From Halolamina litorea (GTDB taxonomy: Archaea > Halobacteriota > Halobacteria > Halobacteriales > Haloferacaceae): a stretch of 64,000 bases of DNA. This document shows, one piece after another, positions 1-64,000 of this stretch. Location of the stretch: assembly GCF_026616205.1 (NCBI RefSeq), contig NZ_JANHGR010000001.1, forward strand, positions 1,922,001 to 1,986,000. Reading direction: 5' to 3'. Made by a program: the position numbers and the translations under genes. The notes beneath the pieces were generated by a model. The model was not told where the DNA came from and ran no database searches. It was given only the letters and a program-made list of their open reading frames with translations. Numbering within the stretch: the first letter of the stretch is position 1; every line of letters starts with the position of its first letter.

Positions 1-503
1 ACTCGGTTCGCCAACTGGAGGAGATCGCCGAGCCCGACGCAACCGAACGAACGATCGTCGACCTCGGAGAGCTGGTGGCGCCGGTGGTCGCCGATTTCAG
101 AGAGGAGTACCCCGAGGTCGACCTCAGCTACGAGGCGTCGCCGGGCGTCCACGTCGTCGCCGACCAAGGACTCGAGTACGCGATCGAACACGCCATCGAG
201 AACGCGATCGTCCACAACGATCAGGCCACCCCGACCGTGTCGGTGAGCGTGAGCGAGGACACCGGTCGAAAGAACGGGAAGGTCCAGGTCCGGGACAACG
301 GGCCGCCGATCCCCGAGAGCGAGATCAGGGTCCTCGAGGCCGACGTGGAGTCGAGCAGCACGTACCACGGCTCGGGCGTCGGGCTCTGGATCATCCAGTG
401 GTGTGTCGACTCGCTGGGCGGCGAGCTCAGGTTCGGGGAGAACGAGCCCCGGGGAAACGTCCTCGACGTGTTCCTGCCGAGGAGCGACGCGGTGAGCGGG
501 TAA
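1..503 (+). CDS. Sensor histidine kinase, C-terminal part (5' end outside window)
   Basis: The reading frame is open from the first bases of the window, so only the end of the gene is present. The visible part is the ATP-binding domain of a histidine kinase: an N box (HAIENAIVHND), a G1-type motif (VRDNGPPIP) and a G2 box (GSGVGLWIIQW) followed by the usual closing strand. It would bind ATP and phosphorylate a His that lies upstream of the window. A GTG at 75 could be mistaken for a start, but the frame is coding before it. Sensor domains and signal are unknown. The next gene starts 73 bases downstream and looks unrelated. Confidence 0.82.
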   Translation, partial: SVRQLEEIAEPDATERTIVDLGELVAPVVADFREEYPEVDLSYEASPGVHVVADQGLEYAIEHAIENAIVHNDQATPTVSVSVSEDTGRKNGKVQVRDNGPPIPESEIRVLEADVESSSTYHGSGVGLWIIQWCVDSLGGELRFGENEPRGNVLDVFLPRSDAVSG

Positions 504-548
504 CGGCTACGCCCCCCGCCCGGCGGATCGCCGGCGCTTCAGCAACCC

Positions 549-553
549 TTTAG
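549..553 (+). promoter_or_regulatory. TATA-like box of thymidine kinase gene
   Basis: A TTTAG element lies 24-28 bases before the ATG at 577, the spacing of a haloarchaeal TATA box for a leaderless transcript. Seen in sequence; activity inferred. Confidence 0.45.
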
Positions 554-576
554 CCTTCCCCTGCCCCGGTTGGACC

Positions 577-1164
577 ATGCACGAGATCACCGGGAGCGGC
601 TTCGTCGAGGTCGTGGCCGGGTCGATGTTCTCGGGGAAGACCGAGGAGCTGCTCCGGCGACTTCGCCGGGCCGAGATCGCGGGACAGGACGTGGCAGCGT
701 TCACGCCAGCCATCGACGACCGCTACGGCGAGACCACCATCGGCTCCCACGAGGGCCGTCAGTGGGAGGCACAGGTGATCGACAACGTCGGCGAGGGCGT
801 CTGGGACATCCAGGACCACCTCAACGGCGAGGAGGTCGTCGCCATCGACGAGGCGAACTTCTTCGATAAGGACCTCGTCAACGTCTGTAACGTCCTCGCC
901 AACGACGGCCGGCGCGTTATCGTCTCGGGGACGGACATCACGTTCCGCGGCGAGCCGTTCACGCCGCTGCCGGAGCTGATGGCCATCGCCGAGTACGTCG
1001 ATAAGCTCCGGGCGATCTGTACGGAGTGTGGCGAGCCGGCGACCCGGAACCAACGGCTGGTCGACGGTGAGCCGGCACACATCGACGACCCGACCATCGT
1101 CGTCGGCGCCGAGGAGTCTTACGAGGCACGGTGTCGGAACTGTCACACCCTCCGGACCGACTGA
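577..1164 (+). CDS. tdk: Thymidine kinase
   Basis: This 195-residue protein should phosphorylate thymidine to dTMP with ATP in the nucleotide salvage pathway. The P-loop is GSMFSGKTEELLRR near residue 15. The lasso-domain zinc site is visible as CTEC around residue 148 and CRNC near the C-terminus. The DEANFF segment matches the Walker B region of type II thymidine kinases. The length is normal for the TK1-like family. The ATG follows a TTTA box at leaderless spacing. It stands alone between a histidine kinase and a membrane protein. Confidence 0.95.
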   Translation: MHEITGSGFVEVVAGSMFSGKTEELLRRLRRAEIAGQDVAAFTPAIDDRYGETTIGSHEGRQWEAQVIDNVGEGVWDIQDHLNGEEVVAIDEANFFDKDLVNVCNVLANDGRRVIVSGTDITFRGEPFTPLPELMAIAEYVDKLRAICTECGEPATRNQRLVDGEPAHIDDPTIVVGAEESYEARCRNCHTLRTD

Positions 1165-1195
1165 TGATGGCCACGGAAACGCCGGAGGACCGCCG

Positions 1196-1798
1196 ATGAC
1201 GACGTGGGTGGAGAACCCAGAGGGGGGGCGCGACCGCGGGCCGCGGGCGCTCGCCCGGGCGTGGGCGGAGGTGATCGTCCGACCGCGGCGGTTCTTCCGG
1301 AACGGGATCGCGCCGGCCGATCAGGCGCCCGGGCTGGTGTTCGGCGTACTCGTCGCCCTGGGTGCGGTCGGCGGGCGCCTGGCGACGGGCGACCTCCCGA
1401 GCTTCGAGACCGTCGACGCCATCCCGCCGTTCGTCCCCGAGACGGGGCCGGTTCGAGTGCTGTTGGTCCTCATGGGCGTCGGCCTGTTTCTCGCCCCGGC
1501 GACGTTCCACCTCGCGGCGGCGGTCGAGACGGTCGGGCTGTCGCTGCTGGCCCCGGACCGGGCGGGCGTGAGCGAGACGGTGCAGATCATCGCCTATGCG
1601 ACCGCCCCGTGTCTGCTGACCGCGGTGCCGTGGGCGCCGCTCCGGGTGGCGTGCTGTCTGTACGGTGCGGGGCTGTTGGTCGTCGGGACCGCGGTCCGGC
1701 ACCGAACGACGCTGCCGCGGGCGGCGATGGCGGCGGCGGTCCCGGCCGCGTTGGTGTTCGGCTACGGCTTCGGCGGGTTCGCGGCCGCCGGGCTCTGA
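1196..1798 (+). CDS. Yip1-like multi-pass membrane protein
   Basis: This 200-residue protein starts with a short polar segment containing VIVRPRRFFRNGI, then about five hydrophobic helices. That layout is typical of the Yip1/YIF1-like families common in haloarchaea, where an amphipathic leader with a PxxFF-type motif precedes the membrane domain. The ATG at 1196 is preceded by a GGAGG ribosome-binding site and follows the tdk stop by 31 bases, so cotranscription with tdk is possible. An upstream in-frame start at 1028 would overlap tdk heavily and was rejected. The specific role is unknown. Confidence 0.7.
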   Translation: MTTWVENPEGGRDRGPRALARAWAEVIVRPRRFFRNGIAPADQAPGLVFGVLVALGAVGGRLATGDLPSFETVDAIPPFVPETGPVRVLLVLMGVGLFLAPATFHLAAAVETVGLSLLAPDRAGVSETVQIIAYATAPCLLTAVPWAPLRVACCLYGAGLLVVGTAVRHRTTLPRAAMAAAVPAALVFGYGFGGFAAAGL

Positions 1799-1826
1799 GT
1801 CCGGATACGGGCGTTTCGACAACACC

Positions 1827-1830
1827 TTTA
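1827..1830 (+). promoter_or_regulatory. TATA-like box before the DHH-like gene
   Basis: TTTA lies 26-29 bases upstream of the ATG at 1856, matching a leaderless haloarchaeal promoter. Confidence 0.45.
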
Positions 1831-1855
1831 GGGCGGACCGTGTGGGTTCTCACAA

Positions 1856-4024
1856 ATGGGTAACTGCATTATCTGTGGCGCCGATACCCAGGGCCACATC
1901 TGTCAGTCGCACGAGGAAGACGTGGTGTTCGAGTTCCGGGGCGACAGCCCGGACCAGCTCGTCGAGAACCGATTCTACCGCGGCGTCGTCGACGGCTACG
2001 CCGACTTCGGCGTGTTCATCGACCTCTCGCCGAGCGTGACCGGCCTGCTCCACCGTTCGGAGCTCGACGGTCGCCTCGAGAGCCTCGATTGGGAGCCGGG
2101 AGACACCGTGTTCGTCCAAGTCAAGAACGTCCGTGACAACGGCAACATCGACCTGACCTCCTCGATCCGGCAGGCCGAACGCGAGTTCCGCGGGATGCTG
2201 ATCCAGGACGGCACCGAGGAACAGCTGCCGGAGGACGACGAGGGAAACGGGAGTGAGGAGGTCGAAGCGGGAAACGGACGTGAGCGGAACGGCGAGTCCG
2301 TAGCCGCGACGACCTCCGAGGAGGAGTCGACGGACGAGGCCACCGAAACGGACGAGCCCGCGGCGGAAACGGCCGACGACGAGTCGGTGACCGACGCTGC
2401 GGAGCCCGAAGAAGCGAGCGAGGAGGACGAGCCCGAGGCCAAGGCTGAATCCGAGCCCGAAACGGAAGCTGAGCCCGAGTCCGAACCCGAAGCCGAGGAC
2501 GTGACCCGCCGCGAGATCGGCGACCTCTCCGACCGCGTCGGCGAGGAAGTCCGTATCGAGGGCGAGGTCGTGAGTGTCCGCCAGACCGGCGGCCCGACCG
2601 TGTTCGAACTCCGTGACGAGAGCGGCGTCGTCGACTGTGCGGCGTTCGTCGAGGCGGGCGTCCGCGCCTACCCCGAGATCGAGGTCGGTGACATCGTCCG
2701 ACTGGACGGTGAGGTCGAACTCCGCCACGACGAACTGCAGGTCGAGACCGAGGCGCTGGTCGCCCTGGAGGGCGAGGAGGCCGAGGAAGTCGAACGGCGA
2801 CTCGCCGACGCGATGACCGAGCGCGCCCGCCCCGACGAGGCGACGCTGGTGGCCGAAGACGACGCCGTCGCGGCCGCGAGCGAGGAACTGCTCGACGCCG
2901 CAGAGGCGATCCGCCGCGCCGTGCTCGAGTCCCGACCGATCGTCGTCCGACACGCCGCGACCGCCGACGGCTACGTCGCCGGTGTGGCGCTCGAACGCGC
3001 GATCCTCCCGATGGTCCGCGAGGAGCACGCCGAGAGCGACGCCGAGTACCACTACGTGACCCGGCGCCCGCTCGAGGAGTCGGTGTACGGCATGAACGAC
3101 GCGACCAACGACGTGACCCGGATGCTGCAGGACCGGGACCGTCACGACGAGAAGCTGCCGCTGGTCGTGCTCGCCGGCACCGCCTCCACGGTCGAGAGCG
3201 AGGACGGCCTGGAGATGCTGGGCATCTACGGGGCACAGCGCGTCGTCGTCGACGCCGCGCCCGCCGACCCCGAGATCGCCGACGCGGCCGAGGTGCTGGT
3301 CAACCCGGCCGCCGACGGCCTCTCGACGGGCGCGCTCGCCTCGTCGCTGGCCTCGACGGTCACCCCCGAGGTCCGCGAGGAGATCGCCCACCTGCCGGCG
3401 GTCAGCTACTGGCAGGACACCCCCGAGGCCTACGTCGACGCCGCCAGCGAGGCCGGCTTCGACGCCGAGGCCGTGACGGAACTCCGTGAGGCCGTCGCAC
3501 TGGAGGCGTTCTACCAGTCCTACGACGAGAAGCGCGAACTGGTCGGCGACCTGCTGTTCGGCGAGTCCGTCGAGGCCATCGCCGCCGGCGCGCCGGAGGA
3601 CGCCGCCGAGTCCGAGACGCTCGCAGGTCACATCGCCACCCAGTTCCGCGAGAAGATGGATACCGAGGTCGAGACCGCCGAGGCGAACTTCGAGACCAGC
3701 GAGACCGACGGGATCGAGGTCGCCGTGCTCGATACGGATTCGTACACCCACAAGTACGACTTCCCGCCGAGTTCGCTCCTACTGGACGAACTCCACCGCC
3801 GCGGCGACGCGAGCGTGACGATCGGCGTCGCGATGGACGAACTTTGGGTCCGCGCGGACGCGGACATCGACCTGCGCGAGGTCGCCCGCGAGGCGGCCTC
3901 GAACGCGCCGGGCGCCGGCCTCACGGCCGCGGGCCTGCGCGAGGGGCGCATCGAGTTCCTCTCGGGTGCCCGCGAGGAAGTCGAGATCGCCGTCGTCGGC
4001 GCCGTCGTCGAGCAGTTCGACTGA
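1856..4024 (+). CDS. Zinc finger/S1/OB/DHH-like protein (RecJ-related, motifs degraded)
   Basis: This 722-residue protein has a short N-terminal zinc-finger-like motif (C4, C7, C16, H19), an S1 RNA-binding fold (about residues 38-105), a long acidic linker (about 115-215), an OB-fold (about 216-310) and a C-terminal DHH/DHHA1-like region. The architecture matches archaeal RecJ-like DHH proteins linked to DNA replication or repair. The catalytic signatures are altered. Motif I reads HAATADG from H366, motif II reads LAGTAST with no Asp, and motif III reads VVVDAA at D466 instead of DHH. The phosphoesterase is therefore probably inactive. A structural, Cdc45-like or RNA-binding role is inference. 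It is monocistronic with its own TATA-like box. Confidence 0.8.
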   Translation: MGNCIICGADTQGHICQSHEEDVVFEFRGDSPDQLVENRFYRGVVDGYADFGVFIDLSPSVTGLLHRSELDGRLESLDWEPGDTVFVQVKNVRDNGNIDLTSSIRQAEREFRGMLIQDGTEEQLPEDDEGNGSEEVEAGNGRERNGESVAATTSEEESTDEATETDEPAAETADDESVTDAAEPEEASEEDEPEAKAESEPETEAEPESEPEAEDVTRREIGDLSDRVGEEVRIEGEVVSVRQTGGPTVFELRDESGVVDCAAFVEAGVRAYPEIEVGDIVRLDGEVELRHDELQVETEALVALEGEEAEEVERRLADAMTERARPDEATLVAEDDAVAAASEELLDAAEAIRRAVLESRPIVVRHAATADGYVAGVALERAILPMVREEHAESDAEYHYVTRRPLEESVYGMNDATNDVTRMLQDRDRHDEKLPLVVLAGTASTVESEDGLEMLGIYGAQRVVVDAAPADPEIADAAEVLVNPAADGLSTGALASSLASTVTPEVREEIAHLPAVSYWQDTPEAYVDAASEAGFDAEAVTELREAVALEAFYQSYDEKRELVGDLLFGESVEAIAAGAPEDAAESETLAGHIATQFREKMDTEVETAEANFETSETDGIEVAVLDTDSYTHKYDFPPSSLLLDELHRRGDASVTIGVAMDELWVRADADIDLREVAREAASNAPGAGLTAAGLREGRIEFLSGAREEVEIAVVGAVVEQFD

Positions 4025-4537
4025 GACGCCGACCCCTGCGTGCCGGTTTCTGCGGTTTTCGTCCGCTCGGTAGTTGCTTCTGGGTTCAGCTACTGAGACT
4101 GCGATAGCGCCGCGATCGGTGACGACTGCAACAGCAACAGCGCCTCGATGCGTGACCTCTTGGACCGCAAAGCGCCGGATACGCGGGTCCGGCGCTGGAA
4201 AAGAGTCCCCGCTACTCCCCCCGCGCTCGCCGACCGCTTGCGAGCGCGAGGCGTCCACCGCCACCGCAACGGCGGTGGCGCGAAGCGCGAGCGGCTCCGG
4301 CCGCGAAGGAGCGCGAGGGGCGAGGGACTGTAGGGAGCGAGCCGGTTGGGGAGGGTGTGGCCGTTGTCCGGTAGCTGTGGGGCCACAAGTGCTCATGCTC
4401 GCTCCGCGGTCCTGTCCGCTTAGCAGTCACCGACGAGTCGCACGCGACGTTTCCCTACCGAGGCGGTTTCCACTCACTGTCGGTCGGGTTTCCCCGCCTC
4501 GCAACCCTTAACCCCAAAAACCACCCAACCAACACCA
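4025..4537 (+). other. 513-base intergenic region with no convincing gene
   Basis: Open frames here lack haloarchaeal coding character and have no family resemblance. The stretch contains three perfect hairpins (listed separately) and a GGTTGGGGAGGGTGTGG-type run near 4341-4361 that looks like a haloarchaeal intergenic repeat. The last 40 bases hold the promoter of elp3, including a CTTAACC box about 28 bases before the ATG. Confidence 0.6.
4171..4278. repeat. Three consecutive perfect hairpins
   Basis: Arms 4171-4179 and 4188-4196 pair over 9 bases (AGCGCCGGA). Arms 4222-4230 and 4240-4248 pair over 9 bases (CGCGCTCGC). Arms 4255-4262 and 4271-4278 pair over 8 bases (CCACCGCC). All have loops of 8-9 bases. 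They could be a structured RNA, a decayed miniature element or a transcription end for the upstream gene. Confidence 0.6.
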
Positions 4538-6208
4538 ATGAGCACGGACGCCGCCACCGACGGCGACCCCCCGGCCTTCGCCGACGCCTGTGAGGAACTC
4601 TGCCGCCGCATCATCGAGGACGGCCTCGAACGCGACGACCTCGAAGCCGCCAAACGGGAGGTCTGCAGCGACACCGGCGCGCCGAAGGTGCCCACCAACG
4701 GCGACATCCTGAGCTACGCTCCCGACGACCGACGGGACGACGTGAAGGAGGTCGTCCGACGCAAGCCCGTCCGGACCGCGTCGGGCGTCTCGCCCATCGC
4801 CATCATGACCTCGCCGCACCTCTGTCCCCACGGGAAGTGTCTCTACTGTCCCGGCGGGCCGGCCTCGGAGTTCTCCTCGGCGCAGTCCTACACCGGCCAC
4901 GAGCCGGCGGCGGCCCGCGGCGAGCAGAACGACTACGACCCCTACGGACAGGTCACCCTCCGCCTCGAACAGCTCCGCGCGATCGGCCACCCCGTCGACA
5001 AGGCCGAACTGATCCTGATGGGCGGCACCATGACCGCCCGGAGCCACGACTATCAGGAGTGGTTCGTCAAGCGCGCGCTGCAGGCCATGAACGAGTACGA
5101 CCTCGATTCGGACCCGAACCCCAGCCAGACGGAAAGCTTCGCCGAGCCCCGCGACGACCAGTCCTTCGAGTACCTCGAGGACGTGATCGCCCGGAACGAG
5201 ACCGGCGACATCCGCGTGACGGGGATCACCTTCGAGACCAAGCCCGACTGGTGCGATCCCGAGCAGATCGACCGCATGCTCGATTTGGGCGGCACGAAGG
5301 TCGAGGTCGGGGTCCAGACGACCTACGAGCGGATCAACCGCGAGATGCACCGCGGCCACGGCACACAGGCCTCCATCGACGCCAACCGCCGCCTGCGGGA
5401 CTCGGCGTTCAAGGTCGGCTTCCACATGATGCCCGGCCAGCCCGGCATGAGCCAGGAGATGTGCCGCGAGGACTTCCGCCAGCTGTTCGACTCGCCGCAG
5501 TGGCGCCCGGACTACCTCAAGATCTACCCCACGCTCGTCGTCGAGGGCACCCGGGTGTACGACATGTGGAAGCGGGAGGACTTCGACCCGCTCGACAACG
5601 AGACCGCCGCCGACGTGGTCGCCGACGCGATGAACGAGATCCCGAAGTACTGCCGGCTCCAGCGCGTCCAGCGGGACATCCCCGCGGACTTCATCGAGGG
5701 CGGCGTCTGGAAGTCGAACCTCCGGCAGCTCGCCCAACAGCGCGCCGAGGAGAAGGGCTACCAGATACGGGACATCCGTGCCCGCGAGGTCGGCCACAAC
5801 GACGAGGACCCGGATCCCGCCGAGATCACCCTGGACACTATGGAGTACGAGGCCGGCGGGGGCACCGAGCGCTTCATCTCCTTCGAGGACCCCGTTCGGG
5901 ACCTGCTGATCGGCTTCTGCCGGCTGCGGTTCCCCAACGACCCGGTGCGCCGGGAGCTGCAGGACGCCGCCCTCGTGCGGGAACTGCACGTCTACGGCTC
6001 TGAGGCGACGTTCGACGGCGACGCCGACGGCGGGAAGGAGTGGCAGCACCGCGGCTACGGCAAGCGCCTCGTCCGGGAGGCCGAGCGGCAAGCCAACGAG
6101 GCCGGCTACGGGAAGCTGAGCATCATCTCGGGGATCGGCGTCCGGGAGTACTACCGCGAGAAGCTGGGCTACCACCAGGACGGTCCCTACGTCTCGAAGC
6201 GACTCTGA
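4538..6208 (+). CDS. elp3: Elp3 tRNA U34 modification enzyme (radical SAM/GNAT)
   Basis: Elp3 forms the 5-carboxymethyl group on wobble uridine 34 of tRNA using radical S-adenosylmethionine chemistry and acetyl-CoA. The 556-residue protein shows the cluster-binding motif CPHGKCLYC (C96, C101, C104), the radical SAM barrel to about residue 370, and a C-terminal GNAT acetyltransferase domain containing GYGKRLV and GIGVREYYREKLGY. The length is normal for archaeal Elp3. The ATG follows a leaderless-type promoter, and a T6 run follows the stop. It lies in a stretch rich in translation-related genes (rqcH, pelA). Confidence 0.96.
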   Translation: MSTDAATDGDPPAFADACEELCRRIIEDGLERDDLEAAKREVCSDTGAPKVPTNGDILSYAPDDRRDDVKEVVRRKPVRTASGVSPIAIMTSPHLCPHGKCLYCPGGPASEFSSAQSYTGHEPAAARGEQNDYDPYGQVTLRLEQLRAIGHPVDKAELILMGGTMTARSHDYQEWFVKRALQAMNEYDLDSDPNPSQTESFAEPRDDQSFEYLEDVIARNETGDIRVTGITFETKPDWCDPEQIDRMLDLGGTKVEVGVQTTYERINREMHRGHGTQASIDANRRLRDSAFKVGFHMMPGQPGMSQEMCREDFRQLFDSPQWRPDYLKIYPTLVVEGTRVYDMWKREDFDPLDNETAADVVADAMNEIPKYCRLQRVQRDIPADFIEGGVWKSNLRQLAQQRAEEKGYQIRDIRAREVGHNDEDPDPAEITLDTMEYEAGGGTERFISFEDPVRDLLIGFCRLRFPNDPVRRELQDAALVRELHVYGSEATFDGDADGGKEWQHRGYGKRLVREAERQANEAGYGKLSIISGIGVREYYREKLGYHQDGPYVSKRL

Positions 6209-6217
6209 TCGGGGGTG

Positions 6218-6223
6218 TTTTTT
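6218..6223 (+). terminator. T6 run after elp3
   Basis: Six consecutive T bases 10 bases after the elp3 stop fit archaeal poly-T termination. The run also lies 26-31 bases before the next ATG, so it could serve as that gene's TATA-like element instead. Confidence 0.4.
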
Positions 6224-6248
6224 GCCCGGGTAGCGCCAACGACTGGGC

Positions 6249-6692
<444 letters not shown>

Positions 6693-6699
6693 TTCGCCG

Positions 6700-7021
6700 G
6701 AGGGCGTCGACTACGCTGCGTACCTACTACAGGCCGCGGAAACCGCACTAGATGCCGTCCGGTCGGCCGAGAACGTCCTCGAGATCCCTCTCCGGCGGTG
6801 ATCGAGGGGGAGTTCTGCGACTCCGCGGTCGTCCTTCGGTTCCGGTTCTGGATCGACAACCCCTCGGCGCGCCGGAATGGGGGACCCGCGCGGTGGTCAT
6901 CAGCGCCCTGAAGCGCGCGTTCGACGACGCGGGCATCGACATCCCGTTCCCCCAGCGGGAGGTCGCCGGCGACGCGGGGGCGACGCTCCGTCGGGAAGCG
7001 ACGGCCGGGCCGGGTGACTGA
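6700..7021 (+). pseudogene. Remnant of an MscS-type mechanosensitive channel
   Basis: Three short pieces in different frames together resemble the C-terminal cytoplasmic domain of MscS. From about 6706 one reads VDYAAYLLQAAETALDAV and ENVLEIP before a stop. From about 6798 another reads VIEGEFCDSAVVLRFRFWID. From about 6880 a third reads RAVVISALKRAFDDAGIDIPFPQR. The order is that of the family (VDY, SAVVLRFRFW, then K-AF--AGI-IPFPQ), but frameshifts and a stop separate them. No transmembrane part remains. The intact MscS gene at 39460-40485 is diverged, so this is not a recent duplicate of it. Confidence 0.72.
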
Positions 7022-7151
7022 CCGATCAGGCGATCGCCGGGCGGGTCGGGCGACTGGTCGATCCGGCGATGGAGGCGCGCATCGGACGACTGCTCCGACG
7101 GCGTCGGCCGCTCCGAAACGCCTAACCTTCGGCCGGGCGCAGTCGACGATC

Positions 7152-7589
7152 ATGCCACCGCGCGACGAGGTCGATCGGCTCCTGTTCGGCCGCGACCCCG
7201 TGCTGTCGACTCGACTGCTCCGTGTCGCCGGCGGACTGTTCGTGCTCGCCCTGTTGGCGTACCTCCCCGTTCGGTACATGGGGACGGTCTCGCTGACCGG
7301 ACCCGTCGTCACGGCCGGCCTCGCCGTCGCCATGTTCGGCGTGGCGGCGGCCGCCGCCTACGTCAACGATGGGCTGTTCGTCTCGGTCGCGCTCTCCTCG
7401 GGGGTCGGCGTCGGCTTCTACGCGCCCGCCATCGCCTTCGAGCTACAGGACCCCGGCGACGCCGCGCTGTGGGTGCTCGCCGCCGGCCCGTTCTCCTCGC
7501 TTGCGGTCGGGGTCGTCGGCTTCGCCGCCGGTGCGGGGCTGGCTCGGCTGCGGTCGTCGCGTCGCCGAGCGGGGGCGGATCGGCGGTGA
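7152..7589 (+). CDS. Small multi-pass membrane protein, unknown function
   Basis: This 145-residue protein has four hydrophobic segments (around residues 20-38, 42-65, 72-90 and 100-128) and a short basic C-terminus. I do not recognise a family. The ATG at 7152 is chosen because a CCTAACC box lies about 28 bases upstream; the in-frame extension to 7014 is arginine- and glycine-rich and unlike coding sequence. The stop falls inside a 35-base tandem duplication, so the C-terminal residues may have been altered by it. Confidence 0.65.
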   Translation: MPPRDEVDRLLFGRDPVLSTRLLRVAGGLFVLALLAYLPVRYMGTVSLTGPVVTAGLAVAMFGVAAAAAYVNDGLFVSVALSSGVGVGFYAPAIAFELQDPGDAALWVLAAGPFSSLAVGVVGFAAGAGLARLRSSRRRAGADRR

Positions 7590-7642
7590 CCGTCAACCGC
7601 CGAGCGGGGGCGGATCGGCGGTGACCGTCAACCGCCGAGCGG
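7563..7642. repeat. 35-base tandem repeat, 2.3 copies
   Basis: Copy 1 spans 7563-7597, copy 2 spans 7598-7632 and is identical, and a partial third copy reaches 7642. The repeat covers the stop codon of the preceding membrane protein gene and the spacer before rqcH. Confidence 0.9.
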
Positions 7643-7676
7643 AACGCCCTTCCCGATCGGCCGAGAAATCCGGCGC

Positions 7677-9830
7677 ATGGAGCCGAAACGCGAACTGTCG
7701 AGCGTCGACCTCGCGGCGCTCGCAACCGAGCTCTCCCGCTACGAGGGGGCCAAGCTCGACAAGGCGTATCTCTACGACGAGGATCTGCTGCGGCTGAAAC
7801 TCCGGGACTTCGACCGGGGTCGCGTCGAACTCCTGATCGAGGTGGGCGAGTACAAACAGGCCCACGTCGCCGACCCCGCGCGCGTGCCTGACGCGCCGGG
7901 GCGGCCCCCGGAGTTCGCGATGATGCTTCGCGGGCGCTTGGAGAGCGCAGACCTCGTCTCCGTCGAGCAGTACGAGTTCGACCGCATCCTCGTCTTCGAG
8001 TTCGAGCGGCCGGACCAGAACACCACCCTCGTCGTCGAACTGTTCGGCGACGGCAACGTCGCCGTCCTCGACGAGAACGGCGAGGTCGTCCGGTCGATGG
8101 AGACGGTGCGGCTGAAGTCACGCACCGTCGCCCCGGGAAGCCAGTACGAGTTCCCCCAGTCCCGGCTGAACCCGCTGGAAGTGAGCTACGAGGCGTTCGA
8201 GGCCCGCATGGAGCAGTCCGACACCGACGTGGTGCGGACGGTGGCGACCCAACTCAACCTCGGCGGCTTCTGGGGCGAGGAGCTCTGTCGCCGCGCGGGC
8301 GTCGAGAAGGCCATGCCCATCGGCGACGCCGGCGAGGAGGAGTACCGCGCGATCCACCGCGAGCTAATGGACCTCGCCGACGCGCTCCGGAGCGGCCAGT
8401 TCGACCCGCGCGTCTACGTCGAGCCCGACGGCGACGGCGCCACCGACGAGGACGACGACCGACCGCTCACGGCCCGCGAGAGGGTCGTCGACGTGAGCCC
8501 GGTCGCCTTGGAGGAGCGCTCTGACCTCCCCAGCCGGGCGTTCGACTCGTTCAACGCCGCGCTGGAGGAGTACTTCTTCCGGCTCAAGGCACAGGAGCGC
8601 CGCGAGGACGAGGGAGGCGGGCGCGAGCGCCCCGACTTCGAGGCCGAAATCGAGAAGCAGAAACGCATCATCGAACAGCAGGAGGGCGCCATCCAGGGGT
8701 TCGAGGAGGAGGCCGAGGAACTCCGCAGCAAAGCCGAGATCTGTTACGCCCGCTACGACCTGATCGACGAGGTGCTCTCGACGGTACAGGGCGCCCGCGA
8801 GCAGGGGACCTCGTGGGCCGACATCCAGGAGACGCTGGAAGCCGGCGCCGAACAGGGCATCCCGGCCGCCGAGGCCGTCGTCGACGTGGACGGCGCCGAG
8901 GGGACCGTGACCGTCGAGGTGGACGACGAGCGGATCACCCTCGACGCGACGACGGGCGTCGAGAAGAACGCCGACCGCCTCTATCAGGAGGCAAAGCGCG
9001 TCGAGGGCAAGAAGGAGGGCGCCCGCGAGGCCATCTCCGACACCCGCGAGCGCTTGGAGGCCGCGAAGGCTCGTCGCGAGGAGTGGGAGGAAGAACCCGA
9101 ACCCGAGCCGGAACCGGAGGAAGGCAAACAGGAGGACATCGACTGGCTGACCCGGGAGAACATCCCGATCCGCCAGCCCGAACACTGGTACGAGGAGTTC
9201 CGGTGGTTCCACACCAGCGACGGCTACCTCGTCATCGGCGGGCGCAACGCCGACCAGAACGAGGCGCTGGTGAAGAAGTACCTCAACAAGCACGACCGCT
9301 TCTTCCACACGCAGGCCCACGGCGGCCCGGTGACGGTGCTCAAAGCCAGCGGCCCCTCCGAACCCTCCAGCCCGGTCGACTGGCCGGAGTCGAGCCTGAA
9401 CGAGGCCGCACAGTTCGCCGTCGCGTACTCCTCGGTCTGGAAGGACGGCCGCGGCGCCGGCGACGCCTACATGGTCGAGCCTGATCAGGTGAGCAAGACC
9501 CCCGAGTCGGGGGAGTATCTGGAGAAGGGTGGGTTCGCCATCCGGGGCGACCGGGAGTACTTCCGCGACATGGCCTGCCGGGTCGCGGTGGGGATCACCT
9601 GCGAGGACGAGACCCGCGTGATCGGCGGCCCGCCGAGCGCGATCGAGCCGAACGCCGAGACGACGATCACGCTCGAACCCGGGAAGTTCGCCCAGAACGA
9701 CGCCGCCGTGAAGTGTTACCGCGAGTTCAAGGACCGATTCGTCGACGAGTCGTTCGTCCGCAAGATCGCCAGCGCCGACCGCATTCAGGAGTTCCTGCCA
9801 CCGGGCGGGAGCGACCTGCTGGACGCCTGA
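7677..9830 (+). CDS. rqcH: RqcH/NEMF (Rqc2) family ribosome quality control factor
   Basis: Members bind obstructed large ribosomal subunits with a peptidyl-tRNA and add C-terminal tails that mark the stalled peptide for degradation. This 717-residue protein has an NFACT-N domain with the conserved Asp-Arg pair (D102-R103) linked in RqcH to tRNA handling, helix-hairpin-helix and coiled-coil regions (about 310-365 and 430-480), and an NFACT-R (DUF814) domain from about 505 containing WFHTSDGYLVIGGRNADQNE. The length is normal for archaeal homologues. It lies 2.4 kb upstream of pelota, which also acts on stalled ribosomes. Tailing activity itself is inferred from the family. Confidence 0.92.
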   Translation: MEPKRELSSVDLAALATELSRYEGAKLDKAYLYDEDLLRLKLRDFDRGRVELLIEVGEYKQAHVADPARVPDAPGRPPEFAMMLRGRLESADLVSVEQYEFDRILVFEFERPDQNTTLVVELFGDGNVAVLDENGEVVRSMETVRLKSRTVAPGSQYEFPQSRLNPLEVSYEAFEARMEQSDTDVVRTVATQLNLGGFWGEELCRRAGVEKAMPIGDAGEEEYRAIHRELMDLADALRSGQFDPRVYVEPDGDGATDEDDDRPLTARERVVDVSPVALEERSDLPSRAFDSFNAALEEYFFRLKAQERREDEGGGRERPDFEAEIEKQKRIIEQQEGAIQGFEEEAEELRSKAEICYARYDLIDEVLSTVQGAREQGTSWADIQETLEAGAEQGIPAAEAVVDVDGAEGTVTVEVDDERITLDATTGVEKNADRLYQEAKRVEGKKEGAREAISDTRERLEAAKARREEWEEEPEPEPEPEEGKQEDIDWLTRENIPIRQPEHWYEEFRWFHTSDGYLVIGGRNADQNEALVKKYLNKHDRFFHTQAHGGPVTVLKASGPSEPSSPVDWPESSLNEAAQFAVAYSSVWKDGRGAGDAYMVEPDQVSKTPESGEYLEKGGFAIRGDREYFRDMACRVAVGITCEDETRVIGGPPSAIEPNAETTITLEPGKFAQNDAAVKCYREFKDRFVDESFVRKIASADRIQEFLPPGGSDLLDA

Positions 9831-9892
9831 TCGGCGACGGACGACCGCCGACGGCCGCGGGACTGAAGCCCCAGCCGCCCCTTCTTCGAACC

Positions 9893-10069
9893 ATGTCCGT
9901 CCCGCCGCCGACCGACGACGAACTGGCCGACGTGCCCGAGGACGCCGAGTTCGACGAGGAGTTCTGGCGCGACTACGCGGTATCGGTCGCCGGCTACCGC
10001 GAGGAGTGGGTCGAGGACTGCATCGCCGATGGGGGCGTCGCCGCGCTCGTCGCCGAACTGGACCCGTAG
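9893..10069 (+). CDS. Small acidic protein, 58 residues, unknown
   Basis: The predicted protein is very acidic with a Trp/Tyr-containing core (EEFWRDYAVSVAGYREEWVEDC). I do not recognise a family. Its composition is that of a haloarchaeal protein, and the ATG is 62 bases after rqcH, so it may be cotranscribed. Its stop codon directly abuts the stop codon of mptE on the other strand. The longer in-frame version starting at 9713 overlaps rqcH and was rejected. Confidence 0.6.
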   Translation: MSVPPPTDDELADVPEDAEFDEEFWRDYAVSVAGYREEWVEDCIADGGVAALVAELDP

Positions 10070-10747
10070 CTACGGCAGTTCGAGCCTTTCTCGCCGGCCG
10101 TCGAGCACGCCGAAGCGTTCCTCGCGTCTGGTCTCTAGCCAGTAGAGCAGTCGCTCGGCCCAGCGGAGCTTCCTGGCCTTCATCTCCCCCACGTCGGGGT
10201 CGTCAAAGCTCCAGCCCGGAAAGGTGAGCCGCTCGGCGCCCAGCGCGTCGGCGAGAAAGGCCGCCCGGTCGCCGTCGGTGAAGCCGCCGAAGTTCCGCAC
10301 CGCCCCGGTCGGCTCGGCCTGTGTCGTCGGTAACAGGCGCTCGCCGGCGATCTCGGGCACCCAGCGCTCCAGCGCGTCGAGGTTGTCGCCGTGGGCGTGG
10401 ACCGCCACCGGAAGCCCCTCGTGGCTCATCGCCGCGACCCGTTCGGGCGTGCCGTCCAAATCCGTCACCGCGAGGTCCACGTCGACGCCGGCGTCGTGAA
10501 GCGTGGCTGTCGCGCTGGACGCCGCGACGACGAAGTCGGCGCCGGCGGCACGCTCGGCTTCCCCAGCGAGGGTCGGGCCGGCACCGGCGACGGCGACGGT
10601 CGCCCCGTCGAAGTCGGGGAGGGTATCGAACTCGAACGGCTCGACCATCGACGCCAGCCGGTCGCGTGCGCGCTCGTCGGCCGCCCGGTCGAAGCCGAAG
10701 TCCGCGAGGATTCGCTCGTAGACCGGCTCCCAGACGTGGAACTCCAT
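10070..10747 (-). CDS. mptE: 6-hydroxymethyl-7,8-dihydropterin pyrophosphokinase, MptE type
   Basis: MptE transfers pyrophosphate from ATP to 6-hydroxymethyldihydropterin in archaeal folate/methanopterin synthesis. The 225-residue protein carries the DUF115-type signature: VAVAGAGPTLAGEAE, then FVVAASSATATLHDAGVDVDLAVTDLD and VHAHGDN. The start is the ATG at 10747, giving MEFHVWEPVYERI, the usual N-terminus of the family. A much longer in-frame extension upstream overlaps genes on the other strand and was rejected. The gene stands alone on the minus strand. Confidence 0.9.
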   Translation of the reverse strand: MEFHVWEPVYERILADFGFDRAADERARDRLASMVEPFEFDTLPDFDGATVAVAGAGPTLAGEAERAAGADFVVAASSATATLHDAGVDVDLAVTDLDGTPERVAAMSHEGLPVAVHAHGDNLDALERWVPEIAGERLLPTTQAEPTGAVRNFGGFTDGDRAAFLADALGAERLTFPGWSFDDPDVGEMKARKLRWAERLLYWLETRREERFGVLDGRRERLELP

Positions 10748-10993
10748 GGGGGATAGGCGTCGCTGGGGGACGTGAATACTGCGAAGATGAGTGGGCCGGC
10801 GTGGCACCGAAGTACCCCTACCCAGGCGCCGTGCCGGCGTCCACCTGCCCGTACCTGCGGGCTCGGTATAAGCTTTCTTGTCGGCTTCGGCGGATTCCGG
10901 CTCGGAAGTAGGCCGGTTATACTCGCCAGTAGGCTCCTCGTACCGCCGTAGTCGCTGCGTAACCTTCACGTGGTCGCTGGCTGTGTGTTGCCC

Positions 10994-12148
10994 ATGAACC
11001 TCTATCGCACCAGCGAGTCGGGACTCGTGGCGGTACAGCCACTCGAACCCGGGGAGACCGAGGGGCTGGCGGGCGCCCTGCTCCGCGGACCCGGGGGGGA
11101 ACTGGGCGCCGAAGACGTGTTCTTCGTGACCAGCAAAGTCGGCGACGGCACCGCGACGGCGCTGGCCCTCGACGCCGCGGGGACGGCCGTGGTCCTCGGC
11201 GCCGCCGACGGCGAAGTGGGCAGCGGGGTCGTCACCGACGCGCTCCAGCGCGCCAGCGCGGTCGCCGACCGGGGCTACGACGAACTCGACGCCGAGTTCG
11301 ACGGCGAGGGCCTCCGTGAGGCCCACGCCGACTACTTCGGCCGGGAGCCGCTCGCGCCCGGATCGTTCAACGACGACCAGCGGGTGCGCCTGCTCGGCGG
11401 CCGCTTCGCCGACGACGCGCTGGACCTGGCCGCCTTCCTCAGCGACCGGGAACTGTCGGTTGATCCGGTCCACGTCGAGGCGTTCGGCGACCCGACAAGC
11501 GGGGAGTTCCTCGTGCGGTTCGAGGGCGACGACGACACCGACGACGGCGTCGAGACTGCGGCCGACGGGACCGGAACTGAACAGTGGGTCGCGGGCGCGA
11601 GCGCGGCGTCGACCGCCGACGACCACGAGACGCCCGCGGCGTCCGAACCGGCCGACACGGACGAGGGGGGCGACGGGGACGCGGGGAGTAAGGAGGCGGC
11701 CACAGCCGACGACGAGCCGATCGAACTCCCGGAACTGCTCTCGGCGGTCGCCGACGGCGTGAGCGAGCGCCTCGTCGGGACGTTCGAGACCGATCCCGGC
11801 GACCTCGTCTCCGTCGAGCGGGGGAACGAACTGTTGGTCCGGCCCGACGAATCGGCCTACGCCGGCGGCGTGCTGCGCTACCGGCTCCGGGTCGAGTCCG
11901 ACGGGACCGTCGGCTTCGAAGTGAACATCTACGGCGGGAGCGAGGCCGAGAAAGAGCGCATGCGGGCGCTGATCCGGGAGAACGAGGGGGCCATCGAGAC
12001 AGAACTCGGCTACGAGGTCTCCCCCACCTACGACGGCTTCGAGGCGGTCCACCAGTTCGACACGTTCGACCGCGGCACCGTCGCCGCGGTCGTCGACGAG
12101 TTCGACCGGCTGGTTCGCTTCTTCCACCCGCGCGTGAGCCGAGCCTGA
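10994..12148 (+). CDS. Conserved haloarchaeal-type acidic protein, unknown function
   Basis: This 384-residue protein has an N-terminal globular domain (about 1-175), a low-complexity acidic Asp/Ala/Thr linker (about 176-240) and a C-terminal alpha/beta domain (about 245-384) with [15 protein letters not shown] and a closing [12 protein letters not shown]. There is no signal peptide or membrane helix. I do not recognise either domain. The ATG at 10994 begins [11 protein letters not shown], and upstream codons are non-coding in character. Pelota follows 80 bases downstream in the same direction, so the two could share a transcript. Confidence 0.7.
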
Positions 12149-12228
12149 TCGGCGCGCTCTCCCCGCGCCGCGTCGGCGCCGGCGGTCCAGAGGGAAAGAG
12201 ACGTGACCCCCGCGGCCCCAGACCGGGT

Positions 12229-13299
12229 ATGCGAATCGTCCAGCGCGGTCACGGGATGGAGGGCCGTGACCGGGTGACTCTCGTCCCCGAGACCGTCGAC
12301 GACCTCTGGCACCTCTCACACGTCCTCGAACCGGGAGACCTGGTCGAGGGCGACACCACCCGCCGGATCCAGCGCAACGACGACCAGATGCGCGACACCG
12401 GCGGCGAGCGCGAACACCTCCACGTCACCCTCGAAGTCGAGGACGTGGAGTTCGCCCGGTTCGCCAACCGACTCCGGGTCGGCGGCGTGATCGAGGACTG
12501 TTCGATGGAGGACCAGATCGGCCTCCACCACACGATCAACGTCGAGACCCACGAGGAACTGACGATCGAGAAGTACCTCAAGCCCGACCAGCGCGACCGG
12601 ATCGAGGAGGCCGCCGAGGCAACCGACGCGCCCGACGTCGCCATCGTCACCGTCGAGGAGGGCGAAGCCTACGTTCACACCGTCCAGCAGTACGGCACCG
12701 ACGAGTACGTCTCCCTGACGGCGCCGACCGGGAAGGGCGAGTACGCCCAGCCCCGGGACCGACTGTTCGAGGAACTCGGCTCGGCGCTCCAGCACGTCGA
12801 CGCCGAGGCGATCATCATGGCGGGCCCGGGCTTCACCAAGCGCGACGCCCTCGACTACTTGGAGGAGGAGTACCCCGACGTGGCCGAGAAGATCACGACC
12901 ACCGTCGACACCTCCGGCGCCGGCGACCGTGGCGTCCACGAGGTGCTCAAGCGCGGCGCCGTGGAGGACGTGCAGGACCAGACCCGGATCGCCCGCGAGA
13001 GCGAACTGATCGACGAACTCACCGAGCGGATGGCGACCGGCGCGGAGGCGACCTACGGCGTCGAGGAGACCTACGAGGCCGCGGAGTTCGGCGCCGTCGA
13101 GACGCTGCTGGTCGTCGACGAACGGCTCCGCTCGGAGCGACAGGACGAGGGCGACTGGGAGCGAGACGCCAACGAGATCATCGAGACCGTCGAACAGAAG
13201 GGCGGCGACGTGGTGGTGTTCTCCTCGGAGTTCGCCCCCGGCGAACAGCTCTCGAACCTCGGCGGCATCGCGGCGCTGCTGCGCTACCGCATCCAGTAG
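12229..13299 (+). CDS. pelA: Pelota, mRNA surveillance and ribosome rescue factor
   Basis: Archaeal pelota (aPelota/Dom34) enters the empty A site of stalled ribosomes with aEF1A or ABCE1 and promotes subunit splitting. The 356-residue protein contains the N-terminal Sm-like domain (MRIVQRGH to about 130), the central eRF1-like domain with [13 protein letters not shown] and [14 protein letters not shown], and the C-terminal eRF1 domain 3 with LLVVDERLR and [14 protein letters not shown]. It lacks the GGQ motif, as the family should. The ATG at 12229 matches the usual N-terminus. With rqcH nearby, this segment groups ribosome-rescue functions. Confidence 0.96.
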
Positions 13300-13343
13300 C
13301 CGCCGATCCCCGGCCGGCCCGAGCAGTCAGTTCTCGGACAAAC

Positions 13344-13347
13344 TTTA
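13344..13347 (+). promoter_or_regulatory. TATA-like box of penicillin acylase gene
   Basis: TTTA within AAACTTTACG lies 28-31 bases before the ATG at 13375, at leaderless spacing. Confidence 0.45.
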
Positions 13348-13374
13348 CGAGGGTCCCCGCGTTCTGTACGGCTT

Positions 13375-15777
13375 ATGGTTGAGGAGACGACACGGCGGGC
13401 GGTGCTCTCCGCGGTCCTCGGGGCCGGCGTCGGCGGGATGGCGCTGACGGAGGCGCGGTCGTACTTACGGCGGTTCGCCCCGGGCTCCGGGTCGGTTTGG
13501 GGCGCTGCGACCGGGAGCGTCCCCGACGAGCTATCGAGCCCGTACGGGCCGGCGACGGTGCGCTACGACGACTACGGCGTCCCGCACGTCGAGAGCGACG
13601 ACGAGCGGGCAGCGTACTACGCCGTCGGCTACTGCCACGGCGCCGACCGCTTCTTCCAGATGGACCTCTACCGGCGGCTGATGGCCGGCCGGCTCTCGGC
13701 GGTCGTCGGCGCCTCGACGGTGGACTCGGACACGTTCCACCGACAGATGGACTTCGAAGCCGCCGCCGAGGCGACGTGGGAACGCGCCGAGGGAACCGAG
13801 ACCGGCGACGCCGTCGAGGCCTACGTCGACGGCGTCGAGGCCGCCCGTGTGGCCGAACCGACGCCGGTGGAGTACGGCCTGCTGGAGTTCGACCCCGAGC
13901 CCTGGACACCCACGGCGACGATGCTCGTCGAGAAACAGATCTCGTGGTCGCTCACGGGGTCGTTCCGGACGCTCCGGCGCGCGCTCGCCCGGGACCGACT
14001 GGGTGAGGGCGCGGCCGAAACGCTCTACCCGCGGATACTGGATCACGACACGCCGATCGTTCGGAACGGCGGCGGGGCGTCGACGCCCTCGATGGACGGG
14101 CCCGACGCCACAGCGCCGGCCCCCGGCCTCGTCTCATGGCTCGACGCCTTCGAGTCCGAACCCGGGATCGGGTCGAACTCGTGGGTGGTCTCGGGCGAGC
14201 ACACCGCCTCGGGCGACCCGATCGTCGCGAACGACCCGCACCTCCAGCTATCGGTGCCGCCGGTCTGGTACGAACAGCACGTCGCCACGCCGGCGTCGGA
14301 CGCCCGCGGCGTCTCGTTCCCGGGCGTCCCCTTCGTCATCATCGGGCAGAACGCGGCCGGGGCGTGGGGGTTCACCAACGCCGGCGCGGACGTGATCGAC
14401 TTCTACAGCTACGAGACGAGCGACGGGGGGTCGAGCTACCGGTACGGCGAGGGGACCCGGGAGTTCGAGAGCAGCACCGAGACGGTCGAAGTCGCCGGCG
14501 GCGAGGACCGCGAAATCGAGGTCAAGCGCTCGGTCCACGGCGCCGTCCTGACGGGCTACCCCGACGGCGACGGCTTCGAGAGCGCCGACGAACTCGGGGT
14601 AGCGTGGACTGGACTCTCGGCCACCCGGACCGTCGAGGCGGTCCACGACCTGAACCGCTCGGGCGGCGTTGACGACGCCGAAGCGGCCATCCGGACGTTC
14701 GACGAGCCGACCCAGTGTTTCGTCTACGCCGACCGGGACGGGAACACCTACTACTGGGTCACGGGCCAGATCCCGATCCGCACCACCGACGGGGAGCCAG
14801 TTGCGGGAACTCGGGTGTTCGACGGCTCGGCCCGCGAGGGCGAGTGGGGGCCGGGCTACAGCCCCTACGGCGAGTCCTCGTGGGAGGGGTTCGTCCCCTT
14901 CGAGGAGAAACCCGGCGTGCGGAACCCCGACTACCTCGCCACGGCGAACCAACGGATCACGGACGACCCGGAACACTACCTCTCGGGGGGGTACGCGCCG
15001 CCGTTCCGCGGGACGCGAATCTACGACCGCCTCGACGCCCGTGCTGAGAGCGGCGAGCCGATGGACGCCGCGTTCAACCGCGACCTGCAGTTGGACACCG
15101 TCGACGGGCGCTACGACCTGTTCCGACCGATCATCGCGGACGCCGTTGAGGCGGGCGCGGACGGCAGCGGGGAGGACCTCGACGCGCCGACCGCCGCGTC
15201 GCTGCTGGAGTGGGACGGCGAGACCCGTCCCGGCGACGCCGAACCGCTGCTGTTCGACCAGTGGCTCCGCGATTTCCGCGAACGGACGTTCGGCGAGGCG
15301 TTCGAGGACGCGGGGCTGCCGGCGGGGTTCTCCCGCCCGAACGACTGGGTGCTCGGGAGCCTGCCACCCGACAGCGAGTGGTTCGACGGCGACCGGGGCG
15401 CCGCCGCGGCCGACGCGATGGCCAAGAGCCGCGCCCGCATCGACGCCGAGGGCTGGGAGCGCTACGGCGACTGGAACCGGGTCCGGTTCGCCCACCCGTT
15501 CGACCAGCCGTTCCTCAACTACGAACAGCTCCCGACCGCCGGCTCCGCGGGGTCGGTTCGGAACTTCCACAGCGAGGCCTCGACCGGCTCGAGTTGGCGG
15601 ATGGTCGCGACGTTCGACGGCGACTCCCGGGCGGTGCTCCCCGGCGGCAACTCGGGGGCGTACTTCTCGCCGCACTACGACGATCAGCTGTCGCTCTGGG
15701 CCGACGGCGAGTACAAGCCGATGACGCGGACGGCGCCGGACGGCGTCGACCTGCGGTTCACGGGGGCGGACCGATGA
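13375..15777 (+). CDS. Penicillin acylase family protein (Ntn hydrolase), exported
   Basis: The family is self-processing: an internal peptide is cut out and the new N-terminal Ser hydrolyses amides such as acyl-homoserine lactones or penicillins. This 800-residue protein opens with a Tat-like signal (TTRRAVLSAVLGAGVGG). It has the alpha-chain segments DDYGVPHVES and GYCHGADRFFQMD, and the beta-chain start GSNSWVVSGEHTASG with the probable nucleophile at Ser267, followed by NDPHL. The length fits the precursor form. A small membrane protein overlaps its stop (ATGA). The real substrate is unknown; in haloarchaea, quorum signals or amide nutrients are possible. Confidence 0.88.
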   Translation: MVEETTRRAVLSAVLGAGVGGMALTEARSYLRRFAPGSGSVWGAATGSVPDELSSPYGPATVRYDDYGVPHVESDDERAAYYAVGYCHGADRFFQMDLYRRLMAGRLSAVVGASTVDSDTFHRQMDFEAAAEATWERAEGTETGDAVEAYVDGVEAARVAEPTPVEYGLLEFDPEPWTPTATMLVEKQISWSLTGSFRTLRRALARDRLGEGAAETLYPRILDHDTPIVRNGGGASTPSMDGPDATAPAPGLVSWLDAFESEPGIGSNSWVVSGEHTASGDPIVANDPHLQLSVPPVWYEQHVATPASDARGVSFPGVPFVIIGQNAAGAWGFTNAGADVIDFYSYETSDGGSSYRYGEGTREFESSTETVEVAGGEDREIEVKRSVHGAVLTGYPDGDGFESADELGVAWTGLSATRTVEAVHDLNRSGGVDDAEAAIRTFDEPTQCFVYADRDGNTYYWVTGQIPIRTTDGEPVAGTRVFDGSAREGEWGPGYSPYGESSWEGFVPFEEKPGVRNPDYLATANQRITDDPEHYLSGGYAPPFRGTRIYDRLDARAESGEPMDAAFNRDLQLDTVDGRYDLFRPIIADAVEAGADGSGEDLDAPTAASLLEWDGETRPGDAEPLLFDQWLRDFRERTFGEAFEDAGLPAGFSRPNDWVLGSLPPDSEWFDGDRGAAAADAMAKSRARIDAEGWERYGDWNRVRFAHPFDQPFLNYEQLPTAGSAGSVRNFHSEASTGSSWRMVATFDGDSRAVLPGGNSGAYFSPHYDDQLSLWADGEYKPMTRTAPDGVDLRFTGADR

Positions 15778-16109
15778 CGCCGACGTTCCTCGCCGAACTC
15801 CGGGCGGACGACCGCCGGCGCCTCGCGGCGACCGCGCTCGCGGCCGTCGTCGGCCTCGCGCTCGCGCTCGGCCACTGGGCGGGGCTGCTGGTCGCCGGGG
15901 CGCTGGTCGCACTCCCTCAGCGGTCAGTTGTGCGGGGGGTCGTCGCGGGTCTCGCGCTGGGCTCGGTAGCCGTCGGTGGCTTCCTCGCCGCGTTCGCGCT
16001 CGCGGGGACGCTCGGGCCGGCGCTCTCGATGGGCCAGCCACTCTGGCTCGCGCTGGCCATCGGGCTGTTCCTCCCGCCGTTCGGCTCGCTGCTGCGAGGC
16101 GTCGTCTGA
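15774..16109 (+). CDS. Small hydrophobic membrane protein
   Basis: This 111-residue protein has a short charged N-terminus (FLAELRADDRRRL), three or four hydrophobic segments and almost no loops. The ATG overlaps the stop of the penicillin acylase gene by four bases, so the two are translationally coupled and very likely one operon. I do not recognise a family. A role connected with the exported acylase is guesswork based only on the coupling. Confidence 0.75.
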   Translation: MTPTFLAELRADDRRRLAATALAAVVGLALALGHWAGLLVAGALVALPQRSVVRGVVAGLALGSVAVGGFLAAFALAGTLGPALSMGQPLWLALAIGLFLPPFGSLLRGVV

Positions 16110-16121
16110 TACCGCGGAGCG

Positions 16122-16126
16122 TTTAT
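16122..16126 (+). promoter_or_regulatory. TATA-like box of PAS histidine kinase gene
   Basis: TTTAT lies 27-31 bases before the ATG at 16153, the haloarchaeal leaderless arrangement. Confidence 0.5.
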
Positions 16127-16152
16127 CGGGTTCCAGTACTAGTCATCCACGT

Positions 16153-19100
16153 ATGAGCGACCCGGTAGATCCCGGGAGCGAGCCAGCCGAGCCATCCGAC
16201 GACAACCGATCGAACTCGCCACTCCTCGAGGCGGTCGGTGACGGGATATATCGTGCCGACGACGACGGGCGACTCGTCGAGAGCAACGACGCCTTCGCGT
16301 CGCTCGTCGGGACTACCAGCGAGCGACTGCGTGGTACCGATCTCTCCACGCTGTTCGGTGAGACCGACCGTGAGCGGATCGAGGCCGCGAGTGTCGGGAT
16401 CGGTGGAACCCTGGTAAGTGCCGGGTTAGAGACCGAGGACGGGACCGTCCCCTGTGAGGTACACCCGACGCCGACGGCTGACGGCCACGTCGGCGTCGTA
16501 CGCGAGGTGTCGGGAGCCGACCGGGCATCGATGGACGCCGACCTGACGCCGCCCGACTCCATCACCGACGTGATCGACGAGGCCGACATCGGCGTGTTCG
16601 TCCTCGACGAGAACCACCGAGTGGTCTGGGCCGACAGCACCGTGAACCGCTACTTCGGCCTCGACCCCGAGCGCCTGATCGGCCGGGACAAACGCGAGGT
16701 CGTCGAGAAGCAGATGGCCGAGCGCGTCGACGACGGTGAGGAGTTCGTCGAGACGATGCTCGCGGCCTACGACGACGACGACGGCCTCGAGGAGTTCGAG
16801 TGGCACGTCACCGCGGGCGACGGCCGCGAGGAGCGCTGGGTCGAACAGCACAGCAAGCCGATCACCTCGGGTCAGTACGCCGGCGGCCGCGTCGAACTGT
16901 ACTACGACATCACCGATCGCAAGCGCTCTGAGGGAAGCCTCCGGGACGCCGAGGAGCAGTTCCGCTCGCTCGTCGACGCCGTCGGGGAGTACGCCATCTT
17001 CCGACTCGACCCGGACGGACGGATCGTCAGTTGGAACGAGGGCGCCCGCGAGATCAAGGGCTACGAGTCCGCCGAGGTCCTCGGGGAGTCCATCGAGCGG
17101 TTCTACACCGAGGCGGACCGCGAGGCCGGGGTTCCCGAACAGAACCTCGAACGGGCGACGCGACAGGGGTCCATCGAGGAGGAGGGCTGGCGCGTGCGAA
17201 AGGACGGCAGCCGGTTCTGGGCGAACGTCACGATCACCGCCGTTCGCGACGACGACGGCACCCATCGTGGCTACCTCAAGGTCACCCGGGACATGACCGA
17301 CCGGCACCGCCGGAAGCGGGAACTGGAGACGGAACTCGAACGCATCACGGGGCGGATCTCCGACGCGTTCTACGCGGTCGACGAGTCGTTCCGGTTCACC
17401 CACGTCAACGAGCGAGCCGAACAACTGCTCGGCTACTCGCGGGGGGAGTTGGAGGGGACGGCCATGTGGCGGGTGCTGCCCGACGCAACCGAACTCTACG
17501 AGGAGTTCCAACACGCCCTGTCGAGTCAGGAGCCGGCCTCGTTCGAGCACTACTTCGAACCCCTCGGGATCTGGGCGGAGGTGAACGTCTACCCCTCCGA
17601 GACGGGGCTGTCGGTCTACCTGCTCGACGTGACCGAGCGCAAGGAGCGCGAGCGCGAACTCCGGAAGTCCGAACAGCGCTACCGGACGATGGCCGAGCAG
17701 TTCCCCAACGGCATCGTCACCCTGTTCGACGACGAGAAGCGCTACGAACTCGCGGCCGGGCAGGCCTTCGAACGGCTGGACGTCAGCGACGAGGAGGTCG
17801 AGGGGGCTCGGCTCCACGACGTGTGGCCGCCCGACACGGTCGCCGAACTCGAACCGGCGTTCGATGCCGCCCTCCGCGGGGAGGAACGCTCGGTCGAACT
17901 GGAGTACGCCGGCCGTGAGTGGGTGGTACGGGTAGTGCCCATCGCCGACGAGCGGGGGGAGGTGTTCGCCGGCATGACGATGGCACAGGACATCACCGAG
18001 CGCAAGGAGCGCGAACGCTACCTCGAGGACGTGAAGTCCCGCCTCGAGGCCGCGACCGAGGCCGGCGCCGTGGGGACGTGGGAGTGGAACGTCCCCGACG
18101 ACGAGATGATCGTCAGCGAGTCGTTCGCGCGGACCTACGACGTCGACCCCGAGCGCGCCCGCGAGGGGGTCTCGATCGATAACTTCCTCGAGGCGATCCA
18201 CGAGGACGACCGCGAACGCGTCCAACACGAGATCGAACGGGCCGTCGAGACGGGCGGGGAGGTACACCTCGAGTACCGGGTCGAGAACGCCGACGGGGAG
18301 TACCGCTGGGTCGTCGCCCGCGGCCACGTGGAGTACGAGGACGGGGAGCCCGTCCGGTTCCCGGGTGCCCTGACCGACATCACCGAGCGCAAGCGGGCCG
18401 AACTCGAACTCAGGCGGAGCAACGAACAGTTGGAGGCGCTGTTCGAGGTGCTCCCGGTCGGCGTCGTCGTCGCCGACACCGACGCCCAGATACGCTCGGC
18501 CAACGATACCGCCGGGGAGCTGCTGGGTATCGACATCAGCGGCGTCGAGGGCCTACGACCCGACGGTGAGTACGAGGTCTACTGGGCCGACAGCGGAGAG
18601 CACGTCGCCACGACGGAGACGACCCTCTCGCGAGTCATCGACGGCGAAACGGTGACCGAGCCCGACGTGTTCGAGGTCGTGGCCGCCGACGGCACGCGCC
18701 GCACCCTCGAGATCGAGGGGCGGCCGATCTTCGAGGACGGCGAGGTGGCCCGGGGCGTCGTCACGATGAGCGACGTGACCGAACGGCGAGAGTACGAACG
18801 GAAGCTCAAGGAGTCCAACGAGCGCCTCGAACAGTTCGCCTACTCCGCCTCACACGACCTGCAGGAGCCCCTGCGGATGGTCTCCTCGTACCTCCAACTG
18901 ATCGAGAACCGCTACGACGACGTGCTCGACGACGACGGACGGGAGTTCCTCGACTACGCTGTCGACGGCGCCGAGCGGATGAAGGCGATGATCGACGGCC
19001 TGCTGGCGTACTCCCGGGTCGAAACCCGGGGGAACCCACTCGAGCCGACCGACCTCGGGTCCGTGCTCGCGGACGTGCGAACCGACCTCCAACTCCGGAT

Positions 19101-19503
19101 CGAGGAAAGCGGCGCGGCGATCACCACCGACCCGCTGCCGACGGTGGCCGGCGACGAGGGCCAACTCCGGCAAGTGCTGCAGAACCTCGTGGAGAACGCC
19201 ATCGACTACAGCGGGGAGGACCGCCCGGAGATCCACGTCGCCGCCGAGCGCTGTGGCGATCAGTGGCGCATCGACGTCATCGACGAGGGCATCGGCATCG
19301 ATCCGGACGACCAGGACCGTATCTTCGAGGTGTTCCAGCGCCTCCACGCGCGCAACGCCAACCAGGGGACCGGGATCGGCCTCTCGCTGGTCGAGCGGAT
19401 CGTCGAGCGCCACGGCGGCGAGATATGGGTGGAGTCCGAACCCGGCGAAGGGGCGACGTTCTCGTTCACGCTGCCGGCCGTCGACGACGGCGACGACGCC
19501 TGA
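16153..19503 (+). CDS. Multi-PAS sensor histidine kinase
   Basis: This is a soluble 1116-residue histidine kinase with about seven PAS/PAC units in tandem before the kinase core. Repeats are recognisable by ITDRKRSEGSL, DMTDRHRRKREL, DVTERKERERE, DITERKERERYL, DITERKRAELEL and DVTERREYERKL at their ends. The HisKA domain carries the phospho-acceptor His in SASHDLQEPLR. The HATPase domain carries NLVENAIDYS, DEGIGIDPDD and GTGIGLSLVERIVERHGG. No membrane helix is seen, so it should sense cytoplasmic or diffusible signals such as redox, light or small molecules. No response regulator gene is adjacent. An in-frame upstream extension to 15976 overlaps the previous gene and was rejected. Confidence 0.93.
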   Translation: MSDPVDPGSEPAEPSDDNRSNSPLLEAVGDGIYRADDDGRLVESNDAFASLVGTTSERLRGTDLSTLFGETDRERIEAASVGIGGTLVSAGLETEDGTVPCEVHPTPTADGHVGVVREVSGADRASMDADLTPPDSITDVIDEADIGVFVLDENHRVVWADSTVNRYFGLDPERLIGRDKREVVEKQMAERVDDGEEFVETMLAAYDDDDGLEEFEWHVTAGDGREERWVEQHSKPITSGQYAGGRVELYYDITDRKRSEGSLRDAEEQFRSLVDAVGEYAIFRLDPDGRIVSWNEGAREIKGYESAEVLGESIERFYTEADREAGVPEQNLERATRQGSIEEEGWRVRKDGSRFWANVTITAVRDDDGTHRGYLKVTRDMTDRHRRKRELETELERITGRISDAFYAVDESFRFTHVNERAEQLLGYSRGELEGTAMWRVLPDATELYEEFQHALSSQEPASFEHYFEPLGIWAEVNVYPSETGLSVYLLDVTERKERERELRKSEQRYRTMAEQFPNGIVTLFDDEKRYELAAGQAFERLDVSDEEVEGARLHDVWPPDTVAELEPAFDAALRGEERSVELEYAGREWVVRVVPIADERGEVFAGMTMAQDITERKERERYLEDVKSRLEAATEAGAVGTWEWNVPDDEMIVSESFARTYDVDPERAREGVSIDNFLEAIHEDDRERVQHEIERAVETGGEVHLEYRVENADGEYRWVVARGHVEYEDGEPVRFPGALTDITERKRAELELRRSNEQLEALFEVLPVGVVVADTDAQIRSANDTAGELLGIDISGVEGLRPDGEYEVYWADSGEHVATTETTLSRVIDGETVTEPDVFEVVAADGTRRTLEIEGRPIFEDGEVARGVVTMSDVTERREYERKLKESNERLEQFAYSASHDLQEPLRMVSSYLQLIENRYDDVLDDDGREFLDYAVDGAERMKAMIDGLLAYSRVETRGNPLEPTDLGSVLADVRTDLQLRIEESGAAITTDPLPTVAGDEGQLRQVLQNLVENAIDYSGEDRPEIHVAAERCGDQWRIDVIDEGIGIDPDDQDRIFEVFQRLHARNANQGTGIGLSLVERIVERHGGEIWVESEPGEGATFSFTLPAVDDGDDA

Positions 19504-19522
19504 GCCGTCCCCGAACTGTCCC

Positions 19523-19528
19523 TTTTTA
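19523..19528 (+). promoter_or_regulatory. TATA-like box of HFX_2341-like gene
   Basis: TTTTTA lies 25-30 bases before the ATG at 19553; it may also act as the transcription end of the kinase gene. Confidence 0.5.
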
Positions 19529-19552
19529 CCGAGCCCCGCCCCAGCCACGGGT

Positions 19553-20491
19553 ATGGGCACCCACATCGTCCCGGTCGGGTTCGACTACGACCGGCTGATC
19601 GCGCCGCTGATCCGCGACCAGTTCGACGTCGACCGCGTGGTGCTGCTCGAGGGGGCCGTCGGGAGCGAGGCCAACGTCGAGTACTCCCGGAACATCGCGG
19701 GGAAACTGGAGGCCGACTTCCGTAGCCTGCTGGGCGCCGACACCGAGCGGGTCGCGTTGACCGACGTGTACGACTACGACGCCGCCTTCGAACGCGCCTA
19801 CGACCTCATCAACGAACACCTCGACGCCGACGACGAGGTCTGGGTGAACATCTCCTCGATGCCCCGGCCGGTGAGTTTCGCCTTCGCCACCGCCGCCCAC
19901 TCGATCACGCTCGAACGGCCCGAGGACCGCCACCGGATCCACACCTACTACACCGCCCCCGAGAAGTACCTCGAGACCGAGTTGGCAGAGGAACTCCGCG
20001 CGGCCCGGGACCTGCTCTCCTCGGTGGGCGGCGGCGAGCGCGACGGTACGGCGCCGCGGGGGGACACCGACGACACCGCCGCGGCCGTCGCCGACCGCCT
20101 CGACAGCATCGACGACCTGCTCTCGGAGTTCGACGAGCGAGGCACCACCATCGGCGCCAAGAAGATCGGCGACAACCACATCGTCGAACTGCCGGTAGCG
20201 GCCTTTTCGAACGTCAAACCGTTCGAGGAGGTGATCCTCTACACGCTCGGGGAGTACGGCGAGTTCGAGAGCGTGAGCGAACTCGCAAAGACCCTCGCGG
20301 CGGACATGGGCGAGGAGTACACCGACAGCTTCCGCTCGAAGGTGATCTACACCGTCGACCGACTCGGGCCCGGCGGGAAAGCCTACGTCGAACAGGAGGC
20401 CCACGGCAACTCACACCGGACCTCCCTCTCGCGGATCGGCGAACTCTGGGTGCGTGCCCACGCCGACGACGAGCCGGCGGCCCTCGATTAG
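19553..20491 (+). CDS. HFX_2341/DUF6293-type regulator (CARF-like fold plus winged helix)
   Basis: This 312-residue protein starts MGTHIVPVGFDYDRLIAPL, and its N-terminal half resembles a Rossmann-like sensor. The segment DDEVWVNISSMPRPVSFAFATAA sits where CARF proteins have their ligand-binding N-x-T/S-G/P-x-x-x motif. The C-terminal half, from about residue 205, looks like a winged-helix DNA-binding domain (EEVILYTLGEYGEFESVSELAKTL). The family is assigned from memory of haloarchaeal proteins annotated this way. It has its own leaderless promoter. No CRISPR genes are nearby, so a CRISPR role is not supported. Its stop codon overlaps the stop of the opposite-strand subtilase. Confidence 0.75.
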   Translation: MGTHIVPVGFDYDRLIAPLIRDQFDVDRVVLLEGAVGSEANVEYSRNIAGKLEADFRSLLGADTERVALTDVYDYDAAFERAYDLINEHLDADDEVWVNISSMPRPVSFAFATAAHSITLERPEDRHRIHTYYTAPEKYLETELAEELRAARDLLSSVGGGERDGTAPRGDTDDTAAAVADRLDSIDDLLSEFDERGTTIGAKKIGDNHIVELPVAAFSNVKPFEEVILYTLGEYGEFESVSELAKTLAADMGEEYTDSFRSKVIYTVDRLGPGGKAYVEQEAHGNSHRTSLSRIGELWVRAHADDEPAALD

Positions 20492-21840
20492 TCCCCGGTT
20501 CGGGTGGCGTTGGCCCGGTCCCGGACGTGGTCCATCGGCGCCGCCGGGTCCACCGCCCGGACCGCACTCGGCGCGTCGAGGTAGAGCCGCCCGTTCGAGC
20601 GGGCGGCAGTCCCGCGCAGGGCCCGCTGGGCTGCCGCGGGCGTGAGGCTCTCGTTCTGTGCGACCATCAGCGTGAGCGTGCCCGCGACGAGCGGCGCGGC
20701 CGCGGAACTCCCGTAGAACTCCCCCGCGGCGGCCGTGGCCGCCCCGTCGGGCGCGGAGATGTCGAGTGCCGGGCCCGAAGAGCTGTAGGGTCGCGGCTCG
20801 CCGGTCACCGCGTCGACGGCGCCGACGGCGACCACGCCCTCGGCGGTCGAGGGCGCGGCCATCCCGCCGGTTTCGGTAGAGATCGAGAGGTCGTGGCGAG
20901 AGGAGAACAGTTCGACCGGCGTGCCGCCGGCTTCGGGGCCGCCCTCGACCGCGACGTAGTACTGTGCCGAGGGGAGCGACGCGTCGATGGCCTCCGTGTG
21001 GCGGCCGCCGCCGCTCACGTTCGCGGCGGATTTCGCGACCAGCGTGTCCTCGCCGGCGTCGGCGCGGTAGAGGTAGAGGTCGTAGTCGGCGTCACCCCAC
21101 CAGTAGAGCCGGAGCGAGACCTGCCCGCTGACGGGTCCCTCGCCGAGCGCGTTGTATCGAGTGTCGTTCTCGAAGGCGAGCCAACCCGACTCGCCGACCC
21201 CGCGCCAGTGGCGGTCGGCGTAGTTACCCGCGGAGGTGACGAACGCCGTGCCGTTTTCGGTCGCGGCGGCCGCGGTCTCGTCGAACCGCTCCCAGCCCTC
21301 GGCGCTCGCGGGGAAGTAGCTCCCGGCGTCGACGACCACGTCGGCGCCGCGTTCCCGGAGCCACGAGACCGCGGCCGCGTACTCGTCAGGGCCGCCGTCG
21401 CGCCCGATGCCCGCCAGCAGGAGTTCGGCGTCCGGCGCGGAGCGGTGGACGATCTCAGCGACCGCCGTGTCGTGGCTCGTGTCGGCCAACAGCCCCGGAT
21501 CGTCGGCCGCGAACCGCCGGCTGTCGACCACGGCGTCGGTGAGTTGGCCACCCCCCGTGGCGAACCCGGTTCCCACGACCCCCACACGGACGCCCTCACC
21601 GGTGATGCCCGACTCGTGGACCGGTTCGAAGCCGGCGAGCGGGCCGGGATCCGTGGCCGTCGGGTCGGCGCCGGGGCGAGTGGGACCGGGAGCGCCGGCG
21701 TCGCCGAACGCGCCGACGGGGCGTTCGCGGGCCACGTCGGCGGTCTCGAAGCTGTCGCTTGAGTCGACCGGCACCGCAAAGGAGAGGCTACTGAGGACGA
21801 GGACGGCGACCAACAGCACTGCCGCCGAGTTGGCTCTCAC
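20488..21840 (-). CDS. S8 (subtilisin-like) family protein, exported, catalytic Asp missing
   Basis: This 450-residue protein has a Sec-type signal (SAAVLLVAVLVLSSLSFA) and a subtilase fold. His123 (SHDTAVAEI), the oxyanion Asn206 (TSAGN) and the nucleophile Ser379 (YGSSAAAPLVAG) are recognisable. The strand that normally ends in the catalytic Asp reads VRVGVVGTGF, with Gly90 where Asp is expected. The insert at about 215-325 looks like a pre-peptidase C-type beta domain (DADYDLYLYRADAG). It is the last gene of a minus-strand set with MoxR, DUF58, transglutaminase and a membrane HTH protein. It may be a pseudo-protease or use another acid residue. Confidence 0.82.
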   Translation of the reverse strand: MRANSAAVLLVAVLVLSSLSFAVPVDSSDSFETADVARERPVGAFGDAGAPGPTRPGADPTATDPGPLAGFEPVHESGITGEGVRVGVVGTGFATGGGQLTDAVVDSRRFAADDPGLLADTSHDTAVAEIVHRSAPDAELLLAGIGRDGGPDEYAAAVSWLRERGADVVVDAGSYFPASAEGWERFDETAAAATENGTAFVTSAGNYADRHWRGVGESGWLAFENDTRYNALGEGPVSGQVSLRLYWWGDADYDLYLYRADAGEDTLVAKSAANVSGGGRHTEAIDASLPSAQYYVAVEGGPEAGGTPVELFSSRHDLSISTETGGMAAPSTAEGVVAVGAVDAVTGEPRPYSSSGPALDISAPDGAATAAAGEFYGSSAAAPLVAGTLTLMVAQNESLTPAAAQRALRGTAARSNGRLYLDAPSAVRAVDPAAPMDHVRDRANATRTGD

Positions 21841-21866
21841 TGCCGATCACCGGAGTTGGGGAACCA

Positions 21867-22472
21867 TCAGTTCGTGTATCGGTAGGTCGCGGCGACCGCC
21901 ACGAGCGCGACCAGTCCGCCGGCGAGAAACAGGAACGCCGGGGGGACCGCGCCGAAGAGCGCGCTCGTGCCGATGGAGTCGGCGACGCGGGGGCCACTCG
22001 GGCCGGAGACCGACGGGGTCCACCCGGCGACGGTAGCGTGGACCAGCAGTGCGCCGACGGCGACGGCGGCGCCGGCGCCGATGTAGCGCCGCAGCGAGTC
22101 GAGCAGCCCCGAGCGTTCGGCCTCGTTGCCCACACAGACCACCAGCGAGTCGTCCACGGGGGCGTACACCTTCATCTCGCGGCCCTTCACCGAGTAGCGC
22201 GTCTCGGCGACTTCGACCAGGTCGGCGTCCTGGAGGTTGCCGAGGTGGTGCCGGGCGTTCTGGAGCGACGTGTCCACGGTGTCGGCGAGTTCGGAGGCGG
22301 TCCGTGGCTCCTCGTGGAGCGCCGTCAACAACGAGCGTGCAGTGTCCGAGGAGAGCGACCCGATCAACGGCTCGACCTCCTCGTCGTCGAGCCAGAGCAG
22401 ACGGGGGCCGCCCTCGTCGCTCGCCTCGTTGGCGGCGACGCCGTCTGACTCGGACGGCAGCAGACCGGACAT
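21867..22472 (-). CDS. Membrane-anchored winged-helix regulator
   Basis: This 201-residue protein has an ArsR-like winged helix (about residues 28-105: SDTARSLLTALHEEPRTASELADTV, then ARHHLGNLQDADLVEV) followed by two predicted membrane helices (about 120-140 and 172-195). The start is uncertain: ATG at 22472 gives MSGLLPSESD and looks best, while ATG at 22499 adds nine hydrophobic residues. Membrane-tethered HTH proteins of this type are common in haloarchaea. It lies 66 bases after the transglutaminase gene and 26 bases before the subtilase gene, so it may control or share their transcript. Confidence 0.78.
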   Translation of the reverse strand: MSGLLPSESDGVAANEASDEGGPRLLWLDDEEVEPLIGSLSSDTARSLLTALHEEPRTASELADTVDTSLQNARHHLGNLQDADLVEVAETRYSVKGREMKVYAPVDDSLVVCVGNEAERSGLLDSLRRYIGAGAAVAVGALLVHATVAGWTPSVSGPSGPRVADSIGTSALFGAVPPAFLFLAGGLVALVAVAATYRYTN

Positions 22473-22538
22473 GGGCACGACTATCACACCCAGTAACAAA
22501 ACGCTTCGGACCCGCCACAGCGGCGGGCACGGACGGCC

Positions 22539-24761
22539 TCAGCGGAACCGTCCGAGCAGGGGCGTCGTCTCCGCGACGATAGCGTCGGCCGTCTCGACGG
22601 CCTCGTCGGCGGCCGTCTCGTCGGCCACACCGCCGTAGTGGGCCCGCTCGTACAGGGCTGCGACCCGGCGGATCCGCGCGTCGGCGACGCCGAGACTGTC
22701 GAGGTACGACCCGACGGTCTCACCCGGGTGGCGGGGGCGCCGCCGGTCCCCGAGCAGCGTCTCCACGCGGTCGTACGCGCGCTCCACGTCCGCGACCGGG
22801 TCGGCGCGGGGCTGGTAGCGCAGCCAGACGAAGCGGTAGAGCCGGCCGTCGAGGCCGAGGCGACGGCTCGCGGCGACCCCGGCCAGCAACACGACGGCGC
22901 CGTAGCCGACTTCCTCGGGGGTGGGCAGCGATCGGTCGCTACCGCCGCCGGTCCCGCCGGGGGTGAACGACCCCAAGCCTCCCGCGTCCGGCGTGCCGCG
23001 GTTGTCGGCGATCTGTGCCAGGTCCGGCGTCTCGACCTGCCCGTCGGTGCCGTTGGTCGTCTCGTCGGGTTCGGGCGTGGGCGTCGGCGTCGGCGTCCAC
23101 TCGCCGCCACCGGTTCGGTCCGTGTCGACACCCGACTCGCCGGCTTCGCGGGCCTGTGAGACGCGGGACTCACCCGCCGCCTCGCGCGGCCCCGACGGCG
23201 TCGGGTCGAAGGTGACCCAGCCGACTTCGGGGAAGTAGACCTCGACCCACGCGTGGGCGTTCAGCCCGCGGACGACCCACTCGTCCTCGCTGACGCGCTG
23301 GCCGGCGGTGTAGCCGGTGGCCATCCGCGCGGGGATACCCTGCGTGCGCAGCATCACGGCCATCGTCGTCGCGTAGTACGTACAGTAGCCGGCGTCCATC
23401 TCGAACAGGAACGCGTCGGCGACGCTCCCGCGCGGGCGCTCGACGTTCAGCGAGTAGTCCTTCGTCGACTCGAGGTACTCCTCGACGGCTACCGCGGTGG
23501 CGTAGGGGGTCGTCGCGTTCGCGCGCTCGACGATGGCCGCGGTGCGCTCGCCCACCCGATCGGGCGTGCTGTCGGGCAGTCCGAGGTAGCGGTCGGTGAC
23601 GGCGTCGGGGTAGTCGGTGCCGGCACGCTGGAGCGTCCCGGTCGAGTAGACCGGCCGCTCGCTGATGACCGAGTAGGACTCCCCGGGCGCGATCGAGGCC
23701 GCCGCCCGGAGTCCGTCCTCCTCGGTTACCTGCGTCGCCCGCTGGACGTTGCCGCTGACACGGACGGGCTTCCAGAGTGCGGGCATCGAGTCGAGCGTGG
23801 TCTCGGCGGTGACCGTCTGCTCGACGGTGACGCTCCCGCCGGGTGGCGGGTCGAGGCGGCCGTCGTACGCGGTGACCTCGCCAGTACGCACCCACGAGCC
23901 ACCCGTGTATCGGTCGTAGGCACCCACCCGCCAGTAGCCCGGCTGTTCGGACTGGACGGTGAAGCGCACGCTCGGCGAGAGTCGGATGGCGCCGACGATC
24001 CCCACGCTGTCGGCGTTGGCGACGACGTTGCCCTCGAGCGTGGGCTGGGCGGTCCCGCCCAGTATCGGCCGGCTGTCGCCGCCGGGGACGACCGAGACGG
24101 TCGTCGAGAGCACCACCATCAGCGTGAGGACGAGCACGACCGTGTCCCAGTGAGCCCCGAGCGCTCGCCGCGGGACGAGTTCGCCGAGGCCGACGGCGAG
24201 TCCGGCACCGACGACGCCCGCGAGCGTGGCGAGGACGCCGGCGTCCCCGGTCAGGACGAACAGGCCGAGCGCGCTCCCCCCGACCGCGGCACTCAGCGGG
24301 AACTCCCCGCGGAGGGCAAGCAGCCACGATCCGAACAATGGTGCCGGAAGCACCGCGAGCGCCCAGATTTCCGCCTGCACCAGCCGGAACACCGAGAGGC
24401 CGCTGAGCAGCGCCGCGAAGTCACGCAGCGCCGACCCGGCGTCGATGAGCGCCCGCTGACTCGCCGGGATCGAGAAGTAGTAGCCGGCCAGCCCGGCGGC
24501 CAGCACGAGGCCGGTTCCCAGCAACGCCGTCCGGGCGTCGACTCGCGAGGCGAGAGCCGTCGCCCCGATGAGGACGAGCACGGCTTCCGTCAGGAGGAGG
24601 CCGGTGCCGCCGACCACGTCGGTGATGCCGACCAACTCCCGGAGGTACGCCGCCGTCAGCAGCGCGATGCCGAGCATCGCCGGGTGGGTGAGCGCGTCGA
24701 ACAGGTCCCAGTCGGGGTCGGGCGCCACCAGCGACTGGATGCGGCCGGTCGCGGTACTCAT
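22539..24761 (-). CDS. Transglutaminase-like membrane protein (TgpA type)
   Basis: This 740-residue protein has an N-terminal block of about six to seven membrane helices (residues 25-220), an extracytoplasmic region, and a transglutaminase-core domain with the Cys-His-Asp triad in DAGYCTYYATTMAV, GLNAHAWVEVYFP and GWVTFDPTP. After a Thr/Pro-rich linker comes another helix (near VGYGAVVLLAGVAAS) and a DUF4129-like tail. The ATG overlaps the stop of the DUF58 gene by four bases. The MoxR-DUF58-TgpA set is widespread, but its substrate is unknown. Confidence 0.9.
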   Translation of the reverse strand: MSTATGRIQSLVAPDPDWDLFDALTHPAMLGIALLTAAYLRELVGITDVVGGTGLLLTEAVLVLIGATALASRVDARTALLGTGLVLAAGLAGYYFSIPASQRALIDAGSALRDFAALLSGLSVFRLVQAEIWALAVLPAPLFGSWLLALRGEFPLSAAVGGSALGLFVLTGDAGVLATLAGVVGAGLAVGLGELVPRRALGAHWDTVVLVLTLMVVLSTTVSVVPGGDSRPILGGTAQPTLEGNVVANADSVGIVGAIRLSPSVRFTVQSEQPGYWRVGAYDRYTGGSWVRTGEVTAYDGRLDPPPGGSVTVEQTVTAETTLDSMPALWKPVRVSGNVQRATQVTEEDGLRAAASIAPGESYSVISERPVYSTGTLQRAGTDYPDAVTDRYLGLPDSTPDRVGERTAAIVERANATTPYATAVAVEEYLESTKDYSLNVERPRGSVADAFLFEMDAGYCTYYATTMAVMLRTQGIPARMATGYTAGQRVSEDEWVVRGLNAHAWVEVYFPEVGWVTFDPTPSGPREAAGESRVSQAREAGESGVDTDRTGGGEWTPTPTPTPEPDETTNGTDGQVETPDLAQIADNRGTPDAGGLGSFTPGGTGGGSDRSLPTPEEVGYGAVVLLAGVAASRRLGLDGRLYRFVWLRYQPRADPVADVERAYDRVETLLGDRRRPRHPGETVGSYLDSLGVADARIRRVAALYERAHYGGVADETAADEAVETADAIVAETTPLLGRFR

Positions 24762-25831
24762 GCGGCCACCCCCGTCGGCACCTCGGCGGCGTCGTCACCG
24801 ACTGACCCGCCGGCGACCAGTTCAGAGAACCGGTACTGGCTCCCGCGCACGTCGACGGTCGCGTCCTCGGCCGTTCCCTTGATGACCACGTCCGCCTCGC
24901 CGTCCGGCACGGGGCCGGCGGCGACCGTCGCGAGCGTCCGGAGCATCGCCCGTTCGCCGCCGTACTCCGGGCCGACTCGGAGTTCGCCACGGGGCAAACT
25001 GAGTTCGACTGGCACCCCGTCGGCGACCAGCGAGGAGACGACGCTCGCGACGGCTTCCGCCATCATATCCGCCCCCTCGGAGTTCGCGCCGGCAGCGACG
25101 GAGACCGCCTCCACGTCGGTTTCGGCGGCGAACTCGGTGACGATCAGTTCGTCACGCTTGGCGGTGGTCTTCCAGTTGATGTCCCGGAGCGGGTCGCCGG
25201 CGACGTACTCCCGGAGCTCGGCGAACTCCCCCCGACGGTCGCTGCGGCCGAAGTCGGCCAAGCGACCGAGGGACCGCCGGCCGACCGGGCTGAGCCGTCG
25301 GACCCGCGGGTACGCGAGCACGGCGTCGGTGCCGCGGAGTTCGGTCTCGCGGGCGAACAGCCCGAACGCGTCGGTCGCGGTCACCGTCGCCGGGCCGAGG
25401 GTGTGGCGCCCCCGGGTCTCGTAGCACACGTCGTAGTGGACCGGCCCCGAGCCGACCGCCGTCTCGACGCTGATTTCGGTGTCGCCGTCGGCCCGCTGGG
25501 CCACGGTGCCGCCGTCCTCGGCGGGGATCGGACGGACGCCACCGGCGACCAGTTCCGTCACGTCGCCCGGGAACGGCCGGTCGATCAGTTCGCCGTCCCG
25601 CCGGGCGAAGGTGAGTTCGACACGGCGGGTCTCGCCGACGTGAGCGTCCTCCGAGGGAGTGCGTTCGGCGACCACCTCGGGCGTCGTCGCCACTTGGACG
25701 TAGCCCGCCGCCAGCACGACCACTGCCGGGGCGACAACGGCGTTGAGCGAGCGCTCGCCGAACGTCAGTGCGAGCAGGACCGCGGCGCCGGCGACGCCGA
25801 CGACGGCGCGGCCGCGGCGGGTCAACATCAC
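24758..25831 (-). CDS. DUF58 domain protein
   Basis: This 357-residue protein has two N-terminal membrane helices (about 8-48), a beta-rich region (about 55-165) and the DUF58 core containing GEFAELREYVAGDPLRDINWKTTAK. The DUF58 core is related to von Willebrand factor A folds and usually pairs with a MoxR ATPase. It overlaps both neighbours by four bases (ATGA), so MoxR, DUF58 and the transglutaminase are translated as one operon. The biochemical role is unknown; assembly or activation of a membrane or secreted complex is the usual guess. Confidence 0.92.
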   Translation of the reverse strand: MMLTRRGRAVVGVAGAAVLLALTFGERSLNAVVAPAVVVLAAGYVQVATTPEVVAERTPSEDAHVGETRRVELTFARRDGELIDRPFPGDVTELVAGGVRPIPAEDGGTVAQRADGDTEISVETAVGSGPVHYDVCYETRGRHTLGPATVTATDAFGLFARETELRGTDAVLAYPRVRRLSPVGRRSLGRLADFGRSDRRGEFAELREYVAGDPLRDINWKTTAKRDELIVTEFAAETDVEAVSVAAGANSEGADMMAEAVASVVSSLVADGVPVELSLPRGELRVGPEYGGERAMLRTLATVAAGPVPDGEADVVIKGTAEDATVDVRGSQYRFSELVAGGSVGDDAAEVPTGVAA

Positions 25832-26832
25832 TCCACCGCGACGTTCGAGAGCGCCGCCGACACCACGTCGTCGCCGCTCTCGCTGCCGGTTCGCGGGCGG
25901 ATACGGTGGGCGAGCACCGTCGGCGCCTCGGCCTGCACGTCGTCGGGGGTGACGTACTCGCGGCCGTCGAGCAGCGCCCGGACCTGTGAGGTACGGGCGA
26001 GTGCGATGCTCCCCCGGGGGCTCACGCCGAGTTGGGCGTGGTTCCGGGTGTACTCGGCCAACCGGCTGATGTAGTTCCGAACCGGCTCGCCGAGTCGGAT
26101 CTCGCCGGCGGTCTCGCGGGCGCGCCGGAGCGTCTCGCCGTCGGTAACCGGCGTGAGTTCCTCGATGGGGTGGTGGCCCGCGGTGCGGCCGATGATCTCC
26201 GTTTCCTGCTCGCTGTCGGGATAGCCCAGTCGGAGCTTCTTCGCGAAGCGATCTATCTCGGCCATCGGCAGTTCGTAGGTGCGGCCGGTCTCGACGTCGT
26301 TCTGGGTGGCGATCACCGCGAACGGTTCGGGGAGCGCTCGGGTGTCGCCGTCGACGGTCACCTGCCGCTCCTCCATCGCCTCCAACAGCGCGCTCTGGGT
26401 CTTCGGCGGCGCCCGATTGATCTCGTCGGCGAGGACGACGTTGGCGAAGACGGGGCCGGGTTGGAACTCGAACTCGCCGGTCTTCTGGTTGAACACGTTG
26501 ACGCCGGTCACGTCGGAGGGCAACAGGTCGGGCGTGAACTGGACACGGCGGAAGGAGGCGTCGACGGAGGTGGCGACGGCCCGGGCGAGCATCGTCTTCC
26601 CGGTGCCGGGCACGTCTTCGAGTAGCACGTGGCCGCGGGCGAGTGTGGCCACGACGATGTGCTCGATGGCGTCGCGCTTGCCGACGATGACCCGTTCGAC
26701 GTTGTCGACCACGTCGTCGATCAGGGCGGCGGCTCGGTCGATCGGCAACGGCTCGAACGCCGGCCCACCGGTCTCGCCAGCCGCCTCGACCGTCGTATCG
26801 CCGCCGTCAGAACGGGCGTCCTCGGCGGTCAT
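25828..26832 (-). CDS. MoxR-family AAA+ ATPase
   Basis: This 334-residue AAA+ ATPase has Walker A EDVPGTGKTMLARA, Walker B VVLADEINRAPPKTQSALLEAMEE, sensor region FAVIATQND and the C-terminal lid with GASPRG-like VSPRGSIALARTSQV. MoxR proteins act as chaperones that load or activate partners carrying vWA-like domains; here the partner should be the DUF58 protein whose gene overlaps by four bases. It is the first gene of the minus-strand operon. Its promoter shares the 159-base spacer with the divergent RM-like gene. Confidence 0.93.
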   Translation of the reverse strand: MTAEDARSDGGDTTVEAAGETGGPAFEPLPIDRAAALIDDVVDNVERVIVGKRDAIEHIVVATLARGHVLLEDVPGTGKTMLARAVATSVDASFRRVQFTPDLLPSDVTGVNVFNQKTGEFEFQPGPVFANVVLADEINRAPPKTQSALLEAMEERQVTVDGDTRALPEPFAVIATQNDVETGRTYELPMAEIDRFAKKLRLGYPDSEQETEIIGRTAGHHPIEELTPVTDGETLRRARETAGEIRLGEPVRNYISRLAEYTRNHAQLGVSPRGSIALARTSQVRALLDGREYVTPDDVQAEAPTVLAHRIRPRTGSESGDDVVSAALSNVAVE

Positions 26833-26991
26833 CGGTCCTTCCCACCCGTGGGAGCGGAACGGTCGTACACGGGGAGTATGTGTGTCTGTATCTACCTAAC
26901 TCTGCCGCCAGCGGCGGGCGGCCGTCGGGCCCGGCCGACCCGCGAGATTAAGGCATTCGGCTGCGTGGCTCCCACAAGCCTTGGGGAGGAC

Positions 26992-29391
26992 ATGACTGGG
27001 ACACGGACACGCGGGGGGTTCGTCTTCCGGGCCATCGAGGGGGTCCGGAAGCTGTTCGACGACCCGCCCACCGGGGAGGCCGCCGACTACGTGCCGGCGC
27101 TGACCCGCCGGCTGTTCGACGGCGTTCTCGGCTACGACGATATCGCGTACAGCCAGCGGGACGACTGGGGGTCGGTCACGTTCGTCGACGACGACGGCCG
27201 CCCAGCCGTCCTGCTCGCCGCGACGGCGGCCGGCGAGGACATCCGGGCGGCCCGTCGCCGTGCCGTCGCCGCCCTCGACGACGAGCCGACCGCCCGCTAC
27301 GCCGTCGCCACCAACCGCGACCGACTGGCCGTGCTCGCACGCTGTTCGCCCGGCCACCACGACGCGACCGAACGCGCCGGCGTCACCGTCCGTGAACTGA
27401 CAGAGATAGACCTGCGTGCGGCCATCGAACGCTCCGACGAGCGCTCGCTGGCCGAGGCGCTCACGCCCGACCAGCAGCTCGCCTTCGCCAAACTCACTGC
27501 GCTCCAGCGGGAGGCCGTTTCGGCGGCGCTCGACGACCCGAACGCGGTCGGCGCCGAACCGACGCTCGGCGACCTGACCGCGTCACGACCCGGCCCCGAC
27601 CCGACCCCGGAGACGCTCGCAACCGCGCTCACCGAAACCCTCGAAGGCGTACTGCTTCCGGCCGTCTCGGAGGCGTTCGACCGCCTCACCCACCGTATCC
27701 AGGCGTTCGCGGACCGGGAGGCCGCCATCGAGGACCGCATCGACGAGGCGAAAGCCGCCGGCGACGAGATGGCGGTGACCGACCTCCGTGCGGACCTGTT
27801 CGACCTCCGCGAGGAGTACGCCACCGCCCGCCGGCTGGAAGCCGGGTTCGCCCGCTGGCGCCGGGTCGTCGCCGACGGCAGCGAGGCCGACGCCGCACGC
27901 GCCTTCGAGGCCGAGTCCGCGGCGGTCGCTCTCGACACGCTGCTGCTCGCCCGGGTCGCCGCCGACCGCGGCCTCGCCGGCGACTTGGGAGCCTACCGGG
28001 AGTTCTGGAACGATCAGGCCGAACACGCCGAGCGCGACGCCGCCGACATGGTGCGAGCGGTCCGTGAGGAGCTTTCCGGCGTGAGCGAGGACGCCACCGA
28101 CGACGGAACGTTCGGCTGGGTGTTCGAAGCCGGCATCGCCGACGCGTTCGCCGAGGCCGTCGCGGCGCTGGACGCCGTCGACGTTGCCGAACTCGACGCC
28201 CGGGAACTCACCGACGCGTTCGACGCCCACCTCAGCGACGACGTGCGACCGGTCCGTGGGGCGACCCGGCCCTCGACCGCCGGCTTGCTCCTCGACCGGG
28301 CGGGCTACACACCCGACGCGCTCCTCGACGACCCCGGGGCGGACCTGCTCGACCCCGCGTGTGGCGACGGGAGCCTACTCGTCGGCGCGGCCGACCGACT
28401 GTTGACCCGCCTCGACCGAACCGACGCGACCCCCTCCGAGACGCTCGAAACCGTCCGGGACCGACTGCACGGCTTCGACGTACACCCCTACGCGGTCCAC
28501 CTCGCCGAGAGCCGCCTGCTGCTCCGGACCGTCGACGTCCACGCCGACGCCGCGGTGGTCGACAGGGAGTTCTCGCTGGGACGCTTCGGCGTCCACCGGA
28601 CCGACGCGCTCAAAGCAGAGGATACCGGCCGTTTCGCCGGCGCCGCCGGGGGCAAACGCGCGCGCCGCCGCGAGGCTGCTGCGGCCGTGAAGTCTCGCGA
28701 GGGGTTCGGGTTCGTCGTGACCGACGCGCCGACGGGCCGGCTGTCCGACCCACCCGAGGCGTACGACCGCTACCGGAACGCAGCGCCGGGGTACGACCGC
28801 TCGGCGCTGTTCCTCGAACGAGCGGCCGACTGGCTGAGCGAGGGCGGCCGACTCTCGATGGCCGTCGACGGGAGCCTGCTGGGCGAGGACAGGGACGACC
28901 CCGCCGCCGACGCGCGCTCGGGGCTGGCGAGGCGCTTCCGGCTCCGGGAACTGATCGAGTTCGACACCGGGAGCGGCGCGGCGCCGCTGTTCGTCGCGGC
29001 CGAGCGTACCGACGACGACCCGGAGGGCGCGGCGTTCACCTACGCCCGCGTGACGCCGACGTTCCTGGAACTGGTCCGGGAGGGACTGATCCGGCCCGGC
29101 GGCGAGGAGACGACGCCCGCGGAACTGGTCTCTCGCAGTCTGCCCGGGACCGCCGGCGGCGACCCGCCGTCGATGACGACGGTGGTGGTCGAACTCGGCC
29201 TCGTCTGTGACGCGACCGTCGAGGGGCCGATGCCCGTCGAGGTGCGCTCTGTCGACTGCGCCGAACTGGACGACGGCGCGTGGGCGTTCACCGACGACGC
29301 GCCGGTCTCGGAGCCGGGCGTCTCGCCCCTCGACGGCCGCGCGACCGACGAACCCGATGTCGGGAGCCCCCGCTCACGGATCGAGCGGTAG
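26992..29391 (+). CDS. Type IIG restriction-modification-like protein with degraded catalytic motifs
   Basis: This 799-residue protein has the layout of single-chain RM enzymes: a small N-terminal alpha/beta domain (about 30-125), a long helical middle (about 130-420), and an N6-adenine methyltransferase-like domain (about 425-720) with the SAM motif LLDPACGDGSLLVGAA at D454. The catalytic NPPY motif is replaced by VVTDAPTG at D578. In the N-terminal domain the D66-D68 run is followed by VLLAATA where a nuclease of the HsdR_N type would have an E-x-K. Both activities therefore look lost, though SAM binding may remain. The start at 26992 has a strong GGGGAGGA site. It has no specificity partner and stands alone. 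Confidence 0.7.
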   Translation: MTGTRTRGGFVFRAIEGVRKLFDDPPTGEAADYVPALTRRLFDGVLGYDDIAYSQRDDWGSVTFVDDDGRPAVLLAATAAGEDIRAARRRAVAALDDEPTARYAVATNRDRLAVLARCSPGHHDATERAGVTVRELTEIDLRAAIERSDERSLAEALTPDQQLAFAKLTALQREAVSAALDDPNAVGAEPTLGDLTASRPGPDPTPETLATALTETLEGVLLPAVSEAFDRLTHRIQAFADREAAIEDRIDEAKAAGDEMAVTDLRADLFDLREEYATARRLEAGFARWRRVVADGSEADAARAFEAESAAVALDTLLLARVAADRGLAGDLGAYREFWNDQAEHAERDAADMVRAVREELSGVSEDATDDGTFGWVFEAGIADAFAEAVAALDAVDVAELDARELTDAFDAHLSDDVRPVRGATRPSTAGLLLDRAGYTPDALLDDPGADLLDPACGDGSLLVGAADRLLTRLDRTDATPSETLETVRDRLHGFDVHPYAVHLAESRLLLRTVDVHADAAVVDREFSLGRFGVHRTDALKAEDTGRFAGAAGGKRARRREAAAAVKSREGFGFVVTDAPTGRLSDPPEAYDRYRNAAPGYDRSALFLERAADWLSEGGRLSMAVDGSLLGEDRDDPAADARSGLARRFRLRELIEFDTGSGAAPLFVAAERTDDDPEGAAFTYARVTPTFLELVREGLIRPGGEETTPAELVSRSLPGTAGGDPPSMTTVVVELGLVCDATVEGPMPVEVRSVDCAELDDGAWAFTDDAPVSEPGVSPLDGRATDEPDVGSPRSRIER

Positions 29392-29448
29392 GGCGCGGGC
29401 CTTGCCGCATCGAACACACCATTAGCCGTGGGACGATGACCCGTGGGT

Positions 29449-30663
29449 ATGGAGACCACGGAGGCGTTCGTCGGCCTCGACTGTATCGACTGCGGGGAGC
29501 GCTTCGACGCCGAAACCGCGACCCACCGCTGTCCGGACTGCGGGGGCATTCTCGATCCGGCCTACGACTACGACGCCGTCGACGTGAGCCGCGAGGGCTT
29601 CGAGGCCGAGCCGTTCGACTCGCTCTGGCGCTACGACGCCCTGCTTCCGTTCCACCGCGAGTCGGCCGTCTCGCTCGGGGAGGGCGGGACGCCGCTGGTC
29701 GAGTGTCCGACGCTGGCCGACGCGATGGGGGTCGACGAACTCTACATCAAGGACGAGGGGCTGAACCCCACGGGGACGTTCAAGGACCGCGGCCAGACCG
29801 GCGCGCTGACCGCCGCCGCCCAGCACGGCGCCGACACAGTCGCGCTCAACACCGCCGGGAACGCCGGGCAAGCCGCGGCGGCCTACGCCGCCCGAGCGGG
29901 GATGGACGCCCACGTTTGGCTGGCTGAGCGAGCAGGCTACACCCAGAAGGCGATGATCGAGGTCCACGGCGGCGACCTCCACGTCGTCGAGGGGGAGATA
30001 ACCGACGCCGGCGCGGCCTACGCAGAACGGATGGAAGAGGAGGACTGGTACTCCACGAAGACGTTCGTCACGCCGTACCGCCACGAGACGAAGAAGACGA
30101 TGCTCTACGAGACCGTCGAACAGCTCGACTGGGAGGTCCCCGACGCGGTCGTCTACCCGACCGGCGGCGGCGTCGGCCTCGTCGGCATGCACAAGGGTGC
30201 AAAGGAGTTCCGCGACCTCGGGCTCACCGACGACCTCCCGGGGATGTACGCCGCTCAAGCCGCCGGCTGTGCGCCCGTCGTGAGGGCGTGGGAGGAAGGG
30301 AAGTCGATCCACGAGGCGTGGGGCGACGAGAACATCACGACAGTCCTGAACGGCATCGCGGTCCCCGACCCCGGCGCGAGCCCGATGATCCTCGACGCGC
30401 TGGAAGAGAGCGGCGGCGGCGCCGTCGCCGCCGAGGACGACGACATCCTCGACACCGCCGTCGAGATCGCCCGGGCCGAGGGCGTGGAGATGGGGGCGAC
30501 CTGCGCGGCGGCGGCCGCCGGCGCCTTCCAACTGGTCGATGACGGGGAACTCGGCGCCGACGACACCGTCGTCCTGCTCAACACCGGCGCGGGCAACAAG
30601 GACGTGGACACGCTGCGCAGCCACCTCGGCGAGCGGGAGTTCGAAGCCGAGACGGCGGAGTAG
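29449..30663 (+). CDS. thrC: Threonine synthase
   Basis: Threonine synthase converts O-phosphohomoserine to threonine with pyridoxal phosphate. The 404-residue protein has an N-terminal zinc-ribbon-like segment (CIDCGERF and CPDCGG), the PLP-lysine motif NPTGTFKDRG, and the glycine-rich phosphate loop PTGGGVGLVGMHKGAKE. The length is normal for archaeal ThrC. The ATG at 29449 is preferred to a GTG six bases upstream because an ATTAG box lies about 25-28 bases before it. No other threonine genes are adjacent, so it appears monocistronic. Related PLP enzymes such as cysteate synthase are possible but less likely. Confidence 0.9.
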   Translation: METTEAFVGLDCIDCGERFDAETATHRCPDCGGILDPAYDYDAVDVSREGFEAEPFDSLWRYDALLPFHRESAVSLGEGGTPLVECPTLADAMGVDELYIKDEGLNPTGTFKDRGQTGALTAAAQHGADTVALNTAGNAGQAAAAYAARAGMDAHVWLAERAGYTQKAMIEVHGGDLHVVEGEITDAGAAYAERMEEEDWYSTKTFVTPYRHETKKTMLYETVEQLDWEVPDAVVYPTGGGVGLVGMHKGAKEFRDLGLTDDLPGMYAAQAAGCAPVVRAWEEGKSIHEAWGDENITTVLNGIAVPDPGASPMILDALEESGGGAVAAEDDDILDTAVEIARAEGVEMGATCAAAAAGAFQLVDDGELGADDTVVLLNTGAGNKDVDTLRSHLGEREFEAETAE

Positions 30664-30702
30664 CGGCGTCGACGCCGGCACAGACGGGACCGTCTGCGGC
30701 CA

Positions 30703-30709
30703 TTTTTAA
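30703..30709 (+). promoter_or_regulatory. TATA-like box of HD-domain gene
   Basis: TTTTTAA lies 24-30 bases before the ATG at 30733, matching a leaderless promoter. A different ATG at 30713 is out of frame. Confidence 0.55.
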
Positions 30710-30732
30710 CCGATGGCGCCGAAGTCGGCCGT

Positions 30733-31965
30733 ATGACGACGATCAAGGACTCCGTCCACGACCACATCGAGGTGGGCGGGGTCGCCGCCGACCTGCTCGA
30801 TACGCCCGCGGTCCAGCGGCTCCGACACATCAAGCAGTTGGGGACGGTGCAGTTGGCCTACCCCTCCGCGAACCACACGCGCTTCGAGCACTCGCTGGGC
30901 GTCTACCACCTCGCCGAGCAGGCACTCGACCAGATGGAGGTCGACGGGATCGACGCCGAGCGGGTGCGTGCGGCGGCGATGCTCCACGACGTGGGCCACG
31001 GCCCCTTCTCCCACAACATCGAGTCGTTGACCCACCGCGAGACGGGGAAGTATCACGACGACGTGGGCGAACTGCTCGCGCGGGGGCAGGTGGGAGAGAC
31101 CCTGCGGAACAACGGCCTCGACCCCGAACGCGTCGCCGGCCTCGTCGCCGGCGAGGGGAAGTACGGGCAGTTGGTCTCGGGTGAACTCGACGTGGACCGG
31201 ATGGACTACCTCGTCCGTGACGCCCACCACACCGGCGTCCCCTACGGCACCATCGACCCCGGACGGTTGGTCCGGGCGCTGCGGTTCGTCGACGGCGAAC
31301 TCGTGCTCGCGCCGGGCAACGTCCAGAGCGCCGAGTCGCTGCTGGTCGCGCGGGCGCTGATGAACCCGACCGTCTACTCCCACCACGTCGCCCGGATCAG
31401 CAAGGCGATGCTGCGCGGCGCCGCCGAGCGCCTCCTGCGGAGCGACCCCGACCTGACCGCCGAGGAACTCCGTCGGATGGACGACCACGGCCTGCTCGTT
31501 GCCCTTCGGCTCTGTGAGGAGACCGCCGAGTTCGCCCGGCGCTACGCCGAGCGGGACCTCTACAAGCGGGCGGTCTGGGCGGAGTTGGGCGGCGTCCCCG
31601 ACTGGCTGCTCGACGCCGGCCACGAGGCGACCCACGAGGTCGAAGCCGACATCGCCGAGGCCTGTGGGCTCGATCCCCGGGAGGTGATCGTCGACGTGCC
31701 GAGCGAGCCGTCGATGACCGAATCGACCAGTCGGGTGATGGTCAGCGACGAGATCCGCGAGCTCGGCCGGCAGTCCCCGCTGGTGAAGGCGCTCCGGACC
31801 GCGCAGTATCAGCAGTGGCGCCTCGGCGTCTACACCGTCCCCGAGGCGACCGACCGCGTCGGCCGGGAGGCCGTCGAGGCACTCGGCCTCGAGATCGGCG
31901 ACGCGCTCGTGAGCGAGCGCCGCGGCCGGCCAGCGACGCTGGACGAGTTCGCCGACGCCGAGTAG
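30733..31965 (+). CDS. HD-domain hydrolase (dGTPase/SAMHD1-like)
   Basis: This 410-residue protein carries the metal-binding H...HD...D pattern: RFEHSLG (H53), MLHDVGHGPFSH (H85-D86, H94) and a later Asp in LDVDRMDYLVRDAHH. This arrangement is that of dNTP triphosphohydrolases and related HD nucleotidases. It probably hydrolyses nucleotides or a nucleotide-like signal; substrate specificity cannot be read from sequence. The N-terminus (TTIKDSVHDHIEV) is the one usual in archaeal members. It has its own promoter and is followed 60 bases later by the MOSC gene, which has a promoter too. Confidence 0.9.
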   Translation: MTTIKDSVHDHIEVGGVAADLLDTPAVQRLRHIKQLGTVQLAYPSANHTRFEHSLGVYHLAEQALDQMEVDGIDAERVRAAAMLHDVGHGPFSHNIESLTHRETGKYHDDVGELLARGQVGETLRNNGLDPERVAGLVAGEGKYGQLVSGELDVDRMDYLVRDAHHTGVPYGTIDPGRLVRALRFVDGELVLAPGNVQSAESLLVARALMNPTVYSHHVARISKAMLRGAAERLLRSDPDLTAEELRRMDDHGLLVALRLCEETAEFARRYAERDLYKRAVWAELGGVPDWLLDAGHEATHEVEADIAEACGLDPREVIVDVPSEPSMTESTSRVMVSDEIRELGRQSPLVKALRTAQYQQWRLGVYTVPEATDRVGREAVEALGLEIGDALVSERRGRPATLDEFADAE

Positions 31966-31995
31966 GCTGGGCCGGGCGTCGCCCCTATCCGCGCG

Positions 31996-32002
31996 TTTAT
32001 TT
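31996..32002 (+). promoter_or_regulatory. TATA-like box of MOSC gene
   Basis: TTTATTT lies 24-30 bases before the ATG at 32026, at leaderless spacing. Confidence 0.55.
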
Positions 32003-32025
32003 GGCGGCGGCGCCCACGGGAGGGC

Positions 32026-32499
32026 ATGACCGGAACCGTCGAGGCCGTCCACATCGCCGGCGAGGCGGGCGCCCCGCCCGAACAGCGCGAGGCCGTCGAG
32101 GCCGTCGTCGGCAAGGGCCTGCAGGGCGACCGCTACTTCGAGAACGAGGGCACGTTCTCGAGCGATGACGAGGACCGCAAACGCGACCTGACCCTGATCG
32201 AAGCCGAGGCCGTCGAGCAGGCCGAGTTGAAGTACGGCGTCGAGTTCGAGTCCGGCGCTCACCGCCGGAACCTCACCGTTCGCGGGATCGGACTGAACCG
32301 CCTGCTCGGGGAGCGCTTCCGCGTCGGCGACGCCGTCGTCGAGGGCACCGAACTCTGTGAGCCCTGCACCTACCTCGAACGCAAACTCGAGGAGAAAGGG
32401 GTACAGGAGGCGATGGTCCACCGTGGCGGTCTACGCTGTGCGATCGTCGAGGGTGGCGAGATAGCCGTCGGCGACGACGTGGAGGCAGGGGCAGAATGA
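32026..32499 (+). CDS. MOSC-domain protein
   Basis: This 157-residue protein consists of a MOSC domain only. MOSC domains end molybdenum-cofactor sulfurases and N-hydroxylamine reductases (YiiM type) and bind the cofactor or transfer sulfur through a conserved Cys. Visible features are GLQGDRYFENEGTFS, the beta-strand block HRRNLTVRGIGLNRLLGERFRVGDAVVEG, and a Cys pair in ELCEPCTYLE. Single-domain members are common and their substrate is usually unknown. The next gene overlaps its stop by four bases. Confidence 0.88.
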   Translation: MTGTVEAVHIAGEAGAPPEQREAVEAVVGKGLQGDRYFENEGTFSSDDEDRKRDLTLIEAEAVEQAELKYGVEFESGAHRRNLTVRGIGLNRLLGERFRVGDAVVEGTELCEPCTYLERKLEEKGVQEAMVHRGGLRCAIVEGGEIAVGDDVEAGAE

Positions 32500-32684
32500 G
32501 CGAAGCGGAGAACCAACTCGCCTCCAGCCGGGAGATCAAGGTCAGACTCGCCTTCGCCGGCGTCGCGGCGATCCTCGGCGTCGGCCTCGCGACGTTCACG
32601 GACGTCTCCCAGTGGCTCGCCTTCGGGACCGTGATCGTGCTGGGGATCATCGTCCCGCGGGCGCTGCTCTACCTCGAAGACTAG
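32496..32684 (+). CDS. Small membrane protein, 62 residues
   Basis: The protein has a charged N-terminus ([17 protein letters not shown]) and two hydrophobic stretches (about 19-36 and 40-58). The ATG overlaps the MOSC stop by four bases, so the pair is translationally coupled. I do not recognise a family. Its last four bases overlap the 3' end of pccX on the other strand, with the two stop codons interleaved. Confidence 0.72.
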
Positions 32685-33016
32685 AGCCGGTCGGCCCGCC
32701 CGGCCGCGCTCCACGCGTCGGTCGGCGTGCCGTCGCGGACGCGGACTGTTCTGCGCTGCAGCGACTCCACGCGGCCCGCGAACCCCCAGCGTTTGCCGTC
32801 CCAACTGTCGCCCTCGGTTTCGGCAGCGGCTGCCGCAGCCGCCGCCTCCTGATCTCGCATGTGGGCGGAGACGGCGGCGGCGATGGCCGCGGCCTCCGTC
32901 GCGTCGGCGTCGTCGGGGAGCGTGAGGCGGTCGGCGACGCTCGCCGCCGTCTCCGGTGGGTCGTCAGCGGCCGTCGCCTTCTCGTTCGGTTCGCTCACGC
33001 TCTCGGCGTCGCTCAT
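32681..33016 (-). CDS. pccX: Small subunit of acyl-CoA (propionyl-CoA) carboxylase, PccX-like
   Basis: This 111-residue acidic, Ala-rich protein lies directly after the carboxyltransferase gene, with ATGA overlap. The haloarchaeal propionyl-CoA carboxylase described in Haloferax mediterranei has a small third subunit, PccX, encoded next to pccB and required for activity. The conserved C-terminal block [16 protein letters not shown] with a basic tail fits acyl-CoA carboxylase epsilon-type subunits. Assignment rests mostly on context and composition. The biotin-carrying subunit (PccA) is not in the window. Confidence 0.75.
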
Positions 33017-34557
33017 ATCGGGATGTTCCCGTGTTTCTTCTGGGGCGTCTGCTCGCGCTTGCCCTGCAGCATCTCCAGATCGGAGATCAGCCGCTGGCGG
33101 GTCTGTGGCGGCTCGATAACGTCGTCGACGTAGCCCCGGTCGGCGGCGGTGTAGGGGTTGGCGAACTCAGCGCGGTACTCGTCGATGAGCTCCTGCCGGC
33201 GCGCCTCGGGGTCGTCGGCCTCCTCGAGTTCGTCGCGGTAGAGGATGTTGACCGCGCCTTGTGGCCCCATGACCGCGATCTCGGCGCTCGGCCACGCGTA
33301 GTTCACGTCGGCGCCGACGTGGCTGGAGGCCATCACGTCGTAGGCGCCGCCGTAGGCCTTCCGGGTGATCGTCGTCAGCAGCGGCACCGAGGCCTCACAG
33401 TAGGCGTACAGCAGCTTCGCGCCGTGGCGGATGATCCCCTCGTGTTCCTGATCGGTGCCGGGCATGAACCCGGGCACGTCGACGAACGTGAGGACGGGGA
33501 TGTTGAAGGCGTCGCAGGTCCGGATGAAGCGGGCGCCCTTCTCGCTGGCCTCGATGTCCAGCGTGCCGGCGTTGACCCGCGGCTGGTTCGCCAGCACGCC
33601 GACCGAGCGGCCGTCCATGCGGGCGAAGCCGACAACGAGGTTCTTGGCGAACTCCTCGTGGACCTCGAAGAAGGAGTTCTCGTCGACGACCGAGTCGAGC
33701 ACGTCGTGGACGTCGTAGGGCTTTCGCGGCTCGTCGGGTACGACCTGATTGAGCGACTCGTCGGCGCGCTCGGGGTCGTCCCACGGCTCGACGCGGGGCG
33801 GGTCCTCGACGTTGTTCTGCGGGAGGTACGAGAGCAGGCGGGCGATGTGGTCGAGCGCGTCCTCCTCGCTCTCCTCGGCGAAGTGGGCGACCCCGGAGGT
33901 GGAGGCGTGGGTGACGGCGCCGCCGAGTTCCTCGAAGCTTACCTCCTCCCCGGTGACGGTCTCGACCACGTCGGGGCCGGTGATGAACATGTGGCTGGTG
34001 TCTTTCACCATGAAGGTGAAGTCCGTCAGCGCCGGGGAGTAGACCGCACCGCCGGCACACGGCCCCATGATCGCCGATATCTGCGGGACGACGCCGGAGG
34101 CCTCCTGATTGCGCCGGAAGATCTCGGCGAACCCGCCCAGCGCGTCGACGCCCTCCTGGATCCGAGCGCCGGCGGAGTCGTTGAGCCCGACGACGGGCGC
34201 CCCGACCTGTACGGCTTTGTCCATGAGCTTGGTGACCTTCTCGGCGAACACCTCGCCGAGCGAGCCGCCGAGGACGGTGAAGTCGTGAGCGAAGACGAAC
34301 ACCTTGCGGCCGTTGACCTCGCCGTAGCCCGTGACGACGCCGTCGCCGTAGTACTGTTTCTCCTCCATCCCGAACTTGTGGTTGCGGTGGGTCCGGAACT
34401 GGTCGAACTCGGAGAACGTCCCCTCGTCGAGGAAGTAGTCGATCCGCTCGCGGGCGGTCATCTTCCCCTTCTCGTGTTGGCGCTCGATTCGCTCCTCGCC
34501 GCCGCCTTTCAGAGCCTCGGCGCGGCGCTCGCGGAGTTCCTCGATGCGGTCCTCCAT
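33013..34557 (-). CDS. pccB: Acyl-CoA carboxylase carboxyltransferase (propionyl-CoA carboxylase beta)
   Basis: This 514-residue protein transfers the carboxyl group from biotin to propionyl- or acetyl-CoA. It shows the crotonase-like carboxyltransferase pattern: [60 protein letters not shown], and the C-terminal half with [19 protein letters not shown] and [13 protein letters not shown]. The length is normal. The start is ATG 34557 ([12 protein letters not shown], the family N-terminus); upstream in-frame codons are rejected. pccX overlaps downstream, and the biotin ligase gene is divergent 210 bases away, so enzyme and biotin attachment are probably co-regulated. Confidence 0.94.
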
Positions 34558-34767
34558 CGTCACCGTGGACCACCTGCAGTCATTACCGGCACGTCGCCCA
34601 CGCAGCGCAAAAGGATTCCGGACACGCGAGGCGGGTAAACGCCGAACGAAGTGAGTCGGCAAACGGCCTCGGTGACGTGAGCGAGAAAGAACGGAACGGT
34701 ATCCGTCGTCTGTCGAGCCAACGGGCGGACCGCGACCACTTTACCCTCGCCGGCCGACCCGCCGAGC

Positions 34768-35712
34768 ATGAGCGATACGCGCCGCGCGCTGCTCGCGGCA
34801 CTCGAAGGCGGCCCCGTCGCCGGGCCCGCGCTGGCGGATGAACTGGGCGTCTCCCGCGCGGCCGTCTGGAAACAGGTCGAGGGGCTCCGCGAGGCTGGCT
34901 GGGGGATCGAGAGCACCGACGACGGCTACCGCGTGACCGACGTTCCCGACTTCGGCGGCGACGCCATCGAGTTCGGCCTCGACGCGCCGGTCGAAGTCGA
35001 GTACCACGACAGCATCGGTTCGACCAACGAGCGCGCCCGCGAACTGGCCGATGAGGGCCGGACGGACCTCGCGGTCGTCGCCGACGAACAGACCGCCGGG
35101 AGAGGGAGGCTCGATCGCGGATGGTCGGGTCCCTCCGGCGGGATCTACTGCTCGCTGTTGATCCGCCCCGACGCGCCGCCGGCCCACGCGCCCGTCTACA
35201 CGCTCGCGGCTGCGGTCGCGGTGACGACGGCCGCCCGGGAGGGCGGCGTCGACGCCTCGATCAAGTGGCCGAACGACGTTCTGGTCGGGGAGTCGGGCGA
35301 GCGCGGCGGGAAGAAGCTCTGTGGCATCCTCACCGAGATGGAGGGCGAGGCCGACCGCGTGAAGTGGCTGATCGTCGGGATCGGGATCAACGCGAACGTT
35401 GACACCGATATGTTGCCGGAAGGCGCCACCTCGCTACAGGCGGAGCGTGGCGAACCATTCGACCGTCGGCGCTTCACCCAGCGCCTGCTGGAGACGTTCG
35501 ACGGCCTCCGGAGCGACCCCGACTCGATCCTCGACGCGTGGCGCGAGCACGCGGCGACGATCGGCCAGCGCGTGCGGGTGGACACGCCCGGCGGCGAGAT
35601 CGTCGGCGAGGCCGTCGACGTCGAGTTCCCCGGGGCGCTGATCGTCGAGACCGACGACGGCGAACGCCGGCGGGTGACGGCCGGGGACTGTGAGCACCTG
35701 CGGCCGGTCTGA
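34768..35712 (+). CDS. birA: Biotin-acetyl-CoA-carboxylase ligase, BirA type with HTH
   Basis: BirA makes biotinyl-AMP and attaches biotin to the carrier lysine of carboxylases. This 314-residue form has an N-terminal winged helix (about 1-60: GPALADELGVSRAAVWKQVEGLREAGW), the catalytic domain with GRGRLDRGWSGPSGGIYCSLL and IKWPNDVLV, and the C-terminal SH3-like domain (GEAVDVEFPGALIVETDDGERRRV). The HTH means it may also repress promoters by biotin level. It is divergent from pccB, a likely substrate-complex gene and possible regulatory target. Confidence 0.95.
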   Translation: MSDTRRALLAALEGGPVAGPALADELGVSRAAVWKQVEGLREAGWGIESTDDGYRVTDVPDFGGDAIEFGLDAPVEVEYHDSIGSTNERARELADEGRTDLAVVADEQTAGRGRLDRGWSGPSGGIYCSLLIRPDAPPAHAPVYTLAAAVAVTTAAREGGVDASIKWPNDVLVGESGERGGKKLCGILTEMEGEADRVKWLIVGIGINANVDTDMLPEGATSLQAERGEPFDRRRFTQRLLETFDGLRSDPDSILDAWREHAATIGQRVRVDTPGGEIVGEAVDVEFPGALIVETDDGERRRVTAGDCEHLRPV

Positions 35713-35718
35713 AACGCC

Positions 35719-35868
35719 TCACCACTCGTGGCCGCCGATGCTGAGGATCGCCCCACAGCGACGGCACTCCGTGACCTGAAGGGGGTCCGTTGCGTGGGTC
35801 AGCTGTCGGTCGACGGTTGCGTCCCTCGCGCCACAGCGGTTACAGGTCGGTACATCTGTCGTGGACAT
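35719..35868 (-). CDS. Zinc-ribbon mini-protein, 49 residues
   Basis: The reverse strand between birA and hemE encodes MSTTDVPTCNRCGARDATV, then a middle segment and ECRRCGAILSIGGHEW. It has two CxxC pairs (C9/C12 and C35/C38), the geometry of a single zinc ribbon. Small zinc-finger proteins are abundant in haloarchaea and often conserved. The gene is short but has an ATG, a clean stop and haloarchaeal composition. It lies 6 bases from the birA stop on the opposite strand. The role is unknown; nucleic-acid or protein binding is typical. Confidence 0.7.
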   Translation of the reverse strand: MSTTDVPTCNRCGARDATVDRQLTHATDPLQVTECRRCGAILSIGGHEW

Positions 35869-35995
35869 GTTCTTGGAGGGTACGACAGGGAGGGACCTAG
35901 TACGTCAGTTCCTACCAGTTTGAACGCCCGGACTGTCGCGTTCGGTGCCACGAACGAACGAAAACGCACTAACGCTCGCCGCCCGACGGTGAACT

Positions 35996-37006
35996 ATGAC
36001 CGATCCGCTGCTCGTCCGCGCCGCCCGCGGCGAGCGCACCGAGCGCCCGCCCGTCTGGCTGATGCGACAGGCCGGCCGACACCTGCCAGAGTACCGTGAA
36101 CTCCGGGAGAACTACACGTTCCGTGAGGCCATCGAGACCCCCGAGATCGCCGAGGAGATCACCCTCCAGCCCTACGAGCGCTACGGCGTCGACGGCGTCG
36201 TGATGTTCTCGGACATCCTCACCTGTCTGGAGCCGCTGGGCTTCGACTACCACATCGAGTCCGGCGTCGGCCCCGTGATCGAGAACCCCGTCGAGGGGCC
36301 GGACGACGTGGCGCGACGCCGCGGCGACGTGCGCGAGGAACTCTCCTTCGTCGCCGACCTGCTCGACCGCCTCGACGAGAGCGTCGCCGACGAGGACGCC
36401 GTGTTGGGCTTCGCGGGCGGGCCGTTCACGCTCGCCTCCTACGTCGTCGCCGGCGGGCCCGACCGCGGGCGCAAGGAGGTCCGGAAGTTCCGCGCACAGC
36501 ACCCCGAGGCGTTCCTCGAACTGATGGAGCGCTTCACCGGTGTCGTCGCCGAGTACCTCCGGATGCAGGCCGACCACGGCGCCGACGCGGTCCAACTGTT
36601 CGACACCTACGCCGGCGTGCTGCCGCCCGCCGACTACGAGCGCTACGTGCTCCCGCTCCACCGCGAGATCATCGACAGCGTCGACCTCCCGACCGTGGAG
36701 TTCGTTCGGAACATGGGCGGCCGTCTGGAGAGTCTGGAGGCCACCGGCGCCGACGCCGTCGCGCTCGACTGGACCGTCGACATGAGCGTCGCTCGCTCGC
36801 AACTGGGCGACACCCCCGTTCAGGGGAACCTCGACCCGACGCTGTTGTACGCCGATCCCGAGACGGTCCGCGAGCGAACCGCGGAGATCATCGAAGCCGC
36901 CGGGCCGGAGGGTCACATCCTGAACCTCGGCCACGGCGTCAACCGCGACACCCCCATCGAGGGCGTCGAAGCGTTCGTCGAAACCGCGAAGAACTGGGAG
37001 TGGTAG
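35996..37006 (+). CDS. hemE: Uroporphyrinogen decarboxylase
   Basis: HemE removes four acetate carboxyl groups from uroporphyrinogen III to give coproporphyrinogen III. The 336-residue protein has the family's N-terminal RPPVWLMRQAGRHLPEYR with the substrate-binding Arg residues, then FSDILTCLEPLG, GFAGGPFTLASYVVAGG, and C-terminal GNLDPTLLYADPE and LNLGHGVNRDTPIEGV. The length is normal. It faces hemH-hemG, which lie on the opposite strand immediately downstream, so three steps of the protoporphyrin-dependent heme route cluster here. Confidence 0.96.
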   Translation: MTDPLLVRAARGERTERPPVWLMRQAGRHLPEYRELRENYTFREAIETPEIAEEITLQPYERYGVDGVVMFSDILTCLEPLGFDYHIESGVGPVIENPVEGPDDVARRRGDVREELSFVADLLDRLDESVADEDAVLGFAGGPFTLASYVVAGGPDRGRKEVRKFRAQHPEAFLELMERFTGVVAEYLRMQADHGADAVQLFDTYAGVLPPADYERYVLPLHREIIDSVDLPTVEFVRNMGGRLESLEATGADAVALDWTVDMSVARSQLGDTPVQGNLDPTLLYADPETVRERTAEIIEAAGPEGHILNLGHGVNRDTPIEGVEAFVETAKNWEW

Positions 37007-37026
37007 GGTTACTCGGTGCGGGCTCG

Positions 37027-38355
37027 CTACTCGCTCGCCGATAGCTCGCCGGCGAGGCGGCGTCCCTCACGGACCCGGGAGGGAAGCCCCATCCGGCCCG
37101 TGTAGTTCGTCGCCAGCGTGAGCCCCTCGGGGAGGTCGACGCGCTCGGCGGCGTCCCACGAGTCGTCCCACGCGGGGAACGCCCGCGGCATGCGCTCGAC
37201 GTTGAGCACCTCGGCGTCGGCTCCCATGACGCGGCGGAACTCCGTGACCGCCGTCTGGCCGAGTTCCGCCTCGCTCCGGTCGACGGCGCCGGGGTCGTGC
37301 ATCCCGCCGAGGAAGACGGTGTAGACCCCGTCGCGGTCGAACAGGCTTGGGTTCCACGTCACGCCCAGCGTCCGCATCGGCTCGGTCCGGCGGACCTGGT
37401 AGCCGAAGCCGTCCGCCCGGGCCGAACTCTCCAGGTGGACGAGCACGAGCGGGTTGTAGTTGAACGAGCGGAGCGCCGCGGCGCTGTCGGGGTCGACGCC
37501 CTCGACGATGTCGGCGGTGGCGTCGGCGGGCGTCGTGATCACCACGTGCTCGAAGCGCCGGCTGCCGTCGGCGGTGTGGACGATCCACTCGGGGTCGTCG
37601 CCGCTCCCGGCGCGCTCGATTCTGGTCACCGGCGTCTCGCGTTCGATCCGGTCGGCGTGGGCCTCGGCCAACGCCTCGGGGAGCCGCTGGAGTCCGCTCT
37701 CGAAGCTTGCCGGCGGCGGCGTCTCGCTCTCGGAGAACACGAGCCGCGAGAGCGCCGCCCGCAGCAGGCTCCCCTCCTTCTTCTCCAACCCCATGATGGG
37801 CTCGAGCGCGTGTTTCGCGGGCATGTCCGCGGGGTCCGAGCCGTACGTCCCGCCGAAGATCGGTGCGATGAGGTTCGTGTACGTCTCGGTACCGAACTTC
37901 CGGACGAAGGCGTCCCGTGCGGACTCCTCGGGGTCGATCGGGTCGGTCAGCGGTTCGGCCAGCAGCCGGAGCTTCGCGCCCGCCGAGAGGAGGTCCGTCC
38001 GTCGGAACGCGGCGAGCGAGCGGGGTACCTCCCGGAGCTTCCCGTCGGCGTAGACGAACAGCGGCAGGTCGTCGTCGGCCGTAATGACCTCGTCGGCGAG
38101 ATCCAGGTCGGTGACCATCGCGCTGATGGCGTCGGTCATCCGGAGGCGCTGGGGACCGACTTCGACGACCTTCCCCTCCATCTCGCGGCTCCGGACGACG
38201 CCGCCGACCTCGTCGGTCGCCTCGTAGACCACCGACCCAACCCCGCGCTCCTCGAGGGCGTGCAGCGTCGAGAGGCCGGTCATCCCGCCACCGACCACCG
38301 CGACGCGGGCGTCCGTGCCGGCGCCGTCGCCGGCGTCGGTGTCGGCGTCGCTCAT
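37027..38355 (-). CDS. hemG: Protoporphyrinogen oxidase, FAD-dependent (HemG/HemY type)
   Basis: The enzyme oxidises (proto)porphyrinogen with FAD and oxygen. The 442-residue protein has the dinucleotide motif VAVVGGGMTGLSTLHALEERG, the FAD-binding EMEGKVVEVGPQRLRM region, and a C-terminal TNYTGRMGLPSRVREG close to the usual GNY-GVGLPDCV motif. The start at 38355 is chosen because it overlaps the hemH stop (ATGA) and gives a short acidic leader typical of haloarchaea; an upstream in-frame ATG at 38403 lies inside hemH. It forms an operon with hemH. Whether it acts on protoporphyrinogen or coproporphyrinogen cannot be told. Confidence 0.92.
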   Translation of the reverse strand: MSDADTDAGDGAGTDARVAVVGGGMTGLSTLHALEERGVGSVVYEATDEVGGVVRSREMEGKVVEVGPQRLRMTDAISAMVTDLDLADEVITADDDLPLFVYADGKLREVPRSLAAFRRTDLLSAGAKLRLLAEPLTDPIDPEESARDAFVRKFGTETYTNLIAPIFGGTYGSDPADMPAKHALEPIMGLEKKEGSLLRAALSRLVFSESETPPPASFESGLQRLPEALAEAHADRIERETPVTRIERAGSGDDPEWIVHTADGSRRFEHVVITTPADATADIVEGVDPDSAAALRSFNYNPLVLVHLESSARADGFGYQVRRTEPMRTLGVTWNPSLFDRDGVYTVFLGGMHDPGAVDRSEAELGQTAVTEFRRVMGADAEVLNVERMPRAFPAWDDSWDAAERVDLPEGLTLATNYTGRMGLPSRVREGRRLAGELSASE

Positions 38356-39398
38356 TCGTTGCGTCGGGCGTTCAGGCACATGGCGTCCGGCTCCGGGCGG
38401 CACTTACACTGCTGGAGGCCGTAGTAGTCCGGATCGAAATCGGCGATGAACGGCTCCGTGAGGTCGGCCAGCAGGCCGACGAAGCGCTCGTCGTCGTACG
38501 GGACGGGCACACGAGTGAAGCCGAGTCCCGCCTCCTCCGCCTCCTCTCGGAGCTCCACGTCGAGCTCCGAGAGCGTCTCGCTCTGTTCGTGCATGAAGCT
38601 GGTCGGGTCGACGACGACGCGCTCGGCGTCGATGTTCTCGACCACGTCCTCGACGTCGGGCTGGGTCCACTCCACGTCGCGGTTGGCGTGGTTCTGGTAG
38701 CCCAGTTCGTAGTCGGGGTTGCCGAGCATCCCCGCGACCATCTTCGTGTGTTCCTCGACGTACTGGACGTAGCGGCTCCCCTCGTCGAGGTAGTAGGTGG
38801 GGGTCCCGTGGGCGGAGAAGATCAGCCGGGTGTCGGAATCCAGGGTGAGCCCCTCGCGGTCGAGGGTCCGCCGGATGTTGTCGGCGCGCAGTCGAGCGTA
38901 GGCCGAGTGGGTGTGGTAGCCCGTGATCTCGTGGTAGGGAACGTCCCAGTCGAGGTCGTCGACGGCGTCGGCGAGCTTTTCGAGGGACTGCACGGTCGTC
39001 GAGGGGCCACACAGCGGGTAGACGGGCAGGCCGATCAGGCGGTCGACGCCGTCGGCGTGGGCGGCCTCGGCGGCGTCTCCGATGAACGGCTCCATGAACT
39101 GGTAGCCGACGTAGGTCTCGACGTCGTAGCCCCGCTCGCGGAGTTCGGTCTCCACGAGGTCGGCCTGTCGGCTCGCGTGGGCGTTCAGCGGCGAGCCGCC
39201 GATCTCGCCGTACTCCTCCATCAGGCCGGGCGCACGGCGCTCGGCCAGCGAGCGGGCACGCTCGCGGGCGGCCTCCTCGGTGGTCTCGCCCTCGATGTCC
39301 ATGTTGGCGAGGAAGATTCGCTCGAGGTAGTCCACGACGGCGTCGCGGTCGGCCGAAGCCGGCTCTCCGAAGTTGAGCACGGCGATCCCTGTGGTCAT
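38352..39398 (-). CDS. hemH: Ferrochelatase, possible [2Fe-2S] type
   Basis: HemH inserts ferrous iron into porphyrin. The 348-residue protein has the catalytic His in SAHGTPTYYL (H197), the Glu-rich DPTSFMHEQSETLSELD segment, and N-terminal GIAVLNFGEPAS. It contains exactly four Cys: C130 (YPLCGPST) and a C-terminal group C331, C333, C341 (QCKCRPEPDAMC). One internal Cys plus three near the C-terminus is the arrangement seen in ferrochelatases with a [2Fe-2S] cluster. It is the first gene of the hemH-hemG operon and its 3' end overlaps hemG by four bases. Confidence 0.94.
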   Translation of the reverse strand: MTTGIAVLNFGEPASADRDAVVDYLERIFLANMDIEGETTEEAARERARSLAERRAPGLMEEYGEIGGSPLNAHASRQADLVETELRERGYDVETYVGYQFMEPFIGDAAEAAHADGVDRLIGLPVYPLCGPSTTVQSLEKLADAVDDLDWDVPYHEITGYHTHSAYARLRADNIRRTLDREGLTLDSDTRLIFSAHGTPTYYLDEGSRYVQYVEEHTKMVAGMLGNPDYELGYQNHANRDVEWTQPDVEDVVENIDAERVVVDPTSFMHEQSETLSELDVELREEAEEAGLGFTRVPVPYDDERFVGLLADLTEPFIADFDPDYYGLQQCKCRPEPDAMCLNARRNE

Positions 39399-39459
39399 GG
39401 CTCGGGCTTGGAGCCTGGCGGGTCAAAAGCTGTCGGTTCAGGCGCGCGGGCGCGCGTGA

Positions 39460-40485
39460 TCAGCCGTCGGTCCCGTCGGCGTCCGCCGGGGCGTCGGCGG
39501 ACCGATCGCTGAGTGCGGCGGACTCCACGGGGCGGGCCTCGCCCTCGGCGGCCTCGCGGGTAGCGACACGGGCCTCGCCGCTGGTGTCGTCGAAGACGAG
39601 GTGGCGGTGCGGGTAGGCCATCTCCACGTCGGCGTCGGACTCCCCGAACCGGTCCCAGATCGCCGTCTGGACCCGGGAGCGGGCGGTGAGCTGCTTGTAC
39701 GGGCGGTCGACCCAGTACCGCAGGGTCAGGATCACCGCGCTGTCGCCGAACTCGTCGATGTAGCAGGTGGGCCGGGCCGGGTAGCGCGCGGAGCCGATCC
39801 GGATGTCCGGACCGCCCTCGATGACCCCCTCGGCGCTCCGGCCGGCGGCCTCGATGAGGTTCCGGGCGGCGTCGATGTCGCTCTCGTAGGTGACCGCGAC
39901 CGAGAGCGAGAGGCGAGCGCGCTCGTCCTCCGCCGAGAGGTTCGTCACCTGATCGTCCCGGATCACGTCGTTCGGGAGCACGATGAACGTGTTGTCGACG
40001 GTGAAGATCTTCGTGTAGCGGATCGTGATGTCGTCGACGAACCCGCGGGTGCCGTCGCCCAGTTCGACCATGTCGCCGATCTCGTAGGGCTCGTCGGCCA
40101 GCAGGAACAGCCCGTTCACCACCGACCCCACCAACGGCGCGAGCACGATACCGATGACGGCGGAGAACACCGTCACCGAGAGCACGATGTTGCCCAGTTC
40201 GAGGTCGACGAGGCCGGCGCCGATCAGGAGGAAGAACAGCGTGATTGCGGCCCGGATCAGCCGGAGCACCTGCTGGGCGACGCTCTGACGGCGGAACCGC
40301 TTGGCGACGGGGCGCCCGAGCAGCCGGACGGCGTAGCGCGAGAGGGTGTAACCGAGCGCCGTGATCAGCGCCAACAGCAGGAAGCTCAGCGCCGGGGAGC
40401 TCCCCCAATCGGGGAACAGCGGGGCGAGTCGCTCCACGAGCGACTGGATCATCCGTATCGGGTTGGGGAACTGGCCGGGCTGCAC
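39460..40485 (-). CDS. MscS-type small-conductance mechanosensitive channel
   Basis: The protein releases solutes on osmotic downshift. The 341-residue form has about four membrane helices (residues 20-150), the pore-lining helix region VIGIVLAPLVGSVVNGLFLLAD, and the MscS beta domain PYEIGDMVELGDGTRGFVDDITIRYT with PNDVI. It ends in an acidic, Ala-rich tail. The start is uncertain: GTG at 40485 gives VQPGQFPNPIRM, and ATG at 40452 gives MIQSLVERLAP. A decayed relative lies at 6700-7021. It is probably transcribed separately from the two small genes upstream (50-base gap). Confidence 0.92.
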   Translation of the reverse strand: MQPGQFPNPIRMIQSLVERLAPLFPDWGSSPALSFLLLALITALGYTLSRYAVRLLGRPVAKRFRRQSVAQQVLRLIRAAITLFFLLIGAGLVDLELGNIVLSVTVFSAVIGIVLAPLVGSVVNGLFLLADEPYEIGDMVELGDGTRGFVDDITIRYTKIFTVDNTFIVLPNDVIRDDQVTNLSAEDERARLSLSVAVTYESDIDAARNLIEAAGRSAEGVIEGGPDIRIGSARYPARPTCYIDEFGDSAVILTLRYWVDRPYKQLTARSRVQTAIWDRFGESDADVEMAYPHRHLVFDDTSGEARVATREAAEGEARPVESAALSDRSADAPADADGTDG

Positions 40486-40535
40486 ACCACCCACTCCTCC
40501 GGCCGACGAAAAAGTGTTGTCGACGAGACTGTCCC

Positions 40536-40916
40536 TCACTCCTCGTTCCCGACCGCCGCCGCGAACGCCGGGAGCACCCACTTGACGTGGGCGCCGTCCT
40601 CGACGAACACGATCGTTCCCGGGGGCTGGGCGGCCTTCGGTCGGACCCGCAGGCCGGCGTCTTCGGCGGCGTCGGCGACGGCGGCGGGCGAGACGGCGAA
40701 CTCCACGCGGGCCCGGTCCGGCTGGACGTAGACGCTGGCGATGGTCCGTCCCTCGTCGCCGGCGCGGACCCGATAGGCAAGTGCCCCCTCGGGCGTCGGC
40801 TCCACCTCCGGATCGGCGTCGGTCACCGCGAGGGCGTCGGGGGTCGCCCCGCTCTCCAGTTCGGAGGCGAGCAACTGTGCGATCCGGTGACCGTCACGGA
40901 CGCGGTCGGCACTCAT
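40536..40916 (-). CDS. Conserved haloarchaeal-type protein, 126 residues, unknown
   Basis: The protein is soluble and acidic with an alpha/beta pattern: SADRVRDGHRIAQLLASELES, then alternating strands (YRVRAGDEGRTIASVYVQPDRARVEFAV) and a C-terminal VEDGAHVKWVLPAFAAAV. I do not recognise the family. Its ATG overlaps the stop of the DUF2240 gene by four bases, so the two are coupled. Confidence 0.72.
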   Translation of the reverse strand: MSADRVRDGHRIAQLLASELESGATPDALAVTDADPEVEPTPEGALAYRVRAGDEGRTIASVYVQPDRARVEFAVSPAAVADAAEDAGLRVRPKAAQPPGTIVFVEDGAHVKWVLPAFAAAVGNEE

Positions 40917-41362
40917 TCGTCCACCACCGACTGCCGGGCCGCGACGGCTGCCTCACCCACGTCGACGCCCTCGCGGCGGGCGTAGACCACGGCGGCGGCC
41001 TCGATTGTCAGCCCGAGTTCCCGCTGGAGTTCGTTGATCCCCGCGACCGCGGCCTGTTTCTCGACGCCGGCGTCGGTCAGCCGGTCGAGCACCTTCTCGA
41101 AGGCGCTCTGCTCGCGCAGGATCGACGCGTCGGGGACGAACTCCTCGGGCACGTCGACGGATTCCGGGTCGAAATCCGCCCGCAGTTCCCCGTCCTCGCG
41201 GGTGAGCAGCCCCCGACCGAGCGCCACGTCGATCACCCGTTTGGCCTGGTCCGGGGAGAACCAGTCCCGGTCGAGCGAGAGCGCGACGACGAACTCGCCG
41301 TCGCCGAGCCGTTCCCGGCCCTCCTGCCGGAACGGGACCGCGACGGTGGCCTCCAAAGTCAT
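40913..41362 (-). CDS. DUF2240 family protein
   Basis: This 149-residue archaeal protein starts MTLEATVAVPFRQEGRERL and contains FSPDQAKRVIDVALGRGLLTRED, which resembles a winged-helix-like fold, then a helical second half. DUF2240 is an uncharacterised archaeal family; the assignment is from recalled sequence pattern. An upstream in-frame extension to 41827 runs antisense to the S8e gene and is rejected. It overlaps the next minus-strand gene by four bases. Confidence 0.72.
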   Translation of the reverse strand: MTLEATVAVPFRQEGRERLGDGEFVVALSLDRDWFSPDQAKRVIDVALGRGLLTREDGELRADFDPESVDVPEEFVPDASILREQSAFEKVLDRLTDAGVEKQAAVAGINELQRELGLTIEAAAVVYARREGVDVGEAAVAARQSVVDE

Positions 41363-41573
41363 GTTCCAGACGCGAGGGCGGCCGGGCCTAAGCGTTGCGG
41401 AGCGGGCGACGGCTACCCGGTCGCGATGGTGGGTAGTGTGCGGTCGCTGACGGACCGGGAGTCGAACGGGGCGAGCGGTGCTCGCTGGCTCGACGCTCGA
41501 CGCTCGGCTCACGGTGTTCGCCGATGGACCGAGAGTCGAACGCTTCAAGTATTCCCTCGCCGTTTCCGGAGGT

Positions 41574-41948
41574 ATGCAAGACCAGGGCCCCTCCCAGCGC
41601 AAGCGCACTGGGGGTCGACTCGTCCGATCGCGGAAGAAGAAGCGCCACCAGCTCGGCAACGAGCCCACCGAGACCATCGTCGGCGAGCCGCGGTTCCGGA
41701 CCGTCGACGCCCGCGGGAACGAGCAGAAGATCCGTGCGCTCTCGACGAACGTCGCGCAGGTCGCCGACGGCGAGGAGACCGTCGAGGCCGAGATCGAGGA
41801 CGTGAGCGACAACCCCGCGAACGTCAACTACGTCCGACGGAACATCATCACGAAGGGCGCCATCATCGAGACGAGCGCCGGCACGGCGCGGGTCACCTCG
41901 CGTCCCGGCCAGTCCGGCCAGGTCAGCGCCGTCGTCATCGAGGAGTAA
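41574..41948 (+). CDS. rps8e: Ribosomal protein S8e
   Basis: This 124-residue small-subunit ribosomal protein has the family N-terminus (QRKRTGGRLVRSRKKKRHQLGNEP), the core VDARGNEQKIRALSTNVAQV and the C-terminal ARVTSRPGQSGQVSAVVIEE. The start at ATG 41574 gives the family's short MQDQGPSQRKRTGG leader; the in-frame extension to 41478 is rejected. It is divergent from the DUF2240 gene. Confidence 0.96.
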   Translation: MQDQGPSQRKRTGGRLVRSRKKKRHQLGNEPTETIVGEPRFRTVDARGNEQKIRALSTNVAQVADGEETVEAEIEDVSDNPANVNYVRRNIITKGAIIETSAGTARVTSRPGQSGQVSAVVIEE

Positions 41949-42030
41949 CGCACGACCGCGGCATCGGCGGTTCTCTCGGCAGCAAAACACGGAGCGTAAG
42001 CGCCAGCGGGCGCCGTCGCCCATCAGTAAC

Positions 42031-42249
42031 TCAGTTCGTCGCGGCTTCGGTCGTCGCCGTCTCGGGCTCCTCCTCGACGCCGCTCCGGAGCTCCTGCTCC
42101 AGTTCCTCGCGGCCGCGCTTGAACTCACCCATCGCCTGTCCGCTGGATCGGGCGAGCTTCGGGAGCCGGTCGGCCCCGAACAGTAAGACGAGGACGAGCA
42201 GCACGATCATCAACTCAGGACCGCCGGGTAATGCAAACAGTGGAACCAT
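42031..42249 (-). CDS. tatA: Twin-arginine translocase subunit TatA
   Basis: This 72-residue protein forms the Tat export pore. It has one N-terminal membrane helix (GPELMIVLLVLVLLFG), the hinge with Phe-Gly, the amphipathic helix ADRLPKLARSSGQAMGEFKRGREELEQEL and a short acidic tail. Haloarchaea send most secreted proteins through Tat, and the gene lies about 3 kb upstream of a cluster of twin-arginine substrates. Several TatA paralogues per genome are usual, so this one need not be dedicated to the cluster. Confidence 0.94.
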   Translation of the reverse strand: MVPLFALPGGPELMIVLLVLVLLFGADRLPKLARSSGQAMGEFKRGREELEQELRSGVEEEPETATTEAATN

Positions 42250-42324
42250 GGGAGTCAGGACGCGCGCTCAGGTATTAAGCAGGCACCTGCTGTCGAGAAG
42301 TATGGACGCCCGGCCGGCACACGA

Positions 42325-42942
42325 TCACTCGTCGGGGTCGTAGCCGATGTCGTTCTCGCGGGCGTTGCGGTCGCGGCGCGTCGGTCGGTAGCGAATGTAC
42401 TCGGCCAGCATCACGATCGCGAACGCGAGCGAGACGACGCCGGCCAGTTGATACCCACCCAACATCGCGAACGGCGAGACGCCCAGCCAGGACAACACCG
42501 CGACCACGATCCCGGAGGCGGCGGCGATCGTACCGGTTCGGAGGGTCGTATCGGGCTCGATCGGACGCCAGAGGTAGGGACGGAACTCTTTGCCCCGCTC
42601 CGTCAGGACGACCGTACCGCGGTTGGCGTCGTAGTCGACGATCCCGTGTTTGGCGAGCTTGGGGATGTGACTCTGCCGGAGTGCGGTGTACGCGCGCTTG
42701 CGCTCCTTCGAACTGATGGTCGCGGGGTGTTTGTTCGTCTCCCACGCGGCGAGCTGGCGGGCCAGATCACCGACCGTCGAGGCCCCGTCGGCCTCGTACA
42801 ACGCGTGGAGCACGTTTCGGCGTCGGCGACTACTCAGAAGGGTGTACGCGACGTCACGCTCCAGCAGCGATTCGTCTTCGGTAGGGACAGCCTTCGACTC
42901 GTGCACGCTGACGCTGTTGGGTGTGGGTTGTGTGTCGTTCAT
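42325..42942 (-). CDS. HTH transcriptional regulator with two membrane helices (DUF7344-like)
   Basis: This 205-residue protein has a winged helix (about 25-120: AYTLLSSRRRRNVLHALYEADGASTVGDLARQLA, then LRQSHIPKLAKHGIVDYDANRGTVVLTERG) and two C-terminal membrane helices. The pattern SRRRRNVLHAL is typical of a haloarchaeal HTH family often annotated DUF7344. A related gene lies at 44254-44805, and the two bracket an unknown membrane protein and sit just before the TasA-like cluster, so they are candidate regulators. The ATG at 42942 gives MNDTQPTPNS. Confidence 0.8.
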   Translation of the reverse strand: MNDTQPTPNSVSVHESKAVPTEDESLLERDVAYTLLSSRRRRNVLHALYEADGASTVGDLARQLAAWETNKHPATISSKERKRAYTALRQSHIPKLAKHGIVDYDANRGTVVLTERGKEFRPYLWRPIEPDTTLRTGTIAAASGIVVAVLSWLGVSPFAMLGGYQLAGVVSLAFAIVMLAEYIRYRPTRRDRNARENDIGYDPDE

Positions 42943-43167
42943 CGTTTACCTCCGGGTAGTAGTCGCCGATAAGTCACCATCGCCGACAGGAGTACGGTAG
43001 CATTCGTGTATAATAAATCATTCGGCGAAAATGGCGTTTTTCGAAGATACAGGCCCTCTGTGGAGCATTTTGCCGCTTCCCGCTATTGGTTTTCGTGCGT
43101 GGTAGGCACATCCACGTCGGCCATTAGCCGGTTCCTGTTCAAGCCACCCCCCCACGTACGGGAGCCT

Positions 43168-44055
43168 ATGAGTAATACCCCACAACGCGAGCAGACCATC
43201 GAGACCCCCCGAAACGACCTGACTCACTCGACGCCGGCGTGGAACGGGATCAGCACGGCAGCCTCGCGGCTCCGCAACCCGGCGTACACCGGAGCGAACC
43301 GGTGTCTGCCCTGTACGGGGGTCAACGTCGGTCTGACAGTCGCGGCGGCGCTCGCCGTCGGGACGGTGTCCCGACCGGCCGGGGCGCTCGTCGGTGCCGG
43401 CGGGCTACTGGCGACGTGGCTCCGGGGCTACGTCGTCCCCGGAACGCCCGAACTCACCAAGCGCTATCTCCCTGACCGGGTACTTGCGTGGTTCGATAAG
43501 GCGCCCACAGGTGACGCACTCGGCGGGATCAACCCCGAAGCGTACCTCCGTGGGGCCGGCGTCGTCGTCGACCGGCCCGACGGGGATCTGGCGGTGAAGC
43601 CGTCGATCCACGCGGCACTCGCCGACCGTGTGGACACGTTCGAGACCGACGACGACCTCGCACGCGCGCTCGCGGAGGTCCTGTCTCTGAATCCCGACGA
43701 CGTGACCGTCGGCCCACAGGGTGTGGGCTACGCCGCTCGCGTGGGTGGACAGCCCGGCGGCACCTGGGAGTCACGACTCGCCCTGGCGACGGACCTCGCC
43801 GCCCACGACCTCTTCGCCGAGCGCGTCGGTGGCTGGCGGGCCCTCCCCGCCGACACGCGGGCCAGCCTCCTCGGGGCGTTCCGGCTGTCGCTGGATCGCT
43901 GTCCCGGCTGTGACGGCGTCGTCTCGCTCGGCAGCGACACGGCCGAGTCGTGCTGCCGGAGCTACGAGGTACTCGTCGCGGAGTGTGAGGCCTGCAACAG
44001 CCGCCTCTTCGAGGTGGACGCGTCGTTCGCCCCCGACGACAACGACGACGACTGA
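43168..44055 (+). CDS. Unknown membrane protein with C-terminal CxxC zinc motifs
   Basis: This 295-residue protein has an N-terminal CLPCTGVN motif, two hydrophobic stretches (about 53-90), then LTKRYLPDRVLAWFDKAP and a soluble domain. Near the C-terminus CPGCDGVVSLG, CCRSYEVL and CEACNSRLFEV suggest a zinc ribbon. I do not recognise a family. The ATG at 43168 follows an A/T-rich region (TGTATAATAAATC near 43008) unusual for this genome. It lies between two HTH membrane proteins and 1.1 kb upstream of the TasA-like genes. Confidence 0.68.
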   Translation: MSNTPQREQTIETPRNDLTHSTPAWNGISTAASRLRNPAYTGANRCLPCTGVNVGLTVAAALAVGTVSRPAGALVGAGGLLATWLRGYVVPGTPELTKRYLPDRVLAWFDKAPTGDALGGINPEAYLRGAGVVVDRPDGDLAVKPSIHAALADRVDTFETDDDLARALAEVLSLNPDDVTVGPQGVGYAARVGGQPGGTWESRLALATDLAAHDLFAERVGGWRALPADTRASLLGAFRLSLDRCPGCDGVVSLGSDTAESCCRSYEVLVAECEACNSRLFEVDASFAPDDNDDD

Positions 44056-44079
44056 TCGGTCCGACGGTCCCGGCTGACG

Positions 44080-44237
44080 CTGTTCGAGTGACGGCTGTCC
44101 CTTTTGACTGATACTGTTCGAGCGCGCGACCCTCCCAGTCCGGACTATGGCTGGACGTTGGGCCGTTCGAGCCTTCGACCGTTCGAGCGTGCAGACTGCC
44201 CCGTGGCTGGCGCTACTCGGATACGCGACTGTTCGAG
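44080..44237. repeat. Five copies of (C/T)GTTCGAG
   Basis: Copies lie at 44080-44088, 44114-44122, 44163-44171, 44179-44187 and 44229-44237. They fall in the spacer between the zinc membrane protein gene and the 3' end of the HTH gene. GTTCGA recurs in the inverted repeat before the second vWA protein. A regulatory array is possible. Confidence 0.65.
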
Positions 44238-44253
44238 AAAATCCGTCGGGCCG

Positions 44254-44805
44254 TCAGCCCTGCGTGGGTCGCCATTCGTCGTCGAGAGCGCCACGGCGTC
44301 GGGGCGAGCGCGTGCTGCGGGGGTAGAGCGTCCAAGTGTGGTACCCCGAGAGGGCCGCGTACGCCACCAGCGAGAGTACCGCCGGCACCAGCGGATCGAG
44401 GGCGGCCAGGAACGGGACGCCTGCAAGCACCGCGACCACGCTACAGAGTCCGACCAGCCCGACGAGGCGGTACTGCTCGCTCCAGCGCAGGCCCAACGGT
44501 CCGGTGTCGCGGATGCGTCGGACGACCCGCTTTGCGGCGGGAGTCGCACTGATCCCCGCGTCACCCGTCGTCACCAGCCCGTGGGTCTCGAGGGTGGGCA
44601 GGTGGGTCTGTCGGAGCGACGTAGCGACGCTCTCCCGAACCCCGCGGGGTGCGGGGTCGGTGCCGGCTTCGACTGCGGCCACGGCGTCGGCGATCTCGCC
44701 GGTCGTCCGCGGCGCGGCGACGTCCCAGAGGTACTCGAGCGCCACGCGACGGCGTTGGCAGCTCAGGACGCGATAGAACTCCGTATCTGATAATGTGTGG
44801 CTCAT
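44254..44805 (-). CDS. HTH transcriptional regulator with membrane helices, paralogue of 42325-42942
   Basis: This 183-residue protein has the same layout as the HTH gene 1.9 kb away: MSHTLSDTEFYRVLSCQRRRVALEYLWDV, a winged helix with SLRQTHLPTLETHGLV, then two membrane helices (about 125-165). It is divergent from the first TasA-like gene across a 376-base spacer that carries an inverted repeat, which makes it a good candidate regulator of that cluster. The start at 44805 was chosen for the MSHTLSD N-terminus; further upstream codons are not convincing. Confidence 0.78.
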   Translation of the reverse strand: MSHTLSDTEFYRVLSCQRRRVALEYLWDVAAPRTTGEIADAVAAVEAGTDPAPRGVRESVATSLRQTHLPTLETHGLVTTGDAGISATPAAKRVVRRIRDTGPLGLRWSEQYRLVGLVGLCSVVAVLAGVPFLAALDPLVPAVLSLVAYAALSGYHTWTLYPRSTRSPRRRGALDDEWRPTQG

Positions 44806-45181
44806 GGGTTCCGCGGCGTGGCGCCGCTTACTACGGGTAGGCACGGGGGGGACTAAGTCACGGACAGCCAGCCACCCGGCGAGGGGTGGGCTTCCACGCG
44901 GCACGCACTCCCTGTCGCCGAGCGCGGGAGCGGTACGGTCGCCATGTAGGTCTCCCAGACAGGGGTAGGGAGTGCGTGTCAAGCGGTACTAACTCCCATA
45001 CCGTCGGTCCTCCTCGGCGAACCGCCCGTTCCTCGGCGACGTGGCGGTCCATGAGTAAGTCACCCCCATTCCCTCAGTAGAGTGTCTCTCGGGGTCGAAC
45101 CCCGGGAACGCAGCGATCCCCCGGCTCCGGGCTCGGGTGGCGCACGTACCGCCAAAGACGAACAACCAACCCACGAAACCA
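44806..45181. other. 376-base intergenic region before the TasA-like cluster
   Basis: No gene is seen. It contains a 12-base inverted repeat (44902-44913 with 44967-44978), a CGGTACGG site at 44931-44938, and probably the promoters of both divergent genes. A CGGGG-TCGAA-CCCCG hairpin at 45090-45104 looks like a tRNA T-arm, but no tRNA fits around it. Confidence 0.65.
44902..44978. repeat. 12-base inverted repeat, 53-base spacer
   Basis: CACGCACTCCCT at 44902-44913 is the perfect reverse complement of 44967-44978. A second short pairing (CCTGTC at 44911-44916 with GACAGG at 44958-44963) extends it imperfectly. Confidence 0.8.
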
Positions 45182-46633
45182 ATGGACGACAACTCAAAAC
45201 TGTACAACACGACCCGCCGCCAGATCCTGGCCGGGATGGGCGCCGTCGGTCTCGCCTCCGCGGGGGCGGGCCTCGGCACGACAGCGTACTTCAGCGACAC
45301 CGAATCCTTCAGCGGCAACACCCTGCAGGCCGGTGAGCTCGACCTCAAGCTCGACTACAAGTCCACGTACATGGGCGGCGCGGGCCGTCTCGACCACGTG
45401 CAGGCGATGGGCTACCCCGACGCCGAGGACCTCGGGGAGGGACGCTACCTCCTCGGCCAGGCGCCGACGCCCGAAGACGAGATCGAGTGGGAGAACCTGG
45501 TCCAGAGCAACGAGTTCGACTTCTGTTCGCCCGAGGCCGACCAGTACCTCGTCAACGGTGACGAGATCCCGGTCTTCACCCTCGACGACATCAAGCCGGG
45601 CGACTCCGGCGAAGTGACGATCAGCCTCCACATCTGTGACAACCCCGCGTGGGTGAAGATGAACGGCTCGCTCTACGACAACCTCGAGAACGGCATGTCC
45701 GAGCCCGAGATGGAGGCCGACGACCTGAACCCCGGCGAAATCGGGGAACTGGCCGACGAGATCCAAGTCTGCGTCTGGTACGACGAGGACTGTGACAACG
45801 TCTACGAGGCCACCGGCACCGGCCAGCAGCAGGAACTGGAAGTCGCGCTCGTCAGCGACACCTCCGGCTCGATGAGCGGCGCGAACCTCACCGCCCTGAA
45901 GAACGCCGCCACCAGCTTCGTCGGCAACCTCTCCTCGCCCGACGAGGCCGCCGCGATCTCGTTCAGCAGCGGCACCTCGCTCGACCAGCAGCTGACGACG
46001 AACTACTCGGCGGTCCAGAACGCGATCAACAACTACACCGCAAGCGGCAGCACCAACGTCGCGGGCGGTATCTCCGTCGCGGAGAACGAACTCCTCAACG
46101 GGGCGAACGCGACTGCCGGCGCCTCGAAGGTCATGATCGTCCTGACCGACGGCTTCGAGAACATCGGCGACGCCCGCGATGCGGCCCAGCAGGCCAAGGA
46201 CGCCGGCATCCGGATCTTCGGTATCGGCCTGGGTACCAGCGTCGACACCGCGCTGGTGACCGACATCTCGTCGTCGCCCGGCGATGCCTTCTTCGCGCCC
46301 GACCCTGCGGACCTCGACACCGTCTACAGCGAGATCGCACAGGTCGTACTGGAGGGCGAACAGAAGATCGCCAGCGGCACGATGGCGGAAGTGTTCGAAC
46401 TCCTCGCCGAGGGGATCGACCTCGACGGCGACCGACAGGAGGAGGGTATCCAGTGTTACCCCGGTGCGACGACCCAGTGTATCGGCTTCGAGTGGGAACT
46501 CCCCGCGGAAGTCGGGAACCAGGTCCAGACCGACAGCCTCGCCTTCGACATCGGCTTCGAGGCCGAGCAGTGCCGCCACAACGAGGACGGCTTCGAGACT
46601 CCCACGGAAACCGAGACGGAGACCCCAGCCTGA
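45182..46633 (+). CDS. TasA/camelysin-like secreted protein with inserted vWA domain (first copy)
   Basis: This 483-residue protein begins with a Tat-like signal (R12-R13) ending in TAYFSDTE, the hallmark of SipW-processed TasA and camelysin precursors. The TasA-like beta domain starts at SFSGNTLQAGELDLKLDY, continues to about residue 215, and resumes at about 385 with DGDRQEEGIQCYPG, CIGFEWELP and VGNQVQTDSLAFD. Between them lies a vWA domain (about 218-385) with an apparently intact metal site: D226-S228-S230, T291 and D323. It ends in a Thr/Glu tail. A surface fibre or adhesin subunit is inferred. A signal peptidase gene lies in the same cluster. The ATG at 45182 gives MDDNSKLYNTTRRQ. Confidence 0.85.
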   Translation: MDDNSKLYNTTRRQILAGMGAVGLASAGAGLGTTAYFSDTESFSGNTLQAGELDLKLDYKSTYMGGAGRLDHVQAMGYPDAEDLGEGRYLLGQAPTPEDEIEWENLVQSNEFDFCSPEADQYLVNGDEIPVFTLDDIKPGDSGEVTISLHICDNPAWVKMNGSLYDNLENGMSEPEMEADDLNPGEIGELADEIQVCVWYDEDCDNVYEATGTGQQQELEVALVSDTSGSMSGANLTALKNAATSFVGNLSSPDEAAAISFSSGTSLDQQLTTNYSAVQNAINNYTASGSTNVAGGISVAENELLNGANATAGASKVMIVLTDGFENIGDARDAAQQAKDAGIRIFGIGLGTSVDTALVTDISSSPGDAFFAPDPADLDTVYSEIAQVVLEGEQKIASGTMAEVFELLAEGIDLDGDRQEEGIQCYPGATTQCIGFEWELPAEVGNQVQTDSLAFDIGFEAEQCRHNEDGFETPTETETETPA

Positions 46634-46685
46634 CCCCTCGCTGCTGACTCTACCTCTTCGGAGCCGGACCGGCCGGCAGCCGACG

Positions 46686-46757
46686 ACGGCGGTGCGACGC
46701 CGCCGTAGAGGTGTATCCCGCCGACGTGCGGGATCCGAACCGTTCGAAAAACGAACG
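46686..46757. promoter_or_regulatory. Hairpins and inverted repeat before the second vWA gene
   Basis: Hairpin 46686-46706 has a 7-base stem (ACGGCGG). Hairpin 46715-46734 has a 7-base stem (ATCCCGC). CGTTCG-AAAAA-CGAACG spans 46741-46757, ending 12 bases before the ATG. The first two may end transcription of the upstream gene; the third sits where an operator would act. Confidence 0.5.
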
Positions 46758-46769
46758 ACTATCCACACC

Positions 46770-48302
46770 ATGAGCCAAGACAAGAAACTCTACAACACGA
46801 CCCGCCGGCAGCTACTCGCCGGCATGGGTGCCGTCGGTCTCGCCTCCGCAGGGGCGGGCCTCGGCACGACCGCATACTTCAGCGACACCGAATCCTTCAG
46901 TGGCAACACCCTCCAGGCCGGGAGCCTCGACCTCAAGCTCGACTACAAGGCGAGCTACGACGGCCCCAACGGCATGGAACTGATCGGGCAGGCCCCGACC
47001 GAACAACAGCTGATCGACCAGTACGGCGAAGTGATCGAGGGGCCCCTGACCTGGGAGGAGCGCGCCGACCTCGGCTTCGCCTGTGACACCGAGGGCCTGA
47101 TCGACGGCGAGGCGATGCCCGTCTTCGATCTCGACGACGTGAAGCCCGGCGACTACGGCGAGGTGACGATGAGCTTCCACATCTGTGACAACCCGGCGCA
47201 CGTCTACTTCCGGGGCAACGTCTACGAGGACATGGAGAACGGGCTGACCGAGCCCGAAGCCGAGGTCGACTCGACGGCCGACGTGGGCGAACTCTCCGAC
47301 GTCATCGACGTGCGGATGTGGTACGACGAGAACTGCTCGAACACCTACGACGAACGCTCGGGCCGGGCCGACGTGCTGGTCGTCCAGGACATCTCCGGCT
47401 CGATGGAGTACGCCGGCAACGGCGGCGTCATCTCCGACGGCCAGGGTGGCTCGACCACGAAGCTCGAGGTGGCGAAGGACGCTATCGAGGCGTTCGGCGA
47501 CACCGTCTTCGCCGACCCGTCCGACGTGGCCGTCGGCCTGTTCACCTTCGGTAACGAGGACTACATCGGCGACGACACCCCCGCCGGCGACGACGTGGGT
47601 ATCGAACTCGCCCCCACGACCGACGAGTCCACCCTCGACACCCAGGCGGCCAACATCCAGGCCGCCGCCGAAGGTGTCGGCGGGACCGCACTCGGACTCG
47701 CAGTGCAGGATGCCAACGACTTCCTGCAGGCGAACCTCCGCAGCAACGCCCAGCCCGTGATGATCGTCCTGACCGACGGCGAGCAGTTCGACTCGAACAT
47801 CGACGAACTCGCCGCGGCCAACACCGCGAAGTCCGAGGGCACCCGGATCGTCATGATCGACGTCAACGACGTGGGCGACGGCGAGCCCCAGCTCCTCCGG
47901 GACATGGCCGGCTCGACCCCCACGACCGCCGGCGACGGCGACGGGACCGACTACTACCAGAGCGCCGACAGCGACTTCGCGGACGCCGCGGTGGACATCT
48001 TCGACTCCATCCTCCAGACCATCGTGGTCGCGGAGGGCGTGGTGTTCGAGGGGACCCTCGCGGAGTTCCGCGACGCCTTCGCCGACGGCGTGGCCCTCGA
48101 CCCCGCGCCGCTGCTGGGCTCCTCGGCGACCAACGAGATCTGCTTCACCCCCGGGACCCACTGTGTGGCGTTCGAGTGGTCGATCGACCCCGAGATCGGC
48201 AACGAGATCCAGACCGACTCGGTCAGCTTCGACTTCGACTTCGCGGCTGTCCAGTGCCGCCACAACGCGGAGCCGGTCAACCCCTTCGCGTCGTCGGCCT
48301 GA
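46770..48302 (+). CDS. TasA/camelysin-like secreted protein with inserted vWA domain (second copy)
   Basis: This 510-residue paralogue of the preceding protein has a nearly identical signal (R12-R13, TAYFSDTE, SFSGNTLQAGSLDLKLDY), so the pair arose by duplication. The beta domain has HICDNPAHVYFRGNVYEDMENG. The vWA insert (about 200-415) has metal-site residues D207-S209-S211, T306 and D336. The closing TasA-like part (about 420-500) shows FEGTLAEFRDAFADGVALD, CFTPGTHCVAFEW and FAAVQCRHN. The vWA domain diverges far more than the fold around it, suggesting different ligands. Its own upstream elements suggest separate regulation. Confidence 0.85.
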   Translation: MSQDKKLYNTTRRQLLAGMGAVGLASAGAGLGTTAYFSDTESFSGNTLQAGSLDLKLDYKASYDGPNGMELIGQAPTEQQLIDQYGEVIEGPLTWEERADLGFACDTEGLIDGEAMPVFDLDDVKPGDYGEVTMSFHICDNPAHVYFRGNVYEDMENGLTEPEAEVDSTADVGELSDVIDVRMWYDENCSNTYDERSGRADVLVVQDISGSMEYAGNGGVISDGQGGSTTKLEVAKDAIEAFGDTVFADPSDVAVGLFTFGNEDYIGDDTPAGDDVGIELAPTTDESTLDTQAANIQAAAEGVGGTALGLAVQDANDFLQANLRSNAQPVMIVLTDGEQFDSNIDELAAANTAKSEGTRIVMIDVNDVGDGEPQLLRDMAGSTPTTAGDGDGTDYYQSADSDFADAAVDIFDSILQTIVVAEGVVFEGTLAEFRDAFADGVALDPAPLLGSSATNEICFTPGTHCVAFEWSIDPEIGNEIQTDSVSFDFDFAAVQCRHNAEPVNPFASSA

Positions 48303-48352
48303 TCTCCCGCGACCCCCCCGTTTCCTTTCGTCCGGTCCGTTTCCTCGCTTCC

Positions 48353-48366
48353 GGAGCGATCGCTCC
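48353..48366. repeat. 14-base perfect palindrome
   Basis: GGAGCGATCGCTCC lies 50 bases after the second vWA gene. Role unknown. Confidence 0.75.
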
Positions 48367-48503
48367 CGTGAAACCCGAAAAGCGACGACGGAGCGGCCGG
48401 GCAGGGGCTCCGTACCCCCCGGAGTGGGGTGCCGTACCGTTCCCGCGCGTGGCCGCACGCGGTCCGTACTAACGTCCCCCCGATTCCACTGTTCTTCTAA
48501 CGT

Positions 48504-48515
48504 GCCCGTACGGGC
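48504..48515. promoter_or_regulatory. 12-base palindrome before the third TasA-like gene
   Basis: GCCCGTACGGGC ends 13 bases before the ATG at 48529. CCGTACCG lies further up near 48433. Both are GTAC-centred, like the repeats at 52517-52551, and may be operator sites. Confidence 0.5.
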
Positions 48516-48528
48516 GCGAGACACAACA

Positions 48529-49341
48529 ATGACCATGACCCACCTAACGCGGCGAGGCGTCCTCACGGCGCTCGGGGGCGTTGGGCTCGGCACCGTCGCC
48601 GGGTCCCGCCTCCTCGCCGGCGAGCGCCCGCCGTTCACACGCTATACGCTCGCACAGACCGCGGACGGGGACGGCTCCCTCCGCGTCTCGTGGTACGAGC
48701 GCTACAACGGGAGCACCGTCGAGGCGACGGGCGGCACCAACGAGAGTGCCGTCGATACGCTCGACCCCGAGACACAGCCCACCTACGTCGACGACGCCGC
48801 CGTTGCGGTGATCTCGTTCGACAACGTCCTGCCGGACGACAGCGGGTCGCTCGTCGTCGGCCTCGAGGCCGTCGACGCGGACCTGAACGTCTGGTTCCGG
48901 CCGCGGATCACCGCCGACGCCGAGAACGGGCAGAACGAGCCCGAACTGCTGGCGGAAGGCCCCGATACCGACGGCGACGGCGAACTCGACGTCCTGAGTG
49001 ACGTGAGCTACTGGCACGACAACGGCGTCGTATTCGGCGACTGCAACGGCCGGCAGGGGCTGTTCGAGCCCCAGTTGGTCACCGCCGACGGCAGCGCCGC
49101 CGCCGGCTCGCTCCGTGACGTGACCGACGCCTTCGGTGACGGCGTCCGCCTCCCCTTCGACGGCGGGGACGGCTGCCCCGACGCGCTCCCGGCCGGCGGG
49201 AACCGCTGTGTCGGCTTCAACTGGGCGCTCCCCGAATGGGTGGGCAACGAAGTCCAGAGCGACAGGCTGTCGTTCGAACTGGAGTTCGTGGCCGTCGCCT
49301 GTGGCGACGACCAGAACCCCTTCCTGGAGGTGGCGGAGTGA
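48529..49341 (+). CDS. TasA-like secreted protein without vWA domain
   Basis: This 270-residue protein starts with a Tat-like signal (HLTRRGVLTALGGVGLGTVAG) and keeps the cluster's shared blocks: DLNVWFRPRITADAENGQNEPEL, ADGSAAAGSLRDVTDAFGDGVRLPFDGG, CVGFNWALPEWVGNEVQSDRLSFELEFVAVACG. The SipW-type A-Y-F-S-D-T-E motif is lost. It has no vWA insert. The next gene overlaps its stop (GTGA), so the two are coupled. It could be a minor subunit or cap of the proposed fibre. Confidence 0.75.
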   Translation: MTMTHLTRRGVLTALGGVGLGTVAGSRLLAGERPPFTRYTLAQTADGDGSLRVSWYERYNGSTVEATGGTNESAVDTLDPETQPTYVDDAAVAVISFDNVLPDDSGSLVVGLEAVDADLNVWFRPRITADAENGQNEPELLAEGPDTDGDGELDVLSDVSYWHDNGVVFGDCNGRQGLFEPQLVTADGSAAAGSLRDVTDAFGDGVRLPFDGGDGCPDALPAGGNRCVGFNWALPEWVGNEVQSDRLSFELEFVAVACGDDQNPFLEVAE

Positions 49342-50489
49342 CGCCCATCAGCCGCCGCCAACTGCTGGTGGGGATCACCGCCGCCGGTGCCGCCGGGACG
49401 ATCTCGGGTGTCGGCACCGCGGCGCTGCTGACCGACCGGGAGACGCTGGCCGCGGAGATCCGTGGCGGACGCGTCGAGCTTCGCGTCGACGCCGGGGACG
49501 GCTCGACCGACGGCCCGGTCGAACTCCCCTTCCCCACGCTCGAAGCCGGTGACACCGGGTCGGTCGAGTTCGCGTTCGACGTGCCCGACGAGGATGGGGT
49601 CAACCCCGTCTACCTCTGGCTCCGCGTCGGCTGTGCCGGCGCCAGCGGGCTGGGGGATTTCCTCCGGGTCACGCTCTCGCGGCGCGACGACGCGGGCGAG
49701 GTACTGTTCGAGGGGACCCTCGCCGAGATGTTCGACGCACTCGGCGACGGCATCCGACTCGACCCGAGTAGCGGCGCCGGCGACCAGGGCTGTTTCCAGC
49801 CCGGTTCGACGGTCCCGCTCTCGCTCGCGTACGAACTCTCGCCGGCCTACATCGGCTCGGACGCGACCAGCCTGCTGGTCGAGGGCGTCGCGGTGCAGTG
49901 CCGTGGCGTCGACGCCAGCCAGCGCCCGCCCGAGTTCGACGCACCCCTCGGTGCGGCCGACTGCACCACGGTCGAGTGCCCGTGCTGCACGCTGGTCGGG
50001 AAGTACGAGAGCACCCTCACCGCGGGGGTTCTCCCCTTCGACGAGGGGAGCGACGACTACCGCCTGTCCGTCTCGGACATCGAGACCAACGACGACGGCG
50101 AGGCGATGGCGGCCCGATTCCGGGTCGTCCTGGCCGACGACCCGACGACGGAGGTCGAAGTCTGCCGCGTCCTGATCAAGTCCGGCCGCGGGCCGGACGC
50201 GAGCACGGACCTGTTCGTCTACGAGGACGAGGAGGTCGACGGCGTGATCGGTACCGACCGGTACGCCATCAGCCACGTCACCGTCGGGATCTGCACCCCC
50301 ACGGTCGACGGCGAGTGCCCGCCCGACCTGGTGACAGAACAGCGTCCCCAGGGCGGGAACGGTAACAACGGCAATAACGGCAATAACGGCAACAGCGGCA
50401 ACAACGGCAACAGCGGCAACAACGGCAACAGCGGCAACAACGGCAACAGCGGCAACAGCGGCAACACCGTCGCAGGAGGCGACCGATGA
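49338..50489 (+). CDS. TasA-like secreted protein with Cys-rich second domain and Asn/Gly/Ser tail
   Basis: This 383-residue protein starts with a GTG overlapping the previous stop. It has a Tat-like signal (ISRRQLLVGITAAG) ending in ALLTDRE, a TasA-like domain (about 35-195, with FEGTLAEMFDALGDGIRLD, CFQPGSTVPLSLAYEL and VAVQCRG), a second beta-rich domain introduced by CTTVECPCCTLVGKYE (about 212-330), and a C-terminal run of Asn, Gly and Ser. The ATG of the signal peptidase gene overlaps its stop by four bases. A cell-wall-facing or flexible-linker role is inferred. Confidence 0.78.
   Translation: MTPISRRQLLVGITAAGAAGTISGVGTAALLTDRETLAAEIRGGRVELRVDAGDGSTDGPVELPFPTLEAGDTGSVEFAFDVPDEDGVNPVYLWLRVGCAGASGLGDFLRVTLSRRDDAGEVLFEGTLAEMFDALGDGIRLDPSSGAGDQGCFQPGSTVPLSLAYELSPAYIGSDATSLLVEGVAVQCRGVDASQRPPEFDAPLGAADCTTVECPCCTLVGKYESTLTAGVLPFDEGSDDYRLSVSDIETNDDGEAMAARFRVVLADDPTTEVEVCRVLIKSGRGPDASTDLFVYEDEEVDGVIGTDRYAISHVTVGICTPTVDGECPPDLVTEQRPQGGNGNNGNNGNNGNSGNNGNSGNNGNSGNNGNSGNSGNTVAGGDR
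50353..50467 (+). repeat. Asn-Gly-Asn-Ser coding repeat
   Basis: Tandem units of 9-18 bases (GGCAACAACGGCAACAGC type) encode the flexible C-terminal tail of the preceding protein. Copy number is likely to vary by slippage. Confidence 0.85.
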
Positions 50490-51565
50490 GCCGGTTCGGC
50501 GAGGGCTCGGCCCGGCACGTCGTCGGCTTCATCGTCCTCCTGCTGGTGATCGCCCCGTTCGCGGCCTACGCCGCGCCGGCGCTGGTCGGTGCCGACGAGA
50601 GCTACATCGTCCTCACCGGAAGCATGCGCCCCGGGATCGACCCGGGTGACGTGGTGTTCGTCAGCGCGACCTCGGCGGCCTCGATCGGCGTCGACGACGT
50701 GATCACGTACACTCGCCCGGGCAGCAACACGCCGACGACCCACCGCGTGGTGGAAGTGGTCGAGCGTGACGGCGACCGGCTGTTCCGCACGCAGGGGGAT
50801 GCCAACGAGGACCCCGACAGTGCGCTCATCGCACCCGAACAGGTGGTCGGCGTGGTGACCCTGACGATCCCGTTCATCGGGACCGTCATCGGGCTTGCCG
50901 ACAGCCAGTACGGCTTCCTCGCGCTCGTGGTGCTGCCGTTCGGCCTCCTCGTGCTCGACTTGGGCTACTCGGCCGTGAGTCGCAGAGTGGGCCGACCCGG
51001 CGGCGCGTCCGAGGAGGACGCCGACGTTCCGGTGGTGTACGACCCGGTCCGAGCGGCCGAAGCGTACTACGACGCCGCCGAGCGTCGCCTCAGCGAGGCC
51101 GAACGGACGGCCACGCCGGGGGTCAGCGCTCGGGACATGAGCGCCTCGATGCTGCTGGCGGCGGGGCTGGCGATCTACGCCGGCTGGAACGCCTACTGGC
51201 AGTTCACCAGCTTCGGCGCCCCGCGCGCGGAGACGATGTCCGTGCTCTCGGGCGCGCTGGTCTGTCTAGCGTTCCTCGGCTACCTACGCGTGACGAACGG
51301 CGGGTCGGACGAACCGGCCCCCGCCACGGCACCCGGAACGCCCGGCGTGGCCGAGGTCGCGCCCGTGGGAGCCGCCCCGAGCGTAGCCCGACCGCAGGCA
51401 GCCCAGCACCCCGCAGGGGTGGAGGCGGCCCACGGCGTGGCTCCCGGTGCCACCGCGGCGCCCGAACCTCGCGTGGAGACCAACGGCCACGGCTACCCCG
51501 TGTGGTACGCCGACGGCGGCTACGAACAGGCCTCGGAGGCCAGGGAGGGCGCTGATGCGCAGTAA
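50486..51565 (+). CDS. Signal peptidase, SipW/Sec11 type, with C-terminal extension
   Basis: This 359-residue membrane peptidase has the catalytic Ser46 (IVLTGSMRPGIDPGD), His86 (TTHRVVEVVERDGD) and Asp pair near D105/D111 (TQGDANEDPD) of the Ser-His-Asp archaeal, SipW and Sec11 class. Helices lie at about 11-31 and 122-165. After a polar stretch come two further helices (about 213-270) and a Pro/Ala-rich tail, unusual for a signal peptidase. Its position inside the cluster and the SipW-type signals of its neighbours suggest it processes them, as SipW processes TasA. The start overlaps the previous stop (ATGA). Confidence 0.88.
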   Translation: MSRFGEGSARHVVGFIVLLLVIAPFAAYAAPALVGADESYIVLTGSMRPGIDPGDVVFVSATSAASIGVDDVITYTRPGSNTPTTHRVVEVVERDGDRLFRTQGDANEDPDSALIAPEQVVGVVTLTIPFIGTVIGLADSQYGFLALVVLPFGLLVLDLGYSAVSRRVGRPGGASEEDADVPVVYDPVRAAEAYYDAAERRLSEAERTATPGVSARDMSASMLLAAGLAIYAGWNAYWQFTSFGAPRAETMSVLSGALVCLAFLGYLRVTNGGSDEPAPATAPGTPGVAEVAPVGAAPSVARPQAAQHPAGVEAAHGVAPGATAAPEPRVETNGHGYPVWYADGGYEQASEAREGADAQ

Positions 51566-52487
51566 GGCGATCAGCGCGATGGTGGTGGCGGCGTTCGTCA
51601 TCACCGCGGCTGCGGCGGGGGGCGTCACGGTCGCCCTCCTCTCGGACGGCGAGACGGCGATCGTCCCGGTGGCCGCCACCGGGGCGGCGCCGACGCCGAG
51701 CGACGACGACGACACCGAGCCGCTCACGCTCCTCGGAGCGGGTGGGAACGGCTCGACGCTCGACGCGTCTGCGGCCGGCAACGAGACCCTCGGTAACGAA
51801 ACCGCGGGCAACGAGACCGTCGGCAACGAAACGATCGGTAACGAAACCGCCGGCAACGAAACGATCGGTGACGGCGGCAACGAAACCGTCGGCAACGAGA
51901 CTGCAGCCGACGGCGGCAACGAAACTTCCGGCGACACCGACGGCACCGTCTCGATCGGTAACGAGACCGCCGGCGACGGCGGCAACGAAACCGCTGGCGA
52001 CGGCGGCAATGTGACCGTCGGCAACGAAACGATCGGTGACGGCGGCAACGAAACCGTCGGCAACGAGACTGCAGCCGACGGCGGCAACGAAACTTCCGGC
52101 GACACCGACGGCACCGTCTCGATCGGTAACGAGACCGCCGGCGACGGCGGCAACGAAACCACGACCGGTGGCAACGAGACCGGTGAACCGGACGACGAGC
52201 AGCTCCCGTCCGGCAACGAATCGTCCGGCAACGACACCGCGTCGGGGACGAACGAGACGGTGACCAACGGGACCACGCCCGAGGGGACCGCACCCGCGAC
52301 CGGTGAGTCCACCGGAGACGGTGACGACGCCGGCGAGGGTGCCGGCGACGACGGCCCGGACGCGACGGCCTCGAACGACGACGAATCGCTCGACGATTCC
52401 CCCGAGGAGCCGTCCGGTGATGCCGACGACGAGACCGAACCCTCCGGCGACGACGCCGAGGGCGACGACGACCCGTCAGACCCCTGA
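51555..52487 (+). CDS. Asn-Glu-Thr repeat protein, heavily N-glycosylation-prone, exported
   Basis: This 310-residue protein has an N-terminal hydrophobic segment (SAMVVAAFVITAAAAGGVTVALLSDGE) whose A-L-L-S-D-G-E end resembles the SipW-type cleavage region of its neighbours. The rest is low complexity: 24 N-X-S/T sequons, 19 of them Asn-Glu-Thr, separated by Gly/Asp/Ala, then an acidic Ser/Asp/Glu tail. No C-terminal anchor is seen. Archaea glycosylate such sequons, so the mature product could be a mucin-like coat or fibre-coating protein. The gene overlaps the signal peptidase gene by 11 bases. Confidence 0.78.
   Translation: MRSKAISAMVVAAFVITAAAAGGVTVALLSDGETAIVPVAATGAAPTPSDDDDTEPLTLLGAGGNGSTLDASAAGNETLGNETAGNETVGNETIGNETAGNETIGDGGNETVGNETAADGGNETSGDTDGTVSIGNETAGDGGNETAGDGGNVTVGNETIGDGGNETVGNETAADGGNETSGDTDGTVSIGNETAGDGGNETTTGGNETGEPDDEQLPSGNESSGNDTASGTNETVTNGTTPEGTAPATGESTGDGDDAGEGAGDDGPDATASNDDESLDDSPEEPSGDADDETEPSGDDAEGDDDPSDP
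51853..51992 (+). repeat. 140-base direct repeat, copy 1
   Basis: Identical to 52021-52160 (offset 168 bases, in frame), within the Asn-Glu-Thr gene. The perfect match indicates recent duplication. Confidence 0.9.
52021..52160 (+). repeat. 140-base direct repeat, copy 2
   Basis: Identical to 51853-51992. The 28 bases between the copies differ, coding AGDGGNVTV-type residues. Confidence 0.9.
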
Positions 52488-52494
52488 GCGGCCG

Positions 52495-52499
52495 TTTTT
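52495..52499 (+). terminator. T5 run after the Asn-Glu-Thr gene
   Basis: GGCCGTTTTTC starts a few bases after the stop at 52487, fitting an archaeal poly-T terminator at the end of the 48529-52487 transcript. Confidence 0.4.
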
Positions 52500-52516
52500 C
52501 AGCGTTCTCTCGGTGA

Positions 52517-52551
52517 CCGTACCGTTCGGTACGAACCCCGTACCGTTCGGT
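52517..52551. promoter_or_regulatory. Paired palindromic repeats before the last TasA-like gene
   Basis: CCGTACCGTTCGGT occurs at 52517-52530 and 52538-52551, 21 bases apart (two helical turns). The first copy is part of the palindrome CGTACC-GTTC-like 52518-52533 (GTACCG-TT-CGGTAC core). This looks like a tandem operator about 100 bases before the ATG. Confidence 0.55.
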
Positions 52552-52649
52552 CATCCGGGGGAAACCGGCCGTTCGTCCGGAGGAAGCCCCGGTTCGCCGA
52601 GTGCGTGGCTGTTCGTACATAGGACCCCTGCCAGCCATGGGGAGGATGT

Positions 52650-54071
52650 ATGAGCGACAAACAACTCATCCCCACAACCCGACGCAACGTACTCATCGGA
52701 CTCGGCAGCATCGGCATCGCCTCCGCGGGGGCAGGCCTCGGTACGACAGCCTACTTCAGCGACACCGAATCGTTCAGCGGAAACGTCCTCGAAGCCGGGC
52801 AGTTCGACCTCCGTGTGCGCTACGTCGGCCAGTACAACGAGTTCGGCGAACCCATGTTCGGGCAGGCATCCGGCATCATCGACGGCGTGAACTCCACGGT
52901 CGGCGGGACCACCGTCGGCGAGGCGGACTTCGGCTTCACCGTCGACGACCTCAAGCCCGGCGACACCGGGGTCGGTGAGTTCTGCTTCCAGATCATCGAC
53001 AACCCCGGCTACGTCTGGATGTCGGGTGAAGTGACCCAGAACGACGAGAACGGCTACACCGAGCCGGAGCCGACGACGGCAGCCGGGGGCGACATCAACA
53101 CCCCCGGCGACGCCGACGGCGAGGGTGAACTGCTCGACGCGCTGCAGGTGTACGTCTCCTACTCCGACGGGGCCTACAGCGACACCAGCAGCGGATCGCC
53201 CCCGACGGTCCTACCCGGGACCGCACGCGGTGACGTGTTCAGCGGGACGCTCCGTGAGTTCTTCATGGGCGAGTACCTCATCGACGCCGACCCCACGACC
53301 GCCGTGGTCGACCCCGTTCCCGGCACCGACGACGAGGCGGAGTTCGCCGAGCCGTGCCTGCTGTTCGAGTTCGAGGTGCCCACCACCGCGGGCAACGAAC
53401 TCCAGACCGACGTGCTGGGCTTCGACATCACGTTCAACGCGGTGCAGGCCCGCCACAACGTCGTCCGAACCGCCGAAACCGGGACCGGCTTCGTCGACGT
53501 GAGCGAGGCGACCAACACCGGCGGCGGCTACGGTGACGACGGCGAGGACTTCGCGTCGAAGACCATCACCGGCCGCGCCCGCTACGGTGACAGCGGCGGC
53601 GCGGCGACCTACGAACTGGCGACCGGGACGTCCACCCCCGGCGGCGACCAGCAACAGATCGACTGGACGCCGTTCCTCGGGACCGCGACGGACTTCACGT
53701 TCACCTACGACGCCAACGCGGCCACCGCGACGTTCGCCCTCGCAAACGGCGCCGTCTCCTCGACGGTGACTGGCGTGAGCGCACCCGCGGGCCGGATCGG
53801 CCTGCAGGGCAAGGCCGACGAGTCCACCGTGGCCATCGACAACGTTGCGCTGACCGCCGACGGCACCGCAGTGACCGTGGTCGGTCCCGACGGCGTCACG
53901 GCGACCAACGACGACGACGGCGCGGGCCGCGACATCAGCTACCTCGTGTTGAACACCAGCGCCGCCGACCTCGCGAACGGCTTCGAGATCACGGGCGACG
54001 TGACCATCGACGCACAGGGCGACTTCGCGGGCGCGATGGAGGGCATCGCGTTCGACATCGTCGTCGAGTGA
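52650..54071 (+). CDS. TasA-like secreted protein with possible second beta-rich C-terminal domain
   Basis: This 473-residue protein opens with a Tat-like signal (TTRRNVLIGLGSIGIASAGAGLG) and TAYFSDTESFSGNVLEAGQFDLRVRY, very like the vWA proteins. The TasA-like domain runs to about residue 270 (IIDNPGYVWMSGEVTQNDENG, VFSGTLREFFMGEYLIDAD, CLLFEFEVPTTAGNELQTDVLGFDITFNAVQARHN). After a Gly linker a second beta-rich domain (about 295-473) starts TITGRARYGDSGGAATYEL; it resembles repeat-type choice-of-anchor secreted domains, but that label is tentative. A GGGGAGGA ribosome-binding site precedes the ATG. Confidence 0.8.
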   Translation: MSDKQLIPTTRRNVLIGLGSIGIASAGAGLGTTAYFSDTESFSGNVLEAGQFDLRVRYVGQYNEFGEPMFGQASGIIDGVNSTVGGTTVGEADFGFTVDDLKPGDTGVGEFCFQIIDNPGYVWMSGEVTQNDENGYTEPEPTTAAGGDINTPGDADGEGELLDALQVYVSYSDGAYSDTSSGSPPTVLPGTARGDVFSGTLREFFMGEYLIDADPTTAVVDPVPGTDDEAEFAEPCLLFEFEVPTTAGNELQTDVLGFDITFNAVQARHNVVRTAETGTGFVDVSEATNTGGGYGDDGEDFASKTITGRARYGDSGGAATYELATGTSTPGGDQQQIDWTPFLGTATDFTFTYDANAATATFALANGAVSSTVTGVSAPAGRIGLQGKADESTVAIDNVALTADGTAVTVVGPDGVTATNDDDGAGRDISYLVLNTSAADLANGFEITGDVTIDAQGDFAGAMEGIAFDIVVE

Positions 54072-54192
54072 TCGAACCGGAAAACGAACCGCGCCGGCTC
54101 CGACCCCGGCGCACCGACCCAGTGTCGCTGTGGGCGACACCGGAACCCCGACCCGCGCCGGCCCCCCGGGCCGACGGACCGTCCGTCGCCGA

Positions 54193-55194
54193 TCAGGGCG
54201 TCGGCGCCGCTTTCTGCAGTGCCGTTTCGGCGACGTTCCCCCCGTAGTCCGCCGACCGCGAGAGCGAGTCCACGATCAGCCCGAGCAGTTGGGCCCGCGC
54301 GGGGTCGAAGTCACGCAACAGTTCGTCGATCTCGCGGGCGCTGCCGTCGATGTCCTGGACCTGCTCGCGGGCGCGGTTGGCCAGCCGGATCGCCTCGTCG
54401 TTCTCGTCGGCGAACAGCGCGGCCATCGCGTTGTCGATGACCTCGGCGGCGGCCTCGTGAAGCTCCCGGAGGGAGTCGACGACCTCCTCGGGCGGGGCCG
54501 TCTCGATCTCCAAGGAGAGGTGAGCGATCTTGGTCGCGTGGTCCGCGACGCGCTCCAACTGCCGGGCGCTGGAGTGGTAGTCGAAACAGACCTCGCGGGG
54601 GAGCCCCAACTCCTCGGCGGCGGTGGGGCTCCGCAGCGTCGCCCGGAAGATACGGGAGACGACCATGTAGAGCCGGTCCACGTCGTCGTCGCGCTGGATC
54701 ACGTCCTCCGCGAGGTCGGCGTCGTCGGTGGCGAGCGCCTCGACGGCGTCGCCGAGCATCGAGGAGGCGATCAGGCGCATCCGGTCGACGGCGTTGTGGA
54801 TCGACAGCTCCGAGGAGTCGAGGAGGTCACGCACGACCACGCGGTCGCCGGTCTCCTCCAGTACCTCCAGGCCGACGAGGCTCTGGGTCGCCTGCCGGAT
54901 CGTCCGACGCTGGTCGGTCGTGATCCGGTCGGCCTGCAGCGAGATCACGTCGAACCCGGAGACGTACATCGTCATCACCGCGCGACGGAGCTCCTCGCCC
55001 TGGAGGCCACTGACCTCGAGACTCCCCTCGGTTCGCTCCTCGTCGGAGACGGGGGTGAGGACCAGTGAGTCTTCCTCTGGATGGAACACGACGCGGCTGC
55101 CCGCTTCCACGTCGTTGTCCGTCGCCCAGTCCTTGGGGATGGAGACCGTGAACGTCGATCCGCCGGTCACCTGCACCTTCCGGGTCTCGGCCAT
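54193..55194 (-). CDS. AbrB-type DNA-binding and PhoU-domain regulator
   Basis: This 333-residue protein has an N-terminal AbrB/SpoVT-like swapped-hairpin domain (about 1-50: RKVQVTGGSTFTVSIPKDWA, GSRVVFHPEEDSLVLTP) and two PhoU-like three-helix units (about 110-330). Haloarchaea use such fusions as regulators of phosphate genes. It is divergent from pstS, so it probably binds the 283-base spacer and controls the pst operon and itself. The start at 55194 gives MAETRKVQV; an upstream in-frame ATG at 55248 lies past the TATA-like box. Confidence 0.88.
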   Translation of the reverse strand: MAETRKVQVTGGSTFTVSIPKDWATDNDVEAGSRVVFHPEEDSLVLTPVSDEERTEGSLEVSGLQGEELRRAVMTMYVSGFDVISLQADRITTDQRRTIRQATQSLVGLEVLEETGDRVVVRDLLDSSELSIHNAVDRMRLIASSMLGDAVEALATDDADLAEDVIQRDDDVDRLYMVVSRIFRATLRSPTAAEELGLPREVCFDYHSSARQLERVADHATKIAHLSLEIETAPPEEVVDSLRELHEAAAEVIDNAMAALFADENDEAIRLANRAREQVQDIDGSAREIDELLRDFDPARAQLLGLIVDSLSRSADYGGNVAETALQKAAPTP

Positions 55195-55233
55195 GCGAGT
55201 ACGTAGTGAAGGCGTCGGTGATAAGCGTTCCTC

Positions 55234-55245
55234 AAAACTATATAT
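55234..55245 (-). promoter_or_regulatory. TATA box of the AbrB-PhoU gene
   Basis: On the minus strand the sequence reads ATATATAGTTTT, 40-51 bases before the ATG at 55194. The same bases, TATATAGTTTT, occur at 55426-55436 for pstS. Confidence 0.6.
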
Positions 55246-55425
55246 CAACTGAAGAACTACCCCTACAGCTCAGGTTCGATGCGGCCCCTACGGACTGCCC
55301 ACGGGCCGTAATGATTCACCACCCAGCACCCAGAACGCCATTAAGTAACCTCTAGAGCCGTATTTGGTCGGATTTCTTGGTTCGCGCTCGCTGCCGATAG
55401 TGAGAACAACCCGCATATTGTGATC

Positions 55426-55436
55426 TATATAGTTTT
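55426..55436 (+). promoter_or_regulatory. TATA box of the pst operon
   Basis: TATATAGTTTT lies 42-52 bases before the pstS ATG. It mirrors the minus-strand element at 55234-55245, suggesting one regulator recognises both promoters. Confidence 0.6.
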
Positions 55437-55477
55437 CATAGTAGTGTATTTACCCCTGAGTGCGCTCCGGATAGGTA

Positions 55478-56473
55478 ATGGCACGACAGACCGACGGTGT
55501 ATCCCGGCGATCGTTCCTGGCTGGCGTCGCAACCACTGGTGCGGTAGCTGCCGCCGGCTGTACGAGCAACACCGGTACCGAGGGCGAGGGCGGGCTCTCG
55601 GGGGACATCCGGATCACCGGGAGTTCGACCGTGTTCCCGCTCGCGTCGGCGTTACGCGAGGAGTTCATCGGCGAGCACGAGAACGTGGACATCTCGCTCA
55701 GCTCCGACGGGAGCGGTGGCGGCTTCACGAACTACTTCTGTACGGGCGATTCGGACTTCAACAACGCCTCGCGACCCATCGCGCCCGAGGAGGAGAGTCA
55801 GTGTTCGGACAACGACGTGACGCCGGTCGAGCTCAAGGTCGCGACCGACGCCCTGACCGTCGTCGTCAACCCCGACGCCGACTGGTTCGGCGCCGACGGC
55901 GAGGAGTGTGTGACCGTCGAGGAACTCAAGCAGATCTGGTCGGCCGAGAGCCAGCCGACGACCTGGAGCGACGTGAACTCCGACTGGCCCGACGAGGAGA
56001 TCCAGCTCTACGGCCCGACCGACGCCTCCGGGACGTTCGACTACTTCAACGAGGTCATCATCGGCGAGGAGACCGACCACCGGACGGACTACCAGTCGAC
56101 CGAGCAGGACAACCAGATCATCAACGGCGTCGCCGACAGCGAGTACGCGATCGGCTACATGGGCTTTGCCTACTACTCCCAGAGCGGTGAGGGTGTCACC
56201 GCACTCGGGATCGACAACGGTGACGGCTGCGTGAAGCCGACGCTCGAAACCGCACGGAGCGGCGAGTACCAGCCGCTCTCGCGGCCGCTGTTCACCTACC
56301 CCTCCCAGTCGTCGCTGGGCGAGGAGCACGTCGCCGAGTTCGCCCGCTACTGGATGGAACAGAGCACCAGCGAGTCGCTCGTCGCCGACGAGGTCGGCTA
56401 CGTCCCCAACACGGAGGCGGACCGCGACGAGATGCTCGACCGGCTCGAGTCCGCCATCGAAGCGGCCGAGTAA
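55478..56473 (+). CDS. pstS: Phosphate ABC transporter substrate-binding lipoprotein PstS
   Basis: PstS captures phosphate outside the cell and hands it to PstC/PstA. The 331-residue protein has a twin-arginine motif (R10-R11, SRRSFLAG) and a lipobox with Cys28 (AAAGCTSN). The phosphate-binding segments are ITGSSTVFPLASAL, SSDGSGGGFTNYFCTGDSDFNNASRP and YGPTDASGTFDYF. The length is normal. It is the first gene of pstSCAB-phoU; a T6 run follows its stop, so PstS may be made in excess over the membrane parts. Confidence 0.95.
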   Translation: MARQTDGVSRRSFLAGVATTGAVAAAGCTSNTGTEGEGGLSGDIRITGSSTVFPLASALREEFIGEHENVDISLSSDGSGGGFTNYFCTGDSDFNNASRPIAPEEESQCSDNDVTPVELKVATDALTVVVNPDADWFGADGEECVTVEELKQIWSAESQPTTWSDVNSDWPDEEIQLYGPTDASGTFDYFNEVIIGEETDHRTDYQSTEQDNQIINGVADSEYAIGYMGFAYYSQSGEGVTALGIDNGDGCVKPTLETARSGEYQPLSRPLFTYPSQSSLGEEHVAEFARYWMEQSTSESLVADEVGYVPNTEADRDEMLDRLESAIEAAE

Positions 56474-56501
56474 CTCCGGCCGTGAGCGACACAACGAAGC
56501 G

Positions 56502-56507
56502 TTTTTT
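56502..56507 (+). terminator. T6 run between pstS and pstC
   Basis: GCGTTTTTTCGCG lies 29 bases after the pstS stop and 28 bases before the pstC ATG. It could reduce read-through into pstC, or be a secondary promoter box. Confidence 0.45.
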
Positions 56508-56534
56508 CGCGGATACGCCGATGGGTGATTCAGC

Positions 56535-57524
56535 ATGAGCGGGGATCGGGCGACCGAGACGCTGACGCGCCGGACCCAGAACTCCTCGCGGGAGCTGCTC
56601 GCCAAGGCGTTCTTCTTCGGCTGCGCGGTGCTTTCGGTTGCGACGACGGTGAGTATTGTTGGACTACTGACTTTCGAAGCGTCGAAGTTCTTCACCCTCA
56701 CGGCGCCGCTCGTCGGCGTCGAGGGGGCGACGGCGACGTTCACGGAGTTCTTCACCGGCAGCGAGTGGGGGCTGCAGGGGCCGAACCTCGGCGTCATGTC
56801 GCTGGTGTCGGTGACGCTGATGGTGACGATCGGGTCGGGTCTGATCGCGATCCCGCTCGGGGTGGCGACGGCGCTCTACCTCAGCGAGTACGCGAGCGAG
56901 CGTGCTCGCTCCTACCTCAAGCCCGCACTCGAAGTGCTGGCGGGCGTCCCGTCGATCATCTACGGGATCTTCGCGGTGGCGTACATCACGCCCGCCATCG
57001 ACGCCGTAGTCGGCGTCCAGGGCCTGTTCAACATCGCCTCTGCCTGTATCGTCGTCGGCATCATGATCCTCCCGATGGTCGCCTCCGTCAGCGAGGACGC
57101 GATGCAGGCCGTGCCGGACGACCTCCGGCAGGCCGGCTACGGGATGGGCGCGACCAAATACGACGTGTCGACGAACATCGTCGTCCCGGCGGCGGCATCG
57201 GGCATCTTCTCGTCGTTCATCCTCGCGCTCTCGCGGGCCATCGGGGAGACGATGGCGGTCACCCTCGCGGGTGGCTCGCTCGCGCGGAACTTCGACCCGA
57301 CGAAGCTCTCCTCGTACTTCCAGCTACTCAACCCCGAGTCGTACCTCGAACCGGGGATGACGATGACGGCGGCGATGATCCAACTCCTGACCGGCGACGT
57401 GACCGGCGGGGGGCTGGCCTACCGCAGCCTGTTCGCGGTGGGGCTGGTGCTGTTCGTCATCACGCTCGGGATGAACGTGCTGAGTGACCTGATCGCCCGC
57501 CGCTACCAGGAGGACTACCAATGA
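56535..57524 (+). CDS. pstC: Phosphate ABC transporter permease PstC
   Basis: This 329-residue membrane subunit has six helices and the ABC-permease coupling loop [44 protein letters not shown]. The N-terminus is a polar leader before the first helix (ELLAKAFFFGCAVLSVATTVS). It pairs with PstA to form the channel. The stop overlaps the pstA ATG by four bases. Confidence 0.95.
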   Translation: MSGDRATETLTRRTQNSSRELLAKAFFFGCAVLSVATTVSIVGLLTFEASKFFTLTAPLVGVEGATATFTEFFTGSEWGLQGPNLGVMSLVSVTLMVTIGSGLIAIPLGVATALYLSEYASERARSYLKPALEVLAGVPSIIYGIFAVAYITPAIDAVVGVQGLFNIASACIVVGIMILPMVASVSEDAMQAVPDDLRQAGYGMGATKYDVSTNIVVPAAASGIFSSFILALSRAIGETMAVTLAGGSLARNFDPTKLSSYFQLLNPESYLEPGMTMTAAMIQLLTGDVTGGGLAYRSLFAVGLVLFVITLGMNVLSDLIARRYQEDYQ

Positions 57525-59110
57525 GTACCGAAACGACCGACGGGTTCGGTCACGTCAGCCGCCGGGTCGGCCAACTGTTCCGCTACGTGTTGTTCGCGTC
57601 GACGCTCGTGGGCATCCTGACGCTCGCGGTGTTGTTGGTGTACGTCGCCAACGACGCCTTCCGGCCGCTGACGGCCGACCCCGGCTGGCACCTCGTCTTC
57701 TTCCTCACACTCGTCGTCCCCACGGTCGGGGTCGGCTGGTGGAGCTACCGACGGAGTTACCGGACCCTCACGACCGGGCTGCTCGGACTCGTGTTGCCCG
57801 GGATCGCGGCGCTGTACGCCGGCGGCCTCGCCGCGCTGTTCATCGACGTGATCCCGACGCTGGTCTGGCTCTCGTTCGTCGTCGCCCTCGCGGTGCCGGG
57901 CGCCGTCGTCGTCGCACTGAGCCGGACCAACCGCGACGTGCCGTTCCTCGCACAGATCGCCGCCGTGTTGGTCTCCGCGGTCGGCTCGCTGCTGGTGATC
58001 CCGGGACTCATCCAGAGCTTCCCGACGGTCCCCGCCGACTGGATGGTGCTCGTGCTGACCATCGGCGTCCCCGAGGGGGCGCTGCTGGCCCGCTGGGCCG
58101 ACGGCCGCTGGGGTCGCCGTGACGGACTGATCGCCGGCGTCGGGACGGTCATCGGCAGCGCCCTCGCGGGCGTCGCCGGGATCGCCACCGGGATCGGCGC
58201 GGTGCCGGGCGTCGCACTCGCGCTCTTTGCCGGCGTGCCGACGGCCATCTACGTCGCCGTCGTCGTCAGCGAACGGCCCGAACAACGGATCGGCCTGCTG
58301 CTCCCGGCCACGATCATCGTCGGCGCACTGGTCGGCGAACTGGTCGTGGGCACGCTCGGCTTCGCCGGGCCCGAGTCGTGGGTCGACTGGGGGTTCCTGA
58401 CGGGGACGACCCAGAGCGGTGACCCGCGCTCGGTCGGGATCTACTCCGGCGTCGTCGGGACGATCCTGCTGATGTTCACCGTCGCGGCCATCGCCATCCC
58501 GACCGGCGTCGGCGCGGCGGTGTACTTGGAGGAGTACGCCCCCGACACGCGACTGACCCGGATCATCGACGTGAACATCAGCAACCTCGCCGGCGTCCCC
58601 AGCGTGGTGTACGGGCTGCTCGGACTCGGGCTGTTCGTGCGCTACGCCGGGGCGAAGACGGGGACGCTGATCGTCGGCGGCGCGACGCTCGCCCTGCTCG
58701 TCTTCCCCATCGTGATCATCTCCTCGCGGGAGGCGATCCGGGCGGTGCCCGATTCGGCCCGGCAGGCCTCCTACGGGATGGGGGCGACGCGCTGGCAGAC
58801 GGTGAAGAACGTCGTGCTCCCGCGGGCGTTCCCGGGGATCCTCACGGGAACGATCCTCGCGCTCTCGCGAGCCATCGGCGAGACGGCGCCGCTGCTGGTG
58901 ATCGGCGCCGCGCAGGTGTTCGGGGTCCCCGACGCGTGGGACTCGACCATCGGCGCGATGCCGCTCCAGCTCTACGTCTGGGCGTCGACCTACGCCAGCC
59001 CGGAGTTCTACACGACCGTCCTCGCGGCGGGGATCGTGGTGCTCCTGACCGCGATGTTGAGCATGAACTCGATCGCAATCTACGTACGCAACCACTATGA
59101 GCAACGCTAA
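57521..59110 (+). CDS. pstA: Phosphate ABC transporter permease PstA with long N-terminal membrane extension
   Basis: The C-terminal ~270 residues are a normal PstA permease ([60 protein letters not shown]). Before it lies an extension of about 270 residues with seven or more predicted helices, ending near [16 protein letters not shown], which makes 529 residues in total against about 300 usually. It starts [16 protein letters not shown] and overlaps pstC by four bases. The extension has no recognised domain. The stop lies 14 bases inside pstB. Confidence 0.93.
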
Positions 59111-59957
59111 CCAGCAAACCGACATGGAGGACGGATCGACCGGCGACGAGTACGCGGTGAGCGTCCCCGAGGGCCGGGGACGGGACAGCGACGCCCGCGG
59201 CGAGGCGTCGACCATCATCGAGAGCCGTGACCTGAGCGTCTGGTACAACGACGACCAAGCGCTCCAGTCGGTGAGCATGGAGATCCCCGAGAAGCGCGTC
59301 ACCGCGATGGTCGGGCCATCCGGCTGCGGGAAGTCGACGTTCCTCCGGAGCATCAACCGGATGAACGACCTGATCGACGCCGCCCGCGTCGAGGGGGAGA
59401 TGCTGTTCAAGGGCAAGAACGTCTACGACGACGACGTCGACCCGGTGGCGCTCCGGCGCCGCATCGGGATGGTGTTCCAGCAGCCCAACCCCTTCCCCAA
59501 GAGCATCTACGACAACGTCGCCTACGGCCTGCGCCTGCAGGACCGCACCGAGAACCTCGACGAGAAAGTCGAGGACGCGCTCCGGAAGGCCGCCCTCTGG
59601 GACGAGGTCAAGGACAAACTCGACGAGTCCGGGCTGGACCTCTCCGGCGGGCAACAACAGCGACTCTGTATCGCCCGCGCCATCGCCGTCGACCCCGAAG
59701 TGGTGCTGATGGACGAACCGGCGTCGGCGCTCGACCCCGTCGCCACCTCGAAGATCGAGGACCTGATCGACGAGATGGCCGAGGAGTACACCGTCGTCAT
59801 CGTCACGCACAACATGCAGCAGGCCGCCCGCATCTCCGACAAGACCGCGGTGTTCCTCACCGGCGGCGAACTCGTGGAGTTCGACGACACCGACAAGGTG
59901 TTCGAGAACCCCGAGAGCGACCGGGTCGAGGACTACATCACTGGGAAGTTCGGGTAG
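59097..59957 (+). CDS. pstB: Phosphate ABC transporter ATP-binding protein PstB
   Basis: This 286-residue ATPase drives phosphate import. Walker A is GPSGCGKST, the signature is LSGGQQQR, Walker B is [13 protein letters not shown] and the switch His is in [10 protein letters not shown]. The first 38 residues are an acidic, disordered haloarchaeal leader. The ATG at 59097 overlaps pstA by 14 bases; an alternative ATG at 59124 ([10 protein letters not shown]) would avoid the overlap. Confidence 0.95.
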
Positions 59958-60128
59958 TCCGTCGGGTTCGCTGCTGGCCGGTCGATTTTCGGTCGTTCCC
60001 ACCCGTGAGCCGCTGGCTCGCCCCGTCGGGGACGTTCCGAATTCGGGGGTGTCCCCGTGGCTACGTTCCTCACAGCAACCGCCGCGGAGTCTCGAACAGT
60101 TATCAACCCCCCGCCGTTACCCCCGCGT

Positions 60129-60800
60129 ATGCCACGAGACGACTACCAACGACAGCTCGAATCGCTCCGGGAGGACGTCCTCTACATGGGCGAGGTCGTC
60201 GCCGAGCGCCTGCGGATGGGCCTCGACGCGCTGGAGGCACAGGACGACGAACTCGGCCAGGAGGTCATCGACCGCGACGACGAGGTCAACCAACTCTACC
60301 TCGAACTCGAACAGGACTGCATCGACCTGCTGGCGCTCCAACAGCCCGTCGCCGGCGACCTGCGCTTCATCGCCTCCTCGTTCAAGATCATCACCGACCT
60401 CGAACGGATCGCCGACTTGGCGACGAACCTCGGAGGGTACGCCGCCGAGGCCCGCTACGAGGTGTTCCCCGACGTGGACGTTCAGCGCATCGGCGACGAG
60501 ACCCTGGAGATGCTCGCCATGGCGATGGCCGCCTACGAGGACGAGGACGCCGAGGGCTGTTTCGCCGTCGCCGAGCGCGACGACGACCTCGACGCGCTGT
60601 GTGAGAGCGCCTCCGAGATCATCGTCCGGGACCTGATCGAGAAGGAAGCCGGCGACCGCGAGGAGGTCGAGGACCTGATGGGCGACGTGTCCCGACTCCT
60701 CCTGACGGTGCGGGACCTCGAACGCGTCGGCGACCACGCGGTCAACGTCGCCGCCCGCACGCTGTACATGGTCGACAACTCCGACGAACTGATCTACTGA
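60129..60800 (+). CDS. phoU: Phosphate signalling protein PhoU
   Basis: This 223-residue all-helical protein has two PhoU repeats (DDEVNQLYLELEQDCIDLLALQQPVAGDLRFI near the first, RDLERVGDHAVNVAARTLYM near the second), the E/D-x-x-x-D metal-binding pattern included. PhoU links the Pst transporter to phosphate signalling. The start is ATG 60129 (MPRDDYQRQLESL); an upstream in-frame ATG at 60057 is rejected because the residues between are not typical. It ends the pst transcript 171 bases after pstB. Confidence 0.93.
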   Translation: MPRDDYQRQLESLREDVLYMGEVVAERLRMGLDALEAQDDELGQEVIDRDDEVNQLYLELEQDCIDLLALQQPVAGDLRFIASSFKIITDLERIADLATNLGGYAAEARYEVFPDVDVQRIGDETLEMLAMAMAAYEDEDAEGCFAVAERDDDLDALCESASEIIVRDLIEKEAGDREEVEDLMGDVSRLLLTVRDLERVGDHAVNVAARTLYMVDNSDELIY

Positions 60801-60815
60801 CGCCGCTGCGCTGCG

Positions 60816-61652
60816 TTACTCGCTCAGTCGGGCGAGGTCGTCGTCGGTCAACTCGATCCCGCTCGCGGCGACGTTCTCCCGCAGGTGCTCGACGCTCGAC
60901 GTGCCGGGGATCGGCAGCGTCACGTCGGAACTGGAGAGCAGCCACGCCAGCGCGACCTGGTAGCGCGAGGCGTCGTGGGCGTCGGCGACGGCGTCGACGG
61001 CCTCGGCCTTCTCGTCGAGGTCCCCGGCGCCGAGGGGGAAGTACGGGATGAAGCCGATGCCGGCGCCCTCACAGGCGTCGAGCACGTCCTGGTGCTCGCG
61101 GTTGACGAGGTTGTAGTTGTTCTGCACCGTCGCCACCTCGACGTGGTCGCGGGCGGTCTCCAACTGCTCGACGGAGACGTTGCTCAGGCCGACGTTGTCG
61201 ACCAGCCCGGCGTCCTTGAGTTCCGCGAGCTTCGTCACCGACGCCTCGAAGTCGGTGTCGGGGTCGGGCCGGTGGAGCTGGTAGAGGTCGATACTGTCCA
61301 CGCCGAGGCGGTCGATGGACGCCAGCGCGGCGTTCTCGAGGTAGTCGGGGTCGCCGTGGGGGAGCCAGTCGCCGTCGTGGCTGCGGAGCAGTCCACCCTT
61401 GGTGGCGACGAGCGCGTTGTCAACAACGCCGGCCTCGCGGAGCAGGCGCTCGCTCGTTCCGGGGCCGTAGGAGTCCGCCGTATCGATGAAGTCCACGCCG
61501 AGGTCGACCGCCTCGCGCGCGACGTCGCGGGCGGCCTCCTCGTCGTCTGGAGCGCCGATGATCCCCTCGCCACAGAGCCGCATCGCGCCGAAACCGAGTC
61601 GGTGGACGGTGTACTCGCCGATGTCGAACGTGTCGCTCTGGTTCGTGCCCAT
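60816..61652 (-). CDS. Aldo/keto reductase
   Basis: This 278-residue enzyme should reduce carbonyls with NADPH. The catalytic residues are visible: Asp and Tyr in FIDTADSYGPGTSERLL, Lys in LVATKGGLL and His in YQLHRPDPDTD. The cofactor-binding end has LPIPGTSSVEHLRENVAA. The length is that of the short haloarchaeal AKR family. The substrate is unknown. It is convergent with phoU, with 15 bases between the stops. Confidence 0.92.
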   Translation of the reverse strand: MGTNQSDTFDIGEYTVHRLGFGAMRLCGEGIIGAPDDEEAARDVAREAVDLGVDFIDTADSYGPGTSERLLREAGVVDNALVATKGGLLRSHDGDWLPHGDPDYLENAALASIDRLGVDSIDLYQLHRPDPDTDFEASVTKLAELKDAGLVDNVGLSNVSVEQLETARDHVEVATVQNNYNLVNREHQDVLDACEGAGIGFIPYFPLGAGDLDEKAEAVDAVADAHDASRYQVALAWLLSSSDVTLPIPGTSSVEHLRENVAASGIELTDDDLARLSE

Positions 61653-61751
61653 ACCCGAATTAGCGGCTGCTCGTGGTTGGGTGTTGCCCTGGTGTCGAAC
61701 GGCTCGCCGATGTCGGGGAGGGACGCTCTCCGCCGAGAAGGGGCGGTCGGG

Positions 61752-63974
61752 CTACTGGAAGCCCAAGCGGTTGCCGCCGCGGTCGACGGACGTGCTCGCG
61801 CTGCCACGGAACTCCTCTTCGACCTCCTCGTAGTAGCTGAGGAGGTCCTCGGTGATCGTCGGCCGCACCGACTCGATGGCCTGCCGGAAGTGGCTCATCT
61901 CGACCTCGTCGGCGTCGTCGTCGGCGCGGAGCGCCTCGATGGCGGCCTCCCGGCAGATCGACTCCAGGTCGGAGCCGACGTAGCCGTCGGTGATCTCCGC
62001 GATCTCCTTGAGGCTCACGTCGGGGGCAAGCGGCGTGTTCTGGGTGTGGATCTGGAGGATCTTCTCGCGACCCTCCTGGTCGGGCGAGCCGACCATCACG
62101 AGGCGGTCGAACCGGCCAGAGCGGATCAGCGCCGGGTCGATCATGTCCGGGCGGTTGGTGGCAGCGATCACCATCACCTCGCCCATCTCCTCCAGCCCGT
62201 CGAGTTCGGTCAGGAGCTGGTTCACGACGCGCTCGGAGACGTTCGTGCCCATGTCCTGTCCCCGACTCGGCGCGAGCGAGTCGAGTTCGTCGAAGAAGAT
62301 GACGGTGGGCGAGACCTGCCGGGCCTTGCGGAACGTCTGGCGGATCGCCTTCTCGGACTCGCCGACCCACTTCGAGAGCAGTTGCGGGCCGCGGACCGAG
62401 ATGAAGTTGGCGTTGGTCTCGTTGGCTACCGCCTTCGCCATCAGCGTCTTCCCGGTGCCGGGCGGGCCGTAGAGCATCACGCCCTTCGGCGCCTCGACGC
62501 CCATGCGATCGAACTTCTCGGGGCTGGACAGCGGCCACTCGACGGCCTCCTTGATCTGCTGTTTGGCGTCCTCGAGGCCGCCAACGTCCTCCCACGTGAT
62601 CTTCGGCAGTTCGACCAGCACCTCCCGCATCGCGCTCGGTTCGACCTCGTTGAGCGCGCCGCGGAAGTCGCCCTCCTTGACGATCATGCGGTCGATCAGG
62701 CTCGGGGGCACCTCCTCCTCGTCGAGGTCGATCTCGGGGAGGTAGCGCCGCAGCGCCTTCATCGCGGCTTCCTTGCTCAGGCTCTCGATGTCGGCGCCGA
62801 CGAAGCCGTGGGTCTCGTCGGCGAGGTGGTCGAGGTCCACGTCGTCCGAGAGGGGCATGCCGCGGCTGTGGATCTGGAGGATCTCCTTGCGGCCGGTCTC
62901 GTCGGGGACGCCGATCTCGATCTCGCGGTCGAAGCGGCCCGGGCGACGGAGCGCGGGGTCGACGCTGTCGACGCGGTTGGTGGCGCCGATGACGATGACC
63001 TGTCCGCGGGAGTCGAGCCCGTCCATCATCGTCAGTAGCTGGGCGACGACGCGGCGCTCGACCTCGCCGGTCACGTCCTCACGCTTGGGCGCGATGGAGT
63101 CGAGTTCGTCGATGAAGATGATCGACGGGCTGTCGTCCTTGGCGTCCTCGAAGATCTCACGGAGCTGCTGTTCGGACTCCCCGTAGTACTTCGAGATGAT
63201 CTCCGGGCCGGCGATGGAGAAGAAACTCGCGGAGGTCTCGTTGGCGACGGCCTTCGCGAGCAGGGTCTTCCCGGTGCCGGGTGGCCCGTGGAGCAACACT
63301 CCCTGGGGCGGCTCGATGCCGAGCTTGTTGAAGATCTGGGGGTGCTTCATCGGGAGTTCGACCATCTCCCGGACGCGCTGGATCTCGTCCTCGAGGCCGC
63401 CGATGTCCTCGTAGGTGATCCCGCCGCCGGTCTTGTCGAACCCGGAGATCGGCTCCTCGCGGAGTTCGACCTCGGTCTCCTCGGTGACGAGACAGACGCC
63501 GTCGGGCTCGGTCTCGACGGCGATCAGGGGGATCGCCTGCCCGGGCGAGCGCATGAACGGGTGGTTCGTGCTGGACATCACGGGGACGATGTCGCGCTCG
63601 ACCACCGGACGCTTGAGGATCTGGCGCTTGACCATGCCGGCGGCCTCGGAGCCGAACTGCACCGACGCGTCCTCGGGCGGCGCGAGGGTGAGCTTCTCGG
63701 CGGTTTCCGCCTCGGCCTTCCGGATGGTGACGCGCTCGCCGATGCTCACGTCGGCGTTCTGCCGGGTGAAGCCGTCGATGCGCACCGTGTCGGTGTTCCA
63801 GTCCTGCCGGTCGGCCCGCCAGACCTTCGCGGCGGTGGTCTCGGCACCCTCGATCTCGATGATGTCCCCGGGGGAGAGCTTCAGGTGCAGCAGGGTGTCG
63901 GGGTCGAGCCGAGCGATCCCACGGCCCGAGTCGTTCGGATACGCCTTCGCGACTTCCAGTTGGACTTCGTTCAT
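61752..63974 (-). CDS. CDC48/VCP-type AAA ATPase
   Basis: This 740-residue hexameric unfoldase has an N-domain (1-185, [23 protein letters not shown]), then two AAA domains. D1 has Walker A GPPGTGKT at 230-237 and Walker [12 protein letters not shown]2 has a second GPPGTGKT near 503 and [15 protein letters not shown]. In archaea it extracts and unfolds proteins, feeding the proteasome or acting alone. Haloarchaea have more than one copy, so the exact role of this one is open. The gene begins 26 bases from the window end, so its promoter is mostly outside. Confidence 0.95.
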
Positions 63975-64000
63975 GAGTAACCCGGAATGAGTTGTGCGAA

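Follow-up and report, generated by a model that had tools for sequence, protein, structure and literature searches.

What does the gene cassette at 42.3-54.1 kb of the window build outside the cell, and how would its secreted proteins work together? The window is a 64,000-nucleotide stretch of the Halolamina litorea chromosome (NCBI RefSeq assembly GCF_026616205.1, contig NZ_JANHGR010000001.1, positions 1,922,001 to 1,986,000). Our reading is that its product is probably a TasA-type fibre outside the cell, which also serves as a scaffold for the display of adhesins.

Gene content and conservation of the cassette

Five subunit-type open reading frames on the forward strand, with a GC3 of 0.91-0.93 and acidic products, were all found where the original prediction had placed them: T1 (45182-46633), T2 (46770-48302), P3 (48529-49341), P4 (49338-50489) and T3 (52650-54071). 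A signal peptidase, SP (50486-51565), and a stalk protein, P6 (51555-52487), are encoded on the same strand between P4 and T3. On the reverse strand lie two winged-helix membrane regulators of the DUF7344 family, at 42325-42942 (PF24035, E 9e-28) and, divergent from the subunit genes, at 44254-44805 (PF24035, E 1.2e-19), together with a TatA-family translocase subunit at 42031-42249 (TIGR01411, 64.2 bits, above cut-off). TatA and two helix-turn-helix membrane regulators had been predicted upstream of the subunits and all three are present; as TatA adjoins the cassette, on either strand, in just 9 of 68 relatives, it is an occasional neighbour and probably not a core member, and a general core role for it was rejected. 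Between both regulators, on the forward strand, an open reading frame without any Pfam match (43168-44055) encodes a membrane protein with a CxxC zinc-ribbon-like C-terminus; with phmmer relatives in 42/68 loci, it is a conserved cassette member that had previously been overlooked.

The arrangement has direct support from synteny and from gene overlaps. Across full-length loci the usual member order is REG-REG / T-T-P3-P4-SP-P6, with a divergent DUF7344 regulator gene in 53/53 and the signal peptidase in 49/53, and the P4, SP and P6 reading frames usually overlap. Conservation of the neighbourhood had been set beforehand as a check on the locus, and the same gene order is indeed retained in many genera. 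The vWA and mucin-like proteins that had been counted as members are both conserved components; the locus is not unique, as two additional cassettes of like kind, both missed by the original prediction, bring the total in this genome to three.

All genes of the 42.0-54.1 kb region are accounted for, and none encodes a type IV pilus or archaellum secretion ATPase or platform protein, so a type IV pilus reading was rejected. A search of 42.0-55.5 kb for RNA elements gave zero Rfam matches at gathering scores.

A signal peptidase within the locus

SP is a SipW/archaeal-type signal peptidase I with a C-terminal extension; the model for archaeal signal peptidases, TIGR02228, gives it 91.2 bits (cut-off 51.85 bits). 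All 62 of 62 relatives retain the catalytic Ser, His and Asp, confirming the earlier claim that the cassette encodes its own Ser-His-Asp signal peptidase. On the Bacillus SipW model NF046067 it reaches 92.7 bits, below the cut-off of 190, which makes it a SipW-like relative rather than the Bacillus equivalog. A housekeeping role for SP was considered and is less likely, because a separate, Sec11-like signal peptidase gene exists in the genome (C2:63883).

T subunits and their cargo

The GTTAYFSDTE motif is present in T1, T2 and T3, which score 34.0, 32.9 and 27.6 bits on TIGR04088 (cognate_SipW) against a curated cut-off of 19 bits, in agreement with the original assignment of A-Y-F-S-D-T-E to three proteins. 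T2 also matches PF12389 (28.1 bits, above cut-off), and both models match Bacillus subtilis proteins in the control genomes. The kinship of T1-T3 to TasA is drawn from sequence family. The twin Arg of the T signals is invariant, and the segment that follows the signal is nearly so: among 211 T proteins, D4 was found in 211, E6 in 209, N11 in 208, F8 in 206 and F2 in 199, with an aromatic F at P2' in 199/211. According to PMC10269814, SipW processes substrates with an aromatic P2' residue, which LepB cleaves poorly. The donor strand of B. subtilis TasA comprises residues 28-38, with F29, I32 and F39 taking part in contacts, and deletion of 28-38 impairs fibres and biofilms (PMC9674648).

Two T subunits carry a vWA domain as an insert. 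In T1 (VWA, E 8e-25, residues 221-382; 45842-46327, forward strand) the domain, with MIDAS motifs DTSGS, T and LTDG, is inserted in a TasA loop; in T2 (VWA, E 3.8e-12, residues 201-383; 47370-47918, forward strand) the motifs are DISGS, T and LTDG. The predicted structure of T3 ends in a concanavalin A-like jelly-roll domain (residues 299-473; 53544-54068, forward strand) that matches PDB 1dq2 with Z 14.5 and rmsd 2.5 over 157 aa. This lectin-like domain had gone unremarked in the original prediction. The TasA portion of the T3 model is of low confidence, and lectins fill the list of structural matches of T3 (Foldseek/VIA-align). Across relatives, 32 T proteins are inserted and 32 compact, and the inserted ones have short C-tails. 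The T subunits thus look like display scaffolds, bearing either a vWA domain in one TasA loop or a C-terminal concanavalin-like domain, with insertion sites and lectin fold directly supported.

Such large inserts, vWA and others, could hinder a regular fibre, and the occurrence of several distinct T proteins in one locus points to mixed roles; both observations would suit secreted or S-layer-associated adhesins acting as monomers or small complexes, which keep the TasA fold and the SipW signal only for export and folding. We regard this as improbable, as the post-cleavage segment, the donor strand of TasA, is among the most conserved stretches and would not be needed by a monomer, and as the loop position takes inserts while leaving that segment intact.

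P3, P4 and the TasA fold

The remaining two subunit-type proteins had been described as having degenerate or lost motifs, and this is what they show. P3 is TasA-like and has a Tat signal, and it lacks the SipW motif; its N-terminus, [FY][ST]xYT[YL]A[QA], is conserved, and its homologues precede P4/SP in most loci. P4, a divergent protein with a GTG start and an N/G repeat tail, has the degenerate motif AALLTDRE, and its stop overlaps the SP start.

As the most divergent member tested, P4 carried the check on a TasA/camelysin fold that had been set beforehand, and its best matches are TasA. When its predicted fold (pLDDT 76.7) was compared with the PDB by VIA-align, the top three matches were three TasA entries: the fibre 8aur (Z 8.9, rmsd 2.9 over 138 aa, a Z only 1.9 above the next unrelated entry), 5of2 (Z 8.2) and 5of1 (Z 8.1). 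Foldseek alone did not place TasA among its best 50 matches, and it was the second look with VIA-align that brought TasA out. When the PDB was searched by sequence, using profiles A2 and A6 as well as two paralogues, TasA did not come up; the matches were due to chance, apart from a weak one to a pilin (9p0a) through the signal peptide. Taken from these best matches, P4 is predicted to have the TasA beta-sandwich fold.

The Pfam name of PF12389, "Camelysin metallo-endopeptidase" (M73), together with the matches to this family, would make the TasA-like proteins secreted proteases. This reading was rejected as highly improbable: the PF12389 matches in the proteins of the window span only the N-terminal signal and strand region of the model (e.g. 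11-50 of 196), no HExxH is visible in any of the five proteins, and the P4 fold matches a structural protein.

The stalk protein P6

P6, whose start overlaps the SP stop, has a non-Tat SipW-like signal, a short strand-like N-terminus and a disordered acidic tail; it contains 24 N-x-S/T sequons, where shuffling gives 5 on average. The SipW-like signal of this mucin-like protein had not been remarked before. A stalk ORF of this type occurs in 54/62 SP loci and overlaps or abuts SP in 53. The strand segment resembles the TasA donor strand and is conserved as a family; against a donor-strand profile the best window falls exactly at the expected place in 26 of 51 proteins, and 21/51 exceed 95% of shuffles, a moderate signal, with the window's own P6 diverged in this segment (ALLSDGETAIVPVA). 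That a similar segment is retained on a disordered tail is a further point against TasA-fold monomers.

The signal, the donor-strand-like segment and the disorder suggest that P6 may be a TapA-like starter or cap. In B. subtilis, TapA residues 44-57 are sufficient for biofilm (PMC10151520). The S/T/N/D/E-rich tail of P6 matches no Pfam or NCBIfam domain, hence no complete V-set Ig domain as in TapA, so P6 would be at most TapA-like in function. An antisense ORF at 51284-52312, which mirrors the P6 repeats and is not acidic, was set aside.

Proposed mechanism and significance

In the fibre that we propose, T1-T3 would be exported through the Tat pathway and then cut at GTxA|xF by the SP of the cassette. 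The N-terminal segment freed by this cut, in which hydrophobic residues are conserved (F, F, L/I), would be taken up as donor strand into the beta-sandwich of the following subunit; both this polymerisation and a biofilm function are inferred from homology. The translationally coupled P4-SP-P6 block would provide processing and minor subunits. P6, whose disordered and probably glycosylated stalk bears a donor-strand-like N-terminus, would start or cap the fibre and tether it, as TapA does in Bacillus. Expression would be under the control of the DUF7344 regulators.

Cargo would sit in one of two alternative places on a T subunit, as a loop insert (vWA with MIDAS) or as a C-terminal lectin-like domain, and on this basis the fibre would attach to surfaces or other cells by way of their sugars and metal-coordinated ligands. 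The same cargo, and the fact that one genome holds several cassettes that differ in cargo, which suggests contact specificity, would suit a fibre used mainly for cell-cell contact (mating or aggregation) or for binding extracellular polysaccharide instead of as a biofilm scaffold. This refinement is compatible with the fibre model, and we consider it rather unlikely as the main function, as haloarchaeal biofilms also require adhesion.

A more tentative extension, which we hold as possible, is that haloarchaea make modular donor-strand fibres, several per cell and with different cargo, whose parts separate the two halves of the polymerisation joint. T and P4 would combine donor strand and body. 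P6 would supply just the donor strand, carried on a disordered stalk that is glycosylated, and act as starter or cap, and P3 would be a body whose N-terminus differs, perhaps placed at an end of the fibre. The TasA body would then be a standard socket into which various adhesins fit interchangeably (vWA, lectin-like, beta-helix and others).

In the literature examined, the subunit that polymerises into TasA fibres or archaeal bundling pili is a plain beta-sandwich. If the proposed fibre is real, a widely conserved haloarchaeal version with adhesin cargo would link biofilm scaffold and adhesin in one protein, and halophile biology would gain a defined and testable system of adhesion that includes a regulator and a peptidase of its own. 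As Tat-signalled subunits are probably folded before export, it would also pose the problem of how a subunit that is already folded could open up to exchange donor strands. In addition, a stalk protein pared down to a donor-strand-like segment would offer a natural and minimal way of testing the model of TapA as initiator.

Comparison with known systems

No description of this haloarchaeal cassette was found in the literature searched, which was mainly that outside subscription journals, and within it the cassette appears to be a previously undescribed, Tat-signalled and modular version of the TasA/archaeal bundling-pilus type. The bundling pili of Pyrobaculum calidifontis (AbpA) are reported to be a TasA-related archaeal donor-strand fibre, as cited in PMC9674648 and PMC10151520; AbpA chains were absent from the PDB match lists of the profile A2/A6 sequence searches and of the P4 and T3 structure comparisons. 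The threads of Sulfolobus acidocaldarius (Saci_0406, 7pnb), an archaeal donor-strand-complemented beta-sandwich filament, match P4 with Z 6.6, more weakly than TasA does, and the excerpts on them mention neither a SipW/Tat link nor cargo. The NCBIfam family TIGR04088 (SipW-dependent-type signal peptide) includes T1, T2 and T3 by its cut-off; its name covers the signal only and takes in neither cassette nor cargo nor stalk.

With the B. subtilis tapA-sipW-tasA and B. cereus sipW-calY systems, the cassette has in common the TasA fold (P4), a SipW-type peptidase in the locus, and the GTxA-xF-x-D signal and N-terminal segment. An accessory gene that overlaps its neighbour beside the peptidase is likewise shared, the overlaps within P4-SP-P6 resembling that between tapA and sipW in Bacillus. 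Unlike the Bacillus systems, the cassette has a Tat instead of a Sec-type signal and several different T subunits per locus, carries vWA and lectin-like cargo, DUF7344 regulators and the extra members P3 and P4, and includes in P6 a disordered stalk, rich in sequons, that bears a donor-like segment.

Gene content of the cassette

All five open reading frames that the original prediction had assigned to a secreted fibre locus in the window (contig C1, positions 1922001-1986000 of a 3.02 Mb genome) proved to be real, and the SipW-type signal claimed for three of them was recovered. The TasA-like subunits T1 (45182-46633), T2 (46770-48302) and T3 (52650-54071) each scored above the curated cut-off of TIGR04088, a model of SipW-dependent signals, and T1 and T2 also contain a vWA domain (E 8e-25 and 3.8e-12, respectively); the divergent TasA-like protein P4 (49338-50489, GTG start) has a degenerate SipW motif, and P3 (48529-49341), likewise divergent, has none. 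The cluster does encode its own signal peptidase, as had been proposed: SP (50486-51565) cleared the cut-off of the archaeal signal peptidase model by a wide margin; against the Bacillus SipW model it reached 92.7 bits, under that model's own cut-off of 190. P6 (51555-52487) is a mucin-like open reading frame. Among named relatives, those nearest to the vWA proteins come from two Halolamina pelagica records, at 86% and 82% identity, which places the source organism in or close to Halolamina. Directly after the cassette lies a phosphate-uptake region (54193-59110), in which the minus strand encodes a PhoU-like protein and the plus strand one PstS-like protein and two Pst permease-like proteins.

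Conservation of the neighborhood

The neighborhood, whose conservation had been named as a check on the prediction, is retained across many genera. Of 293 genomes in the order, 108 hold a T2 match, and these represent 49 of 87 genera. In a set of 20 loci inspected, all contained a DUF7344 membrane regulator, several TasA-like genes and SP. A scan with one genome per species yielded 68 named loci in Halolamina, Halorubrum, Haloarchaeobius, Halobellus, Natronomonas, Halorientalis, Halobacterium, Natronorubrum, Haloglomus, Halosimplex and others. Among 53 loci with full flanks, the window included, every locus had a divergent DUF7344 gene (two such genes in 35) and 49 had SP, the commonest order being REG REG / T T T P3 P4 SP, where REG is the regulator and T any TasA-like subunit; because loci were picked by likeness to the vWA subunits, these counts describe the cassette and not all TasA-like genes. 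P4 and SP overlap or abut in 47 of 51 loci, as do SP and P6 in 53 of 54 detected cases, and the catalytic Ser, His and Asp of SP are invariant (62/62). An open reading frame between the two regulators (43168-44055), unmentioned in the prediction, recurs in 42 of the 68 loci. The predicted TatA neighbor also recurs in relatives, but in only nine of the 68, on either strand. Three related loci (L097, L134, L135) have T genes and additional clusters of regulators, but SP was not found in the stretch covered; these are possibly cassettes that use a peptidase borrowed from another.

Related loci in the same genome

Archaeal-type signal peptidases above cut-off occur at four places in the genome, three of them within TasA-like cassettes, which together hold four of the six strong DUF7344 genes. 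One further cassette (C1:1342000-1353000, 3398-10024 within the stretch L023) opens with DUF7344 and three TasA-like genes and continues with SP, a coupled stalk gene rich in Thr and Pro, and another TasA-like gene; it keeps the same order and adjoins a TFB-like gene. In the other (C1:955000-967000, 2944-9327 within L024), the stalk, SP and DUF7344 run opposite to three TasA-like genes, and its first subunit aligns with T3 across the lectin-like C-terminal extension. A single TasA-like gene lies at 400 kb (L025). The fourth peptidase (L026, C1:51000-55000; 62 bits) sits beside a large secreted DUF1102-like-looking protein, possibly as a separate signal peptidase/filament pair, and a Sec11-like peptidase outside the cassettes (C2:63883) resembles the housekeeping enzyme of haloarchaea. 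Two more DUF7344 regulators (9108-9665 and 12038-12655 within L079, C3:86000-105900) lie either side of a glmS-like gene and adjoin phosphosugar mutase-like and glycosyltransferase-like genes, a layout hinting that surface sugar and fibre control are coordinated.

Cargo domains and fold of the subunits

Two conserved TasA motifs lie 75-120 residues apart in 32 of 64 representative T proteins and 200-379 residues apart in the other 32. C-terminal tails are short in the inserted forms, and most compact forms carry C-terminal extensions of ~150-340 residues. A vWA match was present in 19 of the 64, and other matches were to choice-of-anchor W, beta-helix/NosD and, once, an SslE-like metalloprotease profile; all three MIDAS metal-site motifs occur in 60 of 71 vWA members. 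With this layout and variety of domains, the TasA body looks to be a general socket into which adhesive domains can be fitted.

A model of P4 built from an alignment of 32 sequences (mean pLDDT 76.7) had as its top PDB match in VIA-align TasA in its fibre form (8aur; Z 8.9, rmsd 2.9 over 138 residues), followed by monomeric TasA (5of2, Z 8.2; 5of1, Z 8.1). The entry ranked after these three scored Z 7.0; 7pnb, the Sulfolobus thread, had Z 6.6. The match is modest in Z, yet three TasA entries head the list, the fibre form first. The T3 model was weaker overall (67.2), with residues 299-473 matching concanavalin A-like lectins at Z 14.5. The solved 'Pilin' PDB 9p0a has an N-terminus (RR...GLGTI...GTGAFSS) similar to the cassette signals and may be another Tat-signalled haloarchaeal filament.

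The stalk protein P6

P6 relatives have a hydrophobic signal without a twin arginine, a SipW motif resembling GG-x-T-[LV]-A-[VL]-[LF]-[ST]-D, V and F residues conserved at a set distance downstream of it and, beyond these, a disordered tail in which S, T, N, D and E abound; the window's P6 contains 24 N-x-S/T sequons versus 5 expected. The corresponding post-signal segment of TasA is the donor strand (PMC9674648), and biofilm support by TapA requires little beyond a segment of that kind (PMC10151520). A TasA-derived profile was placed best at exactly this segment in 26 of 51 P6 proteins and scored above 95% of shuffles in 21 of 51, the window's own P6 falling outside the good matches. A TapA-like role for P6 is a good hypothesis.

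Proposed mechanism and comparison with known systems

Gene content and its conservation, the peptidase active site, the folds of P4 and the T3 C-terminal domain and the insertion sites are observed, whereas all the dynamic steps of the simplest account of the cassette, which is quite probably correct, are inferred. The T subunits would leave the cell through Tat, undergo SipW-type signal cleavage and then polymerise by donor strand, with P6 and P4 initiating or anchoring the fibre and vWA and lectin-like cargo providing adhesion. No published description of the haloarchaeal cassette, its cargo-bearing subunits or the coupled stalk was found in a search that was thin on subscription journals. 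Archaeal TasA homologues are already known (PMC10151520).
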